In this document: positions 1 through 64,000 of the stretch, piece after piece
Layout: every line of letters starts with the position of its first letter
Numbering within the stretch: position 1 is the first letter of the stretch
Source: Xiphias gladius
Taxonomy: Eukaryota > Chordata > Actinopteri > Istiophoriformes > Xiphiidae
Length of the DNA stretch: 64,000 bases
Direction of reading: 5' to 3'
Assembly: GCF_016859285.1 (NCBI RefSeq)
Contig: NC_053411.1
Coordinates: 18,844,722-18,908,721, forward strand
The notes under the pieces: model-generated
Databases searched by the model: none
Seen by the model: only the letters and a program-made list of their open reading frames with translations
What the model was told of the DNA's origin: nothing
Translations under genes and position numbers: made by a program

Positions 1-479
1 AAATATAATATTAAGCTTATTAGGCAACAATGCTATGTCACAAATACAATGAGCGAGTCGATTGTTTTAGAGCCTTGTCTACTAACTACATTTCGCCTGC
101 AACTGACAATTATTTCATTACGGATTCATCTCCTGATTATTTTCCAAGCAATTACCCACCTACCTACCAAAAAACACTAACTGCAAATATTCACATTCGA
201 TAAAGAGTCACCAGAGTTAAATGACTAATAGATTTTCAAAATCGTTGTGTTATGTTTTGTCGATAAACCAGTGGATTAAACAACAAATCGTTTCAGCCCT
301 AAACTACACTGATAGCAAGTTTAGATCTGTCCGGTTCAACGGATTTTAGACGATGACTGATCAATGACATCGTACATGTGCTTGGCGGGAAATGATCAGA
401 GCAACACATCACGTTGGGCACAAAGAAAATCTTCTGACTTGTCTCAAGACTGGAAAAGTTGAGACAGCCAATCAACTAG

Positions 480-905
480 TACACTGACAGAAAAATAACC
501 TGCAACTATTTTGATAACCGATTAATCATTTCGGTCATTTTTCAAGCACAAATCCCAAAAACGAATAAAGACTTTTGGTCGGACAAAACAAGCAATTTGA
601 AGAATTTCTCACCTAAGTTCACCAACTAACTAATCAATTAGCTGATCGACAGAAACTTAATCTCCAACTATTTTGATACCTGATAATCATTTAATTTGTT
701 TTTCAAGCAAAAATGCCAAAAATGTGACAGTTCCAGGTTCTCAAATGTGATGGTCTGCTGCTTTTCTTGGTCTTATGTTACAGTACACTGAATATCTTTG
801 GTCAGACAAAACGAGACATATGATGAAGTCACTTGGGCTTCATTTGTCACTGTTTTCGTATGTTATTCAGGCCAAGCTATTAATTAACTGGCAATGAAAA
901 TTACC
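480..905. repeat. Dispersed repeat family A, two partial copies
   Basis: Two adjacent fragments share text such as CAACTATTTTGATA, TTTTTCAAGCA and the later GGTCAGACAAAAC. The same text recurs at 15.6 kb, 51.6 kb, 52.1 kb and 53.7 kb. The family consists of short AT-rich non-coding copies with ATCGATTAAT-like ends, like a short non-autonomous transposon common in teleosts. Positions 1-479 are AT-rich and show no gene or recognisable element. Confidence 0.6.
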
Positions 906-929
906 AGTTAGTAGCATCCATATAATGAG

Positions 930-1094
930 ATTCTTGGGTAAACCCTGACCCTAAATCCTAAAACCAAATCTTGACCCTCAAACAGCCATTTAAATGTCCA
1001 GCACAGAGTGAGGACCTGCCAAAACGTCTTCACTTTGCAGAAATGTCCTCACTCCGAAGATTTCATATTAGTCCTCACAATGATACAATTACAT

Positions 1095-1095
<1 letters not shown>
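930..1095 (+). repeat. Dispersed repeat family B
   Basis: The block contains runs of CCCTGACCCTAAATCCTAAA, then GTGAGGACCTGCCAAAACG and ATGTCCTCACT, ending near GTCCTCACAATG. A second diverged copy lies at 37,225-37,432. It ends directly at a (CA)n tract, as this class of fish repeat often does. No coding content. Confidence 0.6.
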
Positions 1096-1096
<1 letters not shown>

Positions 1097-1164
<68 letters not shown>

Positions 1165-1377
1165 CTGCAGAGTCAAAGCAGAGTTCAGCTGGACTCACAG
1201 GAAACGTTAGTGGCCTGTAAAGAGTTTCTCACAAGGCCAAGTTCTGCCTGCATGCTGCAGTGCTGCGCGCGCGCACACGCGCACACACACACACACACAC
1301 ACCGGGGAAACTGCTATGAAATGACTGCCTTTGCAGCGTGGTAAACATGATGGTTTATCATGATGGTCAGTGAACGC

Positions 1378-1432
<55 letters not shown>
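1097..1432. repeat. Three (CA)n microsatellites
   Basis: Near-perfect AC tracts lie at about 1,097-1,163, 1,268-1,303 and 1,379-1,432, separated by unique sequence. Open frames here read as His-Thr or Cys-Val repeats and are not genes. Confidence 0.95.
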
Positions 1433-1434
<2 letters not shown>

Positions 1435-1519
1435 ATTTATAGATAAACACCATCTGTGTGTGTGATATAATCTCAAGCTAAACACAGATACACACATCGT
1501 GGTTTTACTGTGGACCAGG

Positions 1520-1915
1520 AGCCTGTACACACTGACCGACCGCGGAAGTCCGCGGACGTGTGTTTTCAGCGTGTCTGTTCACAGCTACCCAGCCGCAGAC
1601 GAGCCCCTCCAGCTGTCGTTAACGGAAAAATCCCCCGGTAGCCGATCAACAAAAACAACCGTACCGCTCCATCCATCCGTCCATCCTCCTCCGTGCTGGT
1701 CCGCGGGCCTCGCGGCTGTCGTCGCCGTGATTATTGTTCGTCTGTCGGTGCCACCGGGGCCTCCCGTCTCTGTCTCTCCGGTTCCCCGCCTCCTCGCTCT
1801 CCCTCCTCGGTGCGACCCTCCGCCAGCGCCGCCGCCATCAGCGACAGCGGCACGTCAAGTTTCCGCGGCAGGAGGCGGCGCACTTCCGCCTCGTCGCTTA
1901 TGTGGGTTTCAAAAT
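1520..1915 (-). promoter_or_regulatory. CpG-rich island, possible promoter
   Basis: This stretch is GC- and CpG-rich within AT-rich surroundings, as at a vertebrate promoter. On the minus strand an ATG at 1,838 in good context opens a 35-codon frame rich in Ala, Glu and Arg that ends at 1,731. No convincing splice donor lies inside it, so a first exon of a leftward gene is only a guess. The plus strand is also open but resembles no known protein. Confidence 0.35.
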
Positions 1916-1919
1916 AAAA

Positions 1920-2735
1920 GCTGAACGCCGAACTGACAGATGCCTGCCCCCGTTTTCACGTCATGTATGAACATTTATATTAAATCACGGACTATTTATG
2001 TTTACATATGTGGGCAAATATTTTGTTTGGAGATCTGTTTTTCATAGCTCTGTGTGTTGATTGTAATTATAGTGTAGGCGTACGTATATTTTCCTAATGT
2101 ATGTTGTTGGAATGCACGGTGTCGAATGTACCCATGTATTCAGCATAAATGTAAGTATCTGACATATGTGATTTGAATATGTTCATGCTGTGATTATGGC
2201 TATAGCTTATTTAATACAATTATGTAACATATGAACTGTAAATACCGAAGCGTCATACTTCATCTTTGTCATGTGCAGTTTTCCGAACGATTTGAAAATA
2301 AAATCTTATTATCTAAGATTTGCATTCTGTTACATGGAGGGAAACTGATTTGTTTCTGGCCCACACACATAATATAAATGTGCGTGCATCGAACTGTTCA
2401 CCAAGTCGTTCAGGAGTGTGTGGGAATGGAAAGGATGCAGGAATAAATGTTGTACAGACACTCTAATGAGTTACTTTATTTACATACAGTATAAGGTTTA
2501 TGTAGACATGAACATATATAGTACGTTTGATTTCAGTGTATACAGCCTGCTTAGATGGAGAATAATAGGTGATCCACAATCTTTACACTAAACTGTAATA
2601 TGTATATCTACATTAGAGTTTAGTGTCTCATGTATATAGATATATAGACGAAAATGGAATGTAATAATCGTGACAAGCTTTTATTTTGTAAAGCCGAATC
2701 GACCCTTACTTAAACCGGATGTTCCGCGTGTGTCT
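1920..2735. other. AT-rich non-coding stretch
   Basis: No gene seen. An AATAAA at 2,297-2,302 in 3'-UTR-like sequence could be a polyadenylation signal, but no coding exon leads into it. Confidence 0.4.
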
Positions 2736-2739
2736 GTTT

Positions 2740-3190
2740 TTTTTTTTTAACTCGACAGACCCGCCATTACAGCCGCCAGCCACCGACGGCACCGACGGCC
2801 CCGCGGTGAAGGCGCATCGGTCCGTCGGTGGAACCGGTGGAGAAAATAACGGAGCCGTTCAACTGCGTCTTTGTTCCGTTTCATTCGTCCGCTCTAACAC
2901 TGACGCTGGTGGCAGTTTGTCGACGCCACAGCAACGAACCCGCATCTTTATATCGTGGAGGCGGAAGGAGACGAGACGAGACGAGACGCGGCACCAGTAC
3001 GACGGGGACGAGCTGCACGAGCGGCCCACACGCTCACATTAACGTGTTATCGATAATAAATCGTAGTAGTGATGATGGAAAAAAGAAAAAAAGACAAGAC
3101 GGACGATGGATACTCATGGCGGACGCACTGGCACCTGATTGGTCCGAGGTGGCGTTCTGCGGGCCAATCGCAGCGCACGCTGTGCTGGTA
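2740..3190. promoter_or_regulatory. CpG-rich island with paired CCAAT boxes
   Basis: GC-rich sequence with many CpGs contains an inverted ATTGG at 3,138-3,142 and a direct CCAAT at 3,064+100 (3,164-3,168), about 21 bases apart, an arrangement typical of NF-Y sites in housekeeping promoters. The transcript served is not identifiable. The two open plus-strand frames do not look like a known protein. Confidence 0.35.
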
Positions 3191-3194
3191 GCAA

Positions 3195-3297
3195 CAAGAA
3201 GGAACTTTTATTTATTTATTTATTTATTAGTTAATTAATTAATTGTCAAAGCTGCAGGAAAAACAGTTTGAAAGCTCAGTTTCTACCATATACATAT

Positions 3298-3375
<78 letters not shown>

Positions 3376-5708
3376 CATGTGAGTTTATGTATATTCCATC
3401 TTTTTATTGAGGTTCTGAGGATTAACAATGACACGGATTGTTAAAAAAAAAAAAGATTCTTAGTCCGGCCGAGGGACGTCCCACTGTGTCCACTGTGTCC
3501 ACGACCGGCCGCCGTATCCTGAAAAACCGCTTGATGTGGTCACGTAGGACGTAGCTGGCGAAGCCTGGTCTGTTCTTAACGCCTCCTCAGTTCACAGCGT
3601 TAACTGGAGGAAAAGTGGCACCAAAAGAGTGAGAGAATCCTCCATTTCTAGGAAAACGATCAATCTCTTCTGCTGTAAATATCAATTCGGGGATCCAGCA
3701 CCTCTCCACATAAGACCCCAAACACTCCCGTCAACACACTGAACACAGAAACTAAGGGCGTGAGCTCCTGGATCTACACATCCATTCCCGAGCTGAACCT
3801 CCAGTCGGCGGGTGTATTCCGCTTCCGAACGAGGCTCGGAAAGCAAACCTCGAACTAGAACACGGCTCCTGCCCCTGGCGTACACATGGGCTCAGGCAGT
3901 TGAAGATTTGTTCACCGTGTCCGGTTACAACCCAAAATGTAAACCTTCATTTAGACCCCACACGTCACAGATGTGAATTGCCTCCTGCTGATTCGTGCCA
4001 GACTTCCACTTTAAACCTCTGCATTTGAACCAAATCCTTTACCAGCCGTTGTTATTGTAAGACCAGAGAACGTTGCCTGGTCTGCTAATATTTACATCAA
4101 TGTCGCATTTACCTGCCTGTCAACCCGTCGTCTTAATTACATGGAAACATTCAAAAAAACCCTTCTCATTCCAGGTGGTTGAAAGACGGGATCTGAAAAC
4201 TAGAAAGAACCTAATTTACCGTAGGAGGAACATCTACTTTTAGGGGAAAATATGGAAACGTGTTATATCCTTATTTTTCCCCTGTGGTCACTGGATTAAA
4301 ACGTAAATGACTAATTGGGCTCATATCATTGGTTTTGTGTGTAAAAATGTTGTTCAGTAGCAACCTAGGTTAACACGAGTGTTTACGGAGGAGTCAGACG
4401 GAACGATGAGAACGTTTTCGGACCTTTTCATGAGGTGAAATCATCAGAGACAACTTCAAAACGTTCCAGGACTTTCCAGAACCGGTAAAGGAGACGTAAG
4501 GCAGGAGTTCTGGAGGAAGAAAAACAGCATGAATGTCGCAGTGGGGGAAAACCACGAAGCCCCGACTGTCCCAGTTTGGCCCTGAAGTAGAAACCAGTCC
4601 AAAATTAAACCAGGTCCGCTGCATGTTTCGCTTTTTTCACACGAGGTGGCCCTCTGGTGGCTGGAATCTAAAACTACTGTATGTCACAAGCAGGTATAAC
4701 CAAAACTACACAGCAACATTATGCGCTTTGTACAAATATGAAGTCACGAGAATATAACGGTAGTTAACAGTTAGTTATCATTACTCACTGTTCATGTAAA
4801 AAACAGCCAAATCTAATTCACCTGGATGAAACAGTAAAAATCTTTCTAAAGATAAAGAAAATATACAACAAAATAGTGAAAGTGAAGGGGAATCAGATCT
4901 TAATACTGGAGAGTTTTCATTCCAAACCGGATTTCATTTTGTGGCGTTCACATCGTTCGACGCGTCGAACTCCGTTCCCGGAAGGAGATCATCTCCAGAC
5001 ACGGACGAATAAACTGGTCACACAGCTAATAATTTTAACACATCCCCTTGTTTTCGGTGGCTTCGCCCTGACGTTGTCATCTAAAGGCCTTGAATCACGC
5101 CTCTGCTAAACTACACACTTTATGTGACGACCGACGCGCAAGCGTCGCACCTGCAATGGAATTAGCAGAAGGTGAAATACTTAGAGATGCTCCTTCACCC
5201 TGTGAACACAGGCGGCGACTGTAATAACAACTGTGTTGATTTGGATTCAGTTTTCAGTCTTTTAATGAATATCTATTTATTAGCTTTGGTCCAATGTAGC
5301 GATTGGATTTTTGTAAGTTGTAGTCTAGTTTTACAGACTCTGTAGCGACGGCAGCAGCTTTCTCGAAGTTTCAAAGTGCATCGCAGGGAAATGAACAAAG
5401 CCAGCGCCTGCCAAGGACCCCTTCCTGACCTCACTACTCGAGTCCAGTACAAGTATCTCAGAGCCGGACTGGAGTCCAGTGCTTGAGTGTTTGTACTAAT
5501 TGCAAGCGACGACCTGTGGGATTCATTCAAACACGCGGTTGTTGACACTTGTACATTGAAGCAGGAAAAAAAACAAAAACAAGGTCAAGCTCTCTGTCAT
5601 GTGACATGCTAGTGGTTTAATCTATTGGCTTCTCTGTCTTTATTAAAAAATATCTTTCACTGCTGGTGCATTTTCATCAATATACCTTATCTACAACGAT
5701 TAGAAACA

Positions 5709-5747
<39 letters not shown>

Positions 5748-6040
5748 TCTATACTATGGTCTCCACCAGCAGCCGACCCACACCACACGTCTGTAGACTC
5801 AAGTTTTAGAGTCCGTTTTGAATGATCTGTGACTTGAAAACAGACCAGAGGTCTGTCGCAGAGGGGGGGTGGGGGTCTAGAGGCCAAGTCCCAGCTGACA
5901 CTGGGCGGCAGGCGGGTAAACAACCACAAACAGATGCAAAATGACCTAAAATAGACGTAAAACGGCCACGGAGTGTCGTAAAACGACCCCCTTCGCTCCG
6001 CTGAGAGATTTGGGTGAACTGACCCTTTAAGCTTCCGACG
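3195..6040. other. Intergenic, no gene seen
   Basis: Mostly unique AT-rich sequence. A (TA)n/(CA)n compound microsatellite lies at about 3,294-3,370 and a (TA)n tract at about 5,712-5,745. Open frames are short and lack splice or codon support. Confidence 0.6.
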
Positions 6041-6048
6041 CTCCGTCG

Positions 6049-6058
6049 GTCACGTGAC
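6049..6058. promoter_or_regulatory. Palindromic E-box GTCACGTGAC
   Basis: A perfect 10-base palindrome matching the USF/TFEB (CLEAR-type) E-box. It lies about 30 bases before an ATGGCGGAC start-like site in a CpG-rich stretch, where the zinc-finger gene probably begins. Binding is inferred from the motif only. Confidence 0.5.
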
Positions 6059-6059
6059 G

Positions 6060-6260
6060 CCACCGGAACACGGGGTTTCCTCGGCGTCATGGCGGACGGT
6101 CGTTGAGCGGAGATTGAACACCGGAGGAAGGAGGTGATTTCCTCGGTGTCTGTGCCCGGCGGCCGGTGCAGCGGTCCGGGTTTGAACCGCTAAACCTCCG
6201 GAGCGAGTGGCGGCAGGAACACGAGGTGTCGTGGTTCATCCGAGCAACAGTTGGGATCAG
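6060..6260 (+). promoter_or_regulatory. CpG-rich 5' region of the zinc-finger gene
   Basis: GC-rich leader-like sequence with a five-codon upstream frame (ATG at 6,089, stop at 6,104-6,106). It probably holds the untranslated first exon of the zinc-finger gene that starts coding at 6,820. No splice donor could be fixed with confidence. Confidence 0.4.
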
Positions 6261-6819
6261 AAACTCGGCGGGGTTTTCAGACTAAAGACTAAAAATCGAC
6301 CGGTTCTCCGTGTTTTCCACCGTCTGCTGTTGTGACAGATGCTGGTCTACACTGTTTGAAACCCGTGTCAGTCTGGGAAACCTTTATTTTGTTTGTGAAA
6401 GCCACATCTAGACCACAGGAGACCAAGTCTAGATAAAAACCACTATACCCAGACCGGTTTACAACTCGTAAAAACAGTCTTTATGCTAATCCAGTCCAGA
6501 TTTGACAAGTGTAGATGTAGTGTTTTTCTGATCTAGACCAGGTCCGGTCTGATCTGGATGGAAAAAGCAGTGCAGTCCCCCTTTTTCTGTTTCCACAAAC
6601 ATGAAGCTGGATTTTAAACCCTCTCCCTGCTGATCTGGTCCAGATTTGGCAGGACTAGGTTTTATTTTTCTTCCATAAAGGTCTCACAAGTCTGATGTAG
6701 CCACGTGGATGCACAGATTTAGATGTAACAGAAGAAGGGCGTCGCTCGTTGGGGAACTTCTCTGACTTCTCCTCCGCAGGTCGAAGACGAAGAGAAACGC
6801 CAGGCAAAGAGGAGGCACC

Positions 6820-9569
6820 ATGGGTCCTTCGGGACAGGTGAGTAAAACGACACCTGTGGGGACGTTACCGTTAATCTGACGAGGTTCTCCTGCCTCCCGT
6901 GGCCATAACTCAGTAATGATCACCGTTGATTTAGAGCTGAACAACATGGGGAGAATGATGATGATGACGACAGCTGGAGTGGAGGGAACATTCGCTCTGC
7001 TGAATCCGCCATTCAGAGCGCGCCTGTCGTCGGTTTAATCCAGGTAGTTTCACCTGCCAGGTGACACCCTGAAGCATCAGGGCTGCTGCCATGAAGAGAA
7101 ACTGTCTTCAGCTTCAGTGACCATCGAACGGGTCATTTAATGTTCAAACTTATCTCGAACCATAAGGCAACACTTCATCCTCCCGTTTACTGAAAAATTC
7201 AAAAGTCCCTCGTGAGACATCGACTGTTAATTGTTCTGATATACTTTTTTTTTTTTATAAATTGGCAAACCTTTTTTTTTCATGTTCGACTGACACACAC
7301 AAAATATCTGCTCGTGCATCTGGATCCATCCTTTTTATATCAGTTTTTACTTTGAATCGATGAGAAAACACTATAAATGAATGTGTGTGTGATACATTAC
7401 AGCCAGCAGGTGCGTTCCCTGAGGTGACACCGCCCTGACGCATCTTTCCACCTGTAACCTGGACTCTCTTCATGTCTCATATGATCAGTTGGTCTTTTTC
7501 CTGCTGGCTTCAGTTTTCCCAACGGGAAAAGAAACGGCGCCGGCGTTCAGGCCCTTTGTGTCTTTTTTAAACCACGGGGCTCTTTGCAGATTAGTGTCTG
7601 TTGTGGGTAAATGCGTGATTCCAAACGCCAGTGTTGTTGACTAACGCTGGTCACTCACCAGTCTGCCCACTTCTGCCCCAGTTCTCCTCACAAAAACGTT
7701 GTAGTTCATCTTCAGAGAAGACGAGCGCATTTTGAATTTAATAACACATGAATTACCTTTGCATGAACCCTTCCACCACCTGGAGACGGGCAAACGAGCC
7801 GACCAACCAGCTGCTGCAGCAGAGAGGCCGTTCTCCACTGCTGGAGACGTCATGCGTCTTAGTGCATCTCAATAGATCAAAGTCACTGGAGGAATCGAAT
7901 CCTGAGATGCCCAGAGGTTCCCACCCCTACTCCTCCCTGGCTCTTTGTCCTAATGTGTCTCCGTTTTGAAGTGGACCTGAAAACTGCCTCAGAGAAACAA
8001 GTCCAGGTCGGGATCCGGTATATTTAGATGAATACTTTTGAAAGTCCGGCTTCGTCATCATTTTCCCACAATGCCAACCTTAAAGTTGGTCTTCGAGGTG
8101 TCGTCAATACCCTGTGACGGGGGACGCGCCGATACCGATTCCATTTACCCCAACCTGAAATCTGTAAGCCTCACTGTGTGGAACTCCCTGGAATCATTTT
8201 ATCCATGTCAACGAGAGGACGGGGTTTGTTGTGGGACCTGGTTTTGATTCAGTTCTAGTCTTTTGATGAAAATGTAGATTACTTTTCTTCAGCGACATGT
8301 TCGTCTCAGTTTTGTCCAGCATTTCTAACTTTTATGTCTTCTAAGCATTTCGAGGCTACAGTTGTCGTCGTCTTTGTTTATAGTTACCATGGTTACAGGT
8401 GCCCTTCCCGTCTATCGCAAATTTAGAGGCAAAGACACTTGTTTACCTGCTGTCGCCGGCCACACGGTGTCCTTGTCGCTCTGCTCCGCAGTAAAACATC
8501 ACACCAACTCTCGTCATGAAAAATAGGTCGTCAATAATTAATGTCATCATTGAAATTTAACACCGTTTCTGTGGCTCTAAAACTCGGCCACAGCCTGCTG
8601 AGACTGAATAAACGTAACTGATAAAACACTGACTGTTGTAACAACATTGATTTTTAATGTGTATGGGTCACGTCCGGCTGAGACCTGATCCACATCGACG
8701 TCGAGATCGATCCGGCGGATTAGATCAGTGGTTACAGGTGCAACAGACTTCAGTCACCTTGCGATTTCACGTCACATCACTTACCATCTGTCTGATTCTG
8801 TCTGTCACCATAGAAACCGAGAGGCAAAAGGAGACCCAGACCTCACCGCTGTCAGCAGTGTGACAAAGCCTTCACATCAACACAACACCTGAAAGATCAT
8901 CAGAGTGTTCACACTGGAGAGAAACCGTATTACTGTGACCAATGTGGGAAAGCTTTCACTCAGCTGAGCAGCTTAAGAACTCACCAACGAATCCACAGCG
9001 GAGAGAAACCGTACCACTGCGACGAGTGTGGGAAATCTTTCACTCAGTCAAGTACGTTAAAACTCCACCTGCGCAGGCACTCTGGACAGAAACCGTACAA
9101 CTGTGAGCACTGTGGGAAGAGCTTCTCTGATTCATTCTCATGTCAACAGCACAAACACGTCCACACTGGTGACAAAACTTTCCAGTGTCAACTCTGCTCC
9201 AAATCCTTCCTCACGCAGTCGAATCTGACGAGACACCAGCGTATCCACACGGGAGAGAAACTCTATCCCTGTGAGCTGTGTGGAAGGAGCTTCAGCCATT
9301 ACTCTTCATACACAATCCACCAGCGGATCCACACTGGAGAGAGACCCTACCAGTGTGGCTTCTGTGACAAAACCTTCACATCATCGACCAACCACTCTGA
9401 ACACCAGCGTGTCCACACGGGAGAGAAACCGTACAGCTGTGACCAGTGTGGGAAGAGTTTCAGTCATATAACGACCTGTTTGCTGCACAAACGAGTCCAC
9501 ACCGGGGACAAGCCGTACCGCTGTCAGCACTGCAGCAAAAGCTTCATCACGTCGTCGAACGTGGTGTGA
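6820..9569 (+). CDS. C2H2 zinc-finger protein, two coding exons
   Basis: Likely a nuclear sequence-specific DNA-binding protein. Coding exon 1 is 6,820-6,837 (exon from 6,780, acceptor CTCCGCAG, donor CAG|GTGAGT) and encodes only MGPSGQ. Coding exon 2 is 8,814-9,569, entered in phase 0 after ACCATAG. After a basic KPRGKRRPRPH stretch come eight complete fingers (CX2C-X12-HX3H, linkers such as HTGEKPY), then the first half of a ninth (CQHCSKSF) that runs into TGA. Finger 4 has a Cys in its helix and finger 7 has an odd helix (STNHSEH). No KRAB, SCAN or BTB domain is visible. The predicted length is 257 residues, short for the family. An extra exon between 6,837 and 8,814 cannot be excluded, and no orthologue is assignable. 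Confidence 0.8.
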
Positions 9570-9627
9570 CCAGTGTAAGAAACACTTCACGTTCTCCAAT
9601 CAGCTGAAGAGACACCGCTGCATCTGA
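9565..9627 (+). pseudogene. Out-of-frame remnant of the last zinc finger
   Basis: In another frame from the upstream fingers, this stretch reads CDQCKKHFTFSNQLKRHRCI then a stop, a normal terminal half-finger of a C2H2 protein. The end of finger 9 and its linker are missing between the two parts, which shifts the frame. A small deletion, or an assembly error, would explain it. Confidence 0.65.
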
Positions 9628-9703
9628 GCACTCAACTGAAACGTGATGGATGAATACGGGAATCGTGTTTAGTGTGTGGAGTCATTTTAATTTACTCCTC
9701 ACC

Positions 9704-10147
9704 ATACACTCAGTGTCCACGTTATTAAGAACCTCATTACAGTGTCACGCGATCAAATGCAGCTGTTTATGATGCCTGTTACGTTCAGTTTTTGTTGACG
9801 CTGTTATACAGGTGTTCATTCAGTTCATCTGTTTTAACACTGAGGTCATCATCGTTAGTAGGGATGGTGTTGTGCTGAGCTGAGGTGTTTCTAATACTCT
9901 GCTCCCTCATGAATGTAAACATGGAGGACAAAAAAATAGAAACACCTATAACTCATAATGTAGTCCAGTACACACTGTCACCTCTGTCAACGGTGACCTC
10001 AGTAATAAACACACAGTTGAACTTACTCTTGTCTGACAACGTCAACAACAACTGATGATAAAATTCAGAAAGTTGTGAGGTTATGGCAGAGCTGTTGTAC
10101 TGTTACATTAGATTGTACAGGTGTACCTAATAAAGTGGCTGCTGAGG
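9704..10147. mobile_element. Short element with inverted terminal repeats
   Basis: The left end TACACTCAGTGTCCACGTTA matches the reverse complement of the right end, which contains GTACCTAATAAAGTGGC, over about 30 bases with mismatches. The 440-base interior has no coding capacity. It looks like a non-autonomous fish repeat; another end copy is at 52,286-52,400. The right end carries an AATAAA that could polyadenylate the zinc-finger transcript. Confidence 0.65.
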
Positions 10148-10284
10148 GCATAAGAAGCATAACCCCGTTTGTTATTGGTATTACATTTAAAACAGTGCTG
10201 CACTGTTATATCAGGGATGACCCTTTATTTTGCTGGTCCTGTAATTTCCTGATAATTCATTAGAACTGTGTAATTTGGTTCTAA

Positions 10285-10860
10285 ATATTAGAGCTGAAAT
10301 GATTAGTCCACTAATCGATTACTCGCCCAACAGAAAATCGTCAGCAGTTTTAATAATCAAGTAATTGTCACTTTTTAAGAAGAAACCTGCTGTTTTCTGC
10401 TTCTCCAGTCTGAGGTTTTTCTGTTTTTCTTTGTGATTTATGATACTGAAATGAATATTTTGGGGCTTTACATTCTTGGTCGGACATAATATGCAATTTG
10501 AAGACGTCACCTTCGAACTTTTGATGGACCTTTTTTTTTTTTTTTTCATTTTCCTAGACTCAGCGATTAAGGCCCGCAACTCTCAATTAATTATTTTGTG
10601 TATAAATTGTCAGACAACAGTGAAATATGCCCATTATGGTTGTTCTGATTGACCAACAGTCCACAACCCACAGATACTGAGTTTACTGTCGGATAAAAGA
10701 GAGAAGAGCAACACGTCTTCACATTTTAGAAGCCAAAATGAGGAAATATTAGTTGTTACTGCTTGAAAATCTCACTGAAACAATTAATTAATCACCGCAA
10801 AAGTTGGCGATTACTTATCCATTGATTGTTTAGTCTAAAACGTCACAAAACATTCATATT
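10285..10860. repeat. Dispersed repeat family A copy
   Basis: The copy begins GAGCTGAAATGATTAGTCC and ends near TTGATTGTTTAGTCTAAAAC. Like other copies, it has ATCGATTAAT-like ends and a middle segment with CCACAACCCACAGATACTGA and GAAGAGCAACA. Non-coding. Confidence 0.65.
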
Positions 10861-11404
10861 TTGAACCAAAATTGAGGCTGTAGCTGTGAAATGTTCTTTT
10901 ATTGTATTTTTCTTTAAAAATGTTGTCAAAAAAATGGGTTAGAATGTAAAGAAATTTTATTTAATCTGTCGACCTTTTATAGATTATTTCAATAGGGCGA
11001 GCTCATGATCCTTTGCTGAAAAAAATTGAAAGACGTCCCATGGCGTTCCAAAAATAGTCTATTAACTTATGTTGAAATCTTCCCCGTTGTAAACCTGTTT
11101 ATATACTTTTGACTCCGTAATGTATCAAAACCCCAATAAACAGAGTTTTTAAAAAAAATGGCTTTAACTGATAATTATCACAATAGTTCAACTAGTTGAT
11201 TAATTGACGAGAAGACAACACATTCAAAACACCATTGAAACATCTTACTGTGATACTCCTGAAGCTGATCCTACGTTGAGTCGTCTGCTTGAGCGTAACG
11301 TCTCTACCGAGCTGCTGTGATGCACAGGTGGACTCCATCTCTGTTGTGGGGGGGTGCAGAAGAAAAGTTCCTCTTCAAAGACATCGGCTTGGACTCTGGG
11401 AACT

Positions 11405-11735
11405 TGTCCTGGGATTTTTCACTATTTATTCATCGATCAATCACAAAAGTGACTGACCCATTGATTATTTTCATGCTTGATTAATCTGCGGGTTATTTTT
11501 TTATGTTAAATGTCAGAAAATACTAAAATATGACCTTTATAACGGCTCTGAGTCTTGTGTGACATCTTAAATTGCCTTTTTTGTCCAAACCAAAAGACCA
11601 AGAAATGCAACAAATCTTCACGAGAAGATGGAATCAGAAAATTTTTGGCATTTTTGCTTGGAAAAAAAAAAAGATTTAAACGATACATTGATTAACTAAT
11701 CAGTTGACTAATTTTCTGCTTCAGCTCCAGATCGA
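11405..11735. repeat. Dispersed repeat family A copy
   Basis: Same family, with CATTGATTATTTTCATGCTTG, a middle CAGAAAATAC and GGAATCAGAAAATTTTTGGC, ending in GATTAACTAATCAGTTGAC. Between 10,860 and 11,405 only fragments and unique AT-rich sequence are seen. Confidence 0.65.
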
Positions 11736-11819
11736 TTTATTGACAATGAAACAAAATGTGTTAGTGTTGCGATCGCCAGCAGGAGGCAGAAGACTGGAGC
11801 TGACTGAGGAGAGAGTGGA

Positions 11820-11860
11820 GAGGTTATAGTGGTAATTACAGGGTTAACAAGCGGGGTAAC

Positions 11861-11891
<31 letters not shown>

Positions 11892-12290
11892 AAAACTAAA
11901 TCACAGGTTTTACTCTTCACACATGTTGTGTGTCTATAAACTGAGGAATCTGTTGAGCTCACAGTAAAGCACCAATCAGGTCTCCGACAGCACTGCCCGT
12001 CAGTGTGTGTGTCTGTGCGTGTGTACCTCCGAAACAGATGTTAAGCACACAAATCACCAGACAGGTTACTGCCCCTCTCTTCCTGTTCCTCTCTTCCCTG
12101 CAGGTGATGTTGTTGCAGGTCGGAGGTGAGAAGTCGGAGGTGGAGCGTCTACACCTGCACTCTGAGCTCCTTAACGACGAGTCAGTTAATACAATGATCA
12201 ATCGGTCGCTTCAGTTGAATCGAGCCACACCGCTGCCGGACCAGGGCTACAACCAAAGATTTATCATTGATTTCTTATTCTGTTTCTCTA
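11820..12290 (+). other. Microsatellite and exon-like open stretch
   Basis: A (CA)n tract lies at about 11,861-11,888. From 12,104, after TTCCCTGCAG, a plus-strand frame reads VMLLQVGGEKSEVERLHL and stays open to 12,295 with G/C-biased third positions at its start. It resembles no protein I know and runs into a repeat. I do not call it a gene. Confidence 0.25.
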
Positions 12291-12299
12291 GAAAATGAC

Positions 12300-12535
12300 A
12301 AAAACTTTTTTAAAAATTCCAGGTTATAATTCCCCACAGATCGCGGGGACGTCTTCAAATGTCTTGTGTCGGAACCAAGAGTCCGAAACCCAAAGAGATT
12401 CTGTGACAAAGAAAAGCATCAACTCTTCACATCTGAGGAGCAGGAAACAACAAATCCTTGACATTTTTGCTTTAAAAATCACTAAAACATTGAATCAATT
12501 GTCACAATAGCTGCCAACTAATCTTCTGTTGATCG
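12300..12535. repeat. Dispersed repeat family A fragment
   Basis: Partial copy with GTCTTCAAATGTCTTGTGTC, CCCAAAGAGATTCTGTGAC and GACATTTTTGCTTTAAAAAT, ending near CCAACTAATC. A further short end fragment lies at about 12,930-12,980. Confidence 0.6.
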
Positions 12536-12984
12536 CCTGAACTGGAACGTTGTGTTTTATTCCTCAGCACATAAGAAGCACAATTGTAAATAATAAGCTG
12601 ATTTATATCAGGGATGACACTTTGCTGGTCGTCTCATATCCTCAGTTATTTTCTAGGAAGTTTCCTCAGTCAATTTTATTAATTTTCTGCTGGGTAAGTA
12701 ATGAATTGAACTTTTTAATATCCAACCAATTTAAGTGTTTAAGTTGTTTCTTAAGGAAAATGCTCAACATTAGTTACTTTCTGCTGCATTTCTCCATCTT
12801 CTATCACATTAAGTGGACAGTTTTGGGCTGTCGGTCAAAAAAAAACCAAAAAAAAAACCCCAAGACATTCAAAGACGTCAGGTTGAGCTCTGAGCACGTG
12901 TGATGGTTTTACTATTTTATAGACTTTTCATATTAATTGATTCATCGATAATGAAAATAACCATTTGCAGCCCTAAAATAAAGT

Positions 12985-14540
12985 TGTGAGCAAAAAGTAG
13001 CAAGATGTTTAGTTTTAATGAAATGTCTGACAGGATGTGATTTCACCTGTCACTCAAACAGTTGGGGCGGGACGCAGAGCTTCTGTCACTGGTGCGACGC
13101 TGATTATCACAGTTCATTACACAGTTAATACCCAACTCTTCTTCTGTTTATTCAGAAAAGTGACCTGCTGATGAGAAGAGCGAACGAAGAGGCACAGTGG
13201 TTGATTTAGATTCATAATAAGTTTATCAGTACAAATGATCCATGTCAGTATTAGGCTGAAATACATTTACAAAACCACCAAATAACCAACTCATATATGT
13301 ATTAAATGTTGGTGACGATTTGACTTATCTGTTTACACACAAGAAATAAAAACATAAAATAAAAACTTTTTTACAACTTTTAGTTGTAAAGCAGCTTTTA
13401 CAAACAGGAAATAAACAAATTTAAGCTCACGATCATAATATTACCACAACAATCTGTTTATTCAAAACCACTGGTCTAGTTCTTCCTGTTTCTCGACACA
13501 GATTTATGATTTTGGTGGATAGTTCTGGAGAAATCCGATTTTTCTACGATGGCCTCCATGTTTTTCCGGTTTGAAAATCTAAAGCAAAGACCGGTGAGCG
13601 GTCTGTTCGTCCCGTCGGGTGAAGTGCTTCCTGTCTTCCTTCAGTCAGTTAAATCATTTCTGAGTGTGACTCCCCAGAGATCAATGCAGCTTGTCGTCCA
13701 GACGTGTGCTGTGCATAAGTAATCTGATCGGCCCCCTAGTGGATAAACTTCATTAATCCTCCAGATACGCACAACGCCGCCGTCTACATGAACCTGTTGG
13801 TGAAAAGCTCATTTATCCTGAGCTTTATTTGTGTCTGAGTGAGAGCGAGAGCTGCCAGTCATCTGTTTTACAGTTTAGTCGAAAAGGAAAGAGTATAAAG
13901 AGCAACGCTCGTCGGCCATGTTGCATCACACAAACAGGTACAGTAGCTGGGAGGCGTCGTTGTGGGGAGAAAATGCTGCTTTTTCTGCTGCCATTAAGAC
14001 GACCGGACCGAAGAGCAATCATTAAAAAAAAAAGAAAAAAGCAAATCAATGTCAAAGTCTCACCTGCTTGAAAATGAGGGGAAAAAATACTCAAGTTAAA
14101 AAATAAAAACCCTCTTGGAATATCTAACATGGGAACAAAGTTCAGTTTGACTCTGTTGAGTTTTAACCTGCCGCTTGACTTTCATCTGCACAGCAAACGG
14201 CGAAGGTCGTCTTTTGACTCTGACTGATGGTTTCCCAGTCAGAGATCACAGGATCTTCAGCCCCTGTCATTCTGCTGTTTATATTTAGTCTGCGGGGCGT
14301 TAAAGTGAAGCTCTGCCGCTGCTGCTGCTCCAACACAAACCACATCAAGAAAACAACCAAAAACATCTTTTCTAAAAGTTTCTCAGAAAGAGATGGAGTC
14401 TGAATAATACGGCAGAAATGGTTTAACAGCTACGTGAGGTTACAGGATTCAAAGTCAATGGGCTATGACACGAAAAAGAGCAGCACGGTCCTTTAACTCG
14501 CACAAACCGACGACCGCTCAGTGTCCTTGTATCGCAGTGA
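12985..14540 (-). other. npnt 3' flank, probable 3' untranslated region
   Basis: No coding exon seen. The part nearest 14,543 is expected to be the npnt 3' UTR. A minus-strand AATAAA (TTTATT on the plus strand at 13,824-13,829) is one possible polyadenylation signal; others lie at about 13,146 and 13,456. Confidence 0.35.
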
Positions 14541-14542
14541 TG

Positions 14543-14617
14543 TCATCGACACGCCCCCTGTCTCAGTGTGACATCATCTACAGCGATCTGACCACGACGC
14601 CCCCACCTCCGCTCGGC
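14543..14617 (-). CDS. npnt: npnt last coding exon (end of MAM domain)
   Basis: The exon reads [16 protein letters not shown] then TGA, matching the end of the nephronectin MAM domain, including its last cysteine. The in-phase acceptor is TTGTTGAAG|GCC at 14,618, directly after a (TG)n tract. That acceptor drops about six residues that other nephronectins have here (VVFKGE in human). The alternative acceptor at 14,652 would translate the repeat out of frame. Confidence 0.75.
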   Translation of the reverse strand, partial: AERRWGRRGQIAVDDVTLRQGACR

Positions 14618-16357
14618 CTTCAACAACACACACACACACACACACACACACCTGTCACCACCAACGACGACGCTGACGCTTCACACAAAACTCAACATTT
14701 ACTCGTGTGTGTCTCTCACCCTGTCCAGAGAGTGTGTCGTCAAGGTAACCTGCGTGTGTCTCCAACCGTGTCCACCTGTCCTGCTCCAGAGGGCGGGGCT
14801 ATACCTGCAACAGCCAATCAGGAGCAAGATTTCACACAGGTGATTCCAACTCAAGCTATTTTATTAATTAGAGAAGAGACTTAACTGTTTTTTCTTTTTT
14901 TACAGTGACGTCTGGTACCTTTGGCCGTGTCCCTTTTTCCTGACGAAAAGCTGCAGCACGCCCACATGATGCCCTGTCAGCCAATGGGAGAAGGAGAAAC
15001 ACAGGTCGCGGAGGCTCCAGGGTGGGACGATTTGAACGGCCAATCGGGCGCCGCGGATGCTCCTTTGTCCCGCCTTTAGCTCTGGGACAGACAGGTATCG
15101 CCCACCTGAGGCAAAGTTAATCAAGATTATAGTTAAAATTCTGTTTTTTGTGTTAATACCATCATTAGAGCTGAAACTAACTACTTTTTTAGTTTAGTTT
15201 GGTCTATTCCATATCGGAACTCTGTCAAAAAATGTCAAGAAAACCAAAGAAACTTAGTTAACAACACAGCTGGTACCAGATGATATTTGGCATTTGTATA
15301 AATTCTGCACAAGAAGACGAGCAAATACCAGAGATAATTGGCATGTACGCTGCAGTGACGCCACATGACCTCATAAATAGTTTTATGGTCAGAAACCCAA
15401 CTTGAATTTTTTCAGATTTTATTAATTTTTGTGTTCTCTGTCTTAAAGGTCGTAGCCCAAAGCCTTGAAAAACAAAATCAAGTGTCTGCTGTACAGTGAA
15501 TTTTCCTGTGTTCATACTTGTTTTCGGGAATTTTCATATGTTAGAGCTCAAACTCGTAGTTGATTAATCGATAAATCAATTGGCAAAAATATCAATATGC
15601 AACTATTTTGATAAATAATAATAATAATTGATAAAAGTAATTTTTCAAGCAAAAAATGCCAAAAAATCATGAGTTCCCGCTCTTCTTGCTTTTCTCTGTT
15701 TTGAATCACAAAACGGTCATTTTGGACAGTACAGGATATTTGAAGTCGACACATTGGAGTCTGAGAAATTACGTCTCATGACTAATTTTTTCATAGTTTC
15801 TCTCCTGGACATTGTGTCGGGTGTTTCCAGTTTTTTGTCCTCCCTATTTACACACACGAAGCGGTCAGAATATTAGAAACAGGCAGTCCAGCACAGCACC
15901 GTCACTAACTACAAGCTCAAAGCTAAAACATGTAATTAACTATATATTTGAGCTTTGAACTAACAAAGTGGGAACCACTTCATGTTAAGGCCCCATATTT
16001 AGCAAGTATATGCACTATATAACAGACTTTTAATAAGTATTTATCAGCGTCTCTGTTAACAGCTCTAACTCCTCCTGTGGACACACGTCAGTGGAGGCTG
16101 CTGGAGGAACAGACGATGAACGACAAATATATGATTAGTATTTTATCATCAAAACCGTTATACGTCATATATTATTAATATATTGATCATGTATTAATCA
16201 CTGAAACAGGATATATCGTGTACTGTATGAGACATGTTTGTTTATTACCTGCAGGGTTGTGAGAAGTTTCCCAGTGTAGATCTCCCTCTCTGTCTGACAA
16301 CCAATCACACACTCCGTGATCGAAGGTACAGTGGAGCACACCAGCCTCTACAACACC

Positions 16358-16392
<35 letters not shown>

Positions 16393-17168
16393 CTGTTTAA
16401 ATGTCGATAACAAACGCAAGCCTCACAAAGCAGGATTAGTGGGTTTAAATCTGGAGCTGAACTGAAACTCCCCCGGGATGTTTACCAACTGACCATTACC
16501 TTCCTTTTTTCTTCCACACACGTCTGTAACAGCCGTTGGATTGTTTCCAGTCTGTCTGATCACCTGACTGCACCGTGCTCCCGGATGGCAGATATTTATT
16601 ATTAACGGTGGAAATGATGGACAAAACTACCAAAATAAGAGCCAATGATAAAACCAGGTCCAGCTGCTGTTGACTACGTAAAGGTTTGGGTCTTTTTTTT
16701 TTTTTCCCAAATAATACACGGCGTCAGGTAAGACGGACACTTTCACATTTTCAGGCCCGTGAAGATCACCAAAACGAACACACACTTACCAGGATCATCT
16801 CTGGCATCCTCGGCGGTGATTCCCAGGTCGATATCAAACTCCCACACATGGCTGTGGTCGGGATGTCGAGGAACTGCAACACACACACCCGTACAAATAT
16901 ATTTTTAAAATAACGACAATTAAGGCTGCAATGATTATTTAATTATTGATTTGCTCTATTTATCGTTTACTCTTTCGGTCTATAAAGTGTTCTCTAGTGC
17001 TCCCAAAGCTTCAGCTGACATATTTAAACTGCTTGTTTTGTCTGATTAAAAATATTCAGTTCATCCTAGATGAGAATAAACAAAACAGATATTCACATTT
17101 GAGAAGCAAGAAATGGAGATTTTTGACATTAACGATCAATTAATCGACTAATCGTTGTAGTCCTAGTT

Positions 17169-17239
<71 letters not shown>

Positions 17240-20200
17240 ACGTCCTCACTGTGCACGTCTCCTCTCTGTTTGTGTGTGATGTCCTTGTTCACCCTGTTGT
17301 TCAATGTGGTCGTTACCACGGAGATGGTGGTGGGAAGTGACGTGGTTGTCGGGGCAACCGTGGTGACTGTTGTGTCCACTGTAGTAGTAGTAATAGTGGT
17401 AGGTGTTGTTGGAGTTGTAGTAGGCAGATGGGTAGATGTAGATGTAGTCGTGGTAGCAGCTGTTGTTGTACTTGGAGTAGTAGTAGCAGAAGAAGTAGTG
17501 GCAGGAGATATACTTGAAATAGTTGTAGTAGCAGTAGTGGAAGGAGTAGTAATAGTAGTAGTAGTAGCAGTAGCAGTAGCAGCAGGTATTAGAGTGGTTG
17601 GTTTGGTGGTAGTGGCAGTTGTAGAAGTAGCTGGGGTAGTTGCTGCTATGGTAGAGGTTGTTGTGGTGGTTGGATGAGTGGTAGTAGTAGCAGTAGTAGT
17701 AGTGGTAGTAGCAGTAGCAGTAGTAGTAGTAGCAGTAGCAGTAGAAGTAGCAGTAGCAGCAGTAGTAGTAGCAGTAGTAGCAGCAGTAGTAGTAGTAGCA
17801 GCAGTAGTAGGAGTAGTAGCAGCAGTAGTAGGAGTAGTAGCAGCAGTAGTAGTAGTAGTAGCAGTAGTAGTAGTAGCAGCAGTAGTAGTAGTAGTAGCAG
17901 TAGCAGCAGTAGAAGTAGCAGTAGCAGTAGAGGCAATAGTAGTAGTAAGAGGAGGAGTAGCAGCAGTGGTGGTGGTGGGAGTTGTAGTTCTTGGTCTTTG
18001 TGGCTCCAGAGTGACTTTGTAGACAGCTGAAAGAAAACAGACTAACTCAGGACACGAAGCCTGAACTTTGTCACTGACTTAATGTTTCTATTAAAATCTC
18101 AGATGTTTTATTTTTGTGAATATTTTTGCCTTTTATTAGACAGGAAGTAGAGTAGAGTGAAAGTATAAATGGACTAACACATTGTTGATTTTGCTCTTTA
18201 CATTAGATTTTTGTCCCCAAATTGTTGCCCTTCAGATTGTAAATAGTACTGCCCTACAAAGGACTACAAATGACAAACTACAGAAAAAGTGAAGAGTTTG
18301 AAGTGTGAAGGCTGTTTAGCTAAAGTGTGATTGCTACTACAGCTGTGAAGCCTTACTTTTATGCTCTTTTTAGGATGAGGATTGACAGTTAAAACACACA
18401 CAAAAAAAAAGATACTGTTCTCTTTGTTTGGGCTAGTTCATCTGTTTTATCTTTTCTCCATTATGATTTAGTTGCTGCCTTTTTTATGTAGTATACCAAC
18501 CTCCATTACAAACTAAGATGTTGGAGCATTTCAAATTAATTTCTAGTCACAAGAAACGGGTCAGAAGGTGGTGGAGTGTTGCCCCTGCAGTTTGGTTACT
18601 GCTGATTTTACATGCTTGTTGTTTTTTGTAGAAGTTAAAACATTTCTTTATGAAATAAAACAGATGTCAAAAAGTCAGACTGTGGGCTTAACTCAGTTTT
18701 GACCAAATATGCAGTTACTGCGTTTTGGTTTTGTGGGGCAGAGCGGAGATGACGGGAAGATTAACAGCTACCAAAGGTGCCTTGAAACGAGGACAATGCA
18801 GTTACACGGTCAGCATCTTAAACCCAGGACACCGATATTTAGTGAAATTCATGATGCAAAATTGATGAATTGACAAAATAACAGTTTTACAAATGTCCAA
18901 ATATTTTCCAGGTGACATCCCTTTAGTTTGTACTTTTTGAACGATCTCTCTTCGGATTATGACCTACACAACATCCTGTTTTATCAGCTTGATAATGAAG
19001 TAAGACACCATCAACATGACATTTCAGTGGAGTTTGTAGAGGTTGTGACTTGGGCTCAGACTCCGGAGACGTGTTAAATGTTTGAGACGAGGAGGCGTTG
19101 TTACCTTTGCAGCTGCCTCCTTTACACCTGCACTTTGGAGAGGATGGATTGAGAGAGCAGAACGGCCGAGTGTCCTTATCTGGTAACAGAAATAAAGTTA
19201 TTATACTTGTTTGCTGCTTAATGAAATCATTACTTATTGGTTGGAGGTTGGAAACCAGCTCTTGGCATCAGAGAACAGTTTTAAGAAGAAGAAGCACAAT
19301 CGCAGCCAGAAGTTTCCGAGGGGGACCTGATTTGTCTCTCTGACAATGGTTAAATGGAAACTAGTTGTGACTCGGTGACAGTTTGGATTTTTATCCGACA
19401 AGTTAGACGTGAAAATCCAACCTCTCCAAGATTTAAACACAGCTGTGGAAACTGGCTTCAAATGAACTCTGATGAACATCAGAGTGCTTTGAAACCTGAA
19501 CAGGTAACATCATCGACGCCGGGTGACGTGTAGTGACTTCAGTTCAAATATCTATGCTTTCTATTCCATAACAATAACATGATAAACTCATTTCTAAAAA
19601 CTTCTGACGAGCTGATGTTTTCGGGGAAAAAAAGATGTTGATCCAACAAAAGCAATGTGTTACTTTAAACTGCATCATTTTACACAAATATGATACAAGA
19701 AGTCAAAACTAACACAAAATCTGAACCGTTTAAGGGCAGATTAATACAAACACTTGCAGCCTCACCGATGCAGATGTACCGTCCATTGATGTACGTGAGT
19801 TTGAAGCCGAGATGACATTTACACAGGAAGCTCCCAAACGTGTTCACACACTTCCTGCGATGAGGACACACACCGCGGCCCGACGCACACTCATTGATGT
19901 CTGCAGAGAAAGAGAGAGAGGTGGAGGATAAACTACGCCTCAGCCAGTGTTTCCTTATACAGGAGAACTGACTGACCGACACAGGTGCGTCTGTCTGGTC
20001 CCAGCCGTAACCCTGGCGACGGACAGGTGCATTGGACCACCCCCTTGGATACCTCACAGCCGTACTGACAGTTGGCATGGTAACAGGTTTGAGCATCTGT
20101 AAGCACACAAACACATCAATGCAAAACATTAATAAAAACCTGAAATACTTCAGTGGAATGAGTTTACGATCAGTTTTGAATTGAACTTTGACCATTTCCA

Positions 20201-22293
20201 CATCACACATTCTAACCCAAAGATTTTTCTTGAAAATGTTACTGGAAATCCTTAAATTTCCAAAGATTGTGAACCTGTCAGGCTGATGTTGGTGCACTTC
20301 GTTTAAAAGGATGCACAAGACATCTTGAATATTTCCAAGTGATGGAAATGTGCAGCCATAACAGAAAAACACAGTCTTGAGCCTTGCTTTAAATATTTCA
20401 CTCAGTGCTTCAGTGAAATTGGGAAATTGTCCTTTAACAGATAAAAAAAGGGGGATAACTTGGTAAAAAGGTCCAGGTTTACAAAGTGTGTTGGCTTTCC
20501 ATGAGCAAACACAACAAATGCATTTCCACTGATGATTCTACTTTTCTCTGATCATTTCTTTTACAGGTGTATGTTGTGAATATTAGCACAAAATCCTTGT
20601 ATGAAATTTTAACTAAAAACAAAACAACTTTGGAATAAATCCCCTAGATTTGATTAATGCTTTATTATTTCTATTTATATGAATCTGCTGTTACAACTGG
20701 AGCCTCAAATTAACTTCACATGTAGTTGAAATCACGTTGGGAAGGGGACAAGAGAGAACAATTAAAGTAACTTATCCTTTAAATTTCTCTTTTCCTGGCA
20801 TCTCGTGGTGCCATCTTACTAAAAGTTACATGATAAGTCTGGAGATTTTCTTCTATCCCTCCTCTTTCTGTGGCTCTCAGCTCTGAGCCCATTGGTTCCT
20901 ACTGAAGATGGAAATCTCTAAAAACACCTCACTAATATATAGTTTCATTTTGTCCTTTTAAATTTCCTAAAACAGCTGCTCACTATCGTTTTGGTTTTTT
21001 TTTTAAATCAGACAAAGGAGGAAATAGAGCATGTGTCGGGGACTATTTTCAGCGGTGGATTAATCCACATCTGGTGCTGTAGGGAGTATTTGTGTCAGCG
21101 GGACGGTGTGTGTGTGTGTGTGTGTGTGTGGGACTGAGTCTAAATAAACCACAGAGCGTATGTTGATGGTGATGAAGGCACATGTCACCCAGTGCTACCG
21201 TGTGACTCACTGTGAGGCTCACAGGAGCCAGAGATATGGGGCTGTGATACACACACGAAACTTGTGTTTTCTGGGAAGAACATATTTATATTTCAATGTA
21301 GGGGATCGAAAAAAAAGTTCTGTATTGTTTTGGTGTCGGTACAAAACTCAGAGGTTCCATATTGGCAATAGTATCAAAACATTTCAAACAGTACCGGCCC
21401 TGACCTGTGGAAGGTGAAAAGGAAAGGCAGAAGCCTCACACAAGGAAAACTAAGTGATAATCAGAGAGTCCTCTCTGACTGATAGACAGCGCTACGTGAT
21501 GGCTGACTGTCCACTTATGTGTGTGTGGCAACTCACTCCTGCAGCTGCCGTCCGGCTGCAGTGTGTATCCGTCCAAACAGTAACACTTGTAGCTGCCCAG
21601 TGTGTTCATGCAGCGATGCTTACAGGGCCGAGGCTTCAGACCACACTCATTCAGATCTGAAACCCAAACACACACACACACACACACACAACAGACGTGG
21701 GAGAGGGCAGGTAATCAAACATTAAACTGAGAACAGTCTTTCGCTCTGTTTTCACTCTTCTTGTCAACTTGTGGGATTAACCTTTGACTCTCAACGCTGT
21801 TAGTCACGAAGAGCATTTTGTGTGTGTGTGTGTGTGTGTCTGTGTGTGTGTGTGTGTGTAGTGTTAGATTACAGAGTTTGTGTATGAAGCCCCAGTATGA
21901 AGCCAGATGTTGCTTTATAGTCAGGATATGACTCATAATGTAGCCTCTAATCAGTAGATTAACACTGTGGGTGTAGGTGGGTGGAGTTCGCCTGCATGTG
22001 TGCATTCATCTAAGTTTACAAACAGTGGTATATGTGTGTGTGTGTGTGTGTGGGGGGGGTCTTCAGGTAAAACACGCCTTCGCAGGTCAAACAAGCATGA
22101 AAGGAATGTGTCTCTCTCGCTTTTTTTTTGTCAAAGCCATGATGAGAAATCAAATCTCTGTGAAACTACAGGGAAAAAACACACACACACACACAGTTAC
22201 CTTGGTTACAGGCCTTGCCGGTATATCCAGGGTGACATTTGCATCTGTCTGGTTCGACACACTCTCCATGTTTACAGCCCTGCTGACAGTGAG

Positions 22294-22371
<78 letters not shown>

Positions 22372-25155
22372 GTTGTTAATATACATTTTAGGGAGTAAAT
22401 CAGCTGTATAAACAAGTGCTTGACTGACTGAAGATCAGTTCTCAGTCCTGCATCAACATCTGAAAAAAAAAAGCATTTAAGTTATTTAAGTTATACTTTA
22501 TTGTCCCCACAGAGGAATTTGTCAAAATGCACAGCCCTCACTTTGTCCAGAAACTTATTCAGAAGTTCATCTTTAGCTACTATGAGGCTTCAGCAGTCTG
22601 AGTTAATCAAATCAAGCCTTTACAGTATACATTTCCCTCTGTGTGTGTCTCTGGTGAGCTGCAGTGGAAGGGCGGTAACAAAAAGAGAGATTGTTTTAAA
22701 AACTGAAGCTTCACATCAGCTTTAGACATTTGAAAGAAGGACGACCCTGGTTTCTGTCCCCCATCGCTTACATTGGAATCAAATCAGGATGTGACCATTT
22801 AACATCTTTTAACAATAATTCCTAGCAATGTAATTCTCATTTAATGGGACCTGAACCCATGCGTGGATTACTTAACGGGCCCGGGGGCCTCGGCCTCTGT
22901 ATGAAGTGACTCTTATCTATTTACTGTTTGAAAGTCACGTAGCTCAGTTACGAGACGAACGGTGCAACTGGGTAGAGGAGGGTGGGGGGGGGGCTTTTAC
23001 TTGTCTGTGCCCAGGGGCTCATTGTCTCATAGTCCATCCATGACTAGACCCAGATAAGTGACAGAAAACGTACAGATGGTTTAACCAGTTAAACAAATAA
23101 TGAATTTGTTAATTAAAGGTGTTTGTCCAGATACCTGCCCTGCAGATACCTTGTAATTCACAGTGCGTGAACGCCAGACAAAGATATGAACGGTGTTGAT
23201 GACTTGTCATTAACATGTTTTTTGCACTGGTAACAGGTCGCTGTAATGAAACGTGTCGATTCAGCGCGTTTCATTCTAAAGGTGTAAAAATTAGACTTAA
23301 GCGCAGTGGTATCTACCACCACATTGGTCTAGATCTCACCGTCACCAGGTTTCAGTGGAACTAATTTCTGTTTCTGAAGAAACAGTCCCTGGAGAGACTG
23401 TCTCCAGTGTGTTCTGTGGATTATCCAGAGGAGCGGGGACACTGTTTCCAGAAAGACATGTTGCTGTTGGATTTTTAAAATGTTTGTGGCGCTCACAGCA
23501 TTGAGCAGCACTACATCACGACCACCTCCGCCCTGCCGGAGAGGAGGCAGACAGACATGTCAAAGCCTGGAGGGGTAAAACCAGGACAATCTGCATGGAC
23601 AGACACCACGAGAGGGGAATTAGACATAAAGTGAAACTAATGGCTGCCCGGTAGGAAGGAGGTCAATCTAGAATCTGAAGGGACGATCAGGGAGGGAAGG
23701 TAAAACCACCAGTACGGTCTGTTCAAGCTGATGCGATAACTTCTCAGGATGTAAATGTCTGTGTTTGCGTCCTCACGCTGACAGCGTCCTCGATCCATCT
23801 GTCTCCAGCCCCAGCAACACTCCACGCCGTTGCCATAGCGACAGAGGCCGTCGGACAACAGCGCCCGGTCCGCCCACCTGCAACACACAATTACACAAAT
23901 ATACTCTATAGTCACGTTCTCTGTAAACACTTCAGACGTCTATAGACGTCCTTCTGCCGCTGCTCGCATCATGTGATCCTCTGGGCGGCTAGAGTTTAAA
24001 AACAAGAGCAGCAACTTAAGTTAATTCTCTCTGGACACCAACCATACAGAAATAACAGCGGGGGCGAAATCTAACCTCGTGTAAAAAACCTGCACACTTT
24101 TCAGAGTCACAATTTCTCCGCGGCTGCAGGAAAACGTGCGGCAGAAGCACCGGCTGTTTAGTTTATGTCGGCCGTGCTAGTTTAGACTGGCTGAAGTGCG
24201 TCTATACGTTCTCGACGTCTCCTGTTTCCACGTGCCTGTCTGAACATGAATTATATCAGTGGGAGAGGACGAGAGGGTAGGATACCTGTCCTTTTTCCAC
24301 TCCCTCGCATACTTTCCCTCTTTCCCGTCACGCTCTCTGCCACTTCTGTCGTTATTCCTTCTTTGCTATTTTCTCTTACATTTACTTCACTTTATAATTC
24401 TGCACACACCCTGGATTTTCCCTTTTCCTGTCTTCAGATAAATTTCGGTTTCCATTTCAAGGCAATTTCTTTATGAATGAATGCATACGAAGTATTGCTC
24501 CGACTCACCCTTTTTGTCTTTTACTCTGATTAAATTCGGTTTGATAACACAACTATCACTGAGCTTTATCTGCTCACGTCTAATCTGCTTGAATCTTCTG
24601 GTCGTAATTGGCCATTTATGCAGCAGTCGGCCTCTGAGCCACAATCAGCATCAGATTAATGAGTCCAATGTAAAACGTAATCAGCTTAACAGCAGTTAGA
24701 AGTGAAAAGGAGTGAGGGAAAATCTAAAGAGGTCAAGTATATACAATAGATGCAAAAAGCACAAAGAAGGTGGAGGTAAAAATCACTTTCTAGAATCACA
24801 AACATACCAATGAATAGTGGATGTTTATAGGTCTGTTGGTAGGTGTAACCTTTTCTGTGTCCCTTAACAGGACCAGACATAAAATGTGTTATCGTTGTTG
24901 GTAGAATATTAAGGAAAACTAGTTTAAGAGGCAATAAAGCAAGTTAACGACACAATTACAGCTACAGGAAAACATTTTTTAAAAGTGTAGAAAATGACTG
25001 TTCATTCAACAGACGCTCTGTTGAAATCCTTGTATCCTTTCATTCAGAAATGGTCAAATACAGAGATAGATTCCTGACCTCTCATGATCCAGGACCTGGC
25101 CCTGGCTCCGTATACAGAACCAGGATACCAGAACCAGGCTGACCCGGGTCAGCAT
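14543..25155 (-). CDS. npnt: Nephronectin, 13 coding exons, 667 residues
   Basis: Secreted matrix ligand; in mammals it binds integrin alpha8beta1 through RGD. Exons (high to low): 25,155-25,079; 23,877-23,777; 22,293-22,201; 21,656-21,537; 20,096-19,977; 19,900-19,766; 19,179-19,105; 18,026-17,250; 16,873-16,790; 16,347-16,249; 15,105-14,919; 14,780-14,720; 14,617-14,543. All junctions are GT-AG and phases fit throughout. Order: signal peptide ([14 protein letters not shown]), a Cys-rich N-terminus ([14 protein letters not shown]), four six-Cys EGF modules at about 60-215, a short Cys-rich exon, a Thr/Ala tract, RGD at 495-497, and a MAM domain at about 528-667. Sequence such as [15 protein letters not shown] and [15 protein letters not shown] favours NPNT over its paralogue EGFL6. 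Oddities: no third full calcium-binding EGF, and a weak last acceptor. It lies head to head with the cyclase gene. Confidence 0.93.
14625..14651. repeat. (CA)n microsatellite at the npnt last 3' splice site
   Basis: About 13 CA units on the plus strand, which are UG units in the npnt transcript. They occupy the position of the polypyrimidine tract immediately before the last exon. Confidence 0.9.
15165..15790. repeat. Dispersed repeat family A fragments in npnt intron 10
   Basis: A short fragment lies at 15,165-15,235 and a longer one at about 15,540-15,790 (GTTGATTAATCGATAAATCA, CAACTATTTTGATAAATAAT, TTTTTCAAGCAAAAAATGCC). The rest of the intron is unique. Confidence 0.6.
16358..16391. repeat. 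(AC)n microsatellite before npnt exon 10
   Basis: About 16 AC units on the plus strand, giving a UG run in the transcript that ends eleven bases before the exon 10 acceptor TTGTAG. Confidence 0.9.
16920..17165. repeat. Dispersed repeat family A copy in npnt intron 8
   Basis: A compact copy from GGCTGCAATGATTATTTAAT to AATTAATCGACTAATCGTTG, with the typical middle ATTCACATTTGAGAAGCAAG. It directly abuts the (TG)n tract at 17,170. Confidence 0.7.
17170..17239. repeat. (TG)n microsatellite just after the npnt RGD exon
   Basis: About 34 TG units on the plus strand, so CA units in the npnt transcript. The tract starts about ten bases inside the intron from the donor A|GTGAGG at 17,249. Confidence 0.95.
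17250..18026 (-). CDS. npnt: npnt mucin-like and RGD exon
   Basis: This 259-codon exon begins [17 protein letters not shown] and continues as a Thr/Ala/Pro tract of about 220 residues written by a degenerate ACT/GCT trinucleotide repeat. It ends with [18 protein letters not shown]. The tract is the expected site of heavy O-glycosylation and separates the EGF half from the RGD and MAM half. The frame is fixed by phase 1 at both ends. The overlapping poly-Leu and poly-Ser frames are other readings of the same repeat. Confidence 0.9.
21103..21130. repeat. (GT)n microsatellite in npnt intron 4
   Basis: About 13 GT units. Similar tracts lie at about 21,667-21,690, 21,821-21,859 and 22,033-22,053; the first of these is close to the exon 4 acceptor. 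Confidence 0.85.
22201..22293 (-). CDS. npnt: npnt exon 3 (first EGF module)
   Basis: Encodes [20 protein letters not shown] and the rest of a six-cysteine EGF module. The acceptor TGTAG at 22,294 is preceded at once by a 37-unit UG repeat. The donor is CAAG|GTAACT. Confidence 0.9.
22296..22369. repeat. (AC)37 microsatellite forming the exon 3 splice tract
   Basis: A perfect AC run on the plus strand that reads as (UG)n in the npnt pre-mRNA and ends exactly at the 3' splice site of exon 3. Confidence 0.95.
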
Positions 25156-25199
25156 CTTCTTCACAAACAGAGCCACGATCCAGGTTGGTGCAACTAACT

Positions 25200-25850
25200 A
25201 GCCCGCTCTGGTCCCGGTCCGGTCCGGTCTGGGACGGAAAAAAAACACAACCCAAAAACAAAGAGAAAACTAATGTCCACCTTCGGCAGCGGTTTGAACC
25301 CGTGGACCCGGTACCGGTATAAACGTCAAAATGTAGTTAACAACGGGGAAACAGACTAGCTAGCGACTGCCCCAGATCCGAGACGTTACAAACGCGCCGT
25401 TATTTAAATGAACCGGAACCCGGTAAGTCCTTCTCCCGTGGGGCTGAAATGTTACAACCGAAAACACGTCCAACACCGGATTCCCGACGCGAACAACGAG
25501 CGGTAACTAAAACGAAGCGGGGACCGAACTGAAAACAAACCGTCGTGTCGGGGCCGTCCGGCTCGCGCGCCCGCACCCGAGCGGAGAGAGTCGCGCGCCC
25601 TCGAACGCTCCGGAGTTTGAGAGGGATTTTAAACAAGTGCGTCCTCGTGCACTCGGTGATTGGCGGCTGGAGGTCGAGCCGTCGGCGGCCGGTTGCCGGC
25701 GGAAGCGGACGGAACCCGGGGGAGACGGGAGGAGGTTTGCTGTTGGATTTGAACAGGGACAGATTTCGCTTTCATCCTCACACCGGCGTCGGCGTGCGTG
25801 AGCGCGTGAGTGCGTGTTTTCGGTCATGTGGACCGTAAACATCCCGGAAA
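25200..25850. promoter_or_regulatory. CpG-rich npnt 5' region, shared head-to-head space
   Basis: A CpG-rich stretch just upstream of the npnt start codon at 25,155. It is the likely npnt promoter and 5' UTR and part of the spacer to the cyclase gene, whose coding starts at 26,835. No TATA box stands out. Confidence 0.5.
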
Positions 25851-25885
25851 TTAAGTCGCAAGCTGCTGAAAACACGTAACCTGTC

Positions 25886-26050
25886 TGTGTGTGTGTGTGT
25901 GTGTGCGTGCGTGGGTGCGTGCGTGTGTGTGTGTGTCTGTGCGTGCGCGTGTGTGTGTGTGTGTGCGTGGGTGTGTTTGTGTGTGTGTGTGTGTGCGTGC
26001 GTGTGTGTGTGTGTGTGCGTGCGTGCATGTGTCTGTGCGTGCGTGCGTGC
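25886..26050. repeat. Compound (TG)n / (TGCG)n microsatellite
   Basis: TG units interspersed with GCGTGCGTG blocks, about 165 bases, with potential to form Z-DNA, between the npnt and cyclase promoters. The Cys-Val and His-Thr frames here are artefacts. Confidence 0.9.
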
Positions 26051-26834
26051 GTGTTTCCGCTACACTCGGAGCTGACATCCTCGCTGTCAAACCGCTCTGG
26101 GAGTCATGGGCCGAGGACACACACCTCACGGGAGCACGGAGGGTGGGGCCGTTGCCTGACGCTGACATTCACGTCCAGGTGAACCATAATACACGCGGAG
26201 CACAACCGGTCATAAACAGCGGGTATTCAGAGGCCGTGACCCGGCCGAGAGCGGCAGGAACACGCTGCTCCATTACGGGTCAAAAGCCCTGAAGTTGAAA
26301 TCCAACTCCAGCAAAAGTACACGGGTCATTAGCAGCAGCGTCCCGAAAGAATCCGAAGCCGAAACGCCCGTTATGCGGTAAAATGGCCTGAGATTGACGC
26401 GTGATTCTATCCGACTTTACGAGATTGACACTGCGTTAGTTTTAACCGTCTCTCAGACAGGTAGCGGGTTCGGTCCCCACCCAGAGGCTGGGCCCATCCA
26501 GAGTTTCCCCAGGTGAGTCCGAGGGATCACGACGGTCGCGACAAGTCACACAAATCGGGTTTTGGCTCTTCTTCTCTCCCTCGGCTGACCCAATGGGGAC
26601 CGGTGGTTTAATGTGTATCAACAGTGGTATAATTAAAAGGAGGAGAGGCCAGTTTGGTCGCAGACTGCACCGCCAGAGGGCACAGCTGTTCATTCGGGAG
26701 CAGACGCCTGGACTCATCGCTCTCCCTCCCCCAGTCTCCAAAGGTCTCTCCTCCAGAGCCTCTCCTCCCTCGGTCCGGATTCGGCAGCTCGGATGCTGCA
26801 GATGTCCACGACCTGTCTGTCCTTCAAAAGCAAC

Positions 26835-29800
26835 ATGAAGAAACAGCAAGGCTTTTGGTTTCTGCTCTGGGTAAGACGTGAAATCAAACATCTGCTCTTG
26901 GCTCCTCTAAAATTATTCATGAGAAAAAATGGATTTATTGAGATGTTAACTGTCTGAAATGTATTCGTTGTGATTTGTGTTTAAATTCACTTGAATTAAT
27001 TAAGGTAAACAATCTTAACTGTGGTAAAATGACTGTATTTGATGTTATTATCGGTAAATGTAGCTGGAACGATGATCCTGATGCTGCCTCGAGTGCATTT
27101 TAATTTGAAGATATGGCTCTAAAACACTTGATTTTTACTGTAGTCGCACTAAATTAGACAAAATTACCTTTACCCCGTTAGAAGGTCGAGAAGAACAGCT
27201 CTCCGAGTGCAGCACAGTAGTTACTGCGAGGAAGATTAAATATATAATATTGAGGAGCAAACATGGGTGCAGCAGCGAAGGTTTTTTATTAAATTCTCCA
27301 GCTTTCATTGTTTTGACTTTTTATTAATCCACATGAATCCAGATGTTTGTTTCTAAATAAAAAGCTTTCCCTTACTTTTGTTTGCTCTAAAAACAAAAAC
27401 ACGATTTAAAAGACAAAATGCGTCTTTGTTGGCCTGAATTCTTTTCTAAGTGATCGTGCACTGTACATGTCATTTTGTGTCGTCATGTGTTGGACAAATC
27501 TTCTCTTCCTCTCTTTAGTTCCGGCGACCCAGATGTGACTGTGTATTTGTGTGTGGTTGGGGTGGACCTCTGTTGCTGGATTATTTTCGGACGGCGAGTC
27601 ATTGGTCTTTTGTTTCTGGTCATCGATCACTCCTTTGTGTTATGTTCTGATCTTTCCAGGTGTATGTTTGCCGCATTGGTCCCGCATGTTGTTGGCACGA
27701 CTTGGACAACAGCGAGTACGACTGCTGGCCTCTTGACGGACCCAACGAATACAACATGATCGATTGTGGAGGTGAGAAACTGACTGGCTGATAACTTCAG
27801 TCGGTTCATGTTTTATTGGGAACTCAGACTTTTTCTCATTTCAGGTTTAGCGTTATCGGGTGATTTTATGTTCAGATACATTACTGAGATGTTTCATTAT
27901 CAGTCTAATGAGACAAAGCAGGCTGGGAAAGTGAAAAGCAGCCTGTAGACTTTCAGCATTGAAGTTATAGTTAATTTAAAGCCCCCGAATGCTTGGCTTC
28001 AAATCTGAAGTATTTCTCTATAACATTAAACATTCATGACTAAATAAGCATATTTAGATATCAATGATTAAGAGTGTAACAGTAAAAAACGAATCTGCTT
28101 CATCTGGACTTTGTAGGTGTGATTTTGACCAGATGTTACTGACGGTAACCAAACAACGCACCGCCCTCGGATTCTGACTCAAACGATGCTAAACTCAGAC
28201 CGATGCACAAAGAAAAACGCAAAAACAGAAATCTGTCGGCGAAATAACCCAAACTGCAGTAACTTCAGCAGAAAGCAGCAGGATCCTAAAGCTCACATTT
28301 ATGTTATCCCCATTTCATCTTGTGATCAGATTTCAATATGCAAATCAGTTGGGCAAGGCTGGTATTGTCTCTCTGTGTCGCCCAGGTCTGGAGATGGCCT
28401 GGGTAGTCCGTCCTCCTGAGACGGTGAAGAGTGGCGAGTTCTTCAGCGTCACATACTCGGTAGCGGCCCAGGACTCTTTCTACCACTGGGCTATCGAAAA
28501 CCACATCTTTACACACAGGTTAACTCACCTGTTTATACTGGTTACCTTAGGGTTTTACGGGATTTAAGCTCAATTCACTGACTTACACACCACTTTGCAC
28601 TAGTTTTAGACTGAATTTAGACAGGACCTGTACATTCTACTGAGCTCGGAACTGGTTCTTATCGTGGTCTGAACTGGTCTGGTGTGTTTATATGTATAGT
28701 TCCATAGTAAATGCTGAAGCAGCTCAGAGGTTCTGCGAACATCACGACTGTCCGGCCAACTGGAAAGACGCTGACGGAGAAAACTGCTGCATTCATCACG
28801 CTAACATCCACTCCTGTCCATTGGGATACATGGTACACATTTGAATGTTTATCTTTTTTTAATTTTCTTTACTTTTTCTTACTCACTCTTTGAGCTGTGG
28901 CACTTTCTGATAGTTTACGATAGTTTCTAACAATCCACAGCTAGCTCCCACGTATTAGCTAATGTGATGTTGATGGATTCCAGTAAAAGCACAATTTTAC
29001 CAATTTAAATTATTAATCATTTAAAGTATTAGTATTAGTAAATACAACTGAGCATTTGTGGAACTGAATATGGTCTATTTTGGAAAAGCTTTGTCTGCTA
29101 AATTAAAGTAATTTGATTTACAACTCTAAACTACATCTCTTTAGTCTTAAAGACTGAGGGTTTCAATAACATTCATCATGCAGTTGTGCTAACAATAATG
29201 GGCAGATACCAGAAACATTAATGTTAACACATCCTGAAAGAAAAATCTTCATCATTGACCAGTAACTCCAAATATTTTCCTCCAAAATGTAGTGGGGAAA
29301 ATGGTGAAAGTCTCTCAAGATGTTGTATGTAGTATGTAGTACCAGGAGTATGCTGCATGTCGCCGGATTTTTAATTTTCATCTGCAGATATTTATTTAAA
29401 AGTGCCACACTTTGACTAAATTGCATTTTCAAAAAAGATATTAAACCAATAAACATTAAAAGAACTAACTTTAAGACATCAGAGAGCATCTGTGGCCCCT
29501 GGATTCCCGACGATGGAAAAATCTTCACACACACAATCTCTACATCCGGCAAGATGACCCAGACCAACTGGACTGCCAAGGTAAGTTATTTTTATCTGTT
29601 TAGCCCGATATCAGATACAGTTTCTCCATGGGCTTTAAAAGGCCCCCAGCAACAGCAGTTTCCAACGCAGCTGAACCTCTACAAAAACTCCCCAAAGTCT
29701 TGAAACATGAGGACAAATTGAAAAAACTTAGAAGGAAAAGCTCGACAATTTGGGCAATACACTTATTCGCTTTACTTGCCCTAAGTTATATGTTCAAATT

Positions 29801-31776
29801 GATACCATTCTCATATCTCTCCAGCTAGCTAAGTTAGCTTTGCACAGACACTGGAAACAGGGAGACAACTAGCCTGGCCATGTTCAAAGAGACTGAGCCA
29901 GCACCTACTGGCACCTGTAAAACTCATTAAATAACAGAGATCTTGTTTCTTTAATCCATACAAAAACCAAAGTGTAAAAACAAAAAAATCAGCGTTTTAT
30001 GGGCAGTTACGCGCTGAACGACTTCTCCCTTGGTTGGTGGACAACTGGTACTTTTTTGCTTCCTCAATTAACTAACAGCATTAGATCACGTCGTCAGCAG
30101 CAGCAAAGGATGTATCCTTTACTTGTACATGAGCAAAATTCTCAAAATCAAGGTAGAGCAATACATCTTACATTGCCATGAATACAAGGTGCGTCATGTG
30201 TGATTGGGAGCTCAGTGTGTTAAGAATATAATCTAATTCAAACTGACCAGATAGATTTTGTTATTAAACAGTTAGTATATGATAATGGCTCTATATTATT
30301 CAATAACCTTAAAATGATCGTGTGCTTTGCTATTCTAAGATGCACAAGAAAGATCCGGCGTATCATAGTGCATTTGGAGAGTAATACAGTTGGGGTTTTG
30401 CTCCCTCATTAATAGTCTTTGTAAAGGCAGGCCTACAAAATACTAATCTTTCCCAAATTAATGAAAAAGAATGAAAAATTTACACCATTATCTGCAGACG
30501 ATACACTACTTCATGTCACTAATGTTTCTATCTCTCTTCCAAATTTCAAAGGGAAAACCTAATGGACTAGTCAATCATTAGTCCTGATGCCAATTAATAG
30601 GACAATACTCATCACCGAGGTCCCTACACACTAGGGATAACTTTAGTTATTGTAAGGGCAAACTCCCAACTGTAGGCTTCGGTTAATTTGATGTTAAATT
30701 CAGGACCTGGTTAGTCAGGACCTACTAAAACAAATGCTCTGTCTTGCAGGTGGTTTTGCTCCATGCTGGTTTAACCTCACTCATCGCTCACATACGAGTT
30801 GGTCGCATGCAGGTTGCTCTGGAGGCCAAGAGCACCGTGCTACCAGCTGTAGGTAGGTTATATTTGTGTATGTTCCCTCCCTACTTCCTTGCATGACCAT
30901 AGAAACAAATACAATGGACATCATGAGACTGACAAAGATAGCTAAAACCTAATTTTACCAACCACATGGGGATAAATGTAGGTCAATTTCATGTTTAATT
31001 TATAAAACCTTGGTGTAACCGTTTTCAGTCATTTATCTGGGTCTGGATCGCGGTGTTAGCCCAAGTGGCCCAAATGTCCTTCTGCCCAAGCACATCCTGC
31101 AGCTCCTCCTGGATGATCCCAAGGTGATCACAGGCCAAATGGGATATGCAGTATAATCTCTCCAGTGTGTTCTGGGTCTGCCCCAGGGTCTCCTCCCAGT
31201 TTGATGTGTCCAGAGAAGTCCACAGAAGGGTGTACAGGAGGAGACCCAATCAGATGTTTAACCATCTCGACAGGCTCCTTTCAAAATGAAGAAGCAGTGG
31301 TTCTGCTCCAAGCTCCTCACTCTGTCTCTAAGGCTGAGTCCAGACACCTTACCAAGGAAGCTTATTTTGATTGTTAGTTCCTCAGTATCCATCTTTGGGT
31401 TATAACCCAGGGCTCGTGACCATAGGTCACCTATGAAACACAAATTTATCGGTAAATCGATAGCGTCACATTGTGGCTCAGCTCTTCGGGGGACAGAGAT
31501 TTCAGCTACCATCAATGGTCATATTACCCTCATCGTATTGTCCAGTAGTCTCTCCACTCCAAACATAGAGTTGACATTAGCGAAAAAGAGAACAGGTAAC
31601 AACTTAGTCCTCTTTCCTCTCCCATCTTAGTTTGTGGTGATGGTGTCTGTGATGAGGCAGAGCTTTGTTCCACCTGTCCAGCTGACTGTGGTGAATGCCC
31701 TATGACCCCAGCCACCAAGCTGGCCATCGGTCTGCCGCTCAGCCTGCTCTGCCTCTGCTTCATACTGACTGCTGTC
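26835..31776 (+). CDS. Cyclase exons 1-7: ectodomain and membrane helix
   Basis: The protein starts [16 protein letters not shown], a short signal-peptide-like stretch. The ectodomain has about 17 cysteines: a cluster near the start ([16 protein letters not shown]), a second in exon 4 ([18 protein letters not shown]) and a juxtamembrane module [20 protein letters not shown] in exon 7. A beta-rich middle contains [20 protein letters not shown]. One N-glycosylation site, NWT, is in exon 5. The helix is [20 protein letters not shown]. The exon 5 acceptor (ACATCAGAG|AGC) has a poor pyrimidine tract but is the only one that keeps the frame open. Confidence 0.8.
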
Positions 31777-32271
31777 GTGAGAATTTACACAACACAACAC
31801 AACACAACACACTTATGCTAACGGAATCCCACCAAATACTCAGTATCAATCCATAAATATCAACCAAAGAATCTGTTTCACGTAGTGGCTGAGGTACCAG
31901 AAACAGAGGCTGTTGTGGGACGAGAGTTGGATCATCGACTTCTCTACAATAAAACAAGGTACTGTAACAGTCCAGATCAATGTTAGTAAATGGACCTCGA
32001 ATTGAGATTATTTTGTCAAACTACAATTCCAAAGGTCAAGAATGAACTTTCACACTCAGGTCTAGACTGGTCTAGACTGATTTGGAACTCAACAGGTCTG
32101 AAAATGGTACGTACAGGTCAAGAGTTGATCTAAAGATGTCTACAGCTGGTCCAAAACTGAAGCCAGTCAAAACAGGTCTGTAAGATGTAAACTGTTCCAA
32201 ATGTACAACGGCGGGTGTCAAAATTACTGACCATAACATACATGTATATATACACACATATACGTATATAC

Positions 32272-32302
<31 letters not shown>

Positions 32303-35300
32303 TATATATACACACACACACATTTGTTTTACTGTTAAAGGTCATATAAAGGATAATTCAACTATACTGTGTTTTTTATTGATATTTGCTGTTCAACTTA
32401 AATCAGGTTAACCAAATGAATTCATAATGCTTTTAGAAAAACCCTTATCTAGAGTAACGCTTCCCTCTCTCTCTCTCTTTCTATAGATCAGGAAGCTCGT
32501 ATGACCTTGGGCAGTATAATGAGTGTACCGGTAGGGAACAGTGGTGACAGTAACACCAGCTGCATAACTGCTCTCAGCTCGTGTACGGGACAACAAGGGA
32601 CCAGAAAAACACTGTTCACCTGCACCGGCATATAGTATGCTACCTGTTTGAATACCCCCTGTTTACTTGGACCTCATTTAAGATGGCAATACCCTTTGAT
32701 ACTGCCATAGAAATAAGAGGGGAAAAAAGCAGTTGAACATATGCCAGAAAAAAGTTTAATATGACTGTTCATTCATTCAAGATGTTTCTAGACTGTTTCC
32801 TTTTTAAAAAAATATAGTTGTGGGCATATTACATATATATTAGAGATTCAGCAGCAAAGAAATCACAGTGCATGAGGGGAAAGAGAGATGGGGAATGGCA
32901 TAGAACAAAGGTGACTGACTGATCTTAAACTGGGGAATGATAGTCAGTGCTTTCTACCCCCAGGTCAGTAGGGAAAGTCTACAGTGTTCTTCCATGATGG
33001 AGACAGCTGGCCGATAAGGGTGTTTGGAAGTACATTAAAAATAATTTTCTTCTCCAGTGACGGCAGGACCGTGGCCATCAAGAGGATTCAAACAAAGACT
33101 TTCTCTCTGTCCAAAACCATCAGACAGGAAGTCAAACAAGTCAGGTGACACACACGCACAAACGCACTCATCCTCCTTCCCCATTCAATACAACTCGGTC
33201 ACATTGCAAATAGGGTTTTTTGGCTCTCTGTCTTTCCGTCTCCAGGGAACTCGACCACCCCAACCTCTGTAAGTTTATTGGGGGGTGTGTTGAGGTACCA
33301 AACGTTGCCATAGTGACAGAATACTGCCCAAAAGGAAGCCTTAATGACGTTCTTCTTAATGAGGAGATCCCGCTTAACTGGGGCTTCAGGTAAACTCTCA
33401 AACACGCCAAGTCTTATTTAAGATTTAAAAAAAAAAAAGAATTTAAACTGAATGACACCAGTTAATCTGGGTATGGAAAATAAATAACTCCAGTTTTATA
33501 CACTCTGACCGTGTTTGTCTGCCAGGTTTTCCTTCGCCACAGATATCGCGAGAGGGATGTCATATCTCCACCAACACAGGATCTGTCACGCTCGACTCAA
33601 GTCTCTAAACTGTGTCTTAGATGACCGCTGGGTTTGTAAAATAACAGGTAATATGAACTTTATGCTGAGGTGATCACTTTGTCCAAAAAAAATCGAATGA
33701 AAATAGTGTAAAAAAGTGGAATAGTGGTAAAAATCAAAAACTGCGAAACCTATATTCTACTGTTTATCAGACGTATCATCTAACATTGCGTTACATTTTA
33801 CATCAGAAGTGTAAACGCTGACATGTGCTCTGTCCTGTCAGATTACGGACTGAGGACGTATCGCAGGGATGACGGGGCGGAGCCACTTTCCACTTATCAG
33901 CAGAGGCTCTTGGAGGTGTACATGCCACCCGAATTTCATAACTCTAACATGGAGCCGACGCTGGCTGGAGACGTGTTTAGGTATTGCACATAAACTTGTT
34001 GTAGGCGGACTCGTCTCAGGAGGACTAAGCGGTGATTTACATGAATCCCCTGGAGACCTCAGACCTTAATCGTAACCATGACCTGCCTGACTCCAGACTT
34101 TATCGTAGCCTTACCTAAACCAAAAACCCAGTCTTCAAATTTCAAGTACCCTAAAATGTGTTTAATCTCACCTTGTGGGGACCTGTTTCATGTACCCAGA
34201 CGGGACACGTTTGTACAGGATGTGTGCCCACAATGTGATTGAACACAAATATACCAACGACACAGAGTACACTCAGTAACTTCTGTACGTCTTCCCAGTT
34301 ATTCCATCATTCTGCTGGAGATAGCCACTCGCAGCGACCCCGTCCCCGTAAGTTACAATCTGACGGGTTCACTCCGCTGTAATTCTGCAGTCATTCTTTT
34401 TTGTTTTTTGGAAAAATAACACACTGAAGGACAAGTGTATAAATACCAAATTTTCAGGTCGAGGAGTCTAATCTGGAGTGTTCCTGGTGTCCTCCTCTAC
34501 CTGAACTGATCTCTTGTAAGGCCGATAACACCTGCCCATGTCCTGCTGACTACGTAGAGGTGTGTATACGCTGTCTAATCTGCTTTTGACCAACCATCAT
34601 TTAAAATGTTTATGTTTTATGAATGTATCTTTGTTTTGAATTTTTTAAACATATTTATCTTTTGTTTTTTATTTTTTCACATTTATCATTTCTATTTAGT
34701 GTCTGCAGTTGTTTTGATGCTTGCTTAATGAATTGCACTAACTTCTATGAAAGGTGCCATAAAAATAAAGTTTGACTGACTGATCGATTGCTTGATGGAT
34801 GATACGATGATATAAGAGTGATCATTTTATAATTTGTTTGTTTGTATACTAAGTTGTCAGCTAGAACGTTGAAATAAGATTATGTTCTGTTTTGTTAAGT
34901 GAACGAAGAAAAATGCTAACAAGAAAATATTAGGATATTATTCATTCATTTGCCTTTGCTAAATGCTGAGGTAGGTTTCGTTAAACATGAAGGTTACTGG
35001 TAAAAACGCAGTGAATGCAACATTTTCAATTTCAACACATCTAAATGTCTATTAAAATAAAACAATAATGTTACTTTGGTGTAACTATCAAATATCTATT
35101 CCGTTTTTCTCTCTTTTGTCCCATGCGTGTGTCCATAGCTGATCCGGCGATGTCGCTCTCATAACCCCACCCACCGACCAACCTTTGAACAAATCAGGAA
35201 GTTTGTTCACCGAATCAACCCCGTTAAAGTCAGTCCGGTGGACATGATGATGAACCTGGTAATGAGCTGCATCGGCCACATACCAGACATCCGATTAATC

Positions 35301-38300
35301 GTAATTTAGTATCACTTTGCCTTATATTGTATGTGTTACATACGTTATTGGGCCATATTTTATTCAGTGCATTATATTGTGACTTTATATCATTTACTTT
35401 CAAACACACAGCAACAGTGTGAGCTGTCTTAGCTTAAAACGGACAGGGGGAAAAGGGATATTGAACAGTTTCATTTCATTCTGGTTTGTTTTCCTCCCCC
35501 ACATGAGCACGCATCTCATAATGGGAAAGCTGTCTATACTGTATTGTATCATATGAACTGTTTTTAAAATGACAGCTCATTTTAATACGAAGGTACGACT
35601 CTCTGTGTTTCAGATGGAGAAGTACAGTAAACATCTGGAGGTGCTGGTGACCGAGCGGACTCAAGATCTGATGCACGAGAAACAGAAAACTGACAGGCTG
35701 CTCTACAGTACGATACACACGCTTGTTCATTATGCCGGTTTGGTTACTAACGTGATTCATTTCTGTCCAAAGTTAAACCTGCAACACAAAATGACATATG
35801 CCAGTCATGTATAATTTCATTATGTCGATTCATGCTTTTAACAATAATAATAATAATAATATGATTCTGATGACATCAGTTGGAAAAAGTGCCTTTAAAT
35901 GTTTCATGAAGAATGAAACTGTTTAAATATTCACTCTTTTTCCTTTATGCCTCTCAGGTCCCATCTTACTGTGCTATATGTGAATATTGTTTTAATATTT
36001 TTAGTTTGAAATTCATTTATTCTGTGACATTAAGTGTTTCCATTCACCTGTTTTTATGCAAATTTTCCATCTGCAAAATAACAAAACCCAATTATTTTCC
36101 ACCACAAAAGTGGATGGAAATCCTCATACGCTCACTTTTTTTTTTGACCATTTTCTGGTAATCTGGTTTTTATGTTTGGATGTAAACTTGACTGATTTGT
36201 CAAATACTCCAAGCTGCCACTTGGACAGGTGTCTGTTGTAAAAGAGATCACATTTCTCAAGAGATTTTTTGGTTGAATGAAGGTTAATTAAAATGAAAAC
36301 GTTTGCATGTTTTGATTGCAGGTATGCTTCCTAAACAGGTAGCTGACGACCTGCGCCAAGGAAAACCGTCACAGGCTCAGAGTTATGTCAGCGCCACCAT
36401 CTTCTTCAGGTAGAGACAGAAGGAAATAACAACTGTCTGATCAACAGATTGAGAGTTTACATGTGGTAGTCATGATCTTCCAATTTCAAATATAGACATA
36501 TTTAAGTAACTATGTCCCAAGAACGTGTACTGTATGTTTGAGGAGATGTTATGTATGAGTATAACTATATATTAGGCGTGTGTGGGTTTTGACAAAGAGA
36601 GAAACAGATTAATTAAATGATAATCTTTTGTTTCCCCATGTACTATACCTCCTGTCATTGTAGAGTAAGGAAAAATCTAAATTAAGATGTCGTCAAAGCA
36701 CTGTTGGAAATTTCCCCTGTAAAGTTTACACTTTAGTAAAGTTTAATTTAAAAATCTCTGTTGAAGACCAAAGAGGTGAAACTCTCCTGCATTTTACTGC
36801 AAAAACAAAAATTAGACAAATTTTAGAAGAAATCTGAACATAAATCCAAACTTGTGGATCAGAACTTAGTTTTTTCTTCTTTTTTTTCTCACGAATCATC
36901 TGATGACCCATCAGATTTCTCTGGTGACCCTTCGGAGGATTCCGACCCCTAGGTTGAGAAACATTAGACTAAACTGGTTAACTAAACTAGGGGTATTTTT
37001 ACATTGTGGTATTGGTACTTTTACGGAAGTAAAGGCCCTGAATACTTATGTGTGCAGTGATATCGTGGGCTTCACTCAGCTGTCCAGCAGCAGCACTCCT
37101 TACCAGGTCGTGGATTTCCTCAACAAACTCTACACGACGTTTGACGACATCATCGACAACTACGACGTCTACAAGGTGGAAACCATTGGAGACGCCTGTG
37201 AGTGACACACACACGTTTGTACTTCTTTCTTTGTGTTGACCCTCAGTGACATAATGCATTCCCCGGCCCCTTAACCTAACCTGAAGCCTAACTCTTACCT
37301 AACTCTAAAAACAAGTTTTAGCAGCCCTTTGAAGATCTGTCCCGAAGTGAGGACCGGCCAAAAGGCCTCACTTTCCAAAAATGTCCTCACTCCCAAGGTC
37401 TAAAACTGAAACTGGTCCTCACAAAGATGGATGTACATTATTGCTGTCTCCATCACATTATATTCCCAGTCATGAGTGCCTCACACTGCTCAGCCTCCTG
37501 GGCAAAGCTTATGCCAGGGTGCTGGAAAGGAGGCTCTGACCGATTGTCCAACGCCGGATTCAGGCGGCGTTCTGGAGGAGCGGTGTGGATTTTGTCCTGG
37601 CCGTGGAACAGTGGACCAACTCTTTACCCTTGCAAGGCTACTTGAAGGCTCCTGGGAGTTTGCCCATCCAGTCTGCGTCTGCTTTGTTGGCTTCATCAGA
37701 CCGTGACTTTCAGGATGCGAGTCAGCTCCTCCAAGTCTAAGTTGGTCATGGTTCTCTTCAGGAAAACGACGGATTGCTCCTTACGGGCTGTGACAGTTTC
37801 TGCCCCAAGTGAGGGAGTTTAAGTATCTCGGAGTCTTGTTCACGAGTGAGGGTAGGATGCAGCAGGAGACTGACAGGTGGATCGGTGCGGCGTCAGTAGT
37901 AAAGCAGATGTTGTACCGGGCCGTTGTGGTGAAGAAGGCCCTGAGCCAAAAGGCAAAGCTTGCGATTTACCATTCGATCTACGTTCCGACCCTCATCTAT
38001 GGTCATGAGCTTTTGGTAATGACCGAAAGAGTGTAATTGTGGATAGAAGCGGCTGACATGACTTTAAGTGGGTTGGCTGGGCTCAGCCTTTGAGATAGGG
38101 TAAGGAGCTCCAACATCTCGAGGGAGCTCAGAGTAGAGCTGCTTCTCCTTCGCATCAAACAGGGCCCGTTGAGGTGGTTTGGGCAACTGATTAGGATCCT
38201 CTTCTGGGCACATCCACCTTGTAGGAGACCCCGGGGGTAGACTCAGAACGTGCTGGAGATTATACATCTGATCTGGCCTGCGAAGGACTCGGTGTCCCCC

Positions 38301-39918
38301 AGGAGTAGCTTGAAATCATTGGTGGAGAGAGGAAGGTCTGGGCAAAAAAAAACAAAAAAACAATTTCAACAAAAACTAATCATTGTAATGTTTATGACGG
38401 TAGCATTTATTGTTGTATCACTGTCTGTGTGTGTGTGTGTATAGATATGGTGGTGTCAGGCGTGCCCCAGGAGAACGGGATCCTCCATGCCTCAGAGATC
38501 GCCAGCATGGCTCTGGACCTGGTGGGGGTCTGTCGCACCTTCAGGATCCCTCACAAACCCAAAACACAGCTGCAGATACGAGCTGGGATACATTCTGGTA
38601 CACGCAGACGTTGTCGGAAAACTTTTTACAAATCAAAATATATTATTTAATCTATTTTGCCTCTCTATTAACGTCCTTCTTTGACTCTTTAGGTCCAGTG
38701 GTTGCGGGGGTTGTAGGGACTAAGATGCCTCGCTATTGCCTTTTCGGAGATACAGTCAACACGGCATCTAGGATGGAGTCCACCAGCCTGGGTAACACTG
38801 CCATGCTGGAAACATCTATACTTTACAATGACTGTGGATGCTACAAAATGTATTCACGCTTACTCTCTTTGTCATCGCCACATGACGATAATGTATCAAA
38901 GATATAACAAAAAATAGCTAGACCTGCAGGCAGATATCGTGGGGTCCAATCGCCCGACACAATTCAGAACTGAAGGCGGACGAAGCCATCACGTAACAGA
39001 GCTTAAACTTAAGTTGTTTAACACGCATTTGTTTTTATGCGTGAGCAAGCAGAGACGCTCTCCTGCGCGACGCAAGAATCTGATCCAGTGTTAGACCACA
39101 AGGGCCAGAGAGTCTGAGTCATTACGCACCTCATTTGTGACATGGTACTATAGGTACTGCAATACTTTTAAGACCTAAGTTCACTGATTTGTTGAACCAC
39201 AGACAACACGATGTATGACTGTATGTATTGTACACTAAAACTACATGATACTATGCGTAGAATAAAATGTGATTATGAAATAACGTGACCAGAAATTATG
39301 CAAATGTAATTAATTAATACAAATGTAAGTGTAATTTTGAAGAAGTAACAAATATTTCCTACAGCACAAATAATTCAAATATGAAATGGAATGGTATTCA
39401 AAATAAACTGAGTTTAATTTTGAAATATTTGTAAATATTGAAATGAAATATCGTGTTGTTGTCACAGAAATGAACTGACACTAATGGAAGTAATGTAACA
39501 TATAAATGACCTGTACTTAATGTACGGTGTCTTTGCAGCCCTGAAGATCCAGTGCAGCTCCAGTGCATTTTACCTGCTGGAGGAGATTGGCGGCTACGCG
39601 CTGGAGTGCAGAGGGGTGCTGCAGGTCAAGGTGAGTCTCCCACTCCCACCACAGTTCAGTTTTGTCGGACACTGGGAGCACTGGGAGCTGCCCAGTAACA
39701 CTCTGGACCTGACATGTTTCTACCAGGGGAAAGGTGACATGGTAACTTACTGGTTGGAGGGGAAGAAGACTTCTCTGGTCTCCAAGGAGGTCAGCCCGGT
39801 CACCAAGACGACCAAACACATCACCATGGAGACGGAGAAAGAGATGGAGAAAGAAGAGGAGCTGTATTCATCTATGCCGGGGATTCTGAACGACGATCTG
39901 CTCCTGGATCCGGCCTGA
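26835..39918 (+). CDS. Receptor guanylate cyclase with atypical ectodomain
   Basis: Single-pass membrane enzyme predicted to make cGMP from GTP. 23 coding exons, 866 codons, all GT-AG with consistent phase: 26,835-26,870; 27,660-27,771; 28,386-28,518; 28,700-28,832; 29,485-29,580; 30,750-30,852; 31,631-31,776; 31,886-31,958; 32,487-32,634; 33,058-33,144; 33,246-33,389; 33,526-33,647; 33,842-33,980; 34,299-34,347; 34,458-34,559; 35,139-35,258; 35,614-35,707; 36,322-36,409; 37,058-37,197; 38,445-38,597; 38,693-38,791; 39,539-39,630; 39,727-39,918. Order: short signal peptide, Cys-rich ectodomain (to about 234), membrane helix 235-254, kinase-homology domain about 277-581, coiled coil 582-612, cyclase domain 613-810, acidic tail. 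The ectodomain is about half the length of the natriuretic-peptide type and unlike it. An in-frame ATG at 26,793 is an alternative start. The exact vertebrate orthologue is unknown to me. Confidence 0.92.
29840..30060. repeat. Dispersed repeat in cyclase intron 5
   Basis: Contains ACACTGGAAACAGGGAGACA, CTAGCCTGG and TTTAATCCATACAAAAACC followed by GGGCAGTTACGCGCTG, wording I know from a common teleost interspersed repeat. No coding content. Confidence 0.55.
30130..30700 (+). mobile_element. Decayed L1-like (Tx1-type) reverse-transcriptase relic
   Basis: In broken frames the plus strand gives [16 protein letters not shown], resembling the DQTGFIKNRQ region, and later SADDTLLHV, the YADD-type catalytic motif, then LMPINRTIL. 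Frames are interrupted by many stops, so it is inactive. It lies inside intron 5 of the cyclase gene. Confidence 0.6.
31045..31440 (-). mobile_element. Antisense 3' fragment of a fish LINE
   Basis: The minus strand reads [16 protein letters not shown] and further on [17 protein letters not shown], matching the C-terminal end of a widespread fish non-LTR retrotransposon reverse transcriptase. It is truncated and frameshifted, within intron 6. The related sense fragment at 37,465-38,330 is probably from the same family. Confidence 0.65.
31886..35258 (+). CDS. Cyclase exons 8-16: kinase-homology domain
   Basis: A pseudokinase as in all receptor cyclases. VAIK lysine 335 is kept, the HRD motif is replaced by HARLKSLN (425-432), and DFG is DYG (445-447). 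No glycine-rich loop is visible. [13 protein letters not shown] and [11 protein letters not shown] match the family. Exon 15 adds five cysteines (CSWC at 515-518, then 527, 533 and 535) where I recall no such cluster in the natriuretic-peptide cyclases. Confidence 0.88.
32243..32325. repeat. (TA)n-rich microsatellite in cyclase intron 8
   Basis: Imperfect TA, CATA and CA units. Open frames here read Tyr-Ile repeats and are not genes. Confidence 0.85.
34690..34800 (+). mobile_element. 3' tail of a non-LTR element
   Basis: Contains AAGGTGCCATAAAAATAAAG followed by TTGACTGACTGATCGATTG, the usual form of fish LINE/SINE tails with an imperfect short tandem repeat. No open frame. Confidence 0.45.
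35614..39918 (+). CDS. Cyclase exons 17-23: coiled coil and catalytic domain
   Basis: The signalling helix [20 protein letters not shown] leads into the catalytic domain. Metal-binding aspartates are in FSDIVGF (643) and IGDAY (687). Guanine-selecting residues are Glu 683 (KVETIGD) and Cys 755 (PRYCLFGD). Asn 762 and Arg 766 are in VNTASRMES. All are present, so the enzyme should be active as a homodimer. The tail after TYWLEGKK is rich in Glu and Lys, ending DDLLLDPA. Confidence 0.92.
36870..37050 (+). repeat. Dispersed repeat family C abutting cyclase exon 19
   Basis: Shares GACCCTTCGGAGGATTCCGA, CCCCTAGGTTGAGAA and TTGGTACTTTTACGGAAGTA with the reverse-oriented end and body of the copy at 46,983-47,465. 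It stops within about 10 bases of the exon 19 acceptor TGTGTGCAG at 37,057. Confidence 0.65.
37225..37432 (+). repeat. Dispersed repeat family B copy
   Basis: Contains AACCTAACCTGAAGCCTAAC, GTGAGGACCGGCCAAAAGG, ATGTCCTCACTCCCAAGG and GGTCCTCACAAAG, matching the copy at 930-1,095. Confidence 0.65.
37465..38330 (+). mobile_element. Truncated fish LINE reverse transcriptase
   Basis: Broken plus-strand frames read [20 protein letters not shown], then [20 protein letters not shown] and [18 protein letters not shown], the central and C-terminal reverse-transcriptase region of a common fish non-LTR element (Rex- or L2-like; family not certain). Several frameshifts and stops mark it as dead. It lies in intron 19 of the cyclase, between two catalytic exons. 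Confidence 0.75.
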
Positions 39919-40155
39919 TCCGGATCCAGGAGTTCATCAGATGAGTTCAGATGAGTTCATCATCTGATGCGATCGCTTCAGTTGTCTTCAGCGAGTGACC
40001 ACAGTTAGCCTGAAAAGTATGTATAATGTGTTGCACGTTGTTATATGTTACATGAAAGCATCGTTTTATTATCTGGAATTAATCCATTGGACAATAAGAG
40101 TCCCGCAGCTAAAACACGTTATCATAACTGACAGCGAGTGTCCATAAATCTGACT

Positions 40156-40161
40156 AATAAA
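40156..40161 (+). terminator. Possible polyadenylation signal of the cyclase gene
   Basis: AATAAA about 240 bases after the stop codon at 39,918. Other AATAAA copies near 41,627 and 41,652 could serve a longer 3' UTR. Confidence 0.4.
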
Positions 40162-40547
40162 ACAGAACGTAAACATAACATAAACCTACAGGTGTTGACA
40201 ACTGTCACCTTAAATTACATTTTCATTTGACTCAGGCTTATTACCTTTATTTTTATCTCTCCATTTTTAGTATAGGAAGAATCCTCCGTTTTCTGATCTG
40301 CCACTGTTTGATCTTGCTGATAAAACTCACCTCTTCCTCCAAGTTTACCTGCTGCCTTGATAAATTCGGTATGATGTACGTTTCCACAGCACTAAGTCAT
40401 CAGTACAACGACAGATCATATTGTAGTCACAACCCTGCTGCTCTGAGTGTCTCTTTTTAAAACTACTTCTGTTTTCATTCACTAATTATTTTCCATCAGT
40501 TCAACGTCGCTGATTTTATTGTCTCGTGTTAAGGTACTGTCAAAGAA

Positions 40548-40626
40548 ACGTTTCACATTAAAAGCCTAGCAGCGGCTTACAGGGCATAATCCATCCCTTT
40601 AACGGTAGGGTTTTAATGTGAAACGT
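40548..40626. repeat. Perfect 16-base inverted repeat
   Basis: ACGTTTCACATTAAAA at 40,548-40,563 faces its exact reverse complement at 40,611-40,626 across a 47-base loop. It may be the hairpin end of a small transposon or a structured RNA. Confidence 0.8.
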
Positions 40627-43600
40627 CCACAGGAAGTGGTGAGTTTCACTGACATAAAGGCCCAGTCCCACCAGCAGTGACATTTTGTGGTGGAATCCAC
40701 CCTGGGGGAATTGCCTCCTTTCTAAACTTTCGGGTCGAGTTCCTCTTTGACGAACTTTGGCAGGTGAATTTTTGCCTTTGACCAATCACAGACCATCCTG
40801 ACAGAGCTGACCTTTGCGTGAACGGAGAGCTCAAAATGGAGGAAGCTATCGTAGCTTATTCGCTGTGTATCACCATCCAGTTTTCTGATGAAGCTCCTCT
40901 GTCAGAGAATAAGCTGCTCCACAACAGAGACATGGTCATACCAATACAGCTTTTCAGTAAACCATGTGATGGACGCTAATCAATAACTTTATTTGCTCCT
41001 TATTGAATGAAACGATGAACAATGATGAGTAAATGACAGTACGGGAAAAATAGAAAGAAGCTCAGGGAGCTGTCGGGGCTGACTAGCGCTACCATGTTCC
41101 CGCCAGCCACAGTAGATCGCCACCTATCACAGAGTTTATGGAATCAAATATTCTGAGAGGACGCATGAACGGAGAGATTCATTAAATTATATTTTAGAGA
41201 CTAAAGACTTTTGCCTACAAAGATTTGGGAGAAACAAAACTATATCTATTTTTTTTTTACTATTAAGTAAAATATTTCCTTCACTTGAGGAAAAATACCT
41301 TCATTTCTTTCTGTCATGATGGTGTTAAAAATTACACTTCAAGTGATTCCTATAAAATGAGAGCTGAACATCACAGATGATGATGTGACATTGATACAGC
41401 AGCTCAGCTGAATGACACTCTTCATGTCCTGTTTCATGCTGTGTAGATCTTTACTTTGAATTCTCACCAGCACAGTGTTGTAAATACTTCTGTGAGTAAT
41501 GGAAGGTTTATTGTTGACATTAGTCAGTGTTGTGTGTTAAAATGTGCAGAAAAACTAATTTATAGAACAATATATTATTACTCCTGTGTCGATTTACGCT
41601 CCATCATGTTTGTGATAAACAGCTGGTAAATAAAGTCTGCGTCTGCACAGGAATAAAACTGATCATTTAAGTTTCTGCGTGTGTTATTTTAGTATCATAA
41701 GGTCTTAGGTTCATCAGAAGATTCCTAAAAGTCTGAAACACTAATCAACAAACTAACTTACTTGATAGGCACGGCTTTGACAGCTAACAATTAGGACTGG
41801 GTACATTTATTTTATTGAGATTTTCTAATAACTAAACAACTAAATGTTCTGTGTAGACTCTGGTTACTTGTTATATAGATCGTGCAGTTTAATTTCCACG
41901 ATTGTCTATTTTGGGCCAGATTTTTCTAAAAGAATCACGTTTCTACAATTTAGCCTTTAACTTTTACTTTAAGCAACGTTATCTTCCAAAGAAAGCAGCA
42001 GGCCGTTGAGTTTCAAGGACCTGCTGTGGATTCTCACAATTTCACACAAATAACACTTTACGATTTCTCACATTGTCACAGTTTCTCGAGACTTTAGTGT
42101 TTTTAGGCAACAAAAAGGAATGAATGAATTAAAATAAAAGCGATGGAGCGTTTCTCCCCCTGATACAGCATTTAGACCATCACATATGGAGATCAAATGA
42201 ACAGAAAACAGAACTGAGTGGTTAAATCAAATAAACGAACAAACGTGAAAATATCTTAAAATAAATCTAAACGTTTTGTTTGGCAGGATCTGGACTCATG
42301 ATCTCAGTATTATTAATAATCCATCAAATATATTAAGATGGAAAACTACCTCCTGTCCATTCACTGACTGGTTTAATTAGCACGTCTGCCGGCATGGACG
42401 TGTTGTATGAATATTCATGTCACATTGTTGAACAGATGGACAACATGATAACAGATGGACAGAAGGAAGAAGAGGAGGAGGAGGAGGAGGAGGAGACCCG
42501 AGAGGGAAGAGAAGAGGAGGAAAACGAGTGGCGATGGACGGAGGGAGATAGAGGAGGATTTAGTAGCTGATTTTATAAACTTTATCGAGGCATCTCCTGC
42601 AGTTTGGCAGAAGCTCAGTTCATTCTTCAGATAATAAACACCGTTTATTGTGGTGATTATATTGATTGTTTTAATATCAATATCATGAGAAACTGTCCCC
42701 TACTAGAATGTGGTTTTTCGAATATTGGACGCTGGAACAAAAAACCCTTTAGATGAAGTTTTTGAAGTAGCAAAACTTGACATCACCTCCTCAAAATTTA
42801 AAGAGGGGAATTCAAACCACATACATTAAGGATTTTCAAAGTAAAATACTTACATGCTGTTAATTCTGTGGGTTTAACCTTTAGTCTTTAGCAGTGATGG
42901 AATCTCACAATCAGGCGTTTCGTAGTTTGTAAGATTAAACCCTTACAGCCCGTCTTTACTTCCATGATCAGATTTTATGTGAGCATCCAATTAACAAAAT
43001 AATAAATCTGAACAACCACAGCTGCTCCGAGCTTCCATATTCTCCTTTACTAAAATTAGATTCTATATTTGACTTTGTATTTCAATATATTTGTTCATGT
43101 GATTAATAGAGAGGCGAGCACTGCCGCCTGAGAAGAGTGGACAGTTGTGTCTGTGCGTTACGTGCGCTCATCTGCATTTGAGAGGGTTAGTGCTTCGTAG
43201 AAACTCCTGTCACCACCGATCACAAATGCAGAGCAGAAAACGCATTATATTCAATCACAACTGGAAAACCTGCGACTTAAAACAGAAGTGATGCGGCTGT
43301 TTCTGAATCCATCACTTCGAGAGCGAAGAAATCAGATCAGCGTGAGCTATGTTTTTTCCAAAACCGTTCAAGCGGATCTCCACGACTCGAACCACAGCAT
43401 CAGGGTTTAATTATCCACCCTGAGAAAAAGGCCCTGGGGCCCCAAACCGGCGAGAGGACACAGAAGAGCGGAGGGAGGACACCCTGGTTTTTAATTACAG
43501 ATGACAGAGAACGTGTGTGTGTGCTTGAAAAGGTTTTAATAGAATGAGTACTCACCTAAAGAGCCACTCCTCTCTCTCTCCCCTCTCTCGTTCTGTCTTT

Positions 43601-44899
43601 AGCTCGCTCGCCCTCTCTCTCATCCCCCAGTCACCCTTTCTGCAGACAGCATTTACATATCCGAGGATCAAACACATCGTTATAAAACAAGCCTGTGTGC
43701 GTGTGTTTCAGAGCGTTTAGTTACTGAATACATCAGACGACCACACACACACACACACACACACCGATTCCATTCATATTGATTCTTTTGTTTAAAATAA
43801 ATCTATGACGACCCTCCATGTACAGAGCCTGGAAACAGTTTCAGCCCAGCTTAGAGTCTTATTTTTTTCAGTCACACTGGAGGAAAAGAGACTTTTTGAC
43901 AGAGAACTGAAAAAAAAACATTTATATCTTTAATAACAACATGAAAACAAATCAAGAGAAATACATGAGAATTAAGAACACATACAACAAAAAATGCATT
44001 AACTAACATGTGGTCGTCCTTGTATTCTAAGATCTTGGATAAAATAAAACACGGAGAAGTCTGACAATTTATTTGCTCTCTCGTCGAGTCAGATGTTCAG
44101 ATCGATACCGCATTATTACATAAAAACAGATCCTCAGCTGCAGCGACTGTCTCTGATGTGGACCATCACACTAATGAGCCTGTAAATAAAGCACCCAAGA
44201 GTTCACCAGCGAGCCTGAGTCCTGTCTGAGCCTCAGTGTTGTGGTCTCGGGGTTTTCTTTACTGGCTGATCACTGTGCAGAGACACCGGACGCTTTCACC
44301 TCTGACCGTCACTCGAACTCTCCTGCGGACCAACGTGTGGTCCGCTCATTTGTAGTGTGAAATCAAAACAGAACAACCCCAGTGCTTTAGGACTTTTAAT
44401 GTGTTTTCAAAAAGATAAAACCCAACTGAGTCCATCTACTGATCATGAACTGTGAAGGAGCTGATTTTATAATAAGCATATTTACTTAAGATCATCGGGT
44501 AACTATGGTAACACATTCTGCGCATAAGTCATAATTATTGCTACTTGATATGACTTATTATTCATGATTGTCGTTCGAACATGTACTTTTGCTTTTAATA
44601 TATTTTAGATTATCTTCTGTCTTCTTCACTGATTTTGTTAAGTTCTCCGAGACTCGTGAATCTACAGCAGAAAGACATGAGGCAATAAAAAAAGCAATAA
44701 TCCAATCGTTCTCCAATCAATTCACAATATGACTCATTTTAAATTTGACATAAATATCAACCATGAAGTTAAAACCCAACAAACCACAGTGACACTGGAC
44801 CTTAATTCATTTTTCATGTCAACAGAAATGTTTTATACGTAGCATGTTTGGGCAACGTAATTAATTATTTTACTGTAACATATTTGACCATATGTGCAT

Positions 44900-45245
44900 T
44901 TTAGGGCTGAAATTAATGATTATCTTCATTATCGAATGATCTGCAGATTATTTTCTCGATTTATCGACTAATTATTAATCCATAAAATGTAGGCAAACGC
45001 TGAAAAATGTCCATTATAGTTTCCCAGAGCCCAATTTGAAGTCTCCAAATTGGGTTTTTTGGTCAAACCAACAGACAGAAACCCCAGAATATACTGTTAA
45101 AACCACAGTAGGCTAAGAAAACCAGCAAATAGTCACATAGGAGAGGCTGAAATCAGTGAAACTTTGGCATTTTTGCTTAAATAACGATGGAAATGATCAA
45201 CTCCTTATCAAAGTAATCACTGAATAATTGATTTAGCTGTAGTGG
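44900..45245. repeat. Dispersed repeat family A copy
   Basis: From GGGCTGAAATTAATGATTAT to TAATTGATTTAGCTGTAGTG. It includes CAGAGCCCAATTTGAAGTC and a LINE-free AT-rich body, like the copies at 10.3 kb and 16.9 kb. Confidence 0.7.
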
Positions 45246-45870
45246 ACTTATTGTAGAGCCTCTGAACAAGAGTATTACAGATGTAATAAATAACACGTAG
45301 GCTCCTTGGACTTTTTCATCCTAATCATTTTTCTGATCACATTTACATCACGTGAACGCGAACAAAACAAGACAGTGGGATCATCTCTTTGAAAAGGGGC
45401 TAATGAGAGTCTGTGGAAAGTAGGTCTGTAGTCAAGCGAAGGAATGGTGGCTGCTCTTCCACCAGTCGATCGGTCGCATCGATCACCCAGTGATGCGAGA
45501 ACAAGAGCCACTGGGGGATATTCACTCAAAGCCTCAAGCGTTAAACGGGAACTGTGACGGAGCATCCTAACGCAGACAGAAATGAATAAAATTATGGGAG
45601 CTGTACAAATCTGCCCTTACACTGAGCTCTGTGAACTTCAGTTGAACCAGGTCTGCAGCAGGTTTCAGTTCATCCTCAGATACAGTGACCTCTAGTGGCA
45701 TTTAGGCGATTTCTACAGGACACAGCAACAAAGTATGAGAAACGATGCTGTTCCAGACGACACAGGTTTAAACCCGTTTTATAATAAGCAACAGTCCAAA
45801 TCAAAAGAACGAAAATTCTGCGTCTGGTTTGTGCACAAACACTGAGCTGTGCCGAAGGTCCGATGTGCTG

Positions 45871-46481
45871 TCAGTCTTCCTGGAGGACGGCGGTCCGCTT
45901 CTCCAGCAGCCAATGAGCTGCAATCCTGCTGGCATAGATCACATAAGACCAGGACAAGACCACGACCGCCAGCAAGACCTGAAAGACAAGAGAGAAAAAG
46001 ACCGCAGACGCTAAGAGAATCATTTGGATGAAATGATGAATGTAGCACAAAGACATTTTCAGTTAAATTCGGACAAACTAGAAACTGAGAACAGAAAAGT
46101 GTCACTGTGACCACATTAAGATTTTTAGCTGAAGTGAAAATGAATTTCTTATAGTCTCCGGATTGGTGGTTATTGATCTGATTCACTAGATTAACCGACT
46201 AATCGTTTGGTCAGTAAAACATCAGAAAAGAGTGAAAAATGCCCTTCCCAGAATCCTTCAGCCCAATGAGACATCAACGAATGTCTGGTTTCATCTGACC
46301 GACAGTCCCAAGCTAAAAACAAAAGCTGCTAACCGGTGCTAGCTGATTGCTAGCTTGCCCATTAGCGGCTAGTTTATCACAACCTCTCCGGTACCTGAGA
46401 GCAACGTGTAACTGAAGGCAGGTGTAAATAAAGTACCACAGAGTAGATCCTGTCCAGATCCCGTCTGCTTAATGTCACCAT
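45871..46481 (-). CDS. smim27: Small integral membrane protein 27-like micropeptide
   Basis: Two coding exons, 46,481-46,437 and 45,978-45,871, give 50 residues. Exon 1 reads MVTLSRRDLDRIYSV with donor GTG|GTACTT; exon 2 follows TTTCAG. One hydrophobic helix (VLLAVVVLSWSYVIYAS) and a basic/polar tail (HWLLEKRTAVLQED) follow. From memory, human SMIM27 has the same plan: an SRR..LDWIYS start, then a helix with SW and IIYAS. The position also fits, because human SMIM27 (formerly TOPORS-AS1) lies divergent to TOPORS, as here. The function is unknown. At this size homology rests on few residues, but phase, splice sites, motif and synteny agree. Confidence 0.8.
46160..46315. repeat. Dispersed repeat family A fragment in smim27 intron
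   Basis: Contains GATTAACCGACTAATCGTTT and AAACATCAGAAAAGAGTGAA, the end and start of the body of the family. Confidence 0.55.
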
Positions 46482-46559
46482 CTCCTCATTTAACCCAGAT
46501 TTAACCCGCCGAAACACAGATTTTTTTTGTTTTTGTTTACACCGCTTCGTTCCTCCTCT

Positions 46560-46960
46560 TCTTCATGAGTTTAGCGGCTGCGGTCAGTGGCCGTTTAACG
46601 GACAATAGCGCCATCTTCTGCTTCGGAGTGTTGACCGCAGATTGAATCACTGTCTTTATAATAAAATAATAGATCACAGCCTTCCGGGGCTCTTCTTTCT
46701 CGCGTTTTCTCTCCTGGTCATTTTAACACACTCAGTGTAAAGTGTGTAACGTGCGACAGACGCTTTTACCCGGCTGCTCTCACGGGGCAGATGGACGTTT
46801 TCTACTCAGACCGCTAGGTGGCAGCACCGAGAACACGACCGCTACGCTCGTGTTGGGAGGGGGGGGGGGGAATCAGAAACACGATGTCTCACTCTGCTTC
46901 GTTTTTCGGGAACCACGAACACACTTGTGGTCTGTTCACAGTCGGTTGTCGAGGACGCGA
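46560..46960. promoter_or_regulatory. GC-rich 5' flank of smim27
   Basis: A GC-richer stretch upstream of the smim27 start codon, with a G homopolymer near 46,858-46,870. It is probably the smim27 promoter area; a second ATG frame here has no protein support. Confidence 0.35.
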
Positions 46961-46982
46961 GGCTGAGATATGAGTCCATGTT

Positions 46983-47465
46983 TAGCAGTAGTGGAAAGCA
47001 ACAACGTACTTAAGTGAAATTTGAGGTACTTTACTTGAGTGTTTCCATTTTCTGATCCTTCATACGCCCAAATATATCGTACTTTTGATTGCATTACATT
47101 AAATTGAGGTGTAGTTTCTAGTTATTTCTCAGATAAGATTTGGCATAAAATCAGATGTGATGAGTTCATAAAATGTGTCGCTCCGAGATTAAACCAGTGG
47201 TTCCCAACATTTTTGGATCAACTGTGACCTCTCACGAGGAAGCGCCTTTTGCCACATTTCAGACGTTCGCGAGTTGTTGGCAGTTTCTTAGCGATTACCT
47301 CTCTAAACGTCTCGCGTGGTTTATACTGAAACACGTGCAAAATTGAGAACTGTGTTTCTTCTTCTTCTGTCTTTTCCCATGAATCATCCGACGACCCCTC
47401 GGGTTCACCCGGCGACCCTCTGGAGGGGCCCGACCCCCGGGTTGGGAACCAGTGAACTAAACTAA
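46983..47465. repeat. Dispersed repeat family C, longer copy
   Basis: Runs from GCAGTAGTGGAAAGCAACAA with TACTTAAGTG, through AACCAGTGGTTCCCAACATT, to GACCCTCTGGAGGGGCCCGA and GGTTGGGAACCAGTG. The internal GGTTCCCAAC and GTTGGGAACC form an inverted pair. It is inserted between smim27 and topors. Confidence 0.65.
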
Positions 47466-47982
47466 AAGCAGCTCCAGCAGTAAAACGCTGCCGAAGCCTC
47501 CACGACTCAGATTAATCGATTAATCAGTTAATTAAAGTAAACAAATGACCATCAAAAAAAATAAAAAAAAACACAATCTAAGGTGTAAATAAAGCAAAAA
47601 TCTCAAATCAAAAACAAATAAGAAGTACATCCTATCCTCAACTTCTTGGAGGATGTAGTGCCATTTTTTATTTTCACTCCAAGAAAAGAAACAATGTGTA
47701 TGAAAAGTTTAGCATGAAAAAAATAACATTTCTTATTGTGAGTCGAAATTATGAGATGTTAAAATAAAGCAATGAAATACGAGGCCAGAATAATGAGATG
47801 CTAAATAAAACCCACGACAGATGTTTTTATTTATGAAGTCAAAATTTATGATTTCACATAATATTAGTAGATAATGGGTCAAAATAATTTATGAAGCGAA
47901 AATGTGGAAATGTGCGTCCACTGTTTCAGGTGTTGTGTTGTGAGTCAGTCGTCCTTTTTTATTTACGATCTTTGGCTAAGGA

Positions 47983-47999
47983 GGGGGGGGGGGGGGGGG
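47983..47999 (+). repeat. G17 homopolymer
   Basis: An uninterrupted run of 17 G just before the presumed topors 5' exon, able to form a G-quadruplex and prone to length errors. Confidence 0.9.
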
Positions 48000-48009
48000 T
48001 GCGTTGCTT

Positions 48010-48300
48010 TTCCCGTCATCCACCGCGGCATCTTTCTTACTCCAGCTGTGGGTAGCTTCGCTACGGACAAAAACGCCCGACACAAATGTCTCACTTTCTA
48101 ACCGGAGTTTCGATCTGAACGGATCTGAGCTGCGGAGTTCGGGAGACCGACAACGTGGCTGACAGCGGATGCCGCTCACAGTGCGGAATTCTGCCCGGAG
48201 GAGGAAGAAAAACCCGGATGAGAAGCTCCCGGAGCGACCCGGGGAGTCGACTTCTGCTCTGGTACAGAGAGCTAACCGTGTTAGCATGCTAACAGGCTAA
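48010..48300 (+). promoter_or_regulatory. CpG-rich topors 5' region
   Basis: A CpG-rich stretch about 0.7-1 kb before the topors coding exon, probably its promoter and untranslated first exon. A possible donor is CTCTG|GTACAG at about 48,261. Confidence 0.4.
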
Positions 48301-48990
48301 CAGGAATGTTCCTGTGTTTGTTGTTATCTGCCGCAGTAAAACGAGCGTTTACCGATGGTGACCAATGGTCCTGGGTGTTAAATATAAAACTGATAAACGT
48401 GTTTGGAAGCGAGAAGAGGAGAGAATATCTGAGCCTGCCGGTTCACTAAATGCTAACAGCTCTGTTCGCTGGTGTTAGCATGTTAGGTCAGTAGCAGCTA
48501 TAAATGTCAGTAATGTAGCGTCTTTCTCTCCGGTGGTTTGATTCGGTTTTTTTTTAATTTTTCTTAATTTTTTTTTGTTGTAACGGAGAAAGAGAAACCA
48601 GAAAGAAACTTAACGGAGGGTGAAGGTAGCTTAGCTCTCCGTAAGCCTCTTCTCCTGCGCCACCACTGAAGAACTAACTTATGGTCCAAACTGAGGCATC
48701 ATCAGGTGACAAAACTGTCCAGCGGCAACTGTTGTTCCTCCTCATCAGGTGTAGTTTTTGTTAGATACCTTAGAGCCTACATGTACCATTCCTGAAGTCA
48801 CAGAAACATAACAGAGGTAGCATTAACCAAATCCCCAATACAAGAACAAGACATTCAGCTGCTTCTGATATGATCTGTGGTCACAGTCTGATATGAAAGC
48901 TACAAGAAAGTTAGCACTCAGGAAGTGAGAGAAGAATGGTCACGTGATCCTCCTGAATCCATCTCACGGTCTGTTCTCTGTGCTCAGGTG

Positions 48991-51524
48991 ATGGCGCCCA
49001 CGCGGATGAAACTGCGTGTGCGTCGCCGTGATGGTGCAGGTGCAGCGGGAGGAGGTCAGCCGGCGGAAGAGGAGAGGAGTCGAGAGAGCAGCAGTCGCAG
49101 CAGCAGCAGGAGGAAAAACACCAGCAACACGTCCACCCCTGCTGCCGCCACCTCCTCGCCTCCCACCTCCTCTGCCTCAGCCTCGGCGAGGGCGGTGGTG
49201 GCGGCAGAGGACGCGTCGCCTGACTCCAAGTGCCCCATCTGTCTGGACCGCTTCAACAACCTGGCGTACCTGGACCGCTGCCTGCACCGCTTCTGCTTCC
49301 CCTGCATCCAGGAGTGGTCGCACAACAAGGCCGAGTGTCCGCTCTGCAAGCAGCCCTTCGCCTCCATCCTGCACTCGGTCCGTGCAGAGAACGACTTCAA
49401 GGAGTACACGCTGCGACCGGCGCCCGCCAACAGCAGTGTCGCCGCCACTGTGGCGATGGTGGCGGCGATGGCGTCGGCGGCAAGGAGCGACCACCAGATG
49501 AGGTTGATGCTACGGAGGCACAGGGTGGCAGACGGCGGAGAGACCACCACGAGGAGACGGAGGAGGGAGAGGGGAGGAAGAGGAGGAGGAAGCAGGAGGA
49601 CGGGGGTGTGGGAGTGGTATCTTGATTCTCCTCCTCTTCCTCTCCCTCCTCTTACTCACCATCCCGCCATCTCTCCCGTGGTTGCGGAGGACAGTGGGGA
49701 GGGAGAAGACGTGGAGCAGCAGAGGATGAGGGGGGGGGCAGATGTGGCTGAGCGTGGGGTGATATTTGAGGGACTGACGGGGCTGGGGGGGGCAGTGGCA
49801 GCAGCCCCCAATGACCGGGCCTCACGGCGGCTGATGACCCGTCTGGCGGCAAGGCAGCGGTTGCAGCGAGAAGGCGGAACTGTGCGGCGACTGAGGGAGA
49901 GAGAGACTGTGGCCTTCCGCCGCGCCCTCTACCGCTGCGGCATACGGGTCCGCGGCGTCGCCGGGGTCAGCGGTAACCAGGGGCAGCAGTGTGACATCAC
50001 AGCAGAGAGCTTCCGTCGTAACCCCGGCCACCTGAACAGACTCCGCCCCTGGCTGCGGCGGGAGCTCACCGTGCTGTACGGTGCACACGGCACGCTGGTC
50101 GACATCGTCCAGCGCATCATCATGGCGCAGCTGGCCCGCCACGGCCTGGAGGACACACCCACCATCGAAGAAGAGCTGCGACCGTTCCTGTTGGCTCGTA
50201 CCGACCACTTCCTGCACGAGCTGGTCAGCTTCGCCCGCTCGCCACTTAGTCTGGAAAATTACGACCTGCAGGCGGTGTACGAGCCGCTGGCCGCCACCCT
50301 TGAGCTGGACAGGACCAGCAGCCCCTCCGACAGCAGCTCCGTCATCGCCATATCAGAGGGGGAGGAAGAGGAGAGCCGGGCGGGAGGAAGGTCGGAGGAG
50401 AGGGCAGGGGGCGCTCACAACGATGTCATCCCAACAGGAAGCTGCCTTAGCCTGTCAGCCTGGGACGACGAAACACCGGGCCCCTCCTACTCCACCGCCG
50501 AGTCGTCGTGTTCGCTCGCCCCGCTGTCATTCAGCCCCGCCCCACAGGGGACAGCCAACGAGGAGGGGGGAGAGAAGCGGGAAGAGGAGGCGGAGGACGA
50601 GTGTCTGATCGTCGGGTACAAGAAGCCCATCGCGGAGCGGACTCCTGAGCTGGTGCAGCTCTCCTCTGACACCGAGGAAGAGGAGGACAAGGAGAAAGGG
50701 GAGGAGAAGACGGGCGAGAAGCTTCCTCCCCTCCCTTCCACCACTCCTCCTCTTTCTTACCTACCCACAATCCCTCCCTCCACATCTCATGCCTACCGCG
50801 AGGAGCAGGACAACAAGCCGAAGGAGAAAGATGGCGAGGCGGGCGGGCGTCACTCACGTACACGCTTGTGGTCGGGCAGCTCTGGACGAAGCCTGGAGTC
50901 TGTGTGCACGCTCAGCCCGAAGGAGCAGCGGCGGGAAAGCTGGAGAGACAGGAAGCAGTCCGGCAGCGAGGTGGTGAGGGAGAAGAGGAGGAGGAAGAGG
51001 AGGAGGAGAGGGCGGGAGAGGAGCGGCACCCTGTTCAACCCAAACCGCTCCATTTATCCCGCAATGATGCGCCGCCGCTCCCACTCCCCCTCACCGTTTC
51101 ATACCAGCGTTGAGTCCGGTTCGCCGCTGCCGCCCAGCCCGCCCGACTCCAGCTGGGAGTACCACTGCTCCCCTCTCACCTCCTCTGTGTCCTCACCGTC
51201 CCGCTCCTCCTCCTCCTCCTCACCCCTCGGCTCCTCCCCGCAGCCGTCGTCGCCGCCACCGCAGACGCCGCCGACGCCCTCGCTCTCCCCAGGCAACGCC
51301 TACCACAGAGAAAAACCTGGCGGGAAGAGGAAGTACAAGAGCCGCCACCTGGACAGCAATGACAAGGACCCCACCTGGAGGCCGAGCAGCAGCCTCCGCA
51401 GGGAGAAGAGGAGGGAGAGGGGGGAGAAGGAGAGGAGGAGGAGGAGGGGGAGAGATGGAGGGAGGAGAAGAGAGAGGCCCAGGAGGGAGGCTCACAGGGA
51501 GAGCGCTAGTTATTGTGGAGAGAG
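48991..51524 (+). CDS. topors: topors exon with RING and TOPORS domain
   Basis: 845 codons, very GC-rich. The zinc ligands are C81, C84, C97, H99, C102, C105, C116 and C119. The exon ends SYCGE plus AG, donor AG|GTGAGA. Tracts of Arg, Glu and Ser near the end are typical of the RS-like region. Confidence 0.92.
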
Positions 51525-54500
51525 GTGAGAGCAGACGACACACGTTTCTGTTTTGACTGTACCAGTATTCAAATGATTCGAAGTCATTGCTTCAGAAAAG
51601 TTTAATCAAATAACAGAAAACTAGTCGACAGTAGTTTTCAGGCGGTAAATTGTTTGTCATTTTGAAGCTGAATCTGGTTGCAGCTTCTCAAATGTGAGGA
51701 TTATCTGCTTTTCTCTGTTTCCTATCACAGTAAAGGGATTTTCTCTGGGTTCTGGACGCTTGCTTGGACGAAACAAGACGTTTGAAAGCGTCACCTTTGA
51801 CTGTGGGGAAACTGTGATGGACATTTTTCACTATTTCCTGACATTTCCTAGATAATCTATACATCCTGTATTTGTCGCAGCCAACCCATGCGTTGTACTC
51901 TATACAGCAGGGTTAGCTGCAGTTAGAAACAACTCATTGATCGATACTCACATTCCAGGTCAGCACAGTCACACAGAGCTGAAATCGCCAAGAGATTTAG
52001 GCTATTTTTTTTTTTTTAAACCCAATAGATCAACTATGCAAAATCACAGAAAATAATCAAAAACAAATTGTCTTTCACTGTTATTTTTTTACATGAGACC
52101 AAACTCTTCATGGTCATGACAGCAGAAGCAGCGCTGCAGCCCCAGGTCTAAAGGTGTCTTGTTCCAAAACCCAAAGATCCTCAGTTTACTGTGACAGAGA
52201 AGAGCAGCTAATTCTCACACAAAGTTTGGTATTTTTGTTTGAAAAGTGACTCGTATAAGGTCGTGACTGATAATGAGTTGATTCTGAAAATACACTCAGT
52301 TGGCAGTTTATTAGGGACACCCAGCTAAACCTAAGTCAGTCTGATCCCACAGTCCTGTAATAAATCCTCCTTCATGAAGGTTCTGATTTTCAGTTTGTGT
52401 TGAAACTGTCTCAAGGCGAGTTGATTCAACTTAATGATAATTTTGGAGGCTGCAGTTTGTGCTGCTTTTGAACTGTGTTTCGTTGTACTGATGTTTTTAT
52501 TTTTTAATTTTGTTTTGTTTTATAGATATATAATGAGGGTAGGCTTAATAACAAACACCTCTGTGTAATGCAGATTTGTGACGGCGCGACTTGAGGCTCT
52601 GGTGCGAAATTCTTTTATTTTTTTAAAACTCTGTTTTGTGAGGGAAACCTTCCTACAAACAGAACAGGCAGCTTTATACAAGGGTTTGGGGACGTTGAAA
52701 CCTGCGTCTCCTCGTGAACAGGTGGCGTTCAGCGGGGCTAATCAAGCGATTTATGACAAGTTTATCCAGGTACGACAGTCTGGTGAATCTGGCTCTCAAC
52801 ACTTGTACGAACCAACCTCACAGGAAAAAAGAGATTTATGATAATGTGGCTCTGTGGAAAAAGTTGAATAAACCCGATAGTTTGAGCTAAAAACCACTCG
52901 TTTCCCATCTGTCGTCCAGCAGCAGCAGCAGGAGGTGCAGAGACGACCGGAGTCCCAGCGTGGAAATCATCTACGAGGGCACCATCGCCTCCCACGAAAC
53001 ACAACCTCCCACACGAAAACGCCGCAGGAAACACCACCGCAAAATACAACACAGCAGGTACAGCATGCAGCAGCCATGCGGCTGGAAAATTAAACATATG
53101 GTGCGATTAGGTGCGGGGAAAGAAAAACCTTCATTTTCCACAGTAGGAATTCATTTTCATCACTGTTACCTGACCAGTTTTATTCAGAATTACAATAAAA
53201 CTGTAAAAAAGTTAAGTAACCGATGAAATGAAATAACATTAGATCTGGTTGAAACGTGTGACATTCAGTCCAAGCTCTCAGCAGTTGTAAAAACAGCCAG
53301 CAGGGGGCAGCCTGCCACCATTTGTCCCATCGACAGGAAGAAGAATTCTGCTCCCTTATGTTTTTTTATCAAACGAATTCATCGAAAGGTCTGTTTCTCT
53401 CTCTGCATTTTAAATGGTGATGGTAAATAGTTTGGTATTTTTAAATGGTAAAAATGAAAAGTTGCTCAGAAGACAACAAGCAGACTACTGCTATGCTACA
53501 GTTTTTGTAATTTTGTTGAGTTTCTTCCTCTGAATTGGTCTTTAAAAACGTCTGCGGGCTGTAGTTCCTCACTCCTGAATCAGTCAAAAATGTTAGTTAC
53601 TGAAATACATAATATTGGGTGGTTAGAACTGGTCACATTAATCAACAATTGTGTTCGCAGCTTCTCCAATGTGAGGATTTGCTGTTTCTGTCGCTGTAAA
53701 CTGAATATCTTTGGGTTTTAGACTGTTGGTCAGACAGAACAAAAAATGTGTTTGCGTGACGGGTATTTATCAGTATTTTCTGACATTTTATACACTGAGT
53801 TGAAAAACAGCAAAATTTTGTTTGTGGTTAGCTGAAGCCTAGAATTGCTTTAATTTCATTGATATCATGGAACCAGACAATCGGATCAAGATAAATCTCA
53901 GCGCGTGTCAGTAGGTCAACAGTTTTGGGGTTTTTTTCTTTCTTTATTTTTAAGTTGCTGGCGGCAGAAAGATATTGTTCAAAGAGAGATTGTGATTGAA
54001 TGATTCGATAAGGGATTCATTGGCTGAGGAGCTTTGCGAAAACGGCGATCTTGCCAACTCGGTGCAAGATCTGAAGGGGGCCCGGCTATGGAAATCAAAC
54101 CCCTGACGGATAGCGACCGTAATTGTTAGTTTAAACACAACATGGTCACTTGACTGGGGATCAATCAGCTCACTCTGCAGCTGAGAATTCTTGTTTTGTG
54201 GTGAACTCAGCAGGACCCAACACTTACGGTTGTAAATGTGGAAGTCTTTGTTTATCCATCAAGAACTTGAAATATAAGGCTGCATAATTTAGGTCCTATG
54301 AGGGTGAATGTTGGAAATTCAAAGTTGTGAAACTTTACTAACACGCAGTCTCTCTCTCTCTCAGTTCTCCGGTTATCATCACCCTTGACAGCGACAGCAG
54401 CCACGACGCCAACAAAAACAGTAACAGCAGCAGTCCGCTCAGCAGCCAGCAGACCGTTGATTTCTCCGACCTTCCTCCTCTCCCATTGGTGCATTCTGCC

Positions 54501-56744
54501 GGTGTGGGTGGGGCCTTGGATGCAGAAATTGGCGAGCTTCCTGTTGACATCCTAGATCGAGGATCTGACGGGTCGGAGACCGAGCCAGCTGGCCAGTCTG
54601 AGGCTGCAGGCCCCATCGCCATTGATAACAGCGACAACAGCGATCATGATGTGGACGTGGAAAACGTTGAAGAGATTGGTTCACTGCTAGGGTGCGATCA
54701 CGGACCAATCAGAAAGGCCGATACAAAGGCAACCCCTGCTAATAATCCAAGAGAAGCAACTAGTGTCGACGGTGGCTCTCAACAAACGGGAGGCAACGAT
54801 TCTGCCCCCAGAATGACGGATTTTCGCAAAAGAAACTTTGAAGTCTCGACCTCTGACAGCTTTCTGCTCACATCCATCCCCAATGACCTGAAGGGAATCG
54901 CTGCACCTGGTTGTGACCTTTCTTTGAACTTTGAGCGCAGTTGCTCACCTGACACCAGAAGAAAGCGTTTTCGGGATCCGTGTGAGGCCAGTTGGGCTCA
55001 TTCGTACCGGGGTGGCTGGTTGGCTGAGACGAGACATCCCAGTTGCGATTTGCCCGAGGAGCCACAGTCTAACGACGTCAGAGACCGAAACCTGGACTTG
55101 GACTTGCCGACATGTCATACCTCAAACCCCCTGCCGCCTCCTATTCAGCAGCTGAAGGAGTGCAGAGTCAGAGAGGGGGGTGTGGACATCCCTCCACGCT
55201 TGAAACAGGCCAGTCCTGTCCGGTCGTACAACAGAAACACGCCACCGCCGTTAAAACACAAAGATGTCGGGAGTCCACACCTGTCACCCATCTCCCCCGT
55301 TGACCTCCACGCACTTCACGCCTCTGTTGACTTCGACCCAGTTGGTGTAAATACTCCCGTTGACCTCAATTCAAATCCCACCGTCTCCCATGTTGACTCT
55401 CGTTTGGTTCCTGAGCTGCCCAGACATAACCAGGCCATCCCCCCCATTTCAACGCTGAAGAAACATTTCACGAGCGCTTTGGCATTGAGAGGAGAGCTGC
55501 CCCCTACTGGCAGCAATCCAGCCGTTGACATGCATTCTTCCTGTCTTTTAGCACCCGTCGACTCCCATGCAGCTGCTCCCTCCGGAGTCAGAGCATTCAA
55601 CACCAGCATCCATTCCACAAGTCACAAGCCTCCCGTTGAGACCCATTCATCTTCTGGGTCCGGAAAGAGTTCCACAAGTGCTGATTGCTTACCAGATCTG
55701 GACTTCTTGAATAGTTTTCATTCTTCAAAGCTACATTCCAGCCGTGATAGCACAAAGGCAATGCCTTCCTGTGGTCTTAGATCTTCACCCATTAATTTGC
55801 ATCCTGTGAATTCTTTATCTCCCATTGATTTCCATTCTGCCAAGACCGGCTGGTCCAAAGAGAAACCAGCCAACACCGACTCTACCTCCAGAGGTTGCAG
55901 GAATACGACTTTAATCCCGAATTCCTGTCGGGTAGTACCCGTTGACCTCCATCTTTCCAGCGGTGTCTCTGCAGGTAGTGGTGTTTTCTCAGGAGTCAAT
56001 TCTAACGACACATCACCTGCTGTTTTGGTTTCATCCCTTGATTCCAGGACTCAAAATCCCTCACCACCCACTGACTCCCACTCCTCCAATAAAAGAGAGA
56101 ACCTGTCGCAAAGGCTTGGAATTAGCTCACTGCCGACAACAGCTCCCAGCGGCAGGTTGTCACCGATTGACCTGGACCCTAGAAGTCCCAAATCTACCGT
56201 TGACCTCCACTCTTCCGGTGTAGCTTCAGAAGGACTGACAGACAGCAAGGAGTCGTCAACGGTCAATCGTCAGGATATATCAGCTCTTGGTCACCCGCCA
56301 CCCGTCAATTTGCATTGTACAAGTCCTTTGCCACCTGCTAACTTACATTCTTCCTACTTTAGCACCACTGCCATAGACGGACACTTCAACCACACAGCCT
56401 TACCATCCTCTACCTTCAACACATCACATAGAAAGTGCAGTTCTCGATCCCAAGCTACCGTCGAATCCCGCTCAAAACATCGCAACCACGTTGGTCCCAG
56501 CTCCGACCCACAGTTCCCCAACGACAACCGCTCAGCACATGGTCTCCCCGTTGACGCTCATTCAAAAAGCTCTCGGAGAGACTGTCAGCTCCACGCAGAC
56601 AATCACATCACGTCTTCCCCCCAGTCTGTCGAGAACCAGTGGAACTCGGACTCCTTCATTGAAGCCCATTCGGACTCTCAGTCGGCCGTTGACGAACACT
56701 CAGCCAGCAGTGTTTGGACCACACACACACACCCCGCCACGTAG
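48991..56744 (+). CDS. topors: Topors, RING E3 ubiquitin/SUMO ligase
   Basis: Nuclear SUMO and ubiquitin ligase of the TOPORS family. Three coding exons, 48,991-51,524, 52,920-53,057 and 54,365-56,744, give 1,683 residues, against about 1,045 in human from memory. ATG 48,991 lies four bases after acceptor CTCAG; the frame is also open upstream. C3HC4 RING at 81-123 (CPICLDRFNN, HRFCFPC, CPLC). The conserved TOPORS region follows (RRNPGHLNRLRPWLRREL, FLHELVSFARSP), then WDDETPGPSYS and CLIVGYKKPIAERTPEL. Arg/Ser- and Lys-rich blocks lead to EKPGGKRKYKSRHL and SVEIIYEG, then the SUMO-interacting stretch SSPVIITLDSDSS at the exon 3/4 junction. The last exon carries about 22 PVDLHSS-like repeats at about 1,200-1,672. 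Divergent to smim27. Confidence 0.93.
51590..51870. repeat. Dispersed repeat family A in topors intron
   Basis: Shares GCTGAATCTGGTTGCAGCTT, CTCAAATGTGAGGATT and TTTCACTATTTCCTGACATT with other copies. Confidence 0.6.
52010..52290. repeat. Dispersed repeat family A fragment in topors intron
   Basis: Contains CCCAAAGATCCTCAGTTTAC, AGAGAAGAGCAGCTAATTCT and GTATTTTTGTTTGAAAAGTG. It is followed at 52,286-52,400 by an end of the inverted-repeat element seen at 9,704 (CACTCAGTTGGCAGTTTATT). Confidence 0.6.
52920..53057 (+). CDS. topors: topors middle exon
   Basis: Acceptor GTCGTCCAG at 52,919, donor AGCAG|GTACAG. It reads SSRRCRDDRSPSVEIIYEGT, then a Lys/Arg-rich stretch RKRRRKHHRK, matching the SVEIVYEG and basic block of human TOPORS; the basic block is a likely nuclear localisation signal. 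Confidence 0.9.
53635..53800. repeat. Dispersed repeat family A fragment in topors intron
   Basis: Contains GCTTCTCCAATGTGAGGATT and ACTGAATATCTTTGGGTTTT followed by TTGGTCAGACAGAAC. Confidence 0.6.
54365..56744 (+). CDS. topors: topors last exon with SIM and PVDLHSS repeats
   Basis: 793 codons after acceptor CTCTCTCAG. It opens with SSPVIITLDSDSSHDANKNS, the SUMO-interacting motif followed by Ser/Asp. The remainder is low-complexity, with units such as SPVDLHA, SPIDFHSA, VPVDLHLSS, TVDLHSSG and PPVNLHC. This part has no counterpart I recall in mammalian TOPORS. The frame stays open throughout, so it is under coding constraint or recent. Confidence 0.88.
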
Positions 56745-57690
56745 GACACACAAATAAAGAGAGATTTAAATGTATCGAAGACTTAATGGAGAAAATATAA
56801 GGAAAGAAGTCTTGATTTTTACCTCTGTTGCTATTTTTGTTTCTAAGATGTATTGTGTTTAAAATTTAACCCCTTTCTGCCCATTTCATCCCTGGGATGA
56901 AGTTTGTACCACTGAAAGCAACGTAGCTGAAATAATTACTTTAAAATGTGACTTGACGTTTGTTTTTTTTCTGGAGCTGGGACGATGAGAAACTTGGATG
57001 AATCGTCATATTTGATCGAAGTATTGATATAATTTTTATAATCACAGTTTGGCGTGTAAACAGCCCTTTGTTTGCAATAAAGGGGAGGGATAAAAATTTA
57101 GTCTTTATTACTAAACTACAAGAAATTTCCTCAACACAAATACAAATGTATTTGCCCTGACGCCAAAAAAAAAAATTCAATTAATAAATAATTATAAATG
57201 TGATTATCAAGAAAGTAATTTATTGAGAGAGGAAAAAAATGAACTGCCAAGTTATTTTATTTGTTGATATGTTGGTCCTCATGATAATAATTGTTGATGA
57301 CTTGATGATTGGTCCCAGCCCCAGTGGAAGGACAAGTCACAGGAAAGTATTTGAGCCCACCGACGACATCGGGTTGCCTCCTGCATTTTTCATCAGTGTC
57401 TCGGGAAACACTGAGCCCGCCTCCTGTCTGTCAAACGTATAACGCTGTAAAATGGGAATTTAAGGACGAGGGGGAAAAGGTAACGTCACCAATATCTGCT
57501 AACAGGATTTAAAAATCAACAGAAAAGTTTGGACAGTGATGGAGGAACACAGGAAATAAACATCACATAGGAATTATCCTTCAAAAACGAGAGACGGCTG
57601 CAGTTTCATCCCGGTCTGGTTGTCGTGTAAATGAGTGAATGTGTGTGTTTACATGTTCTTTAGGAAAAACTCACCAGTTAAAGAAAACTG

Positions 57691-57696
57691 AATAAA
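57691..57696 (+). terminator. Possible topors polyadenylation signal
   Basis: AATAAA about 950 bases after the stop, in 3'-UTR-like sequence. Another lies only nine bases past the stop at 56,753-56,758 and a third near 57,077; usage is unknown. Confidence 0.35.
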
Positions 57697-57699
57697 GGT

Positions 57700-59735
57700 T
57701 TGGTCAGAAAGTGAGCCAGTGTTTTGGTTCCTTGAGTGTCCGGTCAACTGGAAGCCACATGGTTCCGATTTCTAATCAGTCACTCTTTAAAATTGCTTTA
57801 CAAGTTGTAACTAATGGCTTCATTCTTGGCTAATAAATCATTTAATTGATGATGAATAATTTTCGGGTTGGGTTGCCACGTCGTAAAAAAATTCCTGTAG
57901 CAGGACACTTGATTTTCAACTTCAGACTTTATGGCTCATGAGAAAAGTGTGAAACCGTTTATGCATTTATTACCTAATAGAGCTGGTAAACAGCAATCGG
58001 ATCCATTCAGACCCTGGCAAAGTTGGTGCTACTAATGGTTTATTACTGATCTATAAAGCATTAGTAAATGATTTAGAAACAAAGCCATTGGTTTCAGCTT
58101 TCAGTCTTCGTAAAGGGTGTATTACTAGGAAATGGTACCAAATGCCAATAACCTTTTCAACTTTTTACCATGTGACCGTTTACATTTGCTCAAGTTTGAA
58201 TACTTTGAATTAAATGCATTTCATGAATCAGATCCCACTGCTTTCACATTTAAAGATCAGTTCGTGTTATCTAGCATTAAAAATCCCCTGCGAACAGCTC
58301 AGCAGCAGCGTTGTCTTTTCCAGGGTTTCTGCAGGGCTCAAGTTAAATTCAAGACCTTTTTAATACCAGATACAATAAAACCAGTAGGAACGACAGGCCT
58401 AGAAACATTTAGTATCACATGACCTTTACTTCAGTACTTCCTGCAGTGTAGAGCGGTAAGTTTTAATCATGAATTAAATTAAAGATACCGGGACCTGAAT
58501 GAATGGATTAAACCAAGCACAAATTATTCATCAAAGTTTTTGGCTAAAATCGACTTATAGTTTATTGGGGGGCAACTTCTCCCAACAGTCTGTGATTGAA
58601 TACAAGAACGTTAAGTAACTGGTATTACCGCCCACAGCAGACAAGAGAAAATACTTTAAAATTAAGACTTTCTAATAAATTTAAGGCCTTCTTTTGAATT
58701 CCAAGCCTTTTAGGTGTTTTGAAGAGACCCTGCTTTCATGAACAATGTACCAGTAACTGGAGAATCAGCTGTAATTTGGAAACACTGATGAGGAACCGCA
58801 GGATTTCAAAATTTGAAAAAGCTCTGCTGGGTGCAGTCGGTGTTTCTCACCTCCAGGTGGAGCCAGAAGAACCTTCAGGGTGAAGTCTTTAGTTGGATTT
58901 CACTCTTCTCCTCCTCCTCATCACTCCTTCCTTGCTTGCTTACCTCCTCCTTCTTCTTTCCACCTCCCTGTCCTTCACTTTCTCGCTCCCTGCCTCCATC
59001 TCCTCCTCTTCTCTCACCACAGAGGATGAAAACTAAGAGGGATAATGAGTCTCCAGGGAGTGAGAGAGAAGCTCTTTCACACTAATTCAGACGATCGGGA
59101 GCCGATTAAATGGCTGTTAAACGCACACAATCTGCGGCGGATCCTCGGCGAGTCTTGACTCTGGTCGAAGAAAAAGTAAAGAGGACGAGGCGGAAGGTCG
59201 GAAACAGTGTAAAGTATTTAAAATAATGATAGAGGAGACAGAGAAAATGAGAAAAAGGCAACACTTTAAAAAAGTGAAAGAAAGGTGAAGCAAAACTGAC
59301 TAAAACATGAGACGTCAGTGGTGTGAAAGCTGATCATTAATTTACTGGACAAATGGGTTTTTTTAGTACAGTCAACACGAAGAAGTCGCCGGTTTTCCAG
59401 ACTAAATGGGGAAGAGATGGGATCTAAGTAACTTCGGCCAGTGAATGATTGTTGGTGGTTTGAGTGTTTTGGAAACTGTTGATTCAGAACGGAGCCAGAA
59501 ACATCGGCAGGTCTGAGGTGAGAGAGAGGCTACGGTAACTCAGATACTGTGGTGAGCCTGAGAGTGGCACTAGAAGAGGTCACCGCAATCATTAGGACCA
59601 CCGCAACGTCATGAATGAGTTCGAGGAGAGTGAAGATTATCCACATTTGCATGACTCATGGTGACACCAAGTGGTTGAGAGTTGGGTGCCAGGAGGAGGC
59701 CTTCGCCCTGTGGACACTCAGACCAGACTGAAAGA
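57700..59735. other. Intergenic, no certain gene
   Basis: AT-rich sequence with the dispersed element at 58,315-58,735, then pyrimidine-rich TCCTCC sequence at about 58,905-59,025. No exon could be supported. Confidence 0.5.
58315..58735. repeat. Dispersed repeat with inverted ends
   Basis: The left end CCAGGGTTTCTGCAGGGC leads into CAAGACCTTTTTAATACC. The right part has AATTAAGACTTTCTAATAAA and ends AGAGACCCTGC, roughly the inverse of the left end. I recognise this wording as a common teleost non-coding repeat. Confidence 0.5.
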
Positions 59736-59737
59736 CC

Positions 59738-60036
59738 TCAGTCTTTGGACGTGGTCAACGACAGGTCAAACTGGTTCGGCTCCTCCACTAAATTGAAGTC
59801 GGAGAACAGATATGCAGCGTTGGGGCAGAGAAACTTCACGTTTCTCGAGTTCAGTTGACCTGCTGTGCCCTGACTAAAAGACGCTGAACGTTACGCTCGT
59901 TTGTACCAATTCAACACTGTCTTTATATCACTAGTAATTCGTGCCGAAGAAATTGTTGGGAAATGATGGATCCATTAAATAAAGCTCTCTCATAGAGGAT
60001 CCCGTTCTTCTCAGCGCCGCCGGTTCTTCTCTCCAT
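59738..60036 (-). CDS. Candidate minus-strand gene fragment near an X-box
   Basis: Two exon-like frames. The first, from ATG 60,036, reads MERRTGGAEKNGILYERALF and stays open 37 codons to 59,923, with an in-frame stop upstream. The second, 59,859-59,738, follows acceptor ACAGCAG and reads RNVKFLCPNAAYLFSDF to a stop, with mostly G/C third positions. I could not join them with a proper donor in the right phase and do not recognise the protein. Either may be part of a real small gene, or chance. Confidence 0.25.
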
Positions 60037-60179
60037 GTCCGCGTTGTGTCTTTGTTCAGATGCAGAGTCGGTGATTCAGTGAAACCTGTTTAATCTGTAG
60101 ATCGAAGACACGTCACGAGAAACATCAATCATTCGCGTCAAAGCAGTTTGTGTCAAAATTAACGGGTCGAAACAGAGAA

Positions 60180-60300
60180 ACGCGCCCCGCCCCCCCCTTC
60201 TCTGGGGCCACGCCCACATTCTAGAACACTGGTGGTGGGCCATTGTTAGCGCTGTTGCCAGGCAACACAGCACCGTTGTCAGGGACAACCAGCCTCTCTG
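60180..60300. promoter_or_regulatory. GC-box, heat-shock-like and X-box cluster
   Basis: Promoter-like combination: a C-rich GC-box stretch at about 60,183-60,215, TTCTAGAA at 60,219-60,226 (core of a heat-shock element), and the X-box at 60,254-60,266. It is about 220 bases upstream of the candidate minus-strand ATG at 60,036. Confidence 0.45.
60254..60266. promoter_or_regulatory. RFX X-box GTTGCCAGGCAAC
   Basis: A perfect inverted repeat GTTGCC-A-GGCAAC matching the RFX-factor X-box of ciliary gene promoters. The one-base spacer is within the accepted range. Binding is inferred from the motif. Confidence 0.65.
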
Positions 60301-60350
60301 TCTTTCTCTCCCGCTCTCTCTGATAGCAACACCATTACTGAGATGACAAG

Positions 60351-60354
<4 letters not shown>

Positions 60355-60381
<27 letters not shown>

Positions 60382-60382
60382 A
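60355..60382. repeat. (CA)n microsatellite
   Basis: About 14 CA units next to the X-box region; the Cys-Val frame across it is an artefact. Confidence 0.9.
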
Positions 60383-60399
60383 CGGCTTCCATCTTGTGG

Positions 60400-63300
60400 C
60401 AGCACGGTGCCAGAAAAATTTCACACAAACACACAAAAACATATTGTTCATTTTCATGCTCCCTCTCTCTCTCCCTCTCTCTCAGCATTGCATGATGCAA
60501 TCACCCGACATCCATATTCCTCCAGCGTGTGTCTATCACACACACACAGCTAATCTTTGAAATGCTTTATTATAATTCAGCACATGAGGAGGTCACAGAG
60601 ACAGAATACGTGAGGAGGAGGACAGACACACAAAAAGAACGTCCCCTTCTCCCTCGTCGCCTCGCCCCACCCGGAGGAAAAAGGGGACGTTTGATTTTAG
60701 TTCCCACAAAGAGGCAGGGGAACATTTTCCTCAAGATGCTCAAAAAACTGAAATAAACACACGTAAATAAAGGTCAAAGAAAAAAAAAATATTTCCAACA
60801 TGTCCGTGAGTGCAGAAAGTTTGACACGATGATGTAGCGTCATTAGGATTCATTCTGTCGCTGGCATTAATGTCTGTAGCAAATTTAGCGGCAATCCATC
60901 GCGTTCATGTCTCCGCAAATAACTGCGGAGACGTTTTGCTCTGAAACAGAAATTGCGATGCTCCAAGGAGCGTCCACTTTACGCTGGACAACCACGGACC
61001 TCACGCGGCAGTTTTTGGTGGGATTATTTTTTTTTGTAATTCCAGTAAAAACTATTTACGACGAGGTCTGTGGACAGAGCAGCACACGACATTTGACTAC
61101 CACTGGGGGGAATAATGTAAGTTACTTGGCGCGGCTTCAGCACGCGAATTTCAATCTGAAAGATTCTTATGGGAGGAAATGTTCCACTTCTATATATGCA
61201 GTGGTCAGATCAGCTGACACGTTGACCGGGATGTAGATCCCTCTGCAGGAGACGGCTTCGCCAGCGGGCTGCTTTCTGGGTCTGCTTTTGTCAGGCTCAT
61301 AAAGGAAGCATTTGAAATGATTAATGTAAAAAAATCATTATGAAAGTCCCTGTTTGCACAAATTTCTACAGCTGATGTTTGCGAGTGCGACGTTAGCACA
61401 GCCACGGAGTCGCCATGGCCCACATCCGTGCCATCAAGCTGACGGACCACCGGAGAATGTCAGAGCAGGATCTTTTCAAAACCCACAGCTGCTCGCTTGG
61501 TCAGCTGTCACTTCGATTACGCCTGACCACAAAGACCGCGTCGCTAACAGCTCACGATAGTCAGCGTATTTACGGTCTGTCATTTAACAAAGTGCTTGAT
61601 TCTGTTGGTGAAGGTTTTGACGGAGGGTGTTTACCGATGTGGTCTCGTCAAACCAGAAAAATGTCCCCAGCATGACCGTGGGTAGTATTTCTGACTCTCT
61701 CCAGACGTCCATGAGTCTGATGAGACACATCTGTCAGCAGCAGATTACTCAGCATTCATCAACTCAATATTTAGAAACTTTTGAAGCATTCACGCCGGCC
61801 GTCGTTCTGTCAGGGATTTCAAACTTAATTCGACATCAATGTCTTTGAACATGTTGGAAATGACGTGTATTTTTTGTCTCTTTCAGTTCAGTTCGGTTCC
61901 CTTTAGTCCCAGGGTTCAGCTCAGAAAATCCACAGGTTTCCAGTGAGTTCCCACGCTACAGTTCGACTGCGGGTGGATTCTCCTGTTGTTTCCTATTGGT
62001 CACCACGTGGTACAATCTGCACTGATACAAGAACGAAGAAACTGGTTCTGAACTCTCTTCGAGGTCTGGGCGACGTTTTAACAGATACAGACTTTAGAAA
62101 TACGAACGTTTGGAACTGGTTGTGCCAATTTAGAGCCAATATTCAAAGTCAAACTCCACCGGGAATGAAGTTGTATGAGGAAACACGGTTCTTTTGTCAA
62201 GATAGAAATTATAAACCTTCCAAGTGCCTTCTTTTATGCAAATACAAAAATACAACAAAGTGAGTTTTTCAGTCTGCTTTAGTTCATATAGAAGTGTGAC
62301 TGCACCCTGAGAACTTTCCAGTGAAATCCAGACAGATAAAAGAAATTCAGAGGTTTAACTTCTCCTTTAAGCGGCGTAGTAAACTAGTAAATTTAAAAAA
62401 AAATCTAAACAACAGATTGTATGAGAAGCCATGAGAAGAGGATCAGCTCTGGACCATCTCGAGAGTTAAGAAACAGATCATGTCGTACCAGCATGAACAC
62501 AGCCCAATAAAAATCGGTCAAGGTGCCTTTAAAGTTCTTGAGGAGGAGGTAGACAGAAGAGACAGGTAACAGTGATGTGGTAATTGTAGTCCTACTGTGG
62601 TGAACTTGTAGTCCTTAACAGTCCTGGATCACTTCCTGCAGAGGTCAGTTTGTACTCCCTCCGTGGTGAAGTGATTCCTTTGAGGTTAACTCGTCGTCCG
62701 CTTTTGGTCAAACCGTAATCGTTTCTGTGGTTGAGGCCTGAATCGTCCTGGTTCGGCTACGATGGGTTTGTGGTTTGCTAGGAAGGAGGAGGAAGAGGAG
62801 GAGGAAGGAGGAGACAGTTTGATCACGCACGATGAAGGCTGCCGGAGAGAACGCCTGCTCAGTGCTGCGCTCTGGCAATGTGAGGCGGATGATCGAGACA
62901 GACATCTTCAGATGGTTGCTCGTGTAGGGGTTAAACACATTGACATTATAACGCTACATCCCTCAGATTGGGGTCTAATCACCTTTAACGGCGGCCTTTT
63001 GCTGACAGAAGGCGTCTTCAGTCTGATAAGTCTGAGCTTTTCCAAAAGTTCGCTTCCCAGTCACAATTACGACTTGGGAGTTGAGGTGGACGTTATTTAC
63101 AATTCATAAACTGGTAATTACTACCGGTGTCCCGATCAAGTATTTTTGGCCACAGTCCAAGCCCTTTAACATTGGATACCTCCAATCGGATTCCTCCATT
63201 TACTTAAATGTTGATTAAACATGTATCTGACAAACCTTGTTTTTTCACAAGCTACTTTACTGCTTTAAAAACTGTTTATAAGTTTAAATCATTGATCTCA

Positions 63301-64000
63301 TATGAGGGAAAGTTTAAGAATGCAACTCCCGAAACCGACGTGCTAGATCAGCTAGAGGGAAAGATGTGTCACTCTGTTGGAACTAGAAAAAACAGTCCAC
63401 GGAGTAGACCCTCGTCCCTCACGAAGGATCTTTGGCTGACTACGGATCATCACTTTAACCAGATGACGGAGAAGTTTTAATGTCATCCTGTTATAAAGTC
63501 GCATTCGGAATGAACAAAATTACTTTGTGACAGCTGCTGGTGACTTTTGTCATTTTAATTGGTGAAGGTAATGGTAAGAGCGGCCACTGCTCTTTGCCCT
63601 TGAGAGAGAGTCGGAGCCGATCTGGGGGTCAGAACTCTCAGTCTCACACGGGGGCACACAAATATATTCACGCGGTCTAATACGAGTAAAACACTCTTAC
63701 TGTAGAGCCCGGCTCTGGTAACAGCCCTGCTTCGTCAGCAGGCCCTGGTGGACAAAGCGCAGTAGAGTACGGGAAAGGAAGGGTCGGATTTCCATCGGCA
63801 TTATTTTACCCCATACCTCTCCCAACGATTGGCGCGGGACATCTGGAGTAATTACGGTGTCCGGTATGACATGAGCACAGCATTGAGGGCTTGAGCTCAG
63901 GCGTTGACGTCCCAGCTGGGAAGTTTGCTCTGACTCATCAGTAAAAAAAAAAAAAACACAACAATCAAACAAAAATAGAAACCCACTCCCTGACCACGAT
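60400..64000. other. Right end of window, no gene recognised
   Basis: Unique, moderately AT-rich sequence with several 60-115-codon open frames on both strands. None has splice sites, domains or similarity I can recognise. The frame at 62,762-63,109 starts with a Glu run from a GGA repeat. Confidence 0.5.

Follow-up and report, generated by a model that had tools for sequence, protein, structure and literature searches.

We have identified in Xiphias gladius a pair of genes that probably represents an additional single-pass class of receptor guanylyl cyclase (GC) in fish, separate from GC-A to GC-G, duplicated and held under purifying selection, a reading to which we give a probability of about 0.8. 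The pair joins an ordinary enzyme half to an unusual outside. Its first member lies at 26835..39918 on the plus strand of the window, by which we mean the whole 64,000-nucleotide stretch that was analysed, on contig C12 (genome size 690.8 Mb); its second member lies on the minus strand of contig C6 at about 15.17-15.18 Mb and was found by a genome-wide cyclase-family search followed by tblastn. If this reading is true, a vertebrate receptor GC need not have a periplasmic-binding-type ectodomain, and the pair offers an orphan receptor whose read-out, cGMP, is already at hand, making both ligand and tissue directly testable.

Rebuilt from the sequence, the window gene consists of 23 GT-AG exons in consistent phases, all on the plus strand, which splice to 2601 nt (866 codons plus a stop) with no internal stop; the gap-free 866-codon protein that the sequence-only reading had obtained by joining 23 exons is thereby recovered. 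Exon 1 (26835..26870) carries the start codon and the signal-peptide core, with further in-frame ATGs upstream of it, the first at 26793, and exon 2 (27660..27771) carries the end of the signal peptide and the start of the ectodomain (WHDLDN...DC). The ectodomain continues through exon 3 (28386..28518), exon 4 (28700..28832), a Cys/His-rich segment that begins FCEHHDC, exon 5 (29476..29580) and exon 6 (30750..30852) to exon 7 (31631..31776), which encodes both a CGDGxCxxxExCxxCxxDC module and the transmembrane helix. Exons 8-9 (31886-31958 and 32487-32634, spanning 31886..32634) encode the juxtamembrane region, exons 10-16 (33058..35258) the kinase homology domain, exons 17-18 (35614..36409) the dimerisation linker and the start of the catalytic domain, and exons 19-23 (37058..39918) the remaining guanylyl cyclase catalytic domain and the C-terminal tail, with the stop codon at 39916-39918. 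Within intron 19, at 37480-38340, a decayed non-LTR retrotransposon-like stretch with reverse-transcriptase-like wording was seen by eye.

The acceptor of exon 5 lies within an AG repeat. The start at 29485 given by the sequence-only reading uses a GAG acceptor 2 bases past a frame-shifting CAG, and within the 48 bases searched the sole alternative in-frame acceptor has its last base at 29475, so that the exon would begin at 29476 and gain three residues (TSE ahead of SICGPW), bringing the protein to 869. In the C6 copy, an acceptor with a better pyrimidine tract, read by eye, gives four extra residues before ICGPW, and the start at 29476 matches the exon length in one reading of that copy; at its exon 4-5 boundary the spliced aligner picked a different site pair from the by-eye reading. 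We prefer the acceptor ending at 29475 over the start at 29485, although this choice is uncertain.

By hydropathy alone, the protein has a signal-peptide-like start (residues 6-16) and a single membrane helix (residues 235-253), which suggests a type I receptor. Pfam searches with E up to 10 returned a kinase-like domain and a cyclase domain, the latter at 4e-66, whereas HNOBA matched with its last 39 positions only, at the linker. The kinase homology domain is a pseudokinase without the catalytic Asp, reading HARLKS at residue 425 (HGRLHS in the C6 copy) where HRDLK would stand. Two solved chains, 9bcv (GC-A / NPR1) and 8fx4 (GC-C / GUCY2C), both of which we take to be human, match the window protein at 496 and 337 bits respectively. 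Around the residues for metal, base and transition state, the catalytic domain and solved GC-A align with no gap; these residues are presumably D643, D687, E683, C755, N762 and R766, all of which are the same as in GC-A in the alignment. The description of the cyclase half as canonical agrees with the Pfam score and these key residues. A cyclase domain, a pseudokinase and a predicted signal peptide, ectodomain and single membrane helix together place the protein among the receptor (membrane) GCs, as far as its sequence can tell.

The ectodomain is Cys-rich, measures about 207 residues and ends in a small disulfide-type module. There are 17 cysteines in residues 1-234, including C16 in the hydrophobic start, so that the earlier figure of about 17 stands for that segment; it does not stand for the mature ectodomain, which would hold 16 on our assumption of signal-peptide cleavage near residue 21. 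The module, CGDGxCxxxExCxxCxxDCGxC, occupies residues 206-227 in exon 7, just before the membrane helix, and is therefore juxtamembrane as first described.

The C6 copy repeats this arrangement. Exons 2-7 were each matched by tblastn, in the same order and on a single strand, followed by the membrane helix, the pseudokinase and the cyclase. Spliced alignment of the two genes gave identities of 131/207 residues in the ectodomain, 42/97 around the membrane, 157/248 in the pseudokinase and 194/241 in the cyclase domain; the aligner put false small exons in the C6 copy (near the start, near residue 94 and at the end), and the exons were read by eye. Between residue 253 and the cyclase end, all 16 introns, the last at residue 803, fall at the same codon and phase in both copies. 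Inside the ectodomain four of the five coincide; the ambiguous one is the exon 4-5 intron, which the aligner placed one base off phase in the C6 copy. A tiny candidate exon 1 of that copy, the sole one to pass our filter, has a hydrophobic stretch and a consensus donor and lies 531 bases upstream of exon 2. The mature cysteines are conserved at 14 of 16 positions, the two missing being the adjacent C22 and C23, which leaves an even number, and H109, H127 and H131 are kept in both copies together with the adjoining C123-C124. Ectodomain divergence between the copies at codon positions 1, 2 and 3 is 0.28, 0.18 and 0.52, with dN at 0.26 and dS at 2.7, near saturation, a pattern that shows purifying selection on the ectodomain. 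The C6 copy is apparently an intact gene. Comparison of the open frames of the window with 35 kb of C6 (the 25 kb around the copy and one 10 kb stretch farther out) revealed no match resembling a neighbouring gene common to both copies. Upstream of the C6 copy, at C6:15185000-15194999 on the minus strand, we noted by eye an open frame resembling a lysophosphatidic-acid-receptor-like GPCR.

The genome-wide search gave at least 135 cyclase matches, with 150 of 165 candidates scored. Besides the C6 copy, 19 loci of the same genome were aligned (11 membrane GC, 4 soluble GC and 4 adenylyl-cyclase-like), and the spliced aligner was checked against the window gene, with its exons 7-23; the remaining, mostly paired cyclase loci were judged to be adenylyl cyclases by their exon pattern, left unaligned, and may include further copies. 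Identity over residues 596-815 reaches 85-87% with solved GC-A for three loci and 86% with solved GC-C for two more, and because the genome carries such loci the label of vertebrate receptor GC fits. The retinal, GC-G (C9:5.04) and soluble labels of the remaining loci are our own assumption.

The introns of the cyclase domain, numbered here on the window protein, distinguish the pair from these loci (pseudokinase introns of distant loci were unreliable and were unused). An intron at 681, phase 0, is found in all 11 other membrane GC loci and in all four soluble GC loci, and one at 616, phase 2, in 10 of the 11; both are absent from the pair, which carries introns at 612, 641 and 688 instead. 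Introns at 739 and 772 are common to the pair and the 11 other membrane GC loci, and the one at 803 to seven of them.

The tree combined 19 sequences: both members of the pair, 15 loci, solved GC-A and solved GC-C, with the four adenylyl-like loci omitted. It recovered the GC-A, GC-C and retinal groups and separated the pair on a branch with support of 99.5/100, so that among the GCs of this genome and the two solved chains the pair forms its own clade, although the topology tests are not unanimous. Placing the pair as sister to GC-C was rejected by the AU test (p 0.004) and not by SH (0.07), the stricter of the two tests, and the same held for a position sister to the retinal group (AU p 0.008, SH 0.054). 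Both tests allowed the pair as sister to the GC-A group (AU p 0.32), to C9:5.04 (AU p 0.18) or to C18:1.17 (AU p 0.57), or beside the soluble GCs and outside the other membrane GCs (AU p 0.71), the last of which ties with the best tree. The pair may stand at any of these positions. The separate receptor lineage proposed in the sequence-only reading is supported by the C6 copy with its same ectodomain, by the distinct introns and by the tree, with the topology tests in partial agreement.

The pair could descend from an old receptor-GC lineage of animals, shared with invertebrates, that survived in fish but not in tetrapods. Such a lineage is one form, concerning age, that the additional class might take, and we consider its chances to be even. 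The placement beside the soluble GCs and the divergent intron pattern both favour such an origin. On the other side, the membrane GCs of vertebrates and invertebrates have been sorted into six clades (PMC12611267), none of which is described like the pair in the parts of that paper covered here.

It is improbable, in our judgement, that the pair arose within the fish lineage from a natriuretic-type receptor (GC-A/B) whose ANF domain was lost and replaced, through exon shuffling, by a different ectodomain. GC-A is indeed the best solved match, and a position sister to the GC-A group stands among the placements allowed above. The one nesting of the pair within that group that was tried also passes SH (0.07), but it is rejected by AU (p 0.003), and nesting the window gene there without the C6 copy is rejected by AU (p 1.5e-6) and by SH (0.005), the sole SH rejection. 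Introns at 616, 658 and 681 are common to the three natriuretic-type loci and missing from the pair, and a recent chimera is disfavoured since the introns at 616 and 681 should then have been kept. The existence of the C6 copy would moreover push the swap back before an old duplication. As a control, ANF_receptor exons were found upstream of the three natriuretic-type loci, tens of kb off and linked by position only, and within about 10 kb upstream of three retinal-type loci. Among the matches listed, with 115 of 227 candidates scored, none lay near either gene of the pair, and five other membrane GC loci (two of GC-C type, C9:5.04, C12:19.8 and C18:1.17) likewise had none nearby; with that number scored and those five loci missed, the absence near the pair is weak and one-sided evidence.

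The possibility that the gene is signalling-dead or decaying is very slight. The acceptor of exon 5, within its AG repeat and with a competing frame-shifting site, is the kind of feature that decay might leave, but it stands against an open frame of 866 codons, catalytic residues that are the same as those of GC-A, and the purifying selection between the copies.

We also considered whether the ectodomain exons are coding and belong with the cyclase. Trained on exons 8-23, a codon model placed the in-frame score at the top of the three forward frames in all six of exons 2-7, with one of the seven ectodomain exons (exon 3) above the 95th percentile of stop-free noncoding DNA. When the open frame of the RING gene was added to the training set, the in-frame score was again the top forward one in six of six, none of the seven exceeded the percentile, and a reverse frame scored higher in exons 6 and 7. 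Taken singly, therefore, the codon scores of the ectodomain exons are weak. We assign exons 2-7 to the window gene because the C6 copy repeats them and because the ectodomain is under purifying selection; on the sequences compared, the C6 copy is decisive evidence for the join of ectodomain and cyclase, and the ectodomain is, by the same comparison, coding and conserved. A gene-model artefact, in which ectodomain exons of one gene were joined to cyclase exons of another, could draw on the weak exon 5 acceptor and the weak exon-by-exon codon scores, but it is scarcely credible given that exon order and strand recur in the C6 copy and that module and membrane helix share a single exon.

The earlier reading, in which this ectodomain differs from the periplasmic-binding-fold ectodomains of GC-A to GC-G, is supported by the sequence searches. 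Residues 1-300 gave no Pfam match with E up to 10, and no ANF_receptor match was obtained by Pfam in the ectodomain of either copy. Searching the ectodomain against PDB sequences returned a phmmer best E of 0.089 and nothing by profile, NCBIfam gave no match, and the only Pfam signal was a lectin-like one at E 0.049, below its cut-off and in one of the two copies. Six short peptide patterns of one sequence, which reach close relatives only, were also scanned against prokaryote and viral contigs. The prokaryote scan (one genome per species, 84,980 species) gave 47 pattern matches, of which six were confirmed, in bacteria and archaea; all fall at the module or at most 11 residues before it, with 57-74% identity over short stretches. 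The motif could be re-read in five of the six confirmed loci and is repeated in three. Viral contigs yielded two pattern matches, neither of them a relative. The bacterial and archaeal modules have the same cysteine spacing as that of the window protein, but the resemblance to its ectodomain stops at the module and at most the 11 residues preceding it. The module is a recurring cysteine motif that tells little of the ligand, and the ectodomain before it was found only in the window gene and the C6 copy among the sequences searched.

The receptor would act as a homodimer, in which a stimulus on the ectodomain might move the membrane helices through the membrane-adjoining module; the pseudokinase would relay the signal, and the catalytic domains would supply cGMP to cGMP-gated channels or to kinase G. 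As the stimulus we would guess at a ligand that is a small peptide or protein, and, as a second choice, at direct chemical sensing. Exon 4 has conserved His residues among its cysteines, and a metal or redox role for them is only a thought. A reading in which the class predates vertebrates, was lost in tetrapods, and uses its Cys/His-rich ectodomain to sense a metal ion, redox state or pH directly, not a hormone, draws on H109, H127, H131 and C123-C124 being kept in both copies; we hold it to be doubtful.

Several other features were noted in the window. On the plus strand, a RING-finger open frame at 48892-51528 is followed by a Ser-rich one at 54342-56744, topors-like by eye, and Pfam confirmed the RING in the former and found nothing in the latter. 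A C2H2 zinc-finger open frame at 8814-9569, also on the plus strand, has seven stretches that match zf-C2H2 in Pfam. On the minus strand, 19683-20537 contains a calcium-binding EGF domain by Pfam and nearby, 17140-18078 is a long open frame, rich in Thr, that runs over simple repeats; the two are perhaps one gene.

The GC family was surveyed in 2006 (PMC1435932), the GCs of mouse and zebrafish have all been set out in a tree (PMC4480006), and seven membrane GC receptor subtypes have been characterised (PMC10061024). No such receptor is described in the open-licence literature searched, including the parts covered of these three papers and of PMC12611267, nor in those of PMC6878697, PMC7400543, PMC6787079, PMC6170504, PMC7674705 and PMC4749565, which hints weakly, and for open-licence literature only, that the receptor is unpublished. 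Fish genome annotations may well list such genes under a natriuretic-receptor-like name.

Among known systems, NIT-GCs, membrane cyclases of placozoans and invertebrates that vertebrates have lost according to the part of the source covered here (PMC7400543), resemble the window protein in carrying a sensing part other than ANF on a membrane cyclase. They differ in that their helical NIT domain sits between two membrane helices, whereas the window protein has one helix and no NIT match. Another membrane cyclase of this genome, at about 1165298-1182828 of C18 on the minus strand, has the NIT-GC plan in one large open frame: two membrane-like stretches, identified by eye, flank an outside of about 250 residues, and the cyclase follows. 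No pseudokinase was found in the 20 kb that cover it, and Pfam gave no NIT domain. Soluble GCs have a heme-binding N-terminal domain and no membrane helix; the window protein has the helix, and its likeness to them in that region is the HNOBA tail match only. GC-C / GUCY2C has the same intracellular plan as the window protein, with 53% of residues identical in the part of 596-815 that was compared. Measured against GC-A to GC-G as a whole, the pair has no ANF_receptor match by Pfam, falls in none of the known clades in the tree of this genome's GCs and the two solved chains (the topology tests being divided), and does not have the introns at 616 and 681; the natriuretic-type loci of this genome, in particular, have other cyclase-domain introns and form a separate clade. 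GC-A / NPR1 has its pseudokinase, linker and cyclase arranged as in the window protein, with 63% identity over residues 596-815, but its ectodomain is an ANF_receptor domain about twice as long as the one described here.
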